Source: Fragilaria crotonensis
Taxonomy: Eukaryota > Bacillariophyta > Fragilariophyceae > Fragilariales > Fragilariaceae
Direction: 5' to 3'
DNA: 64,000 bases
NCBI GenBank assembly: GCA_022925895.1
Contig: JAKSYS010000022.1
Coordinates: forward strand, 124,001-188,000
This document shows positions 1 through 64,000 of the stretch, piece by piece (within the stretch, counting starts at the first letter, position 1; every line of letters begins with the position of its first letter). A model generated the notes under the pieces. The model had not been told where the DNA came from. It did no database searches and saw only the letters and a list, made by a program, of their open reading frames with translations. A program made the translations under genes and the position numbers.

Positions 1-1275
1 ACGTAGTATGTTGCACCTCGCACCTCGTTGTACAATTGACCGTTTCTAGATGGAAACGAATCAGAAGCACAACGTACGAATCAGAAGCACAACGTAGAAG
101 CGCCGCTTTGGTTCGTCGCACCTACTCTTGGCTGTTTCCTGATGGAACCCACGACTCCTATTTTGCGATAGCAGATACAAACTGCTCACCTCGCACATCG
201 CACCTCACGTAGTATGTAGTACGTTGCACCTCGCACCTCGTTGTTCAATTGACCGTTTTCTGGACGGAAACAAATCAGAAGCACAACGTAGAGGCGCCGC
301 TTTGGTTTGTCGCACTTACACTCGGCTGTTTCCGGATGGAAACGACGACTCGTATTTTGCGATAGCAGATACAAACTGCTCACCTCGCACATTGCACCTC
401 ACGTAGTATGTCGTACATCGCACCTCGCACCTCGTTGTTCAGTCATTCAATTGACCGTTTCTGGATGGAAACGAATCGGAAGTATGACGTATGTTGCACC
501 TCACACCTCGCACCTCAGAGGTACAACGTATGTTGCACGTTGCACCTTGCAATTCACGTAGTATGTAGTACGTTGCACCTTGCACGTCGCACCTTGCACC
601 TCGTTGTTCAATTGACCGTTTCTGGATGGAAATGAATCAGAAGTACGACGTATGTTGCACCTCACACCTTGTACCTCAGAAGTACAACGTATGCTGCACC
701 TCGCACCTCGCACCTCACGTAGTATGTAGTACGTTGCACCTCGCACCTTGTCGTTCAATTGACCGTTTTTGGATGGAAATGAATTAGAAGCACAACGTAG
801 AGGGCAGTGCTTTGATTTGTCGCACCTACACTCGGCTGTTTCCGGATGGAAACGACAACTCGTATTTTGCGATAGCGGATACGAACTGTGCACCTCGCAC
901 CTCGAGTATGACGTATGTTGCACCTCGCACCTTGCACCTCACGTCGTAGTACGTACTACGTAGTACGTCGCACCTTGCACCTCGTCGTTCAATTGACAAC
1001 TGGACCGAAACGGATCAGAAGCACAATGCAGAAGCGCTGCTTTGCTTTGTTGCACCTGCACTCGGCTGTTTCCGGATTGAAACGACTCGTATTTGCGGTA
1101 GCGGATACGAACTGTGATCGTGAACCCAGAAGCACGCGTACAATCGACTGCTTCTGGATGGAAACGAATCGGTAGTAGCACTTGCAAAACCGGATCTCAA
1201 CTCTCACTAATAAAAAATTGGAATAGCCGCCTTGCTATTGCGTTTACAATCAATTGCTTCTGGATGGAAACAAAA
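1..1275. repeat. Satellite-like degenerate tandem repeat array
   Basis: Two interleaved motifs recur. One is a block built on caattgaccgtttctggat followed by ggaaacgaatcagaagcac, seen near 35, 245, 450, 610, 757, 1140 and 1248. The other is a microsatellite-like string of gcacctcgcacctcacgtag repeats. A third block, ctcggctgtttccggatgga, recurs near 130, 325, 832 and 1062. Spacing is irregular, about 150-270 bp. Reading frames here are repeat translations, open on both strands, and I do not call them genes. The function is unknown. Confidence 0.85.
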
Positions 1276-1289
1276 GATCGTAATTTGCG

Positions 1290-1523
1290 ATGGCAAATGG
1301 CAACGTGGGTACGATGTGTGTTGCAATTGCTGGAAAAGGTATCGCAAAATACACCATACGAGGACAGCACCTGTATGTGCAACCTAGTGGTGGTCATGCC
1401 AGCGATTACTATGAAATACAGACAGGGGAATTGTACACTCCTGAACAAGACTGCAATGTGGGACTTTATATGCCTCCGTACATGCTTACATACGAGAGCA
1501 CAGTATACATCCATACAACGTAA
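1290..1523 (+). CDS. Small unrecognised ORF (77 aa)
   Basis: This is an open frame directly after the satellite array, starting at ATG. The translation is rich in Tyr and Gly and has no motif I recognise. No intron signals or neighbouring partner support it. It could be chance or the remnant of a repeat-borne gene, so I list it only for completeness. Confidence 0.18.
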   Translation: MANGNVGTMCVAIAGKGIAKYTIRGQHLYVQPSGGHASDYYEIQTGELYTPEQDCNVGLYMPPYMLTYESTVYIHTT

Positions 1524-1883
1524 GTGGGTGCGTCAGATACATAGGTGAGTAGTTTAAGTTCGGGAGAAAGCGCACGATACTAATCTCAATGTATGCTCAG
1601 CGGCAAGACACGAGAAAAAAGTTGCAACTTTGCAAACTCATTTAATGCATTCTTAACGAATGGCATTATGTTGTGTATTTAAAAATGAAACACATACAAC
1701 TATCATGTGGTGGAACTTCGACATAAAAATTCGAACTCTTACACGTTACGTAGTACCTCAAGAATGCGTATGACATTAAGCATCGTTAACGAGCAACAAC
1801 AGCAGTATTGAGATTCATAAATATTTATACATATGACATACATAGTATAGTACTATGTATAATGGATGTTGACCTCACAGACG
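1524..1883. other. AT-rich intergenic stretch, no gene seen
   Basis: No coding signal was found. A near-perfect 8-bp inverted repeat, acatagta-tag-tactatgt, lies at 1840-1858. Confidence 0.5.
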
Positions 1884-2181
1884 CAAGAATTCGAAACATG
1901 TACGTAGCTGGAATTGAGAAGTACCACCTACATGCAGCACCATACAGAACAATTTAAATACCATGTGGCAAACATGAAGTACCTGGTACAACAGTCACTA
2001 CTACGTGAGGGTCACAGAAAGAGTATGAGAGCTACTAGTACTTGTACTATTAGTGCAAGAATTCAAAACCCGTACATAGCTGGAAGTGAGAAGTACCACC
2101 TACACACAGCATCGTACAAGACAATTCAAATACCATGTGGCAAACACGAAGTACTACAATCACCGCGTGAGGGTTACAGGA
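1884..2181 (+). repeat. Imperfect tandem duplication, about 125-135 bp unit
   Basis: A block starting gcaagaattc, with internal agaagtaccacctaca and taccatgtggcaaaca, occurs at about 1884-2020. It recurs at about 2057-2181, an offset of about 173 bp, with scattered substitutions. It is probably non-coding. Confidence 0.75.
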
Positions 2182-2376
2182 GGTAGTACTATTGTGTACA
2201 CTCTTGTATGAAGTACTCCGAGTATACTGCAATTATACACAAACGTATAAGACGTCTTGCGTAACACGACTACGTACAACGTACGCCCTCATTCGAAACC
2301 AAATACGCGGGCTTTCTCACAAACCAAAAACTTATCAAAAGAGTCAGGCATTGTTGAGATCATTAGGTAAGCAACC

Positions 2377-4062
2377 ATGACGCAAAAAAGGATGCAGAAT
2401 GATGAAAATGAGGTCTCACAAATAGAGAAAAGACAAGGAGGAAACAAAGCAAGAAGCAAGAGAGCAACAAGGAGTAGTCGCACTGCAGGAAGTGTAGTTG
2501 ACGGCAATGTTGGTGAAAACCGCAGAGGAGAAGGAAGTGCCAACACTTTGCCAACAAAATCAGTGCTGGAAGAACTGGGAGGAGGGCCATCAGACAGGGG
2601 AGACGGTGACATCAGCGATGATGATGACCCCGTGGAGGAGGTTTGGGGGAGCAATGGAATGTCTCCATCCAGAGACTTTTCATCTGCTGGTGAAGGACGT
2701 GGAGGCCAACTTGGAAGTGTGAACATTGGACCCGGGGACGTCGTGAATAATGGAGGGCCTCCATCCAGAGACTATGCATTTGTTGGTGGTGGACTTGGAC
2801 TCCATATTGGAAATGTGAATGTTGGGCCCGGCAACATTGTTAACAATGGAGGGCCTCCATCCAGAGACTATCCATACATTGGCAGCGGACGCAGAGACCA
2901 ACTTGGAATCAGGAATGTTGGACCTGGGAGTGTTGTCAACAATGGAGGGCCTCCATCCAGAGACTATCCATTTGTTGGTGGCAGAGGTGGCGGCAGAAGA
3001 GGAACTGAGAACAGAAACGTGAATCCCATCCAAGGCATGCAAGTTGGCGGACAGCAACTTGGGCACGGGAACGCATCCCCTGTCACTGACAACTGCGGTG
3101 TCCATGGCCTGCAAGAGTGGACGGGTGAACTGCAGGGTCATGAAGATATCGAACATGGAATGACATTGCTACAACAAGAAAGGCGAGCCGTGTCCTACAT
3201 AGCTGCCAAGGGATTGACTAAGAAAAATATCAGAGACCGCATACAAGTTACATTGAAAACGGTTGTCTTTTGGGGGGTCATGTTCATCACATGAAAAGAA
3301 TACTTTGATATGGTCATGCAGGTGATTATCGATCAAGAGAAGCCGGCCAATGCACCGCAATTTGTGAGGATGTACAAAACTATTGTTGTGGGAGCCCTTA
3401 ACACAAAACGGAGCACATGCGAACAGTTGGCACAAGAAGCTGCAATGAAACTGCTGAAGATCAGGAATCATGTGGATGAGGAGGATCCACCACCACATTT
3501 GATGGACACTCTCTGCAAACTTTGCCAGTCACAGACAGCGGAGGAAAAGGAGGCTTTTGTGTGGTTTGCTGGTGAACTGCTAGAATGTGTGTGTGGGAAG
3601 AGGGCGTGGGGTACAAGGAAGAAGTACAGGGCTACAATATCTGATGCAACATCGAGTGATACGGGCGCATTAATTGTCACGGTTTCGGATGAGGCGTTTG
3701 CATTGCTGCTTTATGACGCCTACATTGACAAGTGGATCAAGAGATATCACCAGGACAGAAATGGGGAGCCAAGGTCAAAACGCATTGTGGGAAAATACAC
3801 ACATACTGATGGAGCGTCCAATGAATATGGTGGCTGGAGTGAAGAGGGGATTTGCCAATTCAATCAATTGTGCAAGATGGTACAAGAGGACAGAGCTAGT
3901 AGAAATGCAAGGGATGCCAAGTAGTGGTTGATGAACAGTCTGAGGCAGCAGGCGGGAGGTGGAGCACAAATGGAATCTGAGAGAGAAATAGATCATGCTG
4001 CTTTGCAGCGGCATTTGGAAAGGACAAATCAACCTGTAGTCAATGCCTTTATTGAGTTGTAA
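2377..4062 (+). pseudogene. Diatom repeat-family protein with two in-frame stops
   Basis: One frame runs from ATG 2377 to TAA 4060-4062, 562 codons, interrupted only by TGA at 3292-3294 and TAG at 3922-3924. Sense-like protein continues after both stops without a frame change, which argues for nonsense mutations or readthrough and not for three genes. The N-terminus (1-90) is basic and Ser/Arg-rich. Residues of about 93-215 are four 32-aa repeats carrying GGPPSRDY. The C-terminal half is a compact domain with FVRMYK, NTKRSTCEQ and a GGWSEEG motif. I recall similar C-terminal domains in multicopy hypothetical proteins of diatom genomes, often near transposons. The function is unknown. No terminal repeats were identified around it. 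Confidence 0.6.
2655..3032 (+). repeat. Four 96-bp in-frame tandem repeats
   Basis: The anchor tgga-g/a-ggcct recurs at 2655, 2751, 2847 and 2943, exactly 96 bp apart. It encodes 32-aa units ending in NNGGPPSRDY. The first copy is the most diverged (NGMSPSRDF) and the last decays at its 3' end. Confidence 0.9.
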
Positions 4063-4701
4063 ATAGCACTGGTTGGAGGAAGCGTACGCTTGACTGTACC
4101 GCAATTGCTGGCAATAATGCAGCACTGTACTGATGTGCTACTACCGTTGTAATGTATACAGAAGGAACTGTAAAAGGGTGTTCCACTTGATCAAAAAGGG
4201 GTTTTACAGCCACATCACGATGTGACAACAAAAACATTTATGGTACACTGACAGTATGATGTCAGCTGTACCATGAAACGGTACATAGCTGTACTGGACT
4301 CCAAAAATAAAGTTAAATTACACGGAGTCATAATAAGTATAATGGACAAAAATAGTACACACTGTACTGGACTAAAAAAACGGTAAACGTACCAAAACTA
4401 TTACATGTAAAACCCGCCACCTTCTGATGAGGTGTACAAATCCTGTAGACTCCCCATTGATCGAATTCGACTTCGTGTGTAAGCTGCTGAGCTTCGGAAC
4501 AACGTCCCACTGGTCAAGAGTCCGGAAGACGTCCTCCCACGTAGACGTCATTGTCATGGGGGACAACATGTCGGCCATCCTTTCCTCCTGTTGTTGTTCT
4601 AGTTGTCGTCTGGTCAGTAAGTTTGAGGGAAGAGGCCAAATTAACTAGAGTAGTGTCTTTGTCAATTCAAGTTTGTTCGGATTGGGAGCAATTCGTATCT
4701 T
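4063..4701. other. Intergenic, no gene seen
   Basis: Only short frames are present. The stretch is AT-rich and carries repeated gtac/tgtactg strings around 4240-4380. I see no RNA gene or terminal repeat. Confidence 0.4.
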
Positions 4702-5805
4702 GTGTTGTGTAAGGATGTTTGTCTGTCTGTGTTTTGTGTTTGTCTGTCTGATGGCGACTGCTCGTCCTTTCTCGACCTTCGGACATGCCAGGCGGCGGAG
4801 ACGCTGTGTTCTTATTGCCAAAGTCCGCGAGGCCCATTGTACGGAGTACAGTCTGGGCAACGTGCAGATCGTAAGGATGAGATTGACGACTTGTTGAGGT
4901 CGATCGATGAGAAGATTGGGGACAACAAAACAAACGAAGAAGTGGCTGGAGAGCTCGGTAACGATCAACTCCCACGGAATGACGCAGAGATCGATGAGGC
5001 GGAAGAAAATGCACTCAAACGATCAGACGCTGACGAATATACTCCCGAAGCATTCGACAAGTACTTGACGGCGGAGATTGTGACCGACCGCGGACGTGAA
5101 CTCCTCTGCGGCACTGTGAAGAGCCGAAAGAGAGACAGTGACGGAAAGCCGATTGGATCGGCGAATCCGAACTCACTTTTGGATACTCGAGAGTACTTCA
5201 TTTGTTTCGAGGATGGGACGGAGGAGACGTATACCGCTAACTTAATAGCTGAGTGCTTATACTCGCTGATTGATGGTCAGGGCCGACAACTCCAAGTGAT
5301 GAATGAGATCATCGACCATGATAAAGGACAAAACGCGCTCAGCAAAGAGGATTCATATTACTCGTCGAAGGCGGGTCCGAAGCCTAAAAGGACGATGCGA
5401 GGGTGGCGCCTCCTTGTTGAGTGGAACGACGGTTCAAGTTCTTGGATATCGTTGGCTGACTTAAAGGATTCGTATCCGGTGTAAGTTGCCGATTATGCGG
5501 TACTCAACAACTTAAGGCAAGAGCCAGCCTTTTGCTGGTGGGTTCCTTTTGCTCTCAAGAAAAGAGAACGCATATTGAAATGTCCAAATATTGGTCCACC
5601 TCGCATAAGTGCGTATGGTTTGGAACTCCCGAAAAGTGTAGCGCAAGCATCGGAGATCGACAAGACAATGGGGACGGACTTTTGGAAGAAAGCAATCGAA
5701 AAGGAAATTTGCAACGTCTTCCCTGCATTCAAATTCATCGAAGGCGACGACACGAAGGTCCCACCAGAGTTGCGGGGACTGTTAATATTGGATGCTACGG
5801 AGTGA
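4702..5805 (+). pseudogene. Old Ty1/copia (CoDi-type) pol fragment
   Basis: The translation from about 4860 aligns with the integrase-RT linker of the intact copia pol at 54800-55665. It shares EYTPEAFDKYLTAE, KSRKRDSDGKPIG, NPNSLLDTR, the RGWRLLVEWNDGSSSW block and, in another frame from 5575, LPKSV and GTDFWKKAIEKE. A TAA at 5482-5484 interrupts it and a frameshift follows near 5570. It ends before RT motif A, so it cannot be active. Divergence from copia A/B is high, so this is a different and older lineage. The first 50 residues do not align. Confidence 0.8.
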
Positions 5806-6940
5806 TGTACGATTGTATACCGTATGAACAACAACAGTAAAAGATACGACGGTACGAACAATTATACTACTGCGGGTGACTCAGAATTTTTTCCGAGGAG
5901 TTCTTGCCAAGTACTAAGTGGTTGTTTCTACGTGAGTTCTAGTACGTTTTCTACGCAACTTAGAGCACAACAAAGTCAAGTCAACAGATGGCACTACAGC
6001 CTCCCCCCGACCTCTCGTCTACAAGTATCAACACCAAAATGCTTGATAATGATTGTGGTACAATTGGCATCAACGCGTATGGAGCGGTTGCAACGTTTGA
6101 GGTATCATCAGATGTGCGACGTGATCGATTTTTTCCTCATGTAGAAACCGGTATTGTTTCTACGTTGCCTAGCCCCAGGATTTTGCTTGATTCAACACCA
6201 TCAGAGACAAAGGACCTCCGACCGATTGCTGGTATCCATACCAACACCGTGACCTATTTTACTGCTGACCGAAGTACTAGTACTGTGACGAAATCCGATA
6301 TGACTATTGGGGTGACTCCACCCAGTTCCATGACCAACCACCTTTCCGCTATGCGCCCTTTGGCGTTCCGAATAACCGAACACACCGCTACCACATTCCG
6401 AACGAAAGTTGGAGTGACCCGATCCTCCGAGTATACCGCTACGCACCATCTGGTGGTGCTCTACATGCTACCGACGTACACTGCGACTACTTAACGTACG
6501 GCAACAAAGTTCAATGATCCAAGGTTCTTCCCGCACTACAGTCACCCTCCCTATGATCACCGGTACCCCAGGGTAGCGGTCATCCGTGTGGGTCGAGTTC
6601 CGTTGTCATCCGGAACAGCGGCAGCACGTAAAACATAGATATTCGGTTTTTTTACTGCAGGTGACTCGGACATCACACAATTTTTCACTGATCAACTAGA
6701 GTAATTCATACTAGATAACTTTTGACGTGCTTATCAATGGATCACGATCCATCACAAAAAGGCGTCGATTGAGAAATCTCAACTCAATTGGTGACGCACA
6801 TTCTGATACCATATGTGCGGACAACCTATTGCAGAGCGTCCAGATTGGTTTATGCCAAACAAGAAAGCTTGGTAGTACGGCTGGTTAGAGGAAAGGTGCA
6901 TTGTGAGAGTGCTGCATCTTTATCTACACCTTTGCCTTCA
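5806..6940. other. Intergenic, with unrecognised ORF 5988-6494
   Basis: A 168-aa plus-strand frame at 5988-6494 is rich in Thr and Ser, with no recognised domain and no introns. Composition suggests low-complexity translation more than a gene. From 6500 to 6780 I see nothing. Confidence 0.3.
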
Positions 6941-7296
6941 TCTCAAGCAACTAGTACAAAAACTTCTTCCAGAGGACAAACTGGCCAATCATCAATCAAG
7001 TCCACCATGATACCTGTTTTCACAGCAGCGGAAAAATGCATAAGCCCCTGGCCATGCATATTTTGCCACTGAAGCTGCATTTCAGCGAGTTGAAGGATAC
7101 CACTGTCTAGCAAAAGTCATTGCAGTGCTTGCCCCAATTTTACCTGCTTCCAGATCGAAAGAGATTAGCTTCTGACAGACATATGAAAGGTGTTGATGCA
7201 CAAGGAAATGTGTAAAACATCTGTGTGCGTCGCCACATCAGCCAGATGAATGGTCGAATGTGAAGGGTGACCCGATTGTGAACTACATGGCAACAC
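6941..7296 (+). pseudogene. hAT-type (DUF659-like) transposase remnant, N-terminal part
   Basis: Across several frames the conceptual protein reads like the N-terminal and middle part of hAT/DUF659 transposases. A Ser-rich linker is followed by a MHIFATEAAFQRVE-type segment, then a WSNVKGDPIVNYMAT segment ending at 7296. Frame changes occur near 7040, 7160 and 7215. The sequence resumes at 14790 after copia A, and removing the element plus one copy of the 4-bp duplication restores the frame at MATQPDFTDLES. The assignment rests on remembered family motifs and not on a search. Confidence 0.6.
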
Positions 7297-7551
7297 TCAG
7301 TTAATTCCCTCGCAAGAGCGGCGCATCCGCCATTGCCAGGGACGACTCTAAGACATGTAGTAATCAACTAGTAGCAGCATGCAACTTGACTATTTACAAA
7401 AAGAGTGAGCTTAATCTAGACTTGTTCCCTCATGTCGCGGATGAAGTGTCCCATCCGCGCATGCGTACGTGGCACGCGTCTCGCGTCAGCCCAAGATACT
7501 TCGGTCTGTCCCGGTGTCCGAATATCCCGCACTCATGGCAGAATTCATTCA
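7297..7551 (-). repeat. Copia A 3' LTR (255 bp)
   Basis: Read on the minus strand, it begins TGAATGAATTC and ends AACTGA. It matches 14535-14789 base for base by eye. A purine-rich tract (gaggggac on the minus strand) abuts its inner edge at about 7552-7560, as expected for a polypurine tract. Confidence 0.93.
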
Positions 7552-7738
7552 GTCCCCTCGAGCTAACCGTCAGAGACGACTAGTTCGACCGAATTCGTCA
7601 ATGCAGTGGCCGGCCGACTTCGGCTAGTTCATGGTGGTTCCACGTGTCATCACGTGTACGTCCACCCATCCGTTTTGGGGGTTAGTGGTTCCATAATCAT
7701 TATGTACTCCACTCGTAACCGCGTCCTTTTTGGACCAG

Positions 7739-10700
7739 TCACCAAAGTATACGCGAGCACAACTCTCTTAGCCGTGGCCCCGGAAGACACTTGGTTAGGA
7801 CATCCGCCAAGTTGGTTTCTCCGTCCTCCTTAGCGATCCGCACAATACCTGCCGCTTGCGCTTCGCGCACGCGGTGATAAGCAATCGCATTGTGTTTCTT
7901 CTTCAGAGTTGACTCAGGCTTCGTCGAATTTTTGACGACGGATTCATTATCACAAAATACGTTTGTTGGCCCATCCACTTGGACACCCATCATCCGCAGC
8001 TTGTAACGTAGTCCTTCAATCATTTCGACTGCAACCTTTGCAGCAATGAACTCAGATCCAAAGGTCGATGCTTCGACAGTGTTTTGCCGTTTCGAATACC
8101 AAAGGATAGGTGCTCGATTAATAAAAATCAAAACTCCAGTATGAGAGCGCCGTGTGACACGACAACCAGCATGGTCCGCATCAACAAAACAACTCATCGA
8201 TACCGATTGCCCCCGTAATTCGGGTGCACCTGGCGGCTCTACCTCGCACGCGCCCGGGTAGTATTCAGTCCAATCACACTTCTGAAAGCGACTCTCATCA
8301 AACACTGGCTCCGTGTCATCGAATACCATGCTTGACCGGTTGTATCGTTTCAAGTACGCGAAGATGTGGAAAGCTTGGTCGAGATGCCCCCTTCTTGGTG
8401 CAGCAAGAAAACGCGACAACATTGCAACGTCAACGAGGATATCAACGCGCCCAAGTTCACAGATCCAGCGCAGCACTCAATCAATCCCTGAAAGTAGTTC
8501 GCACGCTTTGCGTCCAGTTCCGGGGTCGTATCAATTTCAGGTCGGTAACCCTGACTCATAGGCGTCGACACCTTTGTGCTTAGCCGTTCACCAATCTCAT
8601 CAAGTTCACGTTCAACCTCGGTTACAGCACGCTTTACATAAAGGTCAGAAGACATTGCCCATCTTACCTTGCTTGGGTTGTCTGCACCGTCGATTGTCCA
8701 CTTCTTGACTTCGGCACCTAAATATGAGTCAGGTTCCTTCACACTTCCTTTCTTTAGGGTATACTTGGAGGCGAGGTAGTCCATGACCACTTGCGGTTCG
8801 TGCGACACGCACAAAATATCATCCACATAGCAAAGAACATACTCCCAGTATTTGTCCCCATTCGTCTTCACCTTGGGCCGCATCCATACGTCAGGATCAC
8901 CTCTGCAACTTACAAAGCCTCCTTCCCGTAACGTGGCCGCCATGTGGTCTCGCCATCGAGCACCACTTGACTTCAACCCATAGAGAGCTCGAACAATTAG
9001 GACCGGTCGACCAACTTTGTCTGCACCAAACTCCAACCCAGCGGTCGTGTAAACCTTCTCCTTGTTGGAGCATTAAGGTATGCCCCCTGCACATCTGCAG
9101 AAAGGACATTAAGATCATTCAGTGCCGCCAGCGTGAAAGCAATTCGTATACTGTCACGTGACACCACACTCGAGTACGTAGACTCTTTCGGCGGATCCGT
9201 TTGGTGCCCACCGGCACCAAGCGCCTTTCTAGTCAAGTCCATCTTGACATCAAAGATCATGTGACAATCAATTTTCTTGTAGAATTTCGGCACTGCATCA
9301 TCATCAATGAACTCGAATGCTGGCATGACGTTCTTCATCTCCATTCGATTGCCTTCCTCCAAAAATCAGTCCCTGTTCGCTCATCGATCTTAAGGGCCTC
9401 TGCCACAGTCTTTGGGAGCTCAATGCCAAACTTATGCGTCTTCGCCCAGTATCTGGCCTTGACTTTCTTGATTATCCGATCCCTTTACGCAAGACGTTGC
9501 GCACCCACCAAGCGAACGCAGGTTCTTCAGCGATCTTGTTGGCGACAGCGTACTCCGCAACTTGAATCGGATTTGACTCTTTCAATTCTGACAATGGTAC
9601 CCAGGTCGTTGAGCCATCCCGCCATTCGACTTGCAACTCCCATCCCCGCGTAGTGATTCGTGGATGTCTCCGTCCCCGTTTGTCTTCAACAAACCCGTCA
9701 TCCTTTGACAAGGCATGTCCGTTCGTTCGGTGATCGACAATTTCACTCATCACTGCATAACTTCGTCCCTCGTCATCGACCTGGGATAACATGTTTTCGG
9801 CAATGAGGTTTGCAGTAATCGCTTCCGTTGATCCGTCTGGAAACTCCACCTCATAGAGACGTGAATCCAGTAACGGATTTGCATGGCGCTGCCCAATCGG
9901 ACGACCATCATGGTCGCGCTTCCTCCCAATCACAGTTGCTTTCTTAGCTTCTCCACCTTGGGAAGTAGCACCTGGGCAGTTAAGTATTCATCATAGGACT
10001 CAGGGTATGGTCTTCGACATCTTTGGCGGTGCCATCAAGGTCCCCTGTCCCTGACTGAACGTCGTCCTCGTCATCTTCGAAGACATCATCAGGAACCTCC
10101 GGCATGGAGTCCATTAGGTCTGGGTCGATGTCCTCTGTCTTGAGTCCATCCCCAATCTTAGACTGGATACCTTCATCCAATTCAGATAGTCGGAGCTTTA
10201 TATCTGGGTTGGCAAGATCATCCTCACTCAATCCCCAAACAGATTTCCGCACAATCACCTTCCCAGATCTGGTCAGGATATAAAACGCCATAAGGTCGGT
10301 TGAAACCTCGGCAACACCAATCCATCGACCAAACAACTTCTGCTCAAACGGGAAGCTGCCAACCGGGTCCCAGTACATAACCGGTTCATACCAATCAAAC
10401 TGGGCGTACTGGGAAATGTCGGGTGTACATCCCAGCACGTCTTCATCTGGTACCCTTCCTTGGAGTTGGGGTATATCAAGGGCCGTCAGTCTTCTTATTG
10501 CTGCCACCCACTTTCCACAGTAACACCAGAGTCGCTTCGGTGCCTTGGAGCGCCTCAAGGTCCTCCGGATCCCGACCTTCAATTCTCGAATCGTTGACTC
10601 AGCCAGGTTGGACCACGGACTGTATGGGACAGTTTGTTCTTGCTTGACGCGGAACCGTCTACAAATCTTTCCAAACTCACCGTGGGCCTCTTCAGGTGCA

Positions 10701-11968
10701 TTGTCTGTCACAATAGTCTGGGGTATCCCAACCTCTTGAATGAATGGCATCAAAGCATTTTGACCAGCCAAGCCTTTGCTTTTCATGGGGTAGAAGTGGT
10801 CACTCCCGACCATTGGTGAACACCTGTGCAGCCAAGTGTCCCTGACTGATTGTGTCTTCGAAAACATCGTATCCGAGTACCAGCGTCCGCTTAGGTTTGG
10901 GAAAGCGAGATGATCAAGCTTCTGACGTACCTTCCTTTCACCCGGTGCCAAGACATTTCTTATCCCAGATTGTGTTGTCACTTGCAACGTTCTCTTGGCA
11001 GTGTCAAGGCCAACTCCCCATCTTCTGGAAAGAATCTCAGGTGTTAAGGCAGATCGTTTCTCACTAGTTGAAAGGGAAAACAATTTCCGGCTTTCTCCAT
11101 CCATTGGGTAGACATCATTGTCCGTTCTCCCGGATAAGCCGTCACCGACAATGTCATCTACTGCGACGTTAATTGCAGCCACCAACCGGTTCCCAAGAGA
11201 GTCATCCTCCAGACCGATGGGAGCGTTCATCGAGCTTAAAGATTTCACCGCCGAAACCAACCTCGAAGCATTCCTCACATGATCAGTTGCCAATAACGTT
11301 TCGGCAACACTCACGCTGGAAACATATGTCTCCTCCTTTTTGGCAAACTGGTCAGAAGAGGGATCCCAGCGCATCGGGGATGTCAATTCAACGTGGGGGT
11401 ATTGTTCGTATTCTTCCCAAGTGGGTTTACGACTCACGAAACCGGAAGAGATGCCGTCAAGGGATAAAGGAATTCGCAACTTTGCGGTTGGGTGATAAAT
11501 TGAATGCGAAGACTTGGAATCAAACTGGCGGGGTACATCCTCAACCGTGACTCCATTCGCACGTAGTTGGTTGGGGTTGAGCAGAGTGACATCCACTCGG
11601 TCCCCGAAATACAGAGCCTCGTTGATAATGAGGATGTACGGTTGCCCGTCAGTAGGGTGAATCCACAAAGTCGCAACAGTGGCGATGGAGACATCCGGTA
11701 TGGGCTTATATTCACCGCTGTAAGGATGAACGGTGACCTGACGACCTTCGTCAGAGACAAGCAGAGTGTTGCGACCTGCGACACAAGTATCCGCATGAGA
11801 ATCGAGTTCAGTGCGTGTATCTTCATCGTCCCAGGAGGGTGTCGATGCGGACACGCGAAAGACATGTTTCACAAATCGAGAGCAAAGATTAGAAGGGGGC
11901 CCGGCCTCTCGAACATAAGTGGAGACTAACATTAGGTCGTCTGTCTTAACGAGAGCCGGCGCGAGGCA
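7739..11968 (-). pseudogene. Copia A pol (PR-INT-RT-RH), frameshifted
   Basis: Open blocks at 9980-11932, 9472-9933, 8997-9362, 8350-9036 and 7739-8476 together match copia B pol. Visible features are the protease ELDSHADTCVAG, integrase YSDTMF and VTDNA with LAESTI (DD35E), RT SADVQGAYLNA and CYVDD, and RNase H FVDADHAG and VFCDNES. Relative to copia B there are single-base losses at about 9475, 9990, 9070, 9235 and 8485, plus compensating 1- and 2-base losses at about 10810-10845 that change about 20 residues just after the first integrase Asp. The loss before RT (about 9345) is shared with copia B. As written, no full polyprotein can be made. Confidence 0.9.
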
Positions 11969-13400
11969 TCAAGCCTGCTTCTGCTGCTCACCATGAGCAG
12001 CGCGACCAAACTGTTTTCCAGCATTGGAAACCACAGGTGTCTTGGTGCCTTCATTGTCATCAGGGGGGTGCCTCCTCCTGAGTCGCGACAACGGCAACGC
12101 TGCGAGCGTCAGACTTGTCCTTCTTCTCCTTCTTCTTTGCTTCCTCACGGAGCTGCTTGACTTTCGCCTTCTCAAAAGGCTTCAATTTGTTGTAGTCTTT
12201 GGCCGAGTATTGGCCAGAATGAATTGCAATGCCACTTGGTGTCTTGTCATCATCATTGGACTTCGACTTGTCTTTCTTGTGCTTAGCCTTCTTCTTGTCC
12301 TTTTCGACTCCAACCTTAGAGATCTCACGAACATCAGAAGGTGACTTGGTCCTGGTCTTGGTATTTTCCACAATCGTCTTGAAATACTGCTGGCACACTT
12401 CAAAGTTGGTCAACTTTAGTTCATCGCCCATGCAACCTTGAATGGCGGTCTCCAACTTTGGGTCACGTATCCCAGCCAGAAAATCTGTAACCTTCTTGGT
12501 TTCAGCAACTGGCTCTTCCAAAAACAACAATTCATTGTGAGCCTGTTGAAGACGTGCAACATACTGATCAAATGAGAACTTGCCCTTGCCAGTGTAGGTA
12601 GCTGTTGCGAGCATGTTATATGCCTTAGCTTTCCTAGTGGCAATAGCAGACTTGCCCTCTGCCTGCGACTTCAAAGCCTTGAAAGCTGCACGACCATCGC
12701 GCTTCTTGTTAAATGTCTGAAGGAATGGCCATCCCTGTCCCTCCATCACAAAGGGCTTAAGGATGTCAAACACACGCTTGTTGTCACGAGAAAAGGTTTC
12801 ACCCTCGAGGACGGAAGTGGCGATCAAGTCATCATCGACTGAATCCCAATTATTGCGCGCAAGATCATCTGGCGCCGCCTCATCATTGTCCCGGATGACA
12901 TAAACAAGCGGGGTCCCCGCCACGACACTCCTCTGCTGAGCAAGGTAAGTCATAAACAGTTCAATCCAAGTAGGCCATGCAGTCATTAACATTAACTTTG
13001 GCGGTTCCTTCGCATCGTCCCCATCCTTCTTTGCTCGAGCAATCTCCTCCAACTCAGTCAATCGATTGAGAAAGCGCGACGAGGTGCGTTCATCGAAAAG
13101 AGTGGGGTTTGGGGCATCGCCGCGAAGAAGGGAGTAATCTGCCCACGAACGTAGGGCCTTAAACTTCCTAACCGCAAGGTAAGGGAACGTTGGGGACGCG
13201 ACAGGATCATCGTCGTCATCGACATCAGCCGCCTTTGGCTTCCACCTGGAGAGGTGCTGAATCATAGTGTCAATCTCTGGAAAAGGTAAGGCAGTTAGAT
13301 CATTGATGGTACGAATACCTTGGTTTGCAATCAATTCCCGCGTGGGTATGTCAAAGCCCAAGCGGGTAAGGCAAGCAGTGAAGGATCTGGCATCAGCCAT
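11969..13400 (-). CDS. gag: Copia A Gag
   Basis: Starts at ATG 13400 (MADARSFTACL). The structural Gag forms the virus-like particle of the retroelement. The frame is open for 446 codons to 12060, where a run of six C (five expected) shifts it. With five C it would continue to TGA 11971-11969 (about 476 aa) and end EQQKQA. The middle is helical and the tail is Lys-rich (KHKKDKSK, KKKEKKDKS). No CCHC zinc knuckle is present, unlike typical copia Gag. The frame after the TGA is the pol frame. Confidence 0.85.
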
Positions 13401-13721
13401 GGTGACAAGTGAGACAGGAGGGTAGTTACCGGATTAACCGCGTGGTTTGCAAATTTGGCAAAATTGTGAGCCCCAGGCCCTCGGGTGCATGTACGTGTTC
13501 CTGGTACATTCCCTACGTAGGAATACTTTGCACGTACACGTCCAATCCTGTTTGCTGTGAGTCACACGGGTAGATTCACAAGAACTCCCTAAGTACTCCG
13601 TTGCCGCGGATGACGCATTCGTGACAAATGGCTGACATACGCGTCACGCATTGGTCACACGGATGAGAGTACTTAGGAGCCTCGCAGACCAAACGCACAA
13701 ACGGCCACGCGCATACGCAAA

Positions 13722-13823
13722 AACAGTCGTGTCTGTGAAGGCATGCGTGCCCAACTTGAAGTAACAGTCGTGTCTGTGGAGGCATGCGTGCCCAACTTGA
13801 AGTAACAGTCGTGTCTCGGACAT
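13722..13823 (-). repeat. 41-bp tandem repeat in copia A leader
   Basis: aacagtcgtgtctgtg recurs at 13722, 13763 and 13804 with a 41-bp period, about 2.5 copies. The same array is present in copia B at about 51180-51281, so it belongs to the element. Confidence 0.85.
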
Positions 13824-14521
13824 CTATGACCCCATAACAATAGGTAACCAACCCGAACGAGTACTCACAACAGTCATTGTCGTGCTCGTGCGGTTCTCGT
13901 GTTCATATGCGTGGCCATCACACGTACGTCGTACGCTTCCATATGGTTTTCACGTTCATACGCGTGAGCATTACGCGTATGTCAATCGTGACTCATTCCG
14001 ATCAAAATTCTCGGTTGAAGGATACTTATAGCATCCATTCGTTACCAAGACTGTTAAATAACAAACACTGTTTGGAAAATGTCCAGTATAAGTCAATCTC
14101 GTAGAAATTGTACTAGACAGACAACCAAGATCCAATCCTGGCATGGATTGGTACCAAATAGTGTCGTGTTCACATAAACACCACTATACTAGTATCATGA
14201 CGTGCGCTACACCACCTTTACGGCGAAAGCGAAACAACGCCTCTTATGGTCGGTCTTTCCTCTCTTATGATGGCGCCAAATGGCGCTTCACATTGAACCC
14301 CCATCGGAGTTAGGTCTTTGCGTTCGGGAGACGTTCACCGACACGCCGACGGTAGCGTTACCGTCTTCGAGCCACGGCTGCAGGCCTGGGTCATTCGACC
14401 ACCACGACCACAGGACTATTATCGCAGAATCCGCGCTCCTTCTGCTGTTGAGGCTGATCAGGCCTCCTCATCAACCATTGACGAAAGCATTTAATGTCTA
14501 CAACATAGCTACATGCATGTT

Positions 14522-14534
14522 GGGTCTGATAAAC
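14522..14534 (-). promoter_or_regulatory. Candidate primer-binding site of copia A
   Basis: Directly inside the 5' LTR the minus strand reads GTTTATCAGACCC. The same 13-mer abuts the 5' LTRs of copia B (50456-50468) and copia C (31421-31433). The TATCAGA core resembles initiator-Met tRNA-derived priming sites of copia elements. The tRNA identity was not verified. Confidence 0.6.
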
Positions 14535-14789
14535 TCAGTTAATTCCCTCGCAAGAGCGGCGCATCCGCCATTGCCAGGGACGACTCTAAGACATGTAGTA
14601 ATCAACTAGTAGCAGCATGCAACTTGACTATTTACAAAAAGAGTGAGCTTAATCTAGACTTGTTCCCTCATGTCGCGGATGAAGTGTCCCATCCGCGCAT
14701 GCGTACGTGGCACGCGTCTCGCGTCAGCCCAAGATACTTCGGTCTGTCCCGGTGTCCGAATATCCCGCACTCATGGCAGAATTCATTCA
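14535..14789 (-). repeat. Copia A 5' LTR (255 bp)
   Basis: Identical by eye to 7297-7551. It is followed on the plus strand by the TSD acac and the resumed hAT pseudogene. Confidence 0.93.
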
Positions 14790-15375
14790 ACACAACCAGA
14801 CTTTACCGATCTTGAGTCCATTTCAACTGGGCAACAAGGCCGCAGTACGGCATGGATTACTGCTGACAATGAAAGGTTAATTATACAGCACCCCAACAAT
14901 ACATTTGGTAGCTGGTACTGTTACAGATAATACAAGCGCAAGCAGGAATGCTTGGGCTAACTTGCTTATCAACTAAGTTCGCAAACTTTTTTAAGGTTGC
15001 TTTTCCCATGGTTTCTATCTTATTAGAATATGTTTGGTGCATAAGCAGATTGAATGAGGTTTAATGACCTAGTCTACAATGAAAACTTTATTGGATGGCT
15101 GCAAGAGGCACTTGCACTTCTCAGTCCCATGATAGACATGCTTATAGTCAAGTATCAAGCTGACTATCTGATATCAGAAGTCTCTCCTGACACCTTTTCT
15201 TTTGGGCAGGCATACAATGAGTGGGAAAGGCAAGGTGTTATCTCAGAGTGTGAGTGTCATCAGTATGTGAAGTGTGGATGCACATCAAGATTTGAAGTTC
15301 TCTACGGCAATGCCCATGGATTGCCTATCTACTTGATCCACGTTTCCTGGGATTAGGGCTATCTATTGTTCTGAG
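14790..15375 (+). pseudogene. hAT-type transposase remnant, C-terminal part
   Basis: Continues the frame that stops at 7296. It reads STGQQG, then ITADNERLI, then after a frameshift near 14910 AGTVTDNTSA. A degraded CFSHG region follows near 15000. Residues encoded at 15054-15330 read well, and a last shift gives the YLLDPRFLG motif at about 15325-15355. TVTDNTSA carries an Asp in the position typical of the DUF659 core. Several stops and shifts make it inactive. The right end of the original transposon was not found. Confidence 0.6.
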
Positions 15376-16129
15376 AAGCCGCAGTGTTCTATCAAAAAAC
15401 ACTGTATGCTCGATTCCCCCATCTCCTCAAATGAAAATAAAATAGTACATTCCAGTACCAATACAAAACCAGCATACAGCAAGTACTCCTCGACGGACTG
15501 TCCAATACTCCAGTAGAAGGGAGTAGAGCGAAAATTCCGGAGCATCCAGATTACACTCAAACCCGATTTGAGTGTAATCGGAGAGTATTTTGAGTGTGAT
15601 TTGGGTCATTCTTATGGGAATATGTCCACCATATCACCAAAAACTCTGGTTAATGCAAGAAAACGGCCAAACTCGGAGAAACCCTGCCAAAACGGTCACA
15701 AGTGTCGACGACATGGTTTGGCCGATGACATGCTGGTAGAGGAAAAAATGAATGGATGTCATACTATCGGATTACAATTCGGGAGACTATGTATGTCCCC
15801 TACCGGTAGTCGTGCCGGTCATCACCACCAGTAGCGTACGAGGGTACTTTCTTTTAAACATCCAGTATCGCCCTACATATTTTTATATTATCCCTAACCT
15901 TAATATCCGCGCTCCAGTAATCAGTGCGACACTGCACGACTGGAATCAAAACTCATGTCGATTCAAATCATCTTCATCTCGTTCCTCAAGTTTGAACATT
16001 GATTTTCAAATGACACTCAACGCCTCGTTTACGGAAAACCACGCAGCCGTACGCTGCTGACCCTCAGAGATGTGAGGAGTGTTTCTTGGAAGCACTCCTC
16101 ACTTCTCCCTCCTCTGTTTTCCTCCCTTC
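15376..16129. other. Intergenic with two inverted repeats
   Basis: No gene was found. A perfect 13-bp inverted repeat lies at 15549-15561 and 15567-15579 (gattacactcaaa, 5-bp spacer), with a third imperfect copy of the arm at about 15590-15605. A second hairpin with 10-bp arms (gtgaggagtg) lies at 16072-16081 and 16093-16102. These could be a small MITE or RNA hairpins. Confidence 0.55.
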
Positions 16130-16133
16130 TCAC

Positions 16134-16415
16134 TAAGTAAAATCTCTCGCAAGTGCGGCAAATCCGCCATTGCCAAAGACCGACTCTAAACAATATAGTA
16201 ATCATCTAGATGCGGCATACAGCTTGATTAATTACAAAAAGAGTGAGCTTATCAATCTAATCTCAGTCCTGACCCGGTTGGAGGGCTTCTCCCACCGGTC
16301 ATCCTAGCGAGATGTTCCCAGACATTCCAAGACTAACCAAGACCGGCATAAGTCCTAAGCTCGTCTGTCTTGTCTGTTTGTCCAAATATCCTGCACTCAT
16401 GGCAGAATCTATTCA
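16134..16415 (-). repeat. Copia C 3' LTR (282 bp)
   Basis: It differs from the other LTR at 31434-31714 mainly by G/A transitions and one A indel near its left end. It shares the outline of the copia A/B LTRs (ggcaaatccgcc, cactcatggcagaat) but carries extra internal sequence. Confidence 0.9.
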
Positions 16416-18129
16416 GTCCCCTCGCACAAGGCGTCATAGACAACTAGTTCGATCCAGATTTGTCATGCAGAGGCCGGCCAACATCAGCTATTCTTGGTGG
16501 TTCCACGTGTCATCACCACGTGTACATCCACCCATTCGTTCAATCTGTGGTTCTGCATCATTGCATACATCCACATAACAGTGGCTTTGCGCTCATCGCA
16601 TACATCCACCTCGGGGATAAGAGGTTCCATTATCATTATGTCCTTCCACTCGCATCATGTCCCTTTTGGACAGTTTGCATGTCTGTGTCATGTCCCTTTT
16701 GGACACTTCACCAATGCACACATGAGAATACGACTCTCTTGGTCATGTTTTCCGGAAGGCACTTAATAAGTTCATCTGACAAGTCGGTTTCTCCGTCTTC
16801 CTTAGCAATTGACAACAAAAAACAGATGCTTGCAATCATTGCATTTGTCAGTCATCACAACCATTGTCACTGCAACCATTGCAGCCATGAATTGAAACCT
16901 GCTTCAAATGTCAGATCTCCTCAGGTTTGAGGCCACCAAGTAACAGTGCAACCCACATGGTTTGTGTCAACATAGCAGTTCCTCAAAACCAATTATTGCT
17001 CCTGACATCAGGTGCACCTGGCAGCGCAGCATTGCACATACCCAAGTTCAAAACCAACCCCTTCACATAACTAAACGCATGTCAAACTTGGAGCCACCCC
17101 GTCAAAGGAAATGCCCAACCATTGGTAAGGTGTCAGTCTGCAGAAGTGTGGAATTCAAAAGTCTCGACCAAGTTGTCCTCTTCTCGTCGGAACAAGGAAA
17201 CGCATCAACATTGCAGCGCCCACAAGGATAACAATTTGAACTGATTCATGAATCCAATGCAACAACAGATCAAACCTTACAATTGGTTGCGCACTTGCCA
17301 GCCAAATCCGGGTGATTTGGATTGAGTACACACTGTCAACCATTGCTTTCTCATTGGGGTCAACACGTTCTGCTGAAACATTTACCAATCTCCTCAAGTT
17401 CTCACTAAATTTCATTGCACCAGAACCACGCTTGGAGGACTGTGATATCCTTCTCACCTAGTTTTGGTTGACCTGCACCATTGAATGACCCGTCCTTGAC
17501 CTTGGATCCCAAGTAAGCATTGGCATCTGTTCACACATTCTTACCTCGAGAAAGTGAACTTGGAGCAAAATAATCCATCACAACTTGTGACTCTTATAGG
17601 ATGCAGTGAGATCATCCCACATAACATACGACATACATGCGGCATGTCCCCATTCGGCTTAACCATTGGTCTTGTCCACATGTCAGGATCCACTTCGTAA
17701 CGTTCAAAGCCTCCTGCACAATAACGTGGCTGCCATATGGGCCCAGCCTTGGGCATCACTCGGCGTCAGACCAAATAAGGGTACAAACCAAAATGTATCA
17801 CCCAATTACAACAACCTTGCAGTTGTGTAAATCCCTCCAACATTGGAGCATAAGAATGTGTCCCCTGCACATCAGGAGAACACTATGTCGCCTGCACATC
17901 GGGGACAGGACAAGTAAATTTACATTCAGTGTCACCAATGTGGACGCAATCCTTCTGCAGCCACGCGACAACAACATTCTGGTGCCCTCAAATTGACCAG
18001 ACTTGCCGTTCCTGTCAAGATCATCTTGACATCAAAGGTTATGCGGCGGCGACCAAAATGCTTTTGAAACTTTGGCATGACACCATTGTCAATAACCTCA
18101 AGCGCTGTTTGGATGCTCCAGCTCGATCA
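16416..18129 (-). pseudogene. Copia C RT/RNase H remnant
   Basis: Collinear with copia A 7552-9345. Recognisable stretches include the PPT region at 16416-16430, the RNase H/RT part around 17150-17230 (compare copia A 8375-8450), the YVDD region around 17590-17650 and the RT start around 17820-18129. No frame exceeds a few dozen codons in register. It is clearly dead. Confidence 0.8.
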
Positions 18130-21100
18130 CCTGCCTTCATATTGAAAAAAAATGCAAAACAAATTATATAGGTTTCCCTTTAGTAGGAACTTTTCCAAGG
18201 TCGCACTCGGTACCCAACCTTGGCATCTCTCTAGATTTGAGAGGGCGGAGGATTTTGGGTTGTTGTATGTGAGTTGTCTGGTGGTCGACCGGGAAAAAAT
18301 TCCGTCATGCGCTGTTGTGCTGTGTTCGTGTGTGTGGTTCTTGTGTCTCCGTTTGCTGGTTTGCGCTGCATTCGTTGTGTCCTTGGAGTGTTGATTAAAG
18401 CCTGCGTCGAGGGGAGAGGTGTCATGTATCGTGTTACCAGTTGTTGGTTTTGGCCGTCTTTGAGATATGCAGCCCGTGCCGTTTTGACGCGTTTGAGCCA
18501 ACGTCGGCGAACCGAGGGCCGGCTTTTTAAGTAGTTTGTTGAGGGTGATGTTGCGGCAGTAGTGTTGATCGGAGGTCGGGACGAGGTTTGGGTTGGAATG
18601 GTAGTGTCTGAGCTCTGCGGATTCCATGGAGTAGATGGTTTGGTCTTTGTCGTCTTGATGCTGGTGGAGTATTTCGTTGCGTCCGAGCCAGAGGTCGCGT
18701 ACCATAAGAGTTGTGGCTCCAAGAGCCACTTGCGTTCTGCTGCGTCCTGCCGATAAATTTATCTGTCCTACCTTTGGGGTGTCCATGGAGGCCAGGAGCA
18801 GCCACTTCTTTGATGTGTATCCCAGAAGGAGGTGGTGCCAGCCGATAAGCGTTTGTTCCTCGATTGCCTCGTGTAGAGTTTCGTAGAGGTGGTCGGGAAA
18901 TTTCTCGTTGTGGAATTGGATCGGTTGACCAGGGCGTTGGAGATATTGTTCTAGACAGGAGGCGAACGCTGGGCGGCTTGGATGTTCGTCCTTGAGAATG
19001 GTTTTGACCATGAGTTTGATGCTCTTCTCGCGATTTGGATTTTTGTGACAGTGCAAGAAATGATGAATGTTCTCTTCTTATTCTTTGCACAGAGGACAAA
19101 GTTTCAAATGAGGGTCTTTGATGGGCGATCGTTGATACAGTCGGTCTCCACGAGGGGAAGTTGGTTGTGTACGAACTTCAGATGTGCGGGTTGGTGATTT
19201 AGTGGGATTGCCTTGAGGTTCCTCCCTAACGCTGTCATATCGATTGTGTCCCATACCTTGGCGGGCCATTTGTGTCTGGTTTGTGTGTATTGTCGCAGGT
19301 AGCCCCCGTTGATGTGATATCGGAGGTGTTCGTCGAGATTCCCATGGAACCGTGTTTGAAGGATTGAGATGCTGATCTGTGTCGATGGTAGATGTTCAAT
19401 CATTCTCCGTGGCTTTGCCTTTTTGTTTTTGTTGTGGCATTGAGTGGCTAGATCGTCCACGTCTACGTTCAGTCTTGCGTCTGGAGTCAGCTTATCATAT
19501 GACGTTCCTCCGTCTTGGTGGCTTTTGATCCACTGCGTTTTCATTGGTCGTCGGAGTTCTCGGAAGAGGTCCTTTATGGTGGAAAGATAGTCGCTGTTGT
19601 CCGGCTGTTTTGTCGGGGAATGATCTTTCTGGGTTACAAACGTGACTCTGTTGATGGCGACTTTACTATCGGCAAGCCAGCGAAATTTGCACCGGTGTCT
19701 CATGCCCCAGTGTCTTGCCAGTATCGTCACGAGGAGCAGTGGCGCCGTGAAGCCTCCCAGTTTGCTTCTTGTGGAACTCCCGATCTCAATTGGGCCGTCC
19801 ACTGGTCCATACCCTTGGAAGAGTGCAATATTTGTTTTCGTTGTTATTTTCCACCCAAACGTTCCAGCTTCTTCGCGAAGGCTCCCGTCAGACGCAATGG
19901 TGAGCCGCTTTCGTGACCGGAACGCGCGCCACACTTCAACGTCTGTCACCAGTTGGTTGTATTCGTACAGTAGTCGTCGATGCCAGAAGGAGAGAGATTC
20001 GATATGTCGTTGGAGCGTCGAGTGGTGACTGTTTTCTGCTGGTGGTGTCGGTTTGGTTAACTGTCCCAGCGATTGTTTCCATTTGTTGGAGTATCGCAGG
20101 AAATTTGATGCTATGTATCGTCGCCATAACCGCTTTTGCGAGGGTGATGGGGATGCCTGTCGTGGCCATGTTTTCATGCGTATGGTTTGGTTGGGCTGTC
20201 TGTCACCCTGGAGATGATGTGTGCATGCTGATTGCCCATCGGGTAGGGACATATCCGAGAGAGTGATAATCTGGAGGTACATGCGGACAAGATTTATGTC
20301 ACATTTTTGTTGCGTGGTGTACCGAGTCAGCGCTTCGGCATCCATAATGCAGCGATCATTGGTTCCCCTGAGTTGTATCTTTAGTGTGTCTGTTAGGAGA
20401 TGGTGGTGTTGTGTTGAAACAGAAATTGCCTGATGGACGTGATCCAGGTTGCCGTTAGATACGAGATGGAATCGCTGGGTGCTCAAGGATTGGCTCAAGG
20501 ATTCCGGACTCAATCTGTGAGTATTTGACATTCATTATCATCAGCTTCCCCGCTTCGGTGTTCGAGTATATTGCGTTTCGCATGTACGTGAGCGTCGAGA
20601 TTCCGAGTTCGGTGCGAAGATCGATGAGCCCAAGTCCTCCTAGTTCCACTGGCCCGTATCGGATTTCGGTTGGAAGTGTTGACGGATATCCTAGCTTTTG
20701 CAGCATTGACTTGACCACCTTGGTCTGAACATGTCCGAGCTCCTCTTCATCGATGGCAAGACACGGTAGGACGTATCTCATCGCTGGAGCATACATTGTT
20801 TGGTGGAAAGTTTTTATATCTCTGGGTGTAAGCTTTGGGGATCGCAGTTTAATGGCGAATCCGTCGGCTTTTGTCTTGAGAACGGTGAGTTGTTCGGAAA
20901 AGTTTCCATCCGGGGCGAGGTACACTCCAAGGATCCGGCTTGCTTTGCTGAGAGGAAGGCGCTTGATGATGGTTTGATCTGTTGTGTTTCCTTGTGTTGT
21001 CAGAGTGAGTGGTTGGTCTTCGTCTTCGATCCGTCGTAGAATTGGTCTTCCTTTCTTCCAGTCCCAGTACATGGTATACCAGGAGCATTTTGAAAGATTG

Positions 21101-24100
21101 AGAGCACCGCCTGAATAAAACAATATATTTTCCCAGGTTTGGGCGATGTGATTGAGTTTGGCGATCATTGTTTCCAGCGTGATCAGTCCTGGATCCGTAA
21201 ACCCAAGGGAGGTATCGTCGACGAACGCATCAATGAGCCTGGCGTGGCGTTGAGATGAATCGGGAGATTGGAAAGACATACGTTCCGGGATCAGTCGATC
21301 GAGAGTATTCATCAGCACCACCACTAGGGTGAGCCACACTGATGGTGACGCTCCGCTTCCTTGGCCGGTTCCGAAAAGTGGTTCAAAGGTGGATCCGTGG
21401 TAATTGCTTTCAGAAATGCCGTGAACTGTCTTGACGGTATATTTCATGAGTTTCAAGCTGTCCGCGTGAGTCTGGACCGCTGTTTCGGGCATGCCGCATC
21501 GACAAGCGGCCAACATTCCAAGAGCGACTATAATCCGATCGTAGCATGCGCTCGCGTCGTTGTCGAATCGGGCAAGGTTGTGCTTAAGGATGCGACAGAG
21601 ATCTGTCGTCAGTTGTTTCAACATGATTGGGTCGATTGCTTTCTTGCGCGGGGTTGACCCATGTTGTCCATCGTTGAGAAGATTTAGAGATACCGCCCTT
21701 TTTACCAGTCGGGATCCCCAGATCAGTTTTAGAAAGAGGTTGAAATCCGCTTCAAAGAGATGTATGATTCGCAGGCGTGTGAGCGTTGGTCGACCAGGAT
21801 CTTTTTCAATGAGAATGTTCACCGCATTGCACCATCTCCTGAGGGTTAATCCGCTCTGTACCGTTACGTGCAGGAATTGTGTCAGGCAGGTAAGAAGAGT
21901 GCTCTCTTTGATGATGGCTTTGTAATGTCCCAAATGACGTCCCGAAGGTGATGTAGAGGTTGTTTCTTTCCACTTGGTGAATCCATATCTGACGTCATCT
22001 TCCTTGATGTCTGTCGGGATGGCGGGTTTCTTCTTTACGATGTCCGGGATGGCGAATGATGTTAGGAATTCTCGGAGTGTTTCATCCTGTCCATACCATT
22101 GTGGTGGAATGGTTCCAGCCAGTAGGTCCTTCGACTCAGCTGATAGACTGTCGAAGGAGAGCCCTGTGTGTATGATTCCGGATCCACATGGAGATGCTGC
22201 CGCTGCTCTGAAGGAGTTCCTGTTGTATCGGAGTAGGTTGTGTTCGATTGTCTCTTTGTCCAGCACTGTGTCCCAGATGATGTCATCTGGATCCATGGTT
22301 GCGAGCGCTTGTTGAAAATCTATTGGATACTCTGACTGGTCTTTGTGGCGCGGAATCATTAGCTTCTGGAGTCCTCCCGATGCGGTTGGTTTGACCACGC
22401 TGCGGATGTTGTGATACATAAGTCGGCAGTTCTCCGACCGGATGGTGTTTCGTACGGCTGCTGCTTTCTTTGCTGAGGCTGTTGTTGTCGAAGGGTTCTT
22501 GTCGGCTTCGTATGTTGCCAGGAGATCGTTGTAACTGCTGAAACGTAGTTCCACGGATGCCTTTTGGCGCTGTCGCAGGACGGTGGCAGCTTCGTTGAGG
22601 TGGGTGGTCACCTGTGCTAACGAGAGAGCAACGTGTCGGAGAGGAAGTACGAATTTGGTGTTGAATTGTTGCACCTGTTGCTCTATGCGATCAAATGTGT
22701 CTGTGTACTCCTCCTGATATTTTTCCTCGCGATAGCGCATTCTCCAGTATTTGTATATGAGACCTGCGTCTCGGAGTGCTGGTGACCAGGAATAAGGCTT
22801 CCGGGGTTTTGAGATTATTCCTTCGGCGTGAGCCATTGCGCGGCCCTGGTCGCAGTCCCATTTTTCCAAGCGCTTCTTTATCTGAGAACGTGACATTGTT
22901 GTGTGTGTATCGAACAGCTTCTTCATTCTCGCGACCATGTTGTGTTCCTCGTAATACTGGAGCATGGCTTTGTGATAGGCTTCAACCAGTTCCGGGTTGC
23001 CTGATTTAAGTGACCGTGTATGTGGTTGTTCGATGAATTGTTTTGAGATTGGTTGTCCCAAGATGTCATTTGGATCGATGTCGACGAATAGTCCGCGATG
23101 ATCCGACTGTGGTCCATCCAGATATGATAGAGAGCCAGAGCTCTTGACGTGCTTTATCAATTGTGAACATCCGAACATATGGTCGATGCGTCTGTCCTCG
23201 GAACCGATGTATGTTGACGGGGCTGGAGTGGCTTGGTGTAGATCGTGAAGGTCACATTCGCTTTGGAGCCGTTGTAAGTCAATATCATCGTGGAGTTGGG
23301 CGTTGGAATCCATCATCAGGAGGATTGTATGACCTGATTGTTGTAGTAGCGTTATTGCCCCGATGAGATCTTGGATTATGATTTTCCGTGGTCGTGGAGA
23401 TACGAGTTGTTGGGATTGACGAAGGTGTTCGTATTCTCTGCTGAATGCACTACCGACCGGCGAGGTCCCGATTGATCCGGAACAGACTCGATATGCGGTA
23501 ATGATGGAGAAGAATGTGTTTGCCTTTCCTCTAAGGGTGTGACCGCTCCAACGTCCCAATCCTGTCGGGTCAGTGATATTTTCTCCGTGCGACATCGGTA
23601 CTAGATGTCCTGTTGTCATCGTGAGGGAGCCCCCAGATTGAAAAGTTTCTTTTTCCGGTACCGGATCTGTTGTTGCGTCCGGGTATCCATATGAGATTTT
23701 TGCGTTGCCATAGTGTTTTCTCGCGCGTGAGGCGAACATATCGCGGAGATGTTGATGTTGCCATGCTGTGTTGGTTTCAGCCATTCCGATGATGTCAGCT
23801 CCGATCGCCTGCAGGCTCGTCATGTAGTAGTCGTAGTCCTCTCCGGTGTAACTGTGGGTAAGACCTTTCACGTTTTGAAAGAAAATTCTTATGTCTTTTT
23901 CATCCCGGACCATGTAGGGATCTCCATACGATCTGTGGATGTCAATGTTGGTCGCTTTCCGGTTGTGTTGCCGCCCTGGTCTTAAATGTGGGATGGTGTC
24001 AGATGTGGTACGATTTGTTATATTGTTTGTAGTCATGGTGGTTGTGTTGGTATTGCAAGTGTTATCGTTTGTTATAGTTACTTCGGGTAGTGCTTCGATG

Positions 24101-24123
24101 CGTGATATTGTGTTCCAAGGCAT
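18127..24123 (-). pseudogene. LINE ORF2: endonuclease-RT-RNase H-like, with frame breaks
   Basis: Starts at ATG 24123, overlapping the ORF1 stop (TAATG). The first frame (to 20455, 1222 aa) holds an APE-type endonuclease from about residue 78 to 350: GMAETN Glu at about 116, MMDSN at about 271 and SDH at about 342. RT follows, with FDNDASACYD at about 854, GTGQGSGASPS at about 921 and FVDD at about 967. A one-base shift at about 20465 leads into 19104-20531 with RNase H-like IASDG, LADSK and IKSHQDGG. The expected Glu position reads TRSKLGG (Lys). Another shift at about 19130 and a TAA at about 19078 split a C-terminal CPLC...HHFLHC zinc motif. The last block, 18127-19056, ends inside the target site. 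It is probably inactive as written, unless the breaks are sequence errors. Confidence 0.88.
18130..18144. repeat. 15-bp target-site duplication of the LINE (left copy)
   Basis: cctgccttcatattg occurs here and again at 26799-26813. The flanks join to copia C sequence matching copia A at about 9345-9400. This defines the ends of the LINE. Confidence 0.93.
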
Positions 24124-26798
24124 TACGTCTCCCCGGCGTCAGGTGTGCGGTCTGTTTTGTATTGGGCACTTGGATCCTGATCGTGTTTGGGGTTGTGGTC
24201 TTTGGTGATAGAGTTCAAGTGGCTCTGGTTGCGCCTCCTTTTACCTTTCTTCTTCCGCGGAGATGTTCCATGTTTTGCTGTGTCTAGTGATTGAACCGAC
24301 ATGGTGTCCGATTGGGAGCTTGTCGTTGATGAGTCGGAATCGTGAGCGACGAGATCGGTATTTCTGTTTATTGCCATGGAGTGGATAATCTGTGTCATGT
24401 TTGCAAATGCGTCTCGGAATTCTGCTGCCTGTGTTGCCGCCTCTTGTCTCATGCTTAGGAGATTATCGTTTGTTTCTCGCCGCAATTCTAGAACGTTCTG
24501 AGAGGTGTCTTTACAGAAAGCCATCGTTGTGAGTACGCGGCCTTCCAGTTCGTCAAAACGAGTGTTCATTCTTAGAAACTCCGCTTGGTGCAGTCGGGTG
24601 TCAATGTTTTGTTGTCGTATAGCGTTTTCAAGGTCTTGGAATCGCTGTTGTGTGGCAAGGGATTTTGTCATCAGAGAGCTTGTTGTGTTTGTGTCTGTGA
24701 TGGAATGTTGAGTGTTGTCCAGTCGGTTTTGAGTGTCGGTTTTGTTTTGGAAGCGTGGCGAGAGGTCTGGAAAAGCCTGTGTTACTGTTGCGGAGCGTTG
24801 TGGGTTGTCTTGCTTGCTTGTGTTTGGTGGTCGATATGCGTTCATGTTTTGTGATTGTGGGGGTTTCCTGATCGACGCCGGTGCGTTTGTCCAGGTTGTT
24901 GCTGGACTCATGCCTTTGATTAGATCGAGATTGTGGTGTGCCGCCTCCGTTGGAACATAAATTTCCGCTGGGTGTGCCTGTGTTATTCGTTTCAAAAAGT
25001 TGTCCTCTCGCATGCTGTACGGGGATATGCTCTCTTTGTATGCGATGAGAGCGGCTCGTGCCATATTAACCTTGTCCACTGGCACCAATAGTTGGGCCCG
25101 TTGATTGTCTCCACCGTTTTCAGCGTCGCATTGGAGACTGTTACCGTCGGCGTCTGTCAATGTTTTTGCCCACATCCTTGCTGTCCGCAGTATATTCCCT
25201 TCCTTTCGGTGCTCCGTCCTCACTCTGTCTAGGTTTTGGACTACCGGGGAGAGGGAGAGGCTTCGTAAGTTCGCCACGAAGTCGGCGTGTGTTTGGAACA
25301 CAGCATCAACCTCTTCGGTTTCCATTTTCGACAATAGGAGGCGTCCAAGAAAGACTGATGTGTCTTTTCCATTCAGATGCGCGGAAAGGATTTCAGTGAG
25401 AGCCCCGACGTGATTTTCTCCGCATTTGACTACCAGATGGGGTACTGCTTTTCCTGTTGGTGTTTTCCTGATGAGCGATAGGTCAAAGAATGGGGTGGCA
25501 GGGGGAAGTTTACGGCGGAGTTCTTTGAGGTAGAATAGGCGATGGGTGAGTGTTGGATGTTTGTAGAAGATAAATCCAGCTGTCGTGATTGCACCGCTGT
25601 CACTCGATGCGTTTGAGAGGCTGAGATCCACGTGGTGGTGATCCAGATTTCTTCGTGTTTCCGGATTTTTTAACCATTCTCTTGGTCCGGCGGTTAGGCA
25701 GAGTCTGAAGCTGAAGATGAACATTTTGGATGAGCTGATGGGGATCGTTTGCAGGCCGAGGTACTCAGGTAGGTTGTCTGGCGTCAAATCGATAAAGGGA
25801 ATGGCTGGTGCTGCCCCGGGTGCTGTTTTCCACGGATAGATGACTGCTCCAGTTGCGGTGCCTAGGATGTAGTGTACCAGGTCGGTTGCTTCGTAATTCC
25901 AGAGGTTTGAGTCCTCTAGGAGTTCGTCGTACTTTGTCGGCTTCCACTTGACTGTGATCCTGAGGGTGCCATCATTTATCCTTACAAAGGCATTCTCGAT
26001 TGTTGTGTCGATGTCATCGTCTTTATTGCTGTGAGCATCGGCGCCGGATTCTTCAGTCGGGTTTGCTGTTGTGGGTTTCGCTGTTTGTTGTTGTTTTTGC
26101 CGTTCTGGAGAAGTGGGGAGTGGGGTTTGGGTTGCGTCTTTGTTTGGCCTCATTTTCTGCTTTCCGCCTACCAGTTTCCAATCTGCGATCGCGGGGAGTT
26201 TGGAGTCCATCTCCGAATCAAAGAGCTCCATAAAATCTGGTTCTTCATAGTTGAGTCGGGCGTTTCGTGGATCAGAGGTGTCAGGAGATATGGCAGACGG
26301 CATAGTGTTTAGAAGAAATGGTCTGGCGATGTCGATCGCCCAACGCTCGAGTTTCGGTGGCATGTCAAGAGCTCTGTTGAGATGATAAGAATACACGTTC
26401 CAAATAAATGTCAGTGCATCCATTTCGTTTTCCTTCATTCTTTCCCACTGAGTTTCGAATTGAAAGCAGTGATCATAGGCATGATATCCAAGGGTGATGT
26501 ATCTTTCCCATGTTGATGCGTTGCCGACCTTCTGATATGCTGAGTCATTTTCCTTGCGTAGGGTCATAGTTGTGCCGTTTATGAACGTTTCGGGGAATTG
26601 TCTCGGGGTTTCGATCCAGTCTTCTGTGTTGAACGCGTACTTTGGGTCAGTGAGATCAATGCCATTGGGATGGCTGCCAAGGGGCGGTGGAGGTCCCGTT
26701 CCATTGGACATGGTGGTACGTGACAACTTCTTACAGTCGCTACGTAAAAACGGTTGACGGACGGTTCGTTATTCTCGAATTATTTAGTAATAAATTGT
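18145..26798 (-). mobile_element. APE-type LINE (non-LTR retrotransposon) nested in copia C
   Basis: An 8654-bp element on the minus strand. It has a short 5' UTR of about 72 bp, ORF1, and ORF2 (endonuclease, RT, RNase H-like, zinc motif), and its 3' end lies next to the left TSD copy. LINEs transpose by target-primed reverse transcription, which yields variable TSDs like this one. It appears full length. ORF2 has a few frame breaks. Confidence 0.93.
24123..26726 (-). CDS. LINE ORF1 protein (867 aa)
   Basis: Intact from ATG 26726 (MSRTTMSNGTGPPP) to TAA 24125-24123. It is the presumptive RNA-binding partner of ORF2, by position. No CCHC knuckle or RRM is obvious. Residues of about 690-800 form a likely coiled coil (LENAIRQQNIDTRLHQAEFL and following heptads), and the C-terminus is strongly basic (PRKKKGKRRRNQ). 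A charged, disordered linker lies near residues 205-245. No named domain was recognised in the first 600 residues. Translation of ORF2 probably depends on this ORF because the stop and start overlap. Confidence 0.85.
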   Translation of the reverse strand: MSRTTMSNGTGPPPPLGSHPNGIDLTDPKYAFNTEDWIETPRQFPETFINGTTMTLRKENDSAYQKVGNASTWERYITLGYHAYDHCFQFETQWERMKENEMDALTFIWNVYSYHLNRALDMPPKLERWAIDIARPFLLNTMPSAISPDTSDPRNARLNYEEPDFMELFDSEMDSKLPAIADWKLVGGKQKMRPNKDATQTPLPTSPERQKQQQTAKPTTANPTEESGADAHSNKDDDIDTTIENAFVRINDGTLRITVKWKPTKYDELLEDSNLWNYEATDLVHYILGTATGAVIYPWKTAPGAAPAIPFIDLTPDNLPEYLGLQTIPISSSKMFIFSFRLCLTAGPREWLKNPETRRNLDHHHVDLSLSNASSDSGAITTAGFIFYKHPTLTHRLFYLKELRRKLPPATPFFDLSLIRKTPTGKAVPHLVVKCGENHVGALTEILSAHLNGKDTSVFLGRLLLSKMETEEVDAVFQTHADFVANLRSLSLSPVVQNLDRVRTEHRKEGNILRTARMWAKTLTDADGNSLQCDAENGGDNQRAQLLVPVDKVNMARAALIAYKESISPYSMREDNFLKRITQAHPAEIYVPTEAAHHNLDLIKGMSPATTWTNAPASIRKPPQSQNMNAYRPPNTSKQDNPQRSATVTQAFPDLSPRFQNKTDTQNRLDNTQHSITDTNTTSSLMTKSLATQQRFQDLENAIRQQNIDTRLHQAEFLRMNTRFDELEGRVLTTMAFCKDTSQNVLELRRETNDNLLSMRQEAATQAAEFRDAFANMTQIIHSMAINRNTDLVAHDSDSSTTSSQSDTMSVQSLDTAKHGTSPRKKKGKRRRNQSHLNSITKDHNPKHDQDPSAQYKTDRTPDAGET

Positions 26799-26813
26799 CC
26801 TGCCTTCATATTG

Positions 26814-29800
26814 GTCCCCGTCCGCACACAGAACGCAAGAGGTGCCTTCCGCAGACTTTGGTAGCTCCATGCCAGACATCCAGCTCCATGCTTATTGTCT
26901 AGTCTTGCCCCTCTGGAAATTATATCCAATCTTAATTCTGCCACAGCACCATTCTACTTACAGTTCCCCAACATTGCAGCGTTGAAATTAATGGTATTGT
27001 CCCCTTCTGACTTAAAGTAATACCCATCACCCTTTGATGGAGCCTCTTTAATCTGCCATGGGTCAACAATTTCCTACAACAACAAGGAACAATTCTGTCC
27101 CCCAGTTGACATCATCATGGGACAGCAAATCCTCCCCAAAGCAATGCATAACGAGGAACGGTTGCCGTCTTTCCATCTGGGAGGACATTCTCACGCAGAT
27201 AGCAATCAATGATGGCTTTCAATGATGCCTGTAAGTCAGCAGTGGACCATCATAGTCTCACGTCTCACCTCACCCAATGACATGTGCTCTCATGGCATAT
27301 CAGTCTTGGATGGTAACACCGCCTCGGCGGTAAAACAATCACTGTTGAATTCGAGAGTGTGGCCATTAGTCTCCTCTTTGAGGAATTCGAGAGTGTGGCC
27401 ATCAGTCTCCTCTTTGAGTCATCTACCTTCTCAGCCTCCAACAACTTCAATCTTCAACATTGAAGATATCATCAGGGTCCCCAAGCATGGAGTCCACTAG
27501 TTCTGGGTCGACGACCGCGTCAACTTCGAGTCGTCCCCATTTTTGGAGAAATTATCGTTGTCCCTCGACTCATCGGCAAAAGCTTTGCGTCAGGGTTGAA
27601 AAGATCATCTTCACCCAAAATCCTGACAAACTTTGAGCAATCACTGCACCTTGCTAACTACACTCAGCAGGATACAACAGAAATGCTTTAGCAACTCCAT
27701 CCAATCCACTGACAGAAGAACTCCTGCTCGTTCAGAGAGCTGCAGCAAGGTCCATATACAAGACTGGAACAGAACATACTGGGTGTTTCCAACTTTGGCC
27801 GCAGTAGATTCCCATCAATACATTAATGGAAACCAGCATTTGATACCACCAGACTTTTGGCGCCATTTGCTGCTTTCTGTCATTGCGTTGGGTACCTTTG
27901 GTGCCATGCAACAACTCAAATCCTTTCAAACTCGCTCCAGGTGCTTAATCCTGACTCTGCTTGATAGGACTGAAGCCTGTAGTATACCATCAGTATGTGG
28001 AACTGCCAACTGACATAACTTTGCAAGATTCTGATGAAGCAAGTGCCTTTGGGATACCCACTCATTGGGTTGATGACATCAATACAACCATTGCTGAGAT
28101 AATCACACCTTTGACCACTCATGAGCACTTGTGCAGCCATGTCCCCAGTCAGTAATCAGATTCAAAAGATAAGAGAAACAACATCCCAGCCATGTTGACA
28201 ATCAGAAGACCAGGCAACCAAGCATCTGGTGCACTTCTTCTTTCATCCAATATGCAAGACCGGTAACAAGTTGTCTCATGATGCAACGTTTTCTCAACAG
28301 TATTGGGCCAGCTCAATTCCATTCTGACCGAGTGCTTGCTAATGAAAAGGGTTGACAGCTCCTCCCTTACCGAGAGAACAATCGACATTTGGCTCATTAC
28401 ATCCGGCGGCAGGTAGTCAACTTTGCCTACTTATCCGGACAAGCCATCTCCAGCAACCTCATCCTCTGTTGTAAGGCCACAAAACAGTCCACGGAGGGCC
28501 ATCCTCTGGAGTGATGTGGTTATGCACAATACACAGAGATTCTGCCACAGAAACCAACCTTGATGCAATCCGCACATGATCAGTTGCCAACAACATTTCA
28601 GCAACACGTGCATGTTTCCTCCTTTTTGGCAAACTTATCAAAAAAGATCACAGCACATCTGTGAAACCAATGCAACAAGATGAAAACAAGCAGCTCATGC
28701 ACTGTGACAAGATACCATTAAGGGATATGGAACACACAGCATTTGGGTTGGAGAAGAAAATGCAAAGCTTGGCATCAAAGTGGTCAGGTCCATCCTGGAC
28801 TTTGACATCGTTGCATGAAAACAATGGTTGGGGTTCAGCAGAGCCACATAACTCAGTCCCCAAAATACAGAGCCTCAGAACATTGAGGACAATGCAAACG
28901 TTGTCCATTCTCAGGGTTAGTCCACATAGTCACAACTAAGGCGATGGAAATTTCGTGTATGGGATACTGCTCACCATTGGGGTGCACAGTGGTCTGACAG
29001 CCTTTGTCAGAGACAAACAGGGCGTTGCACCTTGCAACTCATTCATCTGAAAATTGACAGCAAGTGGTAGAAGGAGTCCCAGCTTTGAGATCATTTAGTC
29101 CTCCTGACTTCAGGAGTACCTTAAAAGAACCTGTATAGATCAGGCTTGCTTTCTCCCTCTGCCATTCATTGGCAAAGGACCTACCATGCTCAGGAGCTCC
29201 ACGGCAATCGTCCCTTTGGCATCCTCAAGGGGTTCATCCTCCTGAGCTTACACTGCCGCAAAACATTGTTGTCAGTGCCAGACGTGCCTTCTTGCCCTCC
29301 TTTGGTATGCCATCACAGAGCTGCTTGTCGACCGCCTTTCCATAAGGCTTCAAGTTGTTGCAATCCTTTGGCAACAGAAATTGCTCCTGAGTGACTCACA
29401 TCCCACTCCTTGGCACCCTGATCTTCCCTTGACTTCATCCTAGCATTCGTGGCCCATCAATCTTGGTCATATCTGCCAGCCTTGGCAAGCACAGAACCAT
29501 GCTATGGAACCTTAATACCCATTCATATGGGTATTTGTTCTTACAGCTCATGAATGCAGCTCCAAAATTTACAAAAACATTGAAGCCTTCCAAGGGAACC
29601 AGTCACTCCTCCTCCTCTACCATCTCAGGCTCCTCCAGGAATCCCAAGTCATTGTGCTCCTGTTGGTGCTGCCTGACTCCAACAGTGATTGACCACCAAA
29701 GGTGCACCAACATTCCACTTTGAACAGCAGGGCATACTCAGTGGCATTCATTGCACCCTCCTCAGTCCCTCTGCAGGCGGTTGCAGAGCAATTCCAGGCC

Positions 29801-31433
29801 TACAGATTCCAAGACAAAGAGACATGCTCCTGCACATTCATTGTGCTTTCCACTTGGAAACTAAGTAAGAGGTCATTCAGGATCATCTGGGGCAGAAGTG
29901 TAAGGCTATCAAGCACATGCTTGTTACCCAAACAAGAACAACTTGCGGTCCAATATGGGCGCAACAGCATGGTCATCATCAACCAAGAAGTCACTTGCCA
30001 TGTCAGTACCACATTTGGTTCCTTGCACTTCATCTTTGCCTAGGATGACTTTGTTCCTCTGAAGTCCCCATAACAACACACCTGTGCTTAGTAGGATGAG
30101 GAGCACTCGGTTCTTCCTACTTCAGCTAGCTCAACATTGAGTATGGCCTCAGTAGTTCCTTTGTTCCACCCCATGCTTGTTGGTAAAGCAACTTATAAGA
30201 AGAATCATTTCTCCATATGCTGCAACAAGTTATGACTCGGGGTCAAAGGACCAGGAACAGGTTGGTTGTTGACATCAACATCAGCCTGCCTTGGGCCTCC
30301 ACCCGGGAAGAAACCAAATCCTTTTGTCAACACTTGGTAGGGGGTAGGGCACTTGTTAGTAGTAGGTTTTGGGTGCAATGAATTCCAATCTCATCAAGCA
30401 GTTAACACAACAGAACAGGAAGAAAACAAATGGGAAATGCTTTGAGGTTTGCCATGGTGAAAGAAAGTGGAGACAATAATTACCGGGCGTTTGGGGTTTT
30501 GTAGCAAAATCTGTGAAAAAGTGAGCTCAGAGCTTAGGGATTCATCCCCGGCGAGATACGTGAGATTCGGTATGTTCCCTACGTGGAAACATACTACCTG
30601 ACACCAATCGCACTTTTTCGATCGTGTCTGCTGTGAATACCGTTGCAAAATCGTCTAAGTAGACAATAGCCCCGACGACCGTAGCGAGATAAAATCTCGG
30701 GTTAATCGTGACAAACGTTCATCCGCACGAAGCAATACTTATGCCTCCGGGAAGACTCGCCAATCGGGACTCGCCAATGCGACATCCAATAAATCCCAAC
30801 GACCTAAGTACAAATTTCAAACGGGTACTCATAACAATCATTGTTATGCCCATGCGGGTTAACGTTCATGCAGGCATTCGTTGCCACAAACGTCAGTGAG
30901 TGCCACTCATACTTATGCCGACATGGCATATATGTCAGCGGTCATCAAATTCTTTAGACCAGAAAGCAATTATGCCGACCAAAGGGCATATTAAATTAAC
31001 ACTCATTGCTAATATGTCCAGCATACACTGGCCTATTGGGGGCCATACTGAACTTGACCATCTAAGTAAGCTCAACAGAGCAATTTTACTTAGGGCTCCG
31101 CGTACCCATGACGCGCCGCATCAAACATGAATAATTTAAGGAAACTTTTCCATGAAAATGCATCTTGATGAGGTCAATCCTCGTGCTTTACCGTCAACAT
31201 TGACATGCACCTCCCCACCATGGGGATTCAGGTCTCCTGCACTCCAGGGTTTTATACCACAACGCCGGCGGTGTCGTCACCGTCTCAACGATTGCCACTG
31301 AACGCTCGTGATGTGTGACCAACACAAGCAACGAACGCATTTGCGCAGAATCCGCAATCATGCTCTGATTGATCAGGTCAGAGCATCACTCAGCAACGCA
31401 GGTCATCTGCGAAGCGCTTGGGTCTGATAAACT
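26814..31433 (-). pseudogene. Copia C gag, protease and integrase remnant
   Basis: Collinear with copia A 9400-14534. It begins with the tract matching the copia A linker at about 9400 (gcagactttggtagctc against acagtctttgggagctc). Integrase/protease vestiges lie at about 27450-29100 (compare 28560-28630 with copia A 11270-11345). gag vestiges lie at about 29250-30420 and the leader at about 30430-31420. There are many stops. A 36-bp tandem duplication (aattcgagagtgtggcca units) sits at 27348-27419. Confidence 0.78.
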
Positions 31434-31714
31434 AAGTAAAATCTCTCGCAAGTGCGGCAAATCCGCCATTGCCAAAGACCAACTCTAAACAATATAGTAA
31501 TCATCTAGATGCGGCATGCAACTTGATTAATTACAAAAAGAGTGAGCTTATCAATCTAATCTCAGTCCTGACCCGGTTGGAGGGCTTCTCCCACCGGTCA
31601 TCCTAGCGAGATGTTCCCAAACATTCCAAGACTAACCAAGACCGGCATAAGTCCTAAGCTCGTCTGTCTTGTCTGTTTGTCCGAATATCCTGCACTCATG
31701 GCAGAATCTATTCA
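31434..31714 (-). repeat. Copia C 5' LTR (281 bp)
   Basis: Pairs with 16134-16415. The candidate primer-binding site gggtctgataaac (plus strand) abuts it at 31421-31433, and the TSD tcac follows at 31715-31718. Confidence 0.9.
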
Positions 31715-31718
31715 TCAC

Positions 31719-32194
31719 AATTGTCAATTTTTCATATTTTAGTGTCACTCATCTTTTTACTTCTACTGCACATATTTTTGCACGATGATGATGATTGACC
31801 ATGACACATTTTTACCCGCCGTCGTCATGATGTCACATACACCGTGCTGAACAAATATCAGTAGTCAGAACGACGGTACTCACTACAACAACAATACAAC
31901 ACAACATGGCAATCAGTACAGCAGTACTTTTTGCACATCACTTCCTCTGCCCGTCAATAGTATGTGCACGTCTGAGTCTACTGTTACTGTACATAACGAT
32001 AAACTATTAGACAGTGCCCACTATACGACAAGCAATATTTCTACTAGTCAGTCTCTTGCACATTTATGTAGCAATAAAAACCCCGAAATCTATTTTACGT
32101 ACTGCCGCTCTTCCCGTGTCTAGAGGAACTCAACCCATACGGTAGTGCCATACTCGGTATTGGAGTACACACTACTGCCGTACCAGCTTCCCAC
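31719..32194. other. Intergenic, no gene seen
   Basis: AT-rich, with only short frames. I saw no repeats beyond short tact/acta strings. Confidence 0.4.
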
Positions 32195-33189
32195 TCATCG
32201 TTGTGAAAAATACTGTCGAATAGACTTTACGCCTTGAATCGCCTTGTCTTTTGCCCCTTTGATACTTGCTTTTGCCAGAGGACCATGAATTCCTAACCAG
32301 TTGCTATTGAACCAAGGTGGTTTATCCACGTGAGCATTCATATCCGAATACAGTAATTCCTGAACGTTTGGCTCCATCAGCGCTTTCTTGTCATAAATGT
32401 CACGTAGGTCGCGTTGAATGTTTCGGACTTCTGCTATGGCTTGTTGACTAACCGTTGCTCCATGGAGTTCTTGATTCCTAAGGTTCCATAAGAGGCGCCA
32501 TTGATCCCATATCTCTCCAATAATGGTTACCTGCCACCGAGTACCTGTCCAAGCATTTTCCCCCTTGTCTCCGACGTGCGTGAGTAAAACTCGTCTTGAA
32601 GATGACTCCATTCAAAGAAAAATCTACCCAGAAAACATGGCGCCAACCCACTTCATTTTGATGACAAATAAGCCGATGTACATCTTGCGGAAACTTATCG
32701 GAACTCAACAGAAACTGATCGCCCTGGGTTAGCCATCCGCTGATCCCCCCCGATTAATACCCGTGTAAGTAAGGACCTGGTACCGAGCAACTTGCACTTG
32801 GCCTTTAGGGCCTCTACCATATCTTTTCTCCAGGTCACCCTAGACTTTCCGTCGCACATTAAGATATGTTGCCAATCTTCACATGCGCGTTTACGTGCGG
32901 GGCATAGCAATCGCACTTGGTCATTCCAAAATTGTCGTTTCCCTGTGGGCAATATTCCGTGAACTAATTTGATGTAGTGGGCCTGATGCTGTAGCTGCTT
33001 TTTCAAACTTTCGCTGTGAGCCTGCCAATTAATCAACCTGCATACTTGTGGATTCCATCCGTTCTGTTCACAGATGTATGTCATCAAGGGTTCATATGTA
33101 GCTTGGAGTTGTAGAGCGGCGCCGTACATTAATGTAGCAATAGAACAACAGATAGTACATGTATTGTTATCTGTAGCGGTAGACAGCAT
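32195..33189 (-). pseudogene. 3' end of a second, degraded LINE ORF2
   Basis: Three overlapping minus-strand frames (32695-33189, 32478-32708, 32195-32611) join into one C-terminal region by two frameshifts. Features are KLVHGILPTGKRQFW, then a cysteine/histidine motif (C-x6-C-E-D-x2-H-x3-C), then NEVGWRHVF, then LLWNLRNQELHG. The same order occurs in the nested LINE (CPLC...HHFLHC, TLIGWHHLL, DLWLGRNEILH) but sequence identity is low, so this is another lineage. The 5' part (RT, endonuclease) is missing, consistent with 5' truncation at insertion. Confidence 0.72.
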
Positions 33190-34062
33190 TGTATTGCTGT
33201 ACCATCTATAGTCTATAGATACACTAAGCAGTAGTCAGTGTCATACTAGACACTTACCTACTGGGGGCGTGCCCCGTAATGGTCCCGTCCTCGTTCTTAA
33301 CCCGAACCCTATGCCAACCCTGCGCTTCGACAGGTTCCGTTGACCCGAACCCTATCCCTTTCTCCTACTGACTACTGTAAGGAACTTCCATCCACAGAGG
33401 AGAAGCCTGAGATTCGTATGATTCAGGTATAAACCTTAAATGAAATTTAATTTGTATGCATATATAATAATTCAGCTCGACATGATACGTCGGCTCCCGA
33501 TTACTGATTCTCCGTTTTGATCAGACAACAATAGATATTTAAATTCAAAACACAAGCAAAAAACAGTGGCGCCAAGACGAAACCCACCGGCACTTAAATT
33601 GAAACGGTTCTGCGTTTGTGTCGAGGCGCATTTAAGGCCTCACATTTAAAATATACTACGCTGTTATTAGAGTCGTCACGTAAGGTACAATACTAAAGTT
33701 TCAAACTAGTAGGACTCTCCATGCACAGCGCAATGTTAATATTTGAAATTCGAACTCAAGGCGGCAACTGGCCTTAATTGCCGTCGAAATGCTCATGTCG
33801 CAGAGTGAATTTCACCCTCTATGGTCGGGACCTCGTGACAATCTTGAATGCGTGTGTTTTTCTATGATAGTGCGCTATAAGTGGATTGTACATGTACCAC
33901 ACTAGTGAGGTACATGAACTAGTAGGACTCTCCACTCTCCACATGGAATAAATGGCAAACTTATTTGTCGGGGGTTACTTAACCATTTCAACATATCTTC
34001 AAAAATTTGGAGCTCTTCACTATATCGATCTCTTCTAAAGAACGCAACGACGACAAACAACC
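33190..34062. other. Upstream region of the membrane protein gene
   Basis: No gene was found. An 18-bp direct repeat, aactagtaggactctcca, lies at 33704-33721 and 33917-33934, the second copy about 130 bp before the ATG at 34063. acccgaaccctat is also repeated, at about 33301 and 33343. These are candidate regulatory repeats only. Confidence 0.5.
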
Positions 34063-35322
34063 ATGAACTTAGTTGCTGTCGTATCGATGATTGCTGCGAC
34101 GCTTATTCCTTCTGTGAAAGCTAGAGTTGGCACAAAAGAAGTCTCATTCGGTGCTATGCGCCTCGAACTACACTCGACGTCCTCGTCTGAAGCTAGCCCT
34201 CTACTTGCTGAATTGGTAACCCGAACATCCACCTTTCTCGACAAGAAGTTACAAACGTACTTTTCGGAAAGTCTCTTTGATGAATACTACAGTCACACAG
34301 TTCTGAGAGTCGTCGATTTCAAAATCGAGCAAACAGATGACTTGCTGTATTCGACAATCGTCGATTTTGGTGGGTCGTCCTTCTTTGGAAGCGTTCCACT
34401 GCCAGGTGCCGGGTTCATTATTTCTCTATTCAAAGATGCCTTTCAGGGAGACTCACGCCAAGATTATGTCAGGGATCTGCAGTCATCTAATATCCCGTTC
34501 CTGACAGATGTTTCGTACTTGGTGGTTGAGATGAACAACCAAGTGATTGCAAGCGAAGACGTGACCAACAACGATTCGTCTGGAAGCAGTTTCTTATCAA
34601 CTGAAAGCATGGCGCTCATTATCGCAGGAGCATCATTGGCTGCGCTCGCCTTCTGCCTGGCAGCTGTTGTCTTTTTCTGTTATAAAAGGAGCGAGAAGGC
34701 CTCAAAACTTCGCGTCACGACAATTCAGTCCAATCAAGATACCTTCGAAGATCTAGAGTATCCTGCGTATTCTCCCTCACCGGTCCCTTCTATTTGCTCG
34801 CAGGAGTCAAGCAAATTCACCCACAATTCCCGCTCTATTTATACCTCTACTAGTTCACTTTCTGCACTCACAATGGATACAAATACAATATCATCGCACT
34901 TCTCCTCCCTCAACGTGGACAATGAGAACGGAATCGATATTGGCGCCTGGACGCGACAAAACACTATAAGTCCAATGACTCCAGCTCCCTTCGGACATGA
35001 TATCTCCGCTATCGAGCCCAATGGTAAAGATTTGAGTCTTGTTATGGAGGGCATCGATGAAAACTTCACTCCGGAATCTCAGAAATCAACTAGGGCCTCT
35101 TTGACGAAATCTGCTCTACAGGATCTTGACGAGAAGATCATGAATGCTGACTGGAATCCGAGGAATCGCTTCAATGATTCATACGAGGAAGAAGCGGAGG
35201 TCTACGAAGTGAGCGACGATGGTGACGTGATTAGCGATCTCAAAAACTTGTCCCGGCAAATTGACAAGCATCGTGGGAGTACTGGGAGTGCAAAGCCTCA
35301 CTACAAAAGTAGTGATGATTAG
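34063..35322 (+). CDS. Single-pass type I membrane protein, unknown function (419 aa)
   Basis: One intact exon from ATG 34063 (preceded by caacc) to TAG 35322. Residues 1-21 look like a signal peptide (LVAVVSMIAATLIPSVKA). Residues of about 22-180 are a luminal or extracellular domain with one mixed alpha/beta pattern and no cysteine pairs of note. Residues of about 187-209 are a transmembrane helix (ALIIAGASLAALAFCLAAVV) followed by FFCYKRSEK, a cytoplasmic stop-transfer signal. The remaining 210 residues are acidic, Ser-rich and probably disordered. No kinase or lectin domain was recognised. It is the least disturbed host gene here and no transposon breaks it. The function is not inferred. 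Confidence 0.85.
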   Translation: MNLVAVVSMIAATLIPSVKARVGTKEVSFGAMRLELHSTSSSEASPLLAELVTRTSTFLDKKLQTYFSESLFDEYYSHTVLRVVDFKIEQTDDLLYSTIVDFGGSSFFGSVPLPGAGFIISLFKDAFQGDSRQDYVRDLQSSNIPFLTDVSYLVVEMNNQVIASEDVTNNDSSGSSFLSTESMALIIAGASLAALAFCLAAVVFFCYKRSEKASKLRVTTIQSNQDTFEDLEYPAYSPSPVPSICSQESSKFTHNSRSIYTSTSSLSALTMDTNTISSHFSSLNVDNENGIDIGAWTRQNTISPMTPAPFGHDISAIEPNGKDLSLVMEGIDENFTPESQKSTRASLTKSALQDLDEKIMNADWNPRNRFNDSYEEEAEVYEVSDDGDVISDLKNLSRQIDKHRGSTGSAKPHYKSSDD

Positions 35323-36126
35323 TTGACCACGCCATCATTGTACATGGTTCCTACAATCGTTCTGGCATCTGTATTCTCCTTTCTGTGCAGCGTTGATGTG
35401 GTGCTTGCCTGCTGAGGCTTCCTTAGACACAAAAAAAACAAATTCTTATTTTGCGTGCTGCCGCGATGTTCATGAATGAGCATTCGACTCACACGACTGA
35501 GCACTGCCTTCGAAACGACAGCCTCCAACTGTTGACAAATAAGGAAAGAGCGAAGCATTTCTCCATTAGGACAACCCCAGATTATATCTTGAGTCCCTTC
35601 TTATTGGTAACACTTTGTAATGGTTCATTGATAACCTCTGCGGAGAAAGACCAGTACTTTATGTCCGGTGGACTCACCAGACCGCCTCACATTGCACATC
35701 AGCGCCCCAATACCTTTGAGATGGGCCAATACTGGACTCATTCAGCTCACTGCTCATCAGTCAGGTCATCCGACGCTGTAATTCCATTGTGGCAGATTTG
35801 GTTTGGATCCAGCTTTCTCATTCGAAGGCCTCGCCCACCATACCATAGAACTTGATGGATGTACCATACAAATGATTCACCCGTCGCGTTATCGGTGTAT
35901 GCCGTCACAGCGCTCACAATAGGAACATTTGTGATGGGCGCATATTCACTTGTATACGGCCGGTATCACATCGCATGTTTCCCCACTTTACTCCTGAACC
36001 ATCAATTGTGTCGGGTCCTGACCAAGCCTTATTTCCCGACTTCAACACAGTTTATCGCTGAAAATCGTCGGAATGCTGTGTCAAGAATGCACCCGACTGT
36101 TTTTGTTTGGACGAAGAAAGAAAATT
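35323..36126. other. Intergenic, no recognised gene
   Basis: Plus-strand frames at 35451-35855 and 35859-36143 have no motif I know. They may be remnants of an unidentified repeat. The first 130 bp after the membrane protein gene is probably its 3' UTR. Confidence 0.35.
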
Positions 36127-37461
36127 CTACTTGCGATCGGTAGTCTTTGGTTCAGGGGTCACATCACCGGCATTGTAATCGTCGTCATACGTGCTGACCT
36201 CTGGGTTGTTGGTGGGTGGCTCGTCTGATGTCATGAAGGTGCGGACGCCACTTAGTTGATTGAGTCGCGTTTGTTGTGGCGCGATGGTCGACCGGAACAT
36301 TTGGATGTTCGTCTCCATCTCTCTCTCTTCTTCAATGGTCTGGGCCTTGAGGCTTTGGAGTGCCGTGAGGTGTTCATAGTTGGAACGGGGTGTTGGGGGC
36401 TGGTAATTCCTGCGTATCAGCTTTTCCCTTGCAGTCGGTGGCTCAGTGAGTTGAAGAAAGCTTCTGTTATGTTGACTTGGTATGGGGGGTCGATGCTGAA
36501 TTGCCCCACAATACCGGTGAAACGTTCATAGGGTGCGCTCACTGCTGCTGCTTGTGCGTATCCGTGTCCATTGATAGTGACATGCTTGCACGTTCACGGA
36601 GGCGGTTGATGGGTGTCTCAATCAAACCTGCTGAAGCTGGTCGAATGAGTTTGCACACTAATTCGAATTTGGTGTGCTGCTTGGTGGCCTCAATCCAGTT
36701 GTCGAATGTGCCTTGCATGAAATGGCATCGTTCCAGAGTGCCCAGCAGGAGCGATTCCTGGATGTAACGGCATGTGGTGATCATACCGTGCACATCCCGT
36801 AGAGTTGTGTGATCGTGGAATGCTAAATGAAGCATTGGTTCCGAGGTCAGTATGATCTCTTGGAGGAGGCGGATGAGTGTGACATTGGTGTTGGGTCCTG
36901 GAAGTCGGTGCATGGAGTCGGGTCGGGCGAAAAACGCTCGGGGGTTGAGCGTCATTTCGGCGTGCATTTGTGCGAAATTCTTGGACCACGGTGGTATTTC
37001 GTTCGTCCGGGTTGGAGTTAGAGAGTGGTTGGTATGCCGAGTTGCTAACGTGAAGAAAGGGTGTATTTGAAGAGGGCCGTATTCATGGAAGGGTCTGGTC
37101 TCGAGTTATGCAAATGTCATGACAAGGGGTTGAGGAAAGTGGTTAATTAAAAAATGGTTATGTTTCACCATTTGCCGGTGCCACTTCTGATGTTCTCCAT
37201 CGCCTTTTCGAGGACCATGGATTTTATTTCGTGGGTGTCTGTGGGATCTGGGCACGGTGTCATCATGTAGGTTGCACCACAGCATTCCTTTAGGCGCAGG
37301 TTCAAACGTCCGCAAGCCGTGGGGCCGGGAAGCGGGCAGTGATATCGCGGATCATGAGAGTCAGATACATCGTACCGGTCGGTCATGGCATTTCGTGGTT
37401 GGCCGTCGCGTGTGACCGTCCAAAGCGGTATACACGCGAGCTGGCGTAGGTGTTCGGACAT
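36127..37461 (-). pseudogene. Gag remnant of a diverged gypsy-like element
   Basis: Minus-strand blocks at 37165-37461, 36539-36967 and 36127-36318 align in order with the Gag at 47408-49993. Shared patterns are the MS-D/E-x-LR start, GATYM-x-x-PCP, SMVLE-x-A-x-E-x-IRSG-x-GKW, and the HTK-x-EL-V-x-x-L-x-RPA block. At least two frameshifts occur. Everything after the first third of Gag is absent, so the element is truncated at about 36120. Confidence 0.78.
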
Positions 37462-37549
37462 GGTGGTGAGGGATACCTATCTCCTTATCTACCACAGTCT
37501 CTGGATGATTGTTACGGACAGATCGTCGCACGATCGGCTCACGTTACTA
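37424..37549 (-). repeat. Degenerate LTR of the gypsy-like relative
   Basis: Shares with the 177-bp gypsy LTR the order tata...cgag, ggacatgg (Gag start), ctggatgattgtt and ctcacgtta. It is shorter and diverged. Its ATG (37459-37461) starts the remnant Gag, as in the intact element. Confidence 0.6.
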
Positions 37550-37691
37550 ACATGCTGCCATTCAGGGCACGATCGCCATGCGAGAGGCTCATTCGGTAGC
37601 GCTGCTTGCACGAGCGGATGTTTACAGTAGGTCTTGCCTTTTCGGTTGAATTTCAGTAGCGTTCTTCTCAAGCCTCAACGGCCAATACGTC

Positions 37692-38138
37692 GTGACTAGG
37701 CAGCGATACCAAGTATTGAATTCAACACCTCGCTTGTCGGAGAGTTCACAACTTTCGAGCGCCGGGAATCGCAAGAACACGAGCCACCCTATCCAACTTC
37801 CACCAAACTGTGCACCGAGAACTCACGATGACGATGTCATAGTTATTGACTATAGAGATGATGCGAACGAACAGGTAAGGCAATATGTTTCTGCATTTGC
37901 TTCACCGGCGTTGATCCTGACGTCGCATCGAAACGGCTATCCAAGCGGGGAGGGCACCACCAAATTCATGCTGCTGTTTGAGAAAAGCTATCCTCCGAGC
38001 GTTGTCGTCTCAACATCGAGCCTTACATCACAAGAATCCCTAAATGGTGCTTGGCTTCAACGGTTTACGCCTACCAACTTAGGGCTGAACTTGACGAAAG
38101 TCGAAGCCCATGAACCACCGTACCTCGGAACAAAATGA
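37692..38138 (+). other. Unrecognised open frame (about 148 codons)
   Basis: A plus-strand frame, open from about 37650 without an ATG start. The middle part reads like protein (DDDVIVIDYRDDANEQVRQY, KFMLLFEKSYPPSVVV). It is possibly an exon of an unrecognised gene or a decayed host gene. No domain was assigned, and 37550-37690 shows nothing else. Confidence 0.3.
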
Positions 38139-38148
38139 AAGAACGACG

Positions 38149-38813
38149 TCACGATGGATCTGACTTTGGCGCAGTGCTTTCGGACTTTTTACAAAAACGG
38201 CCCGATGTTGCTGAGGTGGGATCCATGCAATCTAATATGTCCGTCATTTCCTTGCCATTGACACCCTCAACTCCTTTCGGGATGCGTATTCCCTTCAATA
38301 CTCGCAAGTCCATCTTATTGCCATCATTCCCGATAATCATCACGGCAAAATCCGCATTACTCATTGCGGCCGCAAACATGGCATGGCCAAGATCAGAATG
38401 CCAAACGATGGTTTCCGTCACAACTCCTGTCCAACGACTTTTGCCTAGTTATTCTTCAACCCACCTCAATATGTTTGCAACGAAGCATTCCACTTAGTGC
38501 ATGTTGTCATACTCTTCCGATACTTTTATAGTAAAGACTCGTTGATTGGAAGAGATCCAATTTCTGGTAGTTATTGTGGTTTGATTGTCATGGGTTGCCG
38601 CATCGTGAAACAGCAACTCCAGTGCTCGCGTCTCATACACAAGTGTCGATCACGATACATATCAGCCAAATGTCTTCTGACTTGCCGTCGCACAGCCTGC
38701 TCTCGCGAACGAGTATCGCTCCCGTGTAGGGAAAACACAGCTTCACGTACTGACTGCGTGTATTGTTGGAGAAAAAACCATAGAGTCGGTGGAACCCGTG
38801 CAAATCCCCAGAG
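38149..38813 (-). pseudogene. Decayed protein-coding sequence, unrecognised
   Basis: Read on the minus strand, a protein-like frame starts at about 38813 and gives TLWFFLQQYTQSVREAVFSL, then SREQAVRRQVRRHLADMY. After a shift at about 38645 comes YETRALELLFHDAATHDN. TAA codons at 38494-38496 and 38449-38451 follow in the same frame, then IVWHSDLGHAMFAAAMSNAD to the stop at 38149. Composition is far more protein-like than on the plus strand. It lies on the same strand as, and about 200 bp downstream of, the ARM-like gene. No family was recognised. Unseen introns could explain part of the interruptions. Confidence 0.4.
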
Positions 38814-39016
38814 CTATTTCACCGGCCTATTTCTTACGGTGTGCGAGCTCAGTCCTTCCAAGCCGACCCCAACGAAGCTCACATGTGCAAGACGCCATAT
38901 TTTCACGAGATTACGCCAGAATCCGCCAGTATCGGTCTGGTGGCTTTGACTCGCTCCGCGATGATGCGAACGGTTTCGGACAATTGAGTTGCCTGACTCG
39001 CTGCAGCAAAACAATA

Positions 39017-40799
39017 CTAAACCAAGAAACGATTCGAAATCTCGCCTTGCAGATAGACTTGTGAAAGCTGAAGGATTGTCTCAACAAGCTTCTTTTTCAT
39101 GCCATCACTTTCTGTAACAGCGGCAGCTGTAGCAAGCCAAGGGAGTAATTCTGTGAATTCCTTGAAATTGACGCGATTTGATGGAGACTTCATAATGTTG
39201 AAAATAATCTCCAGGGACTTGAACTCAAATGACGACTTTGTCGTGAAAGTTTGGTCGATTGTGTGTTGTACTATTGCTGTAAGTAGAGCGGTGTTGAGAC
39301 AGATAGTTTTGGCGCACTCTTCGTCTTTGGAACAATTGCGCAGGATGGACAATGCCATTTCTTCATGATCCCGCTTGACATTGGAATCATGAATGAATGC
39401 TGCGATACTATCCACAAACCCGTACTCGGCCATGAGCACTGCAGCAGCTTCCTTACTAGAGGTGCAGGCGTCGAGTGTGAAGAGCGCTTCCATTCGGACA
39501 GAATTGATAGGGAACTGGAGAAAATCTAAAATAGTTGGGTAAAGAATCTTGGATTCCTCATCGACCTTGTCCTTTTTCTTCAATAAATACCTACATATAC
39601 CAGAGGCCACCTCTGTTCTCAGTTGAGCGTTGGGCTCGGCGTGTGCAACACCGATAAGTGCGTGGTTGACAATATGCTTGTGGTGAAAGGTGAGACCGTC
39701 CGAATTGAGTACGGACATGAGGATGGAAATCGCAAGGTCCTTGTTCGGGTCCTGGACGTGATCGGTCCGAGCTAACTTTGCCAATGCCTGGAGAACGAGC
39801 AAGCCGGTAGACGGGCTGGAGCTCCACAAGTTCTTGGCGGTGGCGTCGCAATTCAATAGCAATGCGGTCAGTCTGAGCACATCGGATTGTGTGGCTCTGA
39901 TTTGCATCAGTTGAACCATGTTGACGACTGTGTCTCGTCGACTTGATATCCTGAGAAGGCAAGTCCTCGAGCTGCGAGCAATTTGAAGTAATGCTCTCGA
40001 TACATCGGGTAGCTGTTCGGCAGGTGGGCTGTCGGAAGCTGTCGAGAGAGTTGAAATGACGAAGGGGGCGGCTTTAATCAGCTCCTTCTTGAGATGCGGA
40101 ACTCCTGAAGAACGGGGATGTGCCATCAAACTTGCAACGGCACAGGCTGCGTCAATTCGTGCGTCGGATGAGATATCAGCACACATCAAGCTTCGAAGCA
40201 CTGATACGATTTCCCTTGGAAAATCAACGGCGTTCTTGGAAACAAGAAAGAGGATTCTCGATGTCTTGCTGAGGGCAACATCGCGAGCAACACATGAGTT
40301 GTCGTATGGGAGGAAGACTTCAACGATTCGTACCAGCGATGTCAATAAACCTAGGCCTATCAGATCGTCTAAATGTGCAACGAGAATTTTGTCATAGCAA
40401 TGGAGTACTCGTTCCAATGCGGTGCATAAACCGGATATACGACTTGCTCTCTCATGCCCGACCGGCACGAGGAACGACGTGTCGCCATCGCCTTGGTCGT
40501 GCCTGAGAACGAGATTCGAGGTGAGGGATCGAGCCAAGGCATATGCAACTCCATATTGCACCTCATCGTCGTGCGCATTCTTGTCCTTTCGGTTGCAATG
40601 TTTTGATCCATTCGTGAGGGACGGTAGCAGTTCTTCAGGTGTTGGTGTCTCTGCGCATGCTGCGAGTTATGTTTCGCTGTGTCAGCAACGAACGGCAGCA
40701 CGTTCATCTTCTCTGAGGACAAATTCACGTACCGCTTTTCAAGAAAGGTTCAGTTTCGTGAAGTTTTGTGGTGGCTTGATTCTCCTTGCCGACCGACTC
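39017..40799 (-). pseudogene. ARM/HEAT-like repeat protein gene, 5' end displaced by gypsy insertion
   Basis: The main exon, 39017-40650, encodes an all-helical repeat protein: successive Leu-rich helices such as LTSLVRIVEVFL, AACAVASLMAHP and LLVLQALAKLARTD, typical of ARM/HEAT solenoids. An 82-bp intron fits at 40651-40732 (GTACGTGA...GCGCAG). It joins a short exon, 40733-40799, in frame. That exon is cut at its first codons by the gypsy element. The missing start lies at 50118-50127 (ATGAGCGAGT). With one TSD copy removed the coding length is 1707 nt (568 aa), divisible by three. It probably binds a protein partner, and the target is unknown. The GTG-initiated frame at 40561 is not a credible start. 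Confidence 0.75.
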
Positions 40800-40976
40800 T
40801 ATAACGAGTGGTCGTTACCTATAAGGTAGGCTCGTCGTAGATCGTCCGACATGGTCGGCTTGCTCCTATCGTGACTGGATGATTGTTGTGAGGTTGGGAT
40901 CGATTCAGTGCCTTGGGAGGCTACGTCATCGGTCCACGGGTGACGGACAGTTATCTACATATCGTCTCACGTTACA
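40800..40976 (-). repeat. Gypsy 3' LTR (177 bp)
   Basis: Minus strand begins TGTAACGTGAGACG and ends CTCGTTATA, so the ends are TG...TA and not TG...CA. It is identical by eye to 49941-50117. It contains a copy of the Gag start codon and the first 17 codons. Confidence 0.93.
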
Positions 40977-41646
40977 TCCCCTCTTCTCGTTGTTGTCGGT
41001 GGCCTGTTTCTAGTTGGAAGGGTTCCGGGACCGTCTTCCAGTTCTAGTCATGGCTTCCCTTACCATCGTTCAGAGGTTCGTATCGTTCTCGCGTCTTGTT
41101 CGCTCCTCGTACGTTCGTTGCCGAAACCTTCCTCTGTTCCACGCCGGTTGCGAAAACTCACCGCATCCGTTCCACGGCACCTAGGTCGCTCCAGGGACAC
41201 CGCCTACAAAGTTCTCGCCCCCGGGATTGGCATCGGCCCGCCCCGCTGAGTTTCTTCGTGGCCCGGCTTACTACTCTTCGTCCGGTGGGTGTTTGGGGAC
41301 TTCTAGGACTGGACCGGTTATGGGGTCATTGCCGGCTGCCGCGTCGCTTTCCAGATTTCAGTCGGGTTCGATTCGTCTTTGGTAAACGTTCATTCTGCAG
41401 CGAAATGTCACAACAATTCTCTCGGACTCAGCGCGGCCGCACTTATTTCCGCGAGACCTGTCCACGGGCTCCAAAGTTGGCCGCTGTGGTGGGAGAGATA
41501 CATACTTTGAGTATTAGTACATGGTACGTTGTGGTTGTGCTTACTGATTCTTATGGCTGTCCTGGTCAGTGTTTGGTATCTATCGGTCGTATGTAATGTG
41601 ATGATGTTGTCTGTTTTGATAATTGTGATGTCGCTTTGCTTGATAG
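40977..41646 (-). other. Gypsy 3' untranslated region with polypurine tract
   Basis: About 670 bp between the integrase stop and the 3' LTR. The minus strand reads GAGAAGAGGGGA directly before the LTR (40977-40988), a good polypurine tract. The plus-strand frame 41096-41596 has no recognised similarity and is probably spurious. Confidence 0.7.
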
Positions 41647-44600
41647 TTATCGTAGGGGTATGACTTCTTCAATGTCGCTAACGTCAAGGTTGTGTTGTTC
41701 CGCTGCTGTTTTCAGGTCTTCCCATTCCTCGAATGCAATGCGATTGGCTTCGTTTTGGTAATATTTGGGTACGGCGAAATCAAACGGGCCGACGAGGCCG
41801 TTCTCACATAGGTCGATGGTTTGCTCGTATACTTTGTATCGCTCCGGTTGATCTCTGAGGAGCGCTTCTATTTTGCCTGGGCGCACTGGTACGATCGGTC
41901 CCATCCTGCCGTTCGTACGTAATTGATGTAGTTCGGGCCAGTATCTGCAATTACGGAGTTGTCGGGTTTTGCTGTTCTCGTGTTCACGGATGTAAAACCA
42001 TACCGTGTATTTGCCTTCGTCGCGTGTTGTTGGTGAGTCGTCGTCGTGTAATTTGGCTTGTACAACATACCACTTCGATGTATTTGTTGTGTCAATCATG
42101 TATTTGATAAAGAACAGCTTGTCTCGTGACCTCCTGATTTGTTTGTATAACGTGTGTGCCTTTTTTCGTGTATGACTTTGCGCATGTACCTGTTTTGTAT
42201 CGTCGTTGCGATATCGTTCTGGTTTGTTGGCGGTGCGTGTTGATGTGCGTTGTGTTATTTCGTCGTTGTGGTGTCGTTTGCGTTTGTTGGTGGTTGTTCT
42301 AACGTTTTGTGCTCTCATTGCCGGGACAACGGGTGTTGTTATGGTTGTGGTTGGTGTTTGTTCTTCGGTAGTGTGATTTGCAGGTGTGGTGTTATCCGCT
42401 TGGGGTTGGGGTTGTTGTTGTTGGTCAGGTTGGTCGACTTCATTGTTATTGCTGTCGTTGTGGTGGTTGTCCCCGTCGGTTTCCCTGTCGGTTTGGTTGT
42501 TGTCCTCATCGTCGTTGTCGCTGTCATCATCCTCGTTTCCATCGTCGCTGTGATCGCTGTCTGTCTGCGGCCTGTTGTCAATGTCTTCCTGCCATAAGTC
42601 TTCAATTTTTTCGTATGCGAACGGTTGTTCTGGTTCGGCTTGTCGGTATCGGCCTGGTTCATGTAATCCTAGTATGTTTTCGAGAGGGTTGTCCACGATA
42701 GCGTGTCTGTATGTTGCCAACCGTGTGTCTATGCCTTCTGTAGGTTTGTGTAGGATGAGTGTGGATGGTATTTTGGTCAGACGCGATGCAGATTCTTTCG
42801 TGGGGCGTCCTCGTCGACCCGCTCCGTGTATTCCTGGTAGTCGTTGAACTCGGTATGTGCCGGGTTTTACCTGTTCTAACACTCGATATGGTCCTCTAGC
42901 GTGTATTCGTGCCTTCGCTGGGCCGTGTTCTTGCGTCGTTTGGACTTGTTTCTTGATGATTACAAGATCACCTGGAGCAAAGGTTTTCATGTTGCGTCCA
43001 TCGTTCTTGAGTTTCCTATGGTGTTCGCGGCGATCTTCAATGAGGAGTTTTAATACTTCCTGTTGCTTGCGCCAAAGTGGGAATGCGCTGTCAACGTGCT
43101 CAATGGTTTGTTGTCCTTGTGCTTCGTGATCCCTGGGGACAAGTGGTTCTTTCTCAAAGTCGATAGGGAATGGGAATTCGCGTCCAATTGCCGCGTATGA
43201 TCGCACTATGTTGGTTCCGTCGACTGGGGCCGAGTTCCATGCGTATACGGCGAAGATGGTACCAAACATGAAATCCTGGAATGTTTCACAATCGGCTGCG
43301 TGTATCCGTTGTACTTTGTTGAGGTATCGGTGAAAGCGTTCGCATATGATGGCCTTGTGGTTTCCCTTGCTGACCGTGTAGTTGGGGAGACCAATATTTT
43401 GGCATAGCGTTTGCATTGCTCCTGCAAATTCGCTGCCTGAGTCAATAATGACTAGGCGTGGGAGGCCGTGGTTGATAAAGAATGCTGTGAATGCTGCTCG
43501 TGTCATGCTTTCGGAGTCTAAGGCGTCCACAAATGTAGCGGCTGCGAATCCAGTCATAGCATCGATGCATGTGACTACATGTGTGCCGTTTCCCTTTTTT
43601 ATTGATGCTGCTCGCCCTGGGTGCCAAACGTCTAGTGTGATCACATCGAATGGTTCGTCCGCTTGGAAAGTTTGGAGTTGCTGTTGGGCCTCGTGGCTGG
43701 TTATGTTCGCTGCGTTGCAATGTCCGCATCCAAGCGTCAGTTGTCTAATATCTGTTGCCATTTTTGGCCAGTAATACCTTGCTGCGATCTTCCAGAACGT
43801 TTTCTGGTATCCTGTGTGGCCTGCCATTGGTGCTGTGTGTAATGCCGAGAATATGGCTTGTCGCAACTTGGGTGGTGGGATACGTGTTCGTAAGTGGCGT
43901 CGGTTGTTTGTTCCTCCCCCGTTTCCGTTGTGGTATACGATGCCGTCTTCTTCCTCTAATTTGCCTTGTGTCCACAGTTTGTGTAACGTTGTATCTTGGA
44001 TTTCTTCTCGTTGGAGATCGCGTTGGTTTCGGATGGCCTCGACTATTTTGTTGAGGTCCCAATCCCTTGCTGTGGCGTCTTGCCATTGCGCTGTCGTTGG
44101 TAGCGGTATCGTGGTGGTTTGCTGAAATTCGGTTGCGAGCATGACCGTGAGTGCTCGACGCAAGTCGTCGTCGACTTCAGCTTCTTTGTCATCAATTGTT
44201 GCTGGTGCGTCGTCGTCTCGTGGTGACGTCGTCGTTCTGCATTCGGCGTTGAATATCCCGCTCATGACAGCTGCCATCAGTTGTTTTGGTGGTGTTGTTC
44301 GCAGTTGGGCTATTGCTATTTCTGGAGGCTGTTGCATCATGCGGTATCTGGTATCTTCGTCGTACCCAATTATATCAACCAGTTCGTGATGTCGGATTCC
44401 GCGCACGATGCTAGTGTGTTGCCTGTGGTCTGTCGTTTCGATAGCGAACGGGCTTTCGTACCATTGTGTTGACGTGTCTTGGAGATCTGGTCCTGGATAC
44501 TCTGTGTCGTAGCATGGTGTCCACGCTGTGACCCATTCTATTGTGTTGGTCTCTTGGCTGTTGCGTTGTACCAACGCTGCAACTTTTGGTTCATTCGGGT

Positions 44601-44898
44601 CGTTCTGTGGCGACAACCGCTTCATTGCTCGTATCTCTGGTGCTGTTGTGATGTTCGGGTTGTGTCCTTCCGCCTCGTCGTTTATGATCTCCTTGAGTGG
44701 TATTGCATTGCTGCGTTGTAAGTGGAATGTGCGCAGCGTGTGAATGTTCCTGGTGGCAATGATTAATGTGAATTTGGTGGCAATGGCCGCCCCATATCTG
44801 TTGGCGTGAATGTTTGCTCGTAATGTGTTCCATCCTTTATTTTCCATGGTGTGAATGCGTTGTGCAATGAATGGTGTGTCTCCTTCGTTGTTGCGCAT
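41647..44898 (-). CDS. Gypsy integrase protein (1083 aa)
   Basis: Intact from ATG 44898. Residues of about 355-400 hold an H-H-C-C zinc motif (HTAPMAGHTGY ... CGHCNAAN). The DDE core is TLDVW at about 421, IIDSGSEF at about 485 and CERFHRY at about 519, giving the DD35E spacing. It inserts the cDNA into chromosomes. After the core come a KPGTYRVQRL-like region, an acidic Asp/Asn/Gln-rich linker (about 790-870) and a conserved-looking C-terminal domain with TVWFYIREHENS. No classical chromodomain was recognised. It is much longer than a standalone integrase, and its first 300 residues are of unknown role. It starts 23 bp after the RNase H stop in another frame. Confidence 0.88.
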   Translation of the reverse strand: MRNNEGDTPFIAQRIHTMENKGWNTLRANIHANRYGAAIATKFTLIIATRNIHTLRTFHLQRSNAIPLKEIINDEAEGHNPNITTAPEIRAMKRLSPQNDPNEPKVAALVQRNSQETNTIEWVTAWTPCYDTEYPGPDLQDTSTQWYESPFAIETTDHRQHTSIVRGIRHHELVDIIGYDEDTRYRMMQQPPEIAIAQLRTTPPKQLMAAVMSGIFNAECRTTTSPRDDDAPATIDDKEAEVDDDLRRALTVMLATEFQQTTTIPLPTTAQWQDATARDWDLNKIVEAIRNQRDLQREEIQDTTLHKLWTQGKLEEEDGIVYHNGNGGGTNNRRHLRTRIPPPKLRQAIFSALHTAPMAGHTGYQKTFWKIAARYYWPKMATDIRQLTLGCGHCNAANITSHEAQQQLQTFQADEPFDVITLDVWHPGRAASIKKGNGTHVVTCIDAMTGFAAATFVDALDSESMTRAAFTAFFINHGLPRLVIIDSGSEFAGAMQTLCQNIGLPNYTVSKGNHKAIICERFHRYLNKVQRIHAADCETFQDFMFGTIFAVYAWNSAPVDGTNIVRSYAAIGREFPFPIDFEKEPLVPRDHEAQGQQTIEHVDSAFPLWRKQQEVLKLLIEDRREHHRKLKNDGRNMKTFAPGDLVIIKKQVQTTQEHGPAKARIHARGPYRVLEQVKPGTYRVQRLPGIHGAGRRGRPTKESASRLTKIPSTLILHKPTEGIDTRLATYRHAIVDNPLENILGLHEPGRYRQAEPEQPFAYEKIEDLWQEDIDNRPQTDSDHSDDGNEDDDSDNDDEDNNQTDRETDGDNHHNDSNNNEVDQPDQQQQPQPQADNTTPANHTTEEQTPTTTITTPVVPAMRAQNVRTTTNKRKRHHNDEITQRTSTRTANKPERYRNDDTKQVHAQSHTRKKAHTLYKQIRRSRDKLFFIKYMIDTTNTSKWYVVQAKLHDDDSPTTRDEGKYTVWFYIREHENSKTRQLRNCRYWPELHQLRTNGRMGPIVPVRPGKIEALLRDQPERYKVYEQTIDLCENGLVGPFDFAVPKYYQNEANRIAFEEWEDLKTAAEQHNLDVSDIEEVIPLR

Positions 44899-44921
44899 CG
44901 TTTGTCGCGTGAAGATGATGA

Positions 44922-47356
44922 TTACTGTAACTCCATGTCGTTCCCGATTTCGATCAGCTGGGTGAGTTGACTGTGCTGATGCTGAACGTCTCTTTCGTTG
45001 TCTGCCTCGCAGCCGTCGTGTGCTATGATCCAGTCGACTGTCTCGGTTGACTCTATGCTTCTCTCGAGCTGGTCGCTTGTGATCAGTTTTGGGTCTGTCC
45101 GTTGTTTGTCAAATGGGTGTGTTCGCCATTCTGGTCGGTCTTCGATGTGCCGTGTGTATGCTGTGATGCCCGCCTCTATTGCAGCGTTTTCGATGTTCGT
45201 GGCTCCTGCGTTGAAAATCCAAATGTTCCGGGTATTGTCGCTCTTTGCCGCCAAAAGTGTCTTTGGTTGTGTCCGGTCTTTCGATGCTTGAACTGGGCTG
45301 TTTGAGATGGCGATGGGGATTGCGCTGGTTATTGGAGTTGTGGTTTGTGGATCTGGTCTCCATTTGCGCGTGGCATTGTTGTATCTGGTTAGTGCGTCGC
45401 ATTCGACCATAAATCTGGCTGGTCGATGTACGATCGTGAACATAAATCTCAGCAGTCGTTGTCGCATCCGTTGGTGTGTGTGCGTGGGTATGTCCTCCCC
45501 ATCGAAAAATTGTCGCAGCCCATTGCAGTCTGTCATCCATGTGAATTCTTTGCCGAATAGGTGTCGTTTATACTTTTCGATTGCCCATACGCCTGTCGCT
45601 GCCTCGCCTGTGTATGAATGCATCGCACTTTCGTTTTCGTTGCATTTGCGCGAGCTAAATGCGATTGGTCTTAGCCGAAGACGGTGCATGTGTTTATCGA
45701 AGCTGCACTGTCTGCCTTGTGTTGCTTCTTGTGTCTCGTGTTGCTTTGCTACTTCGTCGTTTGGGTCCGCCTGAAGTAGTACCGCTGCCATGCCCAGTCT
45801 ACACCAGTCCGTTTTCAGGTAGAATCTTCTCGTGTAGTCTGGTCTTGCTAACGTGGGTCGTGTCATCAGTTCATCCAGGAGTTCGTTGAGTAGTTCTGTG
45901 TCTACGTGAGTCCATTCCGTTGCCAGTGATATTTCGTTCTCGGTCGGTCTCGTGCCTTTAAGCTTTTTTATGTGCTGTCTCCATCTTCCTATTCGTAGCT
46001 CGTAGTTGGCTATCCAGTCTTGATAGAATCCGATGAGACCTATTACTTGTCGCAAGTCCGTCAGCGTGTTTGGTATCTGGTTTTTCAGATCCTCGAGTGC
46101 CTGCATTTTGGATCGCGCTGGGCGATTACCATCGGCTTCGACGTCCATGCCCACGAATTCTGCACTTTGTGGGAAGAATCGACACTTCTTCAGTTTAACT
46201 GTTACTTGATGTCGTTGCAGCACCTGTAGGACAATCTCGAAGTATTTTATTAGTGGTTTCGCGTCTTCTGAATGTAGCATGATGTCATCTACGATGACTT
46301 CAGCATCGGTCCACGGTCTTTCGCCTTTAATGTCACTTCTATGTCGTCGCGTATGCCTAATTCCGTCGCTTGCTGGTTCCACTGACGTTTCAATGTGTCC
46401 ACCAGGCAACAGAATGTGCCGTGTGCATTGAGGCATCCCATCGGCATGACAGTCCACCGTTTCTGTCCGCCAGGCACAAAGAATGCCGTTTTGTCACGTG
46501 ACGTTTCGTGTAGCAAGACCTGCCAGAATCCGCTTTCGAAGTCCATGGTGATGAAGTGTTTAGATCTTCCGATGTCTCTTGCTGCATCATCGCACCTGCG
46601 TGACGGGTATATGAATGGTCTCGTGATGGCATTTAGTTTTCGGTACGATACGGTTAATCTCCATATGTACTCGGACCAGTGGACGTGGTTTTGATTTGGT
46701 TTTGCTGCTAAGACCACTTGGGCTCCCCAGGGGCTGCGTGCGTCCTCTATTAGTCCGTTTTCCTCTAAGCCTCGTGCCAGTTGGGTGATGACTCTTGCTT
46801 CGTGTGGTCCATACCGTGGTACTGGGCAGCATACTGGCTGGGCGTTGCCTGTGTCGATGTGGCATACGAATCCCCGGATGTGCTGTTTGAGTCCTTCGGG
46901 TGCGAAGACGTCCCAGTATTGTTTTATCAGTTCGAGGATTGGTGGTCGTAATTCCTCTGGGCAGTCTTCCCATTGCAGGGACTTTCGGATTGTTTCTGCG
47001 TGTTTCTCGTCGTTGTATTGAATTATTGAGGTTGGATCTCGCTCGGTCACTTCCTGTTTTGTTTTAGATACCGCTATTCCGCCATTTCGGTACAACACTT
47101 CTAATGTGTCGTCGTCATCCGGCAAATATTCTGGTTCTTCATACTGGGAAGTCGGTTTTGGCCTATATGGTCTCTTTTCTGTTATGACTGGTTTGCTTCC
47201 GTCATCCATGCGTTGTTTCGCCGATTCTACTTCTTCCTTTGTGGCCGCGGATGCTGCCATTACCCTAATATGTAATTCATTGGTGGTGGTGTTCATTCCG
47301 TAAGTGATGTCGTTTGTCGTGATTTTTGTTTTGTTTTCTGTTTTTTCTTTGCTCAT
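44922..47356 (-). pseudogene. Gypsy reverse transcriptase-RNase H, one frame break
   Basis: Two blocks: 46289-47356 (355 aa, ATG MSKEKTENK) and 44922-46457. The first has RT motif A MDFESGFW at about 272 and PMGCLNAHGTF at about 305 (the usual family form is PMGLxNAPATF). The second has VIVDDIMLHS, then RNase H KTDWCRLGM at about 215, TGEAATGVW at about 285 and WMTDCNGL at about 309. A single one-base indel between about 46295 and 46330 separates RT motifs B and C, so as written RT is not made whole. With identical LTRs this may be a sequence error or a fresh lesion. Confidence 0.88.
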
Positions 47357-47407
47357 GTAATTCTCTTCGTGTTGTGTCTTTGTGTCCGCGTGTTCGCGGG
47401 TGTTGTG

Positions 47408-49993
47408 TCATTCGCTGGGTGCCGCTGCGTAGACCGCTGTTGTTTCTGCCCTGAATCGGTCTTGTGGTGTGGGGGGTGTTCGCCTTGTTGGTGTCTCATA
47501 TTGGATGCGAAGCGTCGTGTTCCAAATGGTCAGGTGGATGTTTGGTTCCGCGTCGTCGTAGCTCCACAATGCTTTAGTCTTCCTGAGGAAGTTGATGGAC
47601 ACAATTGCTGTCGCCGCCGCGTGTTCGCTTAGCCCGAATGTTAGATTGCATGCGATTCCGTTGTATCTGAATGGTGTCCTGTACTCGATGATGTGTGTGA
47701 GTTTCAGTGTGGTGGCGGAGACTTCGACGCCTCCGATGGTCACATCTTTTTCCCCGTATGCCTGCATTGGTTTGAATGATGCGACTAGTTCTGGGAAGGT
47801 CTCTGCCATGGCTTTGTGGAATTCCAAATGGCCGATGTTGACTCCTGCGCATGAGTCGAGGGCGATTGTGAGTTTTCCTCTTCCATGGGTTGTCCCGATG
47901 GGAAATTGGCAGTGAGGTAATGTCGGCGAGATTTCGAGTGGGAGCGCATTTATGACTGTTGCCTGGAACACCCTTGCGATGAAGTGGTAGGTATCATGTC
48001 CCTTGTCCTGATTTCTGCTCCTGGTTGCGGGTCCATAATAGTCCACGGTGTCCTCCGTTTCGTCAATGTTGTTTGCAGTGTTGGTCGTTTCGCTCAATTT
48101 GCGCGTCCATTCTCGGTTGAGGTTCTTTCTGTGTCGTGCTGAGACGTCCGTGGCCATTAGTGCTACTGCATCTGCCGCACGTTCTGCATCCTTCTTGGAG
48201 ATGAAGCCGAGGTCGCGCCAGTCTCTCATTGCTTCGGCCTTCGATAGGAGTGCTTGACCTTCGCGTTTGCGTGTTCCTGTGATCGTTGGGTCGCGCTTCC
48301 GGTTTTCCCACTCTTCCCTCATTTGTTTCATTCGCCTGAACGCGGTCTTGCGCACGTCGGGGTCGTATTTGTTGGGGCAGTCACGGAAGCTGTGGAATCT
48401 GTTGACGTGGTGCGTTGTATGTCCTGTGCATCCCCAGCATTCGATAGGTCGTTCGGTGCCGCTTGCGTTTCGTAGTGCGCTTTCCGCTGGGCTGAGGAAA
48501 CAACTGGTGGATGCCAGTGTTTTTCCGCACGTCTCCATTAGGATGACTTGCTCCATTAACGGGTCGAATTCCGTGTCTGTGAATTCCAATGTTGCGGGCT
48601 GATGGGTCGCTCCGTCCATTGTGTTGTCACTATACTTCTCGTTGCTTTGATCTTCACTGTATGCCATGAACGCGCGTGCCGAGGGTTTCTGTTGGTATGG
48701 TCCGCGATTGGCATTTGGGTTGTGTGATCTGTTGATGGGTACTGGGTTGAGAGTGTTTTTAATTAGCTGAATTTGCGTTTCGATATCGCGTTCCTCTTCC
48801 ATCGCCAAGTCGCGGAGTCTTTGCAGCTGCATCAATTGTTCTTGGTTGGAGCTTGGTGGTGGGTGATGGTAACGTCGTCTGTTTAATTTGCCCTGCATAT
48901 GAGATGTGAGCGAATTAAAGAACGTTGTAGGTAGGTTGACTGGGTAATCTACTTCGGCGTTGAGTTGGTGCACGATTGCAGTGAATCTGGCATAGTGTTC
49001 GGCAATTGTGGCAGCTGTGGTTTGCCCTTTTTCGTTTGTTCCCTTTTGTTGGCATTGGATCAGTCGTGTTACCGGCGTTTCGATGATTCCTTCGCCTACG
49101 AAAGCTGGTCGCATGAGCCTTGCAACCAGTTCGTACTTGGTGTGTTGCTTAATCTCCTCGATCCAGGTGTTAAACTTGTCTTGGCTGAATTGCTCGCGTT
49201 CGAGCATGCCAAATTGGGTATCGCCTTGCAGGTACTTGCTTACGGTGATGAGCTGTTTGATGTCTCGAATTGTTTCGAGCGTGATTGCTTCGTGTAGCAT
49301 TCCGGCGGGTCCTTGTGGGAGTCGGAAGAGCACGATCTTCGTGTCCGCTCCGGGGAACAGGTTGTGTCCCGGCTGCCCTGGGATTGTGTACCTGCGCCTT
49401 GGGTCGATGGTCATTTCTGTTATGACGTATCGGGCCGTGGCTCGGAAGTTGGCTTCGTTGGCTCCCGGTTGTGGTATGTTGATGGCGCGGTGTGCCGCAC
49501 TTTGTACATGTAGAAATGTGTACTCGAATAGGGCGCTGTCGTAGTTGTTGAAGTCCTCAATTGCCAGAGTGGCACTGGTTAGGATTAGTGCTTGGTTAAA
49601 GTGGTTGACTAGGCAATCGGTCTTGTTTTTCCATTTGCCATTTCCAGACCTGATCGATTCTATGGCGTGCTCTAGTACCATGGATCTGACGTCTTGTGGG
49701 TCTGTGGTTCGGGGGCATGGTGCGAGCATGTATGTCGCCCCACTCCATGTCTTTTCTTGCAAGTTGAGCCCGCCGTCCGCCTTTAAGGTTCGTGTATTCG
49801 CGTACGGGGGTCGCCCGCCGGCTCGGCCATGGTGCCAAGGGTCATTCTGGTGGTCGAATTGGCGTGGCATGGCCGCAAATGCGTGTGTCGGGTTCGCGTT
49901 TCCCGTGATAGAGTCGGGGTTGGTACCGGGCAGGTTTCCATATAACGAGTGGTCGTTACCTATAAGGTAGGCTCGTCGTAGATCGTCCGACAT
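47408..49993 (-). CDS. gag: Gypsy Gag-protease (861 aa)
   Basis: Open from ATG 49993 to 47408. The first 17 codons lie in the 5' LTR and the next ones cross the primer-binding site. The N-terminal 450 residues are the helical Gag. A zinc knuckle-like CWGC...H...FRDC lies at about 521, and an aspartic protease-like ALDSCAGVNIG at about 714. The protease signature differs from DTG/DSG (DSC). The next ORF starts 51 bp later. The start is supported by the diverged relative at 37461, which keeps MS-D/E-x-LR in the same place. The alternative start is Met at about codon 42. Confidence 0.85.
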   Translation of the reverse strand: MSDDLRRAYLIGNDHSLYGNLPGTNPDSITGNANPTHAFAAMPRQFDHQNDPWHHGRAGGRPPYANTRTLKADGGLNLQEKTWSGATYMLAPCPRTTDPQDVRSMVLEHAIESIRSGNGKWKNKTDCLVNHFNQALILTSATLAIEDFNNYDSALFEYTFLHVQSAAHRAINIPQPGANEANFRATARYVITEMTIDPRRRYTIPGQPGHNLFPGADTKIVLFRLPQGPAGMLHEAITLETIRDIKQLITVSKYLQGDTQFGMLEREQFSQDKFNTWIEEIKQHTKYELVARLMRPAFVGEGIIETPVTRLIQCQQKGTNEKGQTTAATIAEHYARFTAIVHQLNAEVDYPVNLPTTFFNSLTSHMQGKLNRRRYHHPPPSSNQEQLMQLQRLRDLAMEEERDIETQIQLIKNTLNPVPINRSHNPNANRGPYQQKPSARAFMAYSEDQSNEKYSDNTMDGATHQPATLEFTDTEFDPLMEQVILMETCGKTLASTSCFLSPAESALRNASGTERPIECWGCTGHTTHHVNRFHSFRDCPNKYDPDVRKTAFRRMKQMREEWENRKRDPTITGTRKREGQALLSKAEAMRDWRDLGFISKKDAERAADAVALMATDVSARHRKNLNREWTRKLSETTNTANNIDETEDTVDYYGPATRSRNQDKGHDTYHFIARVFQATVINALPLEISPTLPHCQFPIGTTHGRGKLTIALDSCAGVNIGHLEFHKAMAETFPELVASFKPMQAYGEKDVTIGGVEVSATTLKLTHIIEYRTPFRYNGIACNLTFGLSEHAAATAIVSINFLRKTKALWSYDDAEPNIHLTIWNTTLRIQYETPTRRTPPTPQDRFRAETTAVYAAAPSE
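49923..49940 (-). promoter_or_regulatory. Candidate primer-binding site of gypsy element
   Basis: Directly after the 5' LTR the minus strand reads TGGAAACCTGCCCGGTAC. TGG pairs with the CCA end of a tRNA. The priming tRNA was not identified. The sequence is also translated as part of Gag. Confidence 0.65.
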
Positions 49994-50117
49994 GGTCGGC
50001 TTGCTCCTATCGTGACTGGATGATTGTTGTGAGGTTGGGATCGATTCAGTGCCTTGGGAGGCTACGTCATCGGTCCACGGGTGACGGACAGTTATCTACA
50101 TATCGTCTCACGTTACA
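49941..50117 (-). repeat. Gypsy 5' LTR (177 bp)
   Basis: Identical by eye to 40800-40976. It carries the Gag ATG at 49991-49993, about 125 bp from the LTR's outer edge. The LTR is short for gypsy, so the promoter must lie within about 100 bp or outside it. Confidence 0.93.
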
Positions 50118-50200
50118 ACTCGCTCATGTTCAATCTTTTAGTGAATTAATGTTTTGTGGACGTGCGCAAACTACATCGGGAACGTCCGGCAACACACCTC
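50118..50200 (-). pseudogene. Stranded 5' end of the ARM-like gene
   Basis: An 83-bp host fragment trapped between the gypsy and copia B elements. On the minus strand it ends with ATG AGC GAG T (50118-50127), which continues in frame at 40795. This is the simplest start of the ARM-like gene (MSES). Upstream of it GTGTGTTG at 50197 and CATGAG at 50123-50128 could be the ends of a 75-bp intron if an upstream exon exists at 57710-57822. Confidence 0.65.
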
Positions 50201-50455
50201 TGAATGAATTCTGCCATGAGTGCGGGATATTCGGACACCGGGACAGACCGAAGTATCTTGGGCTGACGCAAGACGCGTGCCACGTACGCATGCGCGGATG
50301 GGACACTTCATCCGCGGCATGAGGGAACAAGTCTAGAATATGCTCACTCTTTTTGTAAATAGTCAAGTTGCATGCTGCTACTAGTTGATTACTACATGTC
50401 TTAGAGTCGTCCCTGGCAATGGCGGATGCGCCGCTCTTGCGAGGGAATCAACTGA
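50201..50455 (+). repeat. Copia B 5' LTR (255 bp)
   Basis: Begins TGAATGAATTC and ends CAACTGA. It is followed at once by GTTTATCAGACCC (50456-50468), the candidate primer-binding site. Confidence 0.93.
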
Positions 50456-51596
50456 GTTTATCAGACCCAACATGCATGTAGCTATGTTGTAGACATTAAA
50501 TGCTTTCGTCAATGGTTGATGAGGAGGCCTGATCAGCCTCAACAGCAGAAGGAGCGCGGATTCTGCGATAATAGTCCTGTGGTCGTGGTGGTCGAATGAT
50601 CCAGGCCTGCAGCCGTGGCTCGAAGACGGTAACGCTACCGTCGGCGTGTCGGTGAACGTCTCCCGAACGCAAAGACCTAACTCCGATGGGGGGGGGTTCA
50701 ATGTGAAGCGCCATTTGGCGCCATCATAAGAGAGGGGAAAGACCGACCATAAGAGGCGTTGTTTCGCTTTCGCCGTAAAAGGTGGTGTAGCGCACGTCAT
50801 GATACTAGTATAGTGGTGTTTATGTGAACACGACACTATTTGGTACCAATCCATGCCAGGATTGGATCTTGGTTGTCTGTCTAGTACAATTTCTACGAGA
50901 TTGACTTATACTGGACATTTTCCGAACAGAGTTTGTTGTTTACATAACTTGGTAACGAATGGATGCTATAAGTATCCTTCAACCGAGAATTTTGATCGGA
51001 ATGAGTCACGATTGACATACGCGTAATGCTCACGCGTATGAACGTGAAAACCATATGGAAGCGTACGACGTACGTGTGATGGCCACGCATATGGACACGA
51101 GAACCGCACGAGCACGACAATGACTGTTGTGAGTACTCGTTCGGGTTGGTTACCTATTGTTATGGGGTCATAGATGTCCGAGACACGACTGTTACTTCAA
51201 GTTGGGCACGCATGCCTCCACAGACACGACTGTTACTTCAAGTTGGGCACGCATGCCTTCACAGACACGACTGTTTTTGCGTATGCGCGTGGCCGTTTGT
51301 GCGTTTGGTCTGCGAGGCTCCTAAGTACTCTCATCCGTGTGACCAATGCGTGACGCGTATGTCAGCCATTTGTCACGAATGCGTCATCCGCGGCAACGGA
51401 GTACTTAGGGAGTTCTTGTGAATCTACCCGTGTGACTCACAGCAAACAGGATTGGACGTGTACGTGCAAAGTATTCCTACGTAGGGAACGTACCAGGAAC
51501 ACGTACATGCACCCGAGGGCCTGGGGCTCACAATTTTGCCAAATTTGCAAACCACGCGGTTAATCCGGTAACTACCCTCCTGTCTCACTTGTCACC
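50456..51596 (+). other. Copia B untranslated leader
   Basis: 1.14 kb between LTR and gag, collinear with copia A 13401-14534. It contains the 41-bp tandem repeat (about 51180-51281), several palindromes around 51010-51110 with gcgtat/atacgc and ccatatgg-like cores, and a run of eight G at about 50690-50697 that is absent from copia A. No convincing ORF. It may contain packaging signals. Confidence 0.7.
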
Positions 51597-53025
51597 ATGG
51601 CTGATGCCAGATCCTTCACTGCTTGCCTTACCCGCTTGGGTTTTGATGTACCTACGCGGGAATTGATTGCAAACCAAGGTATTCGTACCATCAATGATCT
51701 AACTGCCTTACCTTTTCCAGAGATTGACACTATGATTCAGCACCTCTCCAGGTGGAAGCCAAAGGCGGCTGATGTCGATGACGACGATGATCCTGTCGCG
51801 TCCCCAACGTTCCCTTACCTTGCGGTTAGGAAGTTTAAGGCCCTACGCTCGTGGGCAGATTACTCCCTTCTTCGCGGCGATGCTCCAAACCCCGCTCTTT
51901 TCGATGAACGCACCTCGTCGCGCTTTCTCAATCGATTGACTGAGTTGGAGGAGATTGCTCGAGCAAAGAAGGATGGGGACGATGCGAAGGAACCGCCAAA
52001 GTTAATGTTAATGACTGCATGGCCTACTTGGATCGAACTGTTTATGACTTACCTTGCTCAGCAGAGGAGTGTCGTGGCGGGGACCCCGCTTGTTTATGTC
52101 ATCCGGGACAATGATGAGGCGGCGCCAGATGATCTTGCGCGCAATAATTGGGATTCAGTCGATGATGACTTGATCGCCACTTCCGTCCTCGAGGGTGAAA
52201 CCTTTTCTCGTGACAACAAGCGTGTGTTTGACATCCTTAAGCCCTTTGTGATGGAGGGACAGGGATGGCCATTCCTTCAGACATTTAACAAGAAGCGCGA
52301 TGGTCGCGCAGCTTTCAAGGCTTTGAAGTCGCAGGCAGAGGGCAAGTCTGCTATTGCCACTAGGAAAGCTAAGGCATATAACATGCTCGCAACAGCTACC
52401 TACACTGGCAAGGGCAAGTTCTCATTTGATCAGTATGTTGCACGTCTTCAACAGGCTCACAATGAATTGTTGTTTTTGGAAGAGCCAGTTGCTGAAACCA
52501 AGAAGGTTACAGATTTTCTGGCTGGGATACGTGACCCAAAGTTGGAGACCGCCATTCAAGGTTGCATGGGCGATGAACTAAAGTTGACCAACTTTGAAGT
52601 GTGCCAGCAGTATTTCAAGACGATTGTGGAAAATACCAAGACCAGGACCAAGTCACCTTCTGATGTTCGTGAGATCTCTAAGGTTGGAGTCGAAAAGGAC
52701 AAGAAGAAGGCTAAGCACAAGAAAGACAAGTCGAAGCCCAATGATGATGAGAAGACACCAAGTGGCATTGCAATTCATTCTGGCCAATACTCGGCCAAAG
52801 ACTACAACAAATTGAAGCCTTTGAGAAGGCGAAAGTCAAGCAGCTCCGTGAGGAAGCAAAGAAGAAGGAGAAGAAGGACAAGTCTGACGCTCGCAGCGTT
52901 GCCGTTGTCGCGACTCAGGAGGAGGCACCCCTGATGACAATGAAGGCACCAAGACACCTGTGGTTTCCAATGCTGGAAAACAGTTTGGTCGTGCTGCTCA
53001 TGGTGAGCAGCAGAAGCAGGCTTGA
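51597..53025 (+). CDS. gag: Copia B Gag, two one-base losses
   Basis: Starts at ATG 51597. It matches copia A Gag almost residue for residue up to KLKP. There a T run is one shorter (at about 52820) and the frame is lost. The C run before the end has four C where five restore the frame. With both corrected, Gag is 476 aa and ends at TGA 53023-53025. The Lys-rich C-terminus has no CCHC motif. The same frame continues past the TGA into pol. Confidence 0.85.
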
Positions 53026-56000
53026 TGCCTCGCGCCGGCTCTCGTTAAGACAGACGACCTAATGTTAGTCTCCACTTATGTTCGAGAGGCCGGGCCCCCT
53101 TCTAATCTTTGCTCTCGGTTTGTGAAACATGTCTTTCGCGTATCCGCATCGACACCCTCCGGGGACGATGAAGATACACGCACCGAACTCGATTCTCATG
53201 CGGATACTTGTGTCGCAGGTCGCAACACTCTGCTTGTCTCTGACGAAGGTCGTCAGGTCACCGTTCATCCTTACAGCGGTGAATATAAGCCCATACCGGA
53301 TGTCTCCATCGCCACTGTTGCGACTTTGTGGATTCACCCTACTGACGGGCAACCGTACATCCTCATTATCAACGAGGCTCTGTATTTCGGGGACCGAGTG
53401 GATGTCACTCTGCTCAACCCCAACCAACTACGTGCGAATGGAGTCACGGTTGAGGATGTACCCCGCCAGTTTGATTCCAAGTCTTCGCATTCAATTTATC
53501 ACCCAACCGCAAAGTTGCGAATTCCTTTATCCCTTGACGGCATCTCTTCCGGTTTCGTGAGTCGTAAACCCACTTGGGAAGAATACGAACAATACCCCCA
53601 CGTTGAATTGACATCCCCGATGCGCTGGGATCCCTCTTCTGACCAGTTTGCCAAAAAGGAGGAGACATATGTTTCCAGCGTGAGTGTTGCCGAAACGTTA
53701 TTGGCAACTGATCATGTGAGGAATGCTTCGAGGTTGGTTTCGGCGGTGAAATCTTTAAGCTCGATGAACGCTCCCATCGGTCTGGAGGATGACTCTCTTG
53801 GGAACCGGTTGGTGGCTGCAATTAACGTCGCAGTAGATGACATTGTCGGTGACGGCTTATCCGGGAGAACGGACAATGATGTCTACCCAATGGATGGAGA
53901 AAGCCGGAAATTGTTTTCCCTTTCAACTAGTGAGAAACGATCTGCCTTAACACCTGAGATTCTTTCCAGAAGATGGGGAGTTGGCCTTGACACTGCCAAG
54001 AGAACGTTGCAAGTGACAACACAATCTGGGATAAGAAATGTCTTGGCACCGGGTGAAAGGAAGGTACGTCAGAAGCTTGATCATCTCGCTTTCCCAAACC
54101 TAAGCGGACGCTGGTACTCGGATACGATGTTTTCGAAGACACAATCAGTCAGGGGACACTTGGCTGCACAGGTGTTCACCAATGGTCGTGGGAGTGACCA
54201 CTTCTACCCCATGAAAAGTAAAGGATTGGCTGGTCAAAATGCTTTGATGCCATTCATTCAAGAGGTTGGGATACCCCAGACTATTGTGACAGACAATGCA
54301 CCTGAAGAGGTCCACGGTGAGTTTGGAAAGATTTGTAGACGGTTCCGCGTCAAGCAAGAACAAACTGTCCCATACAGTCCGTGGTCCAACCTGGCTGAGT
54401 CAACAATTCGAGAATTGAAGGTCGGGATCCGGAGGACCTTGAGGCGCTCCAAGGCACCGAAGCGACTTTGGTGTTACTGTGGAAAGTGGGTGGCAGCGAT
54501 AAGAAGACTGACGGCCCTTGATATACCCCAACTCCAAGGAAGGGTACCAGATGAAGACGTGCTGGGATGTACACCCGACATTTCCCAGTACGCCCAGTTT
54601 GATTGGTATGAGCCGGTCATGTACTGGGACCCGGTTGGCAGCTTCCCGTTTGAGCAGAAGTTGTTTGGTCGATGGATTGGTGTTGCCGAGGTTTCAACCG
54701 ACCTTATGGCGTTTTATATCCTGACCAGATCTGGGAAGGTGATTGTGCGGAAATCTGTTTGGGGATTGAGTGAGGATGATCTTGCCAACCCAGATATAAA
54801 GCTCCGACTATCTGAATTGGATGAAGGTATCCAGTCTAAGATTGGGGATGGACTCAAGACAGAGGACATCGACCCAGACCTAATGGACTCCATGCCGGAG
54901 GTTCCTGATGATGTCTTCGAAGATGACGAGGACGACGTTCAGTCAGGGACAGGGGACCTTGATGGCACCGCCAAAGATGTCGAAGACCATACCCCTGAGT
55001 CCTATGATGAATACTTAACTGCCCAGGTGCTACTTCCCCAAGGTGGAGAAGCTAAGAAAGCAACTGTGATTGGGAGGAAGCGCGACCATGATGGTCGTCC
55101 GATTGGGCAGCGCCACGCAAATCCGTTACTGGATTCACGTCTCTATGAGGTGGAGTTTCCAGACGGATCAACGGAAGCGATTACTGCAAACCTCATTGCC
55201 GAAAACATGTTATCCCAGGTCGATGACGAGGGACGAAGTTATGCAGTGATGAGTGAAATTGTCGATCACCGAACGAACGGACATGCCTTGTCAAAGGATG
55301 ACGGGTTTGTTGAAGACAAACGGGGACGGAGACATCCACGAATCACTACGCGGGGATGGGAGTTGCAAGTCGAATGGCGGGATGGCTCAACGACCTGGGT
55401 ACCATTGTCAGAATTGAAAGAGTCAAATCCGATTCAAGTTGCGGAGTACGCTGTCGCCAACAAGATCGCTGAAGAACCTGCGTTCGCTTGGTGGGTGCGC
55501 AACGTCTTGCGTAAAAGGGATCGGATAATCAAGAAAGTCAAGGCCAGATACTGGGCGAAGACGCATAAGTTTGGCATTGAGCTCCCAAAGACTGTGGCAG
55601 AGGCCCTTAAGATCGATGAGCGAACAGGGACTGATTTTTGGAGGAAGGCAATCGAATTGAGATGAAGAACGTCATGCCAGCATTCGAGTTCATTGATGAT
55701 GATGCAGTGCCGAAATTCTACAAGAAAATTGATTGTCACATGATCTTTGATGTCAAGATGGACTTGACTAGAAAGGCGCGGTTGGTGGCCGGTGGGCACC
55801 AAACGGATCCGCCGAAAGAGTCTACGTACTCGAGTGTGGTGTCACGTGACAGTATACGAATTGCTTTCACGCTGGCGGCACTGAATGACTTGGATGTCCT
55901 TTCTGCCGATGTGCAGGGGGCATACCTTAATGCTCCAACGAAGGAGAAGGTTTACACGACCGCTGGGTTGGAGTTTGGTGCAGACAAAGTTGGTCGACCG

Positions 56001-57266
56001 GTCCTAATTGTTCGAGCTCTCTATGGGTTGAAGTCAAGTGGTGCTCGATGGCGAGACCACATGGCGGCCACGTTACGGGAAGGAGGCTTTGTAAGTTGCA
56101 GAGGTGATCCTGACGTATGGATGCGGCCCAAGGTGAAGACGAATGGGGACAAATACTGGGAGTATGTTCTTTGCTATGTGGATGATATTTTGTGCGTGTC
56201 GCACGAACCGCAAGTGGTCATGGACTACCTCGCCTCCAAGTATACCCTAAAGAAAGGAAGTGTGAAGGAACCTGACTCATATTTAGGTGCCGAAGTCAAG
56301 AAGTGGACAATCGATGGTGCAGACAACCCAAGCAAGGTAAGATGGGCAATGTCTTCTGACCTTTATGTAAAGCGTGCTGTAACCGAGGTTGAACGTGAAC
56401 TTGATGAGATTGGTGAACGGCTAAGCACAAAGGTGTCGACGCCTATGAGTCAGGGTTACCGACCTGAAATTGATACAACCCCGGAACTGGACGCAAAGCG
56501 TGCGAACTATTTTCAGGGATTGATCGGAGTGCTGCGCTGGATCTGTGAACTTGGGCGCGTTGATATCCTCGTTGACGTTGCAATGTTGTCGCGTTTTCTT
56601 GCTGCACCAAGAAGGGGGCATCTCGACCAAGCTTTCCACATCTTCGCGTACTTGAAACGATACAACCGGTCAAGCATGGTATTCGATGACACGGAGCCAG
56701 TGTTTGATGAGAGTCGCTTTCAGAAGTGTGATTGGACTGAATACTACCCGGGCGCGTGCGAGGTAGAGCCGCCAGGTGCACCCGAATTACGGGGGCAATC
56801 GGTATCGATGAGTTGTTTTGTTGATGCGGACCATGCTGGTTGTCGTGTCACACGGCGCTCTCATACTGGAGTTTTGATTTTTATTAATCGAGCACCTATC
56901 CTTTGGTATTCGAAACGGCAAAATACTGTCGAAGCATCGACCTTTGGATCTGAGTTCATTGCTGCAAAGGTTGCAGTGGAGATGATTGAAGGACTGCGTT
57001 ACAAGCTGCGGATGATGGGTGTCCAAGTGGATGGGCCAACAAACGTATTTTGTGATAATGAATCCGTCGTCAAGAATTCGACGAAGCCTGAGTCAACTCT
57101 GAAGAAGAAACACAATGCGATTGCTTACCACCGAGTGCGTGAAGCGCAAGCGGCAGGTATTGTGCGGATCGCTAAGGAGGACGGAGAAACCAACTTGGCG
57201 GATATCCTAACCAAGTGTCTTCCTGGGCCACGGCTAAGAGAGTTGTGCTCGCGTATACTTTGGTGA
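53026..57266 (+). CDS. pol: Copia B Pol (protease-integrase-RT-RNase H)
   Basis: Two long frames: 53062-55665 (867 aa) and 55638-57266. The first has protease ELDSHADT (Asp at about 44), the integrase core YSDTMF (Asp 354), VTDN (Asp 411) and LAESTI (Glu 446), a DD35E arrangement, then an acidic linker. The usual integrase H-H-C-C zinc site is replaced by an RRWGVGLDTAKRTLQ stretch, which I recall as typical of diatom CoDi elements. The second has RT ADVQGAYLNA (Asp 91), YVDD (182-183), and RNase H VDADHAG (Asp 396), GSEFIAA (Glu 439) and CDNES (Asp 473). They overlap with a -1 offset at about 55658 (KAIE). Copia A has the same break. Confidence 0.92.
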
Positions 57267-57453
57267 CTGGTCCAAAAAGGACGCGGTTACGAGTGGAGTA
57301 CATAATGATTATGGAACCACTAACCCCCAAAACGGATGGGTGGACGTACACGTGATGACACGTGGAACCACCATAAACTAGCCGAAGTCGGCCGGCCACT
57401 GCATTGACGAATTCGGTCGAACTAGTCGTCTCTGACGATTAGCTCGAGGGGAC

Positions 57454-57708
57454 TGAATGAATTCTGCCATGAGTGCGGGATATTCGGACACCGGGACAGA
57501 CCGAAGTATCTTGGGCTGACGCAAGACGCGTGCCACGTACGCATGCGCGGATGGGACACTTCATCCGCGGCATGAGGGAACAAGTCTAGAATATGCTCAC
57601 TCTTTTTGTAAATAGTCAAGTTGCATGCTGCTACTAGTTGATTACTACATGTCTTAGAGTCGTCCCTGGCAATGGCGGATGCGCCGCTCTTGCGAGGGAA
57701 TCAACTGA
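57454..57708 (+). repeat. Copia B 3' LTR (255 bp)
   Basis: Identical by eye to 50201-50455. It is preceded by the purine-rich cgaggggac (57445-57453), a likely polypurine tract. Confidence 0.93.
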
Positions 57709-57709
57709 C

Positions 57710-57822
57710 CTCATCTTGCTATCAATTCTACGTAGAAGCAACGTGAAGAAATCTGATTTTGCCGAACCATCCGTGTCGCCGGCTTTTTTCGCGAAAAATT
57801 TATTGAAAACAAGTGCGAACAC
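57710..57822 (-). other. Possible upstream exon or 5' UTR of the ARM-like gene
   Basis: On the minus strand an ATG at 57822 opens 37 codons (MFALVFNKFFAKK ...) up to ATGAG at 57710. With copia B and one TSD removed, this is followed by GTGTGT, a possible splice donor. Joining to 50122 keeps the frame (total 604 aa). Equally, the stretch may be promoter or UTR of a gene starting at 50127. Confidence 0.35.
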
Positions 57823-59375
57823 GTAATTAGCTAAGCAAGATGGCGTCGAGTTCGACCTCCCGCCTTTTCCATTTTTGTTCGTAGATATGTACTGCGCTCT
57901 ACTCGTACTTTAACGATAGTACTTGTACTGGCAGAACGGCTACAAGTGGATGCCTTAAGGTACTGGTACAGTATGTCATAGGCAGTGCTTGGGTCTACAA
58001 TGGCCTGCAGAGACGGGAATTTCAAACCCAGCCCACCCAAACCCACGGCCCACCCAAACCCATTGGGTTAAGGGTGGGTTTTGGGTGAGCTCAGGATTTC
58101 ATGGGTGGGTCTGGGTGGGCCGGCAAATCATAGCAAAAAATGACTGTAGATGTTTGCTACCGGTAGTAGTAGAGCCATCTAGTCCAGTACTAACTACTGG
58201 GTTTGGGTGGGTTTGGGTAGGTCTTGGTAGATCGTATGGGTTCTGGGTGGGTTTGGGCTGGTACTTCCGTGAGCGTAGCTTTACGTGGGTACCCATGGGT
58301 TTGATATTTTCAGAAAGCCTGGTTTCCAATTGCCAAGTATCGAACGGTGGTACGCAGTACGCAGTAGACTAGTCTTCATGACGTTTATGGGTATCCTCTA
58401 GGAGTCACATGACTTTGGGATGGTTCAACAGTTCACAGGCCTGAGGGATGGCGGGTGCGTTAGCAAAAAGGACTTCCTGGCATATATTATATCGCCCGGT
58501 CGCCTAATCGGTCTCATGGAAAACAAATCATCGATTCCAATCCGGAAGCAAGCTTTTCAATTGCACTGCATGGTGCGGTTGTCCTCGGTCCGTCAGTCCA
58601 TGCTCCGCGGCGACAAAGGCACTAGGGGAGTAGTGGTAGTAGTACTGTACTACTGATCTATCCCTGCGTTCGCCTGAGGTCTTGTCTGACACGTTCGGCG
58701 ATCAACATCTAGAACCATACTGGGCATTATACTGTACTAGGGTACTACCTCAGGTAGAACATATTTGATACCATTAATTATGATATTATGATGCATAGAA
58801 TTTTTCAAATTGTTCCGTTGCCAACTATGTATTGACTTTCTCAAATCCTGACATGAGGAGAACGGAGAACACACATGAATAGTGACGAGCAGTATGTGAA
58901 CTGTGAACCCCACGCCATCACAAAACCCATCCTCTACTGAAACGGCACCGTCATTTGATCTGTTGCCAATCGTTAATAGACGCTGGACGGTTGTGGGAGT
59001 CACCCAGCAACGAGACATATTGTGTGTTGTGTGGAGAAGGAGCGTTGTGGGATTGGATTAAGACTTCACTGCCCGCTGGTTTTGCAATTTTAGATTATTT
59101 ATCATCGTCTCTTTTGTCACTTGCTATTCCAAGTTCTTGCATTCCTGTCCCAGTCCAGAGCGGATTTACAAGTCGACACGTTAGCACGTCTGGAAGGAGT
59201 TGATTGAAGGCAGTGAGTGAGAGGGCGGTATAGACTATTCGACAACGGGCGTCGGAACAATTGACCGACTAGTTGTTACGTTGCCTGATACACTGCTAAG
59301 CCCTTCCCTTTGACAAGTGGCATAACGCAGGAGAACTCATCCATTCGTTGCGGCGCGAAAACAAATAGAAACAAA
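57823..59375. other. Intergenic between ARM-like gene and kinase gene
   Basis: The two host genes diverge from here, so their promoters should lie in it. 58022-58257 is a G-rich gggtttgggtggg repeat tract (listed separately). 58590-58660 has short gtagtagt repeats. The plus-strand frames 58420-58656 and 58955-59203 were not recognised. Confidence 0.45.
58022..58257 (+). repeat. G-rich degenerate repeats with three G-quadruplex motifs
   Basis: Four-run G3 motifs with short loops lie at 58103-58119, 58199-58217 and 58238-58257, all on the plus strand. An inverted C-rich copy lies at 58026-58062. The unit is about gggtttgggtgg. It does not match a telomere repeat exactly. Confidence 0.75.
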
Positions 59376-61567
59376 ATGTCACAGACCCCGGAAACAAATC
59401 AAGGGGCCGAGGAACGTTCCGCTAGGACTCGACCTGCTCCAATGCATCCGTTTCAAACTCCTACCGATATGAAGAACGCAATGCACTTAGGGAATGTTGC
59501 ATCCACTCCTGTCACGGCTACCATGACACCGCCGACACCTTTCTCGGAGTCTCCCCGTGACAATCTTTGCGACGAGGGATATTTGGGACAGCACGATACC
59601 TATCAAGTAAAACGACTGTTTCGGGAAGAACCTCACCAGCAAGATGACTTGCATCGTATTGATTCCTGTAGAGTGAGTCCCCCCACTTCAAGAAGATCCA
59701 GACGCCATTCCTTTCCAGTGAGGCGATACTCAAAATCGTCACGTTCCCGATCCATGAAACCTCATGAATCCTTCGATTTCAGCATCACACCGTCGACCTC
59801 ATCATATACGGATGCAATCGACGACTCTGCCCCCAGTCGATTTTCCTCGACGCTATTAAAGAGAGTTCGCTCCTTGTCGTTTGATGACCAGAAAATCAGA
59901 CTCTCGCATCAAAAATCTCTTATTTTGACGCTGGGTGTGGTTCTCTTGATTTCGATGGGGATTATTTTTCGGTCGGATTGCACCATGAATGACGAGCTTT
60001 TGCAACAACACGAGCGAACGATTCGTCGCCACCAGCGCCATCACAATGGCCCCATGTCGGCGGGATTGCGAGGGGACCTGGTCAAAATGGGGGGTGGTCG
60101 AACGTTTGCGGAACGCAGTCGATTTCGTCCTCCACATTTTGAGTACGAAACACAACCTAATCGAACTTTGCAACTGGATCAACGTGATTATCAAATAAGG
60201 AAATCTGAAACCACTCCTTTTGGTTCTGATAACGTGTTCTTTCTCGCCGATCGAAAGCACCTTGCCTTTCGGCCTCCTCCGCCAATTACCAATTCGAGGG
60301 TGGACCCCTTTGAGACTCAAGATCGTTTTATGTATCGAGGGGAAAAGGAGACCAAGAAAAGTGCTACAATGAGTCGTGTCTTTTTCTTTGCAAAGAAACA
60401 GACACCTGCTTCTTCGCGACCTTTGCGCCAATTTGGTTCTGATTTCACCGATAACACTCAATTTTACGGCGTTCATGATTCGGACGATGAGCGCCTTTCG
60501 CACATGGAAATTCGCCAACCTTTGGACGATGGCGAGTGTGTTCCGATGAAGGATTGGCAAACTACGTATCATCCCTCATGTAATATGATGCACGAGTTGG
60601 GAATGGAACACATGGGCGAATCAACGAAGCCAGACTTTTCGCTCTTTGGAACGAAAGGTTACTGGAGACACGCTTGGAAGTTCAATGGAGGTCCGAACGG
60701 GCTTGAAACAATCGTCTTGAAGACATTGAAGTACGTGGCTCTAGGTGAATTGATATCGAGTCTTCGTTTAGTGGTACTCACGCATTTCCTACTTTCAGAT
60801 TCCAACACAACTTTGATGATGCTCACTTTGAGCATCATCGTGTGGATGCCGTAGCTATGGAGAGGCTAACCTCCTCACCTCACGTAATTAATATTTTCGG
60901 CTTCTGTGGCCATTCTGTGATGACTGAGTTTGCTGATGGAAATCGTCTCGGAGAGTTGGCTGATAAGAACAAAAACCCATTGGCGCGTCTGCGGATTGCT
61001 CGAGACATTGCTGAAGGCCTCGCTGATGTTCATGGAATCGACGGTGACGGACTGGCGACCTTTGTTCATTTGGACATTAATCCAGCAAACGTGGTGAGTA
61101 TTCGTGGTTCTCTCAAATTGAACGACTTCAACATTGGCATTTTGCGGCGGTGGAATGTGACGTCAAATACGTATTGCGGATTCCCCTCTCAATATCCTAA
61201 TCCCCAGTGGCGATCACCGGAGGAGGCACGGAACGAGCAGAATTTGACAGAAAAGGTCGATGTATTCTCCATGGGGCATATCTTCTTTAGGCTTATTTGT
61301 GGGCATGAGCCATGGAACAAGTTAGAAATTGGCGGTAAGCCGTCCAAGGAGGATATCAACGCTAAGGTGCAAAATGGAGTACTTCCCCGCATACCCCAGG
61401 AGATTATGACCACAACTGACCCCGAAGTTATGGCTATTCGCGATGTTATGCTGGATTGTTATGCATTTGACCCGGCCGCTCGTCCCAGGGCTCGAAGCAT
61501 CGCCACCCGCCTTCAAAGCGTTCTAGAAATGCTGGAAGGCAGCGACCATGGAGAGACTCGAACATGA
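59376..61567 (+). CDS. Transmembrane protein kinase-like protein (2 exons, 707 aa)
   Basis: ATG 59376 (MSQTPETN, after caaa). Exon 1 is 59376-60730, the intron 60731-60798 (68 bp, GTACGTGG...TTTCAG), exon 2 60799-61567. Coding length is 2124 nt, divisible by three. Residues 1-180 are Ser/Arg/Pro-rich and disordered. A transmembrane helix lies at about 183-200 (LILTLGVVLLISMGIIF), and the kinase domain from about 420. Kinase motifs are IVLKTLK (Lys at about 447), FVHLDINPAN in place of HRDLKxxN, NDFNIG in place of DFG, and WRSPEE in place of APE. The catalytic Asp is kept but HRD is HLD and DFG is DFN. I recall a similar family in diatoms. Activity is uncertain. A DNA transposon begins 11 bp after the stop. 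Confidence 0.85.
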
Positions 61568-61578
61568 TTAGCTACTAG

Positions 61579-62902
61579 AGTGTCTAAACGCCCGCTGTCT
61601 TTAATTAAAGATAGCCCACTGGTGAAATCTTTAATTAAAGATCGATTTCGTCCTCTACTTAACTTCTTCATTTCATCTTTTTAATCAAAATTAAAGCTGC
61701 CAATGTACTCTCAATTTAGTCAAACCTCATGGGCCAAACGGGGCATCTTAGTCAGCGACAGTTCCTGGTTTATGTTTTTGAAAGCAAAACTGGAGCCAAT
61801 TTTTCCTCAGTTTTTTGGGTCGAAAAATAACACGGTTTCACCGGATGTATAGTATGTGGCCTACACAGGCTACATAAATTCAGGTCATTTGAGGCCTCAC
61901 TTCACGTGTTGAGTTCATCACCTTCCACTTTGATTGAGCCAAAACGCGGATGTACAATTGTCATGAAAATGCGTTAAAGAGGAGGTATGTAACGGGGGGT
62001 GTTCTCTAATTTTCATCATTCCGTGAGCTGTGACAATGAAATTGAACGAGGTTTTTCGTCGTCCGTCACTATATCATAAACATCTCAATTCTCCATTCTT
62101 TCACTGCAAACAGCTTGTCTTGGCCATGCCAGACCAACCTGATGTTGTTGGTGGCTGCATTGGTTGAAAGTGATGCTTGGTTCATCCCTACTACTTGCTG
62201 AGTGCAGTCATTGCTTTGGAAGCACCAAGAAGCAAAAATCACCCCAACGGATGTGGCATTCTGGTTGAGGACCATGCCACTACTACATTTTTTCTCCTTA
62301 TCAACAACAATCCTTATTTAGTTGCAAATGTGGTGGAACAAGAAGAAGAGTATTGATGATAGGTTTGTGAAATAGAATGTGACATCGTGATGTCACGGCA
62401 ACTCAATGACGCACGTTCGTGCTTACAGCTAATGCCGTGGCAAGAAGGGCCAGAAGACAGCAGGTGGAGAGGCAGAATGGCTATTTTGGTTTACAATTTG
62501 GTGGCTGGCTGAACAAGATGGTACACTTCCCATTAGTCTTCACCAGGGCTGATGCTGAACCTGCAAGTGTTTTCATGCATGGTGCTCTCGTGTTGCAAAG
62601 GTACTTTGGGGTGCACCTTCATAACATGGATTTACCACACCAAAAACGAAAGTTAAGCTTTTCTGCCCACCTAGAGTACTGGCACAGTGAATAATGAATA
62701 GATTCAAAGTGTTACTTTATAAGTCTACCACTAGATGTATGATGATATCAATGACGGCAATAGGCCATTGTCAATGTCGAATTTTGTGCAGTTGATGGTA
62801 TAAAATGTACATCGACCGTCTTGCAAAACGTACGAAAATAGCCATCTTTAAAAAAAGACAGAATTGTCGTTAATTAAAGAACCCCCCGGGCGTTTAGACA
62901 CT
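61579..62902. mobile_element. TIR DNA transposon, probably non-autonomous (1324 bp)
   Basis: Terminal inverted repeats AGTGTCTAAACGCCC (61579-61593) and its complement (62888-62902), flanked by the direct repeat actag (61574-61578 and 62903-62907). Subterminal tctttaattaaag palindromes recur on both sides (about 61598, 61632 and 62870). The inner frame 62419-62694 (+, 91 aa) and the overlapping remnant at 62090-62340 may be decayed transposase, but I recognise no DDE motif. The superfamily is undetermined. Confidence 0.85.
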
Positions 62903-63607
62903 ACTAGTGAGCCTTTTAGTTACAGCAATTGGTTTTTGGTTTTTCTCGGAACTTACGTAGAGACCCTTAGTTCAATTTGCTCCTCTAACTGGGTTCTGAT
63001 TTCTGATCTTTTACGTCATAAATAATAAAAAGATTGTCTTGTGTCCGGTAGGATAAAAAATTCCACAGACATGAAGAACCGGACAAAATAGATGAAGACA
63101 ACGATGGCGTACATGTATAGGGAACGCTGTGTACCAGTACCGTGCACGCCCCGACCAGACGTCTTTATCAAAATATGCATACCTGAAATTGGGCTCCCAT
63201 GGGGCGTTTCCGTCCGCCCCGGATGTACGTCCGGACAAAATCTTGGCGTAGCCCATATACCAAAATCCAGGCCAGACTTTTGTCGTTTCCTCACGCCGGT
63301 TAAATAACATTTTTGTTGGCGGACGAAACTATTTGTACTGATTGCCGTGGGCATGAACGGTTTGCTCGGCCAGACGATTGTTCCTGACGGAATGAAGCAT
63401 TTTTCATACTGAAAGGCATGGTCGTAAAGTTGGTGTCAGACTGATCGTGAAGTTCGTGCCAGACAATGTTCATTATTTTTCACAATTGTGTCACGTCGTT
63501 TGCAGGACTAGAATTGTTAATTTCCATTAGCGTTGAGTGTTCTATGCATCCTTCTGCCTTGAACTGACAACACTATGCACGTTTAATCCGCAAGTGCTGT
63601 TACAGTC
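62903..63607. other. Intergenic, no recognised gene
   Basis: Short frames exist on both strands around 63011-63354. None resembles a known protein. Confidence 0.35.
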
Positions 63608-63961
63608 CAGAAACGACGGGCAAGGGGTGATCTGACTGATTCCCCTCCGCCGGAGACTAAGGAGACTGACAACGAACGACGCCTTCGCTTACGTCGTAAT
63701 ACATTTAGACATGTTAGGCGAGGTGATCCTGTCGGTACAGCTGGGAAGCGACAAGCAAGCTGTGATTTGTCAGATTCTCCCTCGCCAGAAAATGAGGAGA
63801 CGGAGTGCGAGCGTGGCCGTCGTCTGAGCCGTATCAGATATAGAAGGACAAGGCATCGCTACCGTCTCCTTTCATGTCCTGCTACAGTCGATCCGGCAGG
63901 AAGCGACGAGATGGCAGCAGCTGTAAGAGGAAACGGTGATGTAGCTGATGATGAAGTGTAA
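63608..63961 (+). CDS. Small basic protein frame with internal duplication, unrecognised
   Basis: Open from about 63608 to TAA 63961 with no ATG at its start. A candidate splice acceptor, gttacag, sits at 63599-63605, so it may be a last exon. Two copies of a motif are visible: KRRARGDLTDSPPPE-x-KE and KRQASCDLSDSPSPE-x-EE, each followed by Arg-rich sequence. It resembles disordered nuclear or transposon-linked proteins. The function is unknown. Confidence 0.35.
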   Translation, partial: QKRRARGDLTDSPPPETKETDNERRLRLRRNTFRHVRRGDPVGTAGKRQASCDLSDSPSPENEETECERGRRLSRIRYRRTRHRYRLLSCPATVDPAGSDEMAAAVRGNGDVADDEV

Positions 63962-64000
63962 CAGAATAACAGTGCAGCTATAATTGAAAACGCACATGGA

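Follow-up and report, generated by a model that had tools for sequence, protein, structure and literature searches.

The 64,000-nucleotide stretch of Fragilaria crotonensis DNA analysed here (C153:124001-188000; hereafter 'the window') contains an armadillo-like gene whose first exon is severed by a Ty3/gypsy retrotransposon, with a Ty1/copia retrotransposon immediately upstream (Table 1). The assembly that we searched comprises 881 contigs and 62.11 Mb, and one of its other contigs, C840, carries the same gene with neither element present.

Gene structure and the two elements

When both elements are removed, the host flanks join as ATGAGCGAGT + CGG..., in frame, and the joined host sequence reads ATGAGCGAGTCGG... 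The original prediction had proposed an in-frame join of 50118-50127 to the region of 40795, an 82-bp GT–AG intron and a total of 569 codons, and each of these held up: the two pieces of exon 1 are contiguous, as real sequence, on C840; the intron agrees with the frame and the splice sites; and the reconstructed open frame has 569 codons including the stop (568 aa), the length also found on C840. The sole paralogue found in this genome, on C273, is 79% identical at the amino acid level. It has an ATG AAC GAG... start, which does not lie inside the main exon, and a KENQ motif, and its intron (74 or 80 bp) occupies the same place; sharing the ATG, exon 1 and the intron, it confirms all three in the armadillo-like gene. 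A chance in-frame join of the ATG at 50127 can be rejected, because on C840 the sequence runs uninterrupted through the join and the paralogue conserves this ATG. The gene product has an ARM-like fold, in keeping with the superhelix of alpha-helical repeats that marks armadillo proteins. Pfam gave a weak p25-alpha match (E = 0.05), and neither the NCBIfam search nor PDB sequence searches returned a match.

The element in codons 3-4 is 9.3 kb long, with 177-bp LTRs and the 4-bp target site duplication (TSD) ACTC (40796-40799 and 50118-50121). Along its minus strand come RVT_1, RT_RNaseH and Integrase_H2C2, each of which exceeded the cut-off in one piece or more, and then rve, which did not reach it. 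With its reverse transcriptase and RNase H ahead of the integrase, its paired LTRs and its short TSD, the element is a Ty3/gypsy (Metaviridae) retrotransposon. All three copies of the family whose flanks were read have a 4-bp TSD. RVT_1 is split across two overlapping frames, through either a real change or an assembly indel.

The upstream element is 7.5 kb long, with 255-bp LTRs (50201-50455 and 57454-57708) and the TSD CCTC (50197-50200 and 57709-57712), 70–73 bp upstream of the ATG. A weak rve match (E = 0.007, below the cut-off) is followed by RVT_2 (E = 1e-17, over the cut-off), and this integrase upstream of RVT_2, together with the LTR pair and the TSD, is characteristic of Ty1/copia (Pseudoviridae). 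The LTR pairs of both elements are identical, as had been claimed, and the claimed spacing of about 80 bp proves to be 83 bp when one target copy is counted at each end and 75 bp when only the unduplicated host sequence is. The pol domains of gypsy (44922-47407) and copia (53026-57266) are spread over overlapping frames despite the identical LTRs; these frames may be real defects or assembly indels.

Table 1. Features of the locus, in window coordinates; negative positions in the last column are relative to the ATG.
Feature	Position	Strand	Evidence or remark
Exon 2 (main exon, stop included), armadillo-like gene	39017..40650	-	Open frame; C840 copy identical; C273 paralogue 79% (aa); ARM-like fold
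Intron, 82 bp, GT–AG	40651..40732	-	Frame and splice sites; paralogue intron in same place
Exon 1, 3' part, holding one gypsy target copy (40796-40799)	40733..40799	-	
Ty3/gypsy LTR retrotransposon	40800..50117	- (same direction as gene)	LTR pair; RT/RNase H/integrase order; empty site on C840
Gypsy 3' LTR, adjoining remaining gene body	40800..40976	-	Identical to 49941-50117
Gypsy 5' LTR	49941..50117	-	Identical to 40800-40976
Exon 1, 5' end	50118..50127	-	ATG = 50127-50125; severed by gypsy; 50118-50121 = second target copy
Unduplicated host sequence between elements	50122..50196	.	Identical to C840; 50122-50127 = ATGAGC of exon 1; 50128-50196 = -1 to -69
Ty1/copia LTR retrotransposon	50201..57708	+ (opposite to gene)	LTR pair; integrase then RVT_2; empty site on C840
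Host upstream sequence, -74 to -353	57713..57992	.	End 57988-57992 (CTTGG) = target of C840 11.8-kb element
High-copy repeat, 309 bp, absent from C840	58008..58316	.	5-bp TSD GCCTG (58003-58007, 58317-58321); -364 to -368

An empty and intact counterpart on C840

C840 carries the gene body at 100% identity and lacks both elements. Window position 40799 lies next to 50118, with a single ACTC (C840:38314-38317), and 50200 lies next to 57708, with a single copia target copy (38235-38239); the ATG is at 38308, and the frame is uninterrupted after intron removal. The host flanks of both insertion sites are identical between the two contigs. A candidate for the empty allele, which the original prediction had named among its checks, is thus present in the same assembly, with both sites empty and one target copy each. 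As this arrangement exists in the genome as assembled sequence, the state of the window arose from it by two insertions, and C840 supplies the empty, intact counterpart with single target copies that is expected of a haplotype-specific transposable element insertion.

C153 and C840 are collinear over 15.9 kb of host sequence, from window -9066 to about 58781, with identity rising from 93.9–97.4% on the left to 99.4–100% on the right; in the compared sequence, which on C153 lay to the right of 94000, no collinear homology was found outside this interval. At its left end the homology adjoins a repeat (C840:54988-60454). At window 58781 the haplotype homology ends, and a kinase-encoding stretch follows on the right. 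From the collinearity and the identity gradient we infer that C840 is allelic to the window, which is most likely one haplotype of a diploid diatom, C840 being the other.

It is improbable, in our judgement, that the two contigs are instead copies of a recent segmental duplication of which one received the insertions. The collinearity spans only 15.9 kb and ends on both sides within compared sequence, as a duplication might; to the right of 58781, moreover, the best 40 of 278 candidate matches include no near-identical second copy other than repeats, the best non-repeat matches listed being 83% for the kinase stretch (C135) and 87% (C38) and 85% (C693) for a further piece. However, the left-to-right rise in identity is the pattern expected of recombining haplotypes, and the repeat at the left end also argues against duplication. 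Canu has been reported to split diatom haplotypes into separate contigs at LTR insertions (PMC8147415), and the assembly of F. crotonensis SAG 28.96 (61.85 Mb, 879 nuclear contigs) is reported to have been made with Canu and then passed through Redundans to drop redundant contigs (PMC9476933). Even if the contigs were duplicates, the insertions would still be young and the empty sites still valid. A 6-kb probe from C840:70000-75999 found repeat matches only in the assembly, which says nothing on allelism.

Gypsy and copia might also have entered separate molecules, whether in trans or in distinct cells of the culture, and have been joined in the contig through the identical 83 bp between them. 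That stretch is the same on both contigs and so carries no phase information, and a read spanning both elements needs about 17 kb. Such a join is nevertheless very improbable: on C840 both sites are empty and less than 85 bp apart, a distance that any long read covers, and in a clonal diploid the molecule other than C840 then carries both elements.

Age of the insertions and consequence for the allele

Divergence between C153 and C840 falls steeply towards the gene. From the far left, successive segments differ by 81 SNPs in 1,770 bp, 77 in 2,128 bp, 15 in 734 bp and 24 in 1,346 bp; nearer the gene there are 6 in 2,274 bp and then 5 in 2,551 bp (33979-36529), and around the gene, from 36530 to 58771, none in about 5,087 host bases, a stretch bounded by the two nearest SNPs in which the 4-bp gypsy target is counted twice. 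This gradient fits recombination or gene conversion between the haplotypes. Between 33979 and 40799 the contigs also differ by 12 indels, most of them in short runs: ten involve one base and two involve two bases. Eight of the 12 lie in the SNP-free part and none within the gene (39017-40799). One-base indels of this kind resemble nanopore residue and make open or broken frames elsewhere less certain.

Zero SNPs in 5,087 bases bounds the divergence at less than about 6e-4, a limit 20 to 29 times tighter than either LTR pair provides; the mutation rates assumed in the age comparison cancel out in this ratio. Because no SNP is found over these host bases, both insertions are younger than the haplotype split. 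Old insertions are rejected, given that the flanks are identical between the window and C840.

Read from the promoter side, the ATG now opens M-S-E-L-stop, ending inside the gypsy LTR. The 3' LTR at the other junction runs in the gene direction but contains stops in the gene frame, so that a fusion product starting from it is rejected; beyond the junction, the first in-frame ATG leaves just the final 389 codons to be read. The window allele is therefore probably null, or at best would give a protein without the first 179 residues.

We propose that a Ty3/gypsy element entered codons 3-4 after the haplotypes' last common ancestor at this place, and that a Ty1/copia element entered about 70 bp upstream of the ATG after the same split, each insertion duplicating a 4-bp target. 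Accessible chromatin at the gene start may have favoured integration. The intact C840 allele could supply the product, and the lesion would probably be tolerated as a heterozygous recessive. We hold it very probable that this account is right as a whole: one haplotype of a diploid hit by gypsy and copia, its allele probably null, with C840 as the intact partner. Insertions piling up under relaxed selection in a gene that was already dispensable would be distinctly improbable. The dN/dS of 0.23 between the gene and its C273 paralogue, the absence of frame damage in the C840 copy and the lack of any SNP between the two copies all speak against dispensability, even though the paralogue could cover the function and the intact haplotype has an 11.8-kb element of its own 349 bp upstream.

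Haplotype-specific LTR insertions, Blackbeard and Surcouf, have been reported in Phaeodactylum tricornutum (Maumus et al. 2009, PMC2806351). As that report describes them, they resemble the present case in being heterozygous, with an LTR element on one haplotype and the other apparently intact, and Blackbeard has a similarly short 4-bp TSD (TTCC). Unlike them, the window has elements of two superfamilies on a single haplotype, separated by 83 bp at the same gene start, in Fragilaria and in one strain. In long-read assemblies of P. tricornutum, most CoDi insertions are reported on a single haplotype, and Canu is reported to place the two haplotypes on separate contigs, as we infer for C153 and C840 (PMC8147415). 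That work is described as a genome-wide count of novel loci, whereas here a single locus is followed base by base. Haplotype-specific retrotransposon insertions are thus already published for diatoms, and the window is a new, well-resolved instance. It is a fully resolved case of two mobile elements breaking a constrained host gene on a single haplotype, with the inserted and empty copies in one assembly and with a SNP-free block that dates both insertions more tightly than their LTRs.

Possible clustering of insertions at gene starts

The 15.9 kb of shared host DNA contains eight large insertion differences, of which the window haplotype carries six and C840 two; this count leaves out an extra C840 stretch of about 84 bp at window 6557/6563, the small indels and the point where homology ends (58781). 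In addition to gypsy, copia and the 309-bp repeat, the window haplotype has three insertions absent from C840: a second copy of the copia family at 7297-14789 (98.8% identical to 50201-57708, inverted, TSD ACAC), a 15.6-kb LTR-bounded insertion at 16134-31714 (ends of about 284 bp, 98.2% identical; TSD TCAC) and an 11.7-kb insertion at 1-4429, reaching leftward to about -7296. This last insertion, whose ends CATCAGAAGGTG.../...CACCTTCTGATG are inverted and which has a 2-bp AG duplication, is a large DNA-transposon-like element. Absent from the window is the 11.8-kb LTR element of C840 (26183-37956; 602-bp identical LTRs, TSD CTTGG, -349 to -353), whose LTR belongs to a high-copy young family (at least 40 matches at 98–100%, among the best 40 of 185 candidates). 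C840 also has a 1.1-kb element (45137-46258; window site 33979-33982) with a TTAA duplication and CCCCAAACATT inverted ends, which we take to be piggyBac-like; it lies about 80 bp upstream of the ATG of a 419-aa open reading frame at window 34063-35322.

Half of these differences (4/8), taken across both haplotypes, lie in a host stretch of about 370 bp. A post hoc simulation that placed insertions uniformly gave P = 0.003 for such a group of four among eight when the whole host length is the target, 0.013 for 60% of it and 0.04 for 40%. For a pair within 79 bp, the same simulation gives P = 0.14–0.32 among six insertions and 0.25–0.52 among eight, according to the assumed target length. The hotspot that had been suggested is thus partly supported: the pair 80 bp apart is unremarkable at the local insertion density, but the four insertions and the positions of the gypsy copies favour it.

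The gypsy LTR has 16 matches, ten of them at 75–92%; the flanks read are those of the three copies with LTR pairs of at least 92%, in the window, on C88 and on C636. By our own gene models, all three lie at putative gene starts. The C88 copy is 68 bp before the ATG of an open reading frame with a secretory-type leader, judged by eye; this frame shifts within the flank, and its PsbP match is weak (E = 0.013, below the cut-off). The C636 copy is in codons 5-6 of one possible start, again by eye, or 193–232 bp before the next ATGs, and the open frame there matches Polyketide_cyc2 with E = 1e-5, which narrowly misses the cut-off. A 270-bp start zone for each of the 26,015 published genes amounts to 11% of the genome, and finding both further copies in such zones has P = 0.013, a figure that comes from tiny numbers, our own gene models and a zone picked after the sites were known. 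The joined flanks of the two copies found no empty allele in the assembly (0/2); this fits a collapsed or purged assembly, and heterozygosity is not thereby demonstrated.

Copia gives no support for a start-site preference at its eight other sites. An exact 4-bp TSD is present at seven of them and imperfect on C115, making nine of ten with the two window copies. The C484 site adjoins a transposase match above the cut-off, and the inner C142 copy lies, by position, between the LTRs of the outer one. The copies on C735, C333, C115 and C3 and the outer C142 copy were judged from frames, by eye, to be in or beside repeats, a setting that Pfam searches at the C735, C333, C3 and outer C142 sites did not confirm. 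The C556 copy is in unclassified DNA (C556:24986-32793) and has a copia-free relative at C120:197837-203907, the right-hand piece of which is only 86% identical; there, about 5.6 kb of other sequence is inserted within about 10 bp of the C556 copia point.

Clustering without any cause, in a region dense in young insertions where the pair at the start site arose by chance, has in our estimation a little less than an even chance of being correct. Eight large differences in 15.9 kb, the P values for the pair and the copia sites elsewhere are consistent with it, and a genome-wide search would be expected to meet similar clusters somewhere. The four insertions in some 370 bp, the three gypsy copies near putative gene starts and the C120 insertion so close to the C556 copia point argue against chance. 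We are doubtful of the stronger proposal, in which the gypsy family would prefer protein-coding gene starts, as Tf1 does, and such starts would be hotspots common to unrelated families, both haplotypes having been hit independently within tens of bases. A tRNA gene as the targeting cause was rejected, as ARAGORN, in its bacterial setting, detected no such gene across the window and the sequences L004 and L046-L049.

Tf1 and Tf2 are Ty3/gypsy elements. In Schizosaccharomyces pombe they are reported to integrate in the promoter regions of genes (PMC5741268, PMC4600332), and the likeness of the gypsy copies to them lies in this behaviour, not in membership. Compared with Tf1 and Tf2, the case here consists of three copies checked against our own gene models, with no targeting factor or chromodomain identified. 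Among the titles and abstract openings listed by our literature searches there was no report of gene-start targeting by a diatom gypsy element. Were gene-start clustering true genome-wide, a gypsy system that targets promoters would be available in a diatom, outside fungi, and allele-specific expression in diatoms could draw on recent promoter insertions; it is this clustering that is worth a genome-wide test.

In the assembly as a whole, C881 carries the RuBisCO large subunit, as expected of a plastid contig. Of 19 silicon-transporter matches, 18 exceed the cut-off, and these indicate a diatom. One stretch, C97:29749-33762, encodes three tandem silicon-transporter domains in a single open frame of 1,456 aa.
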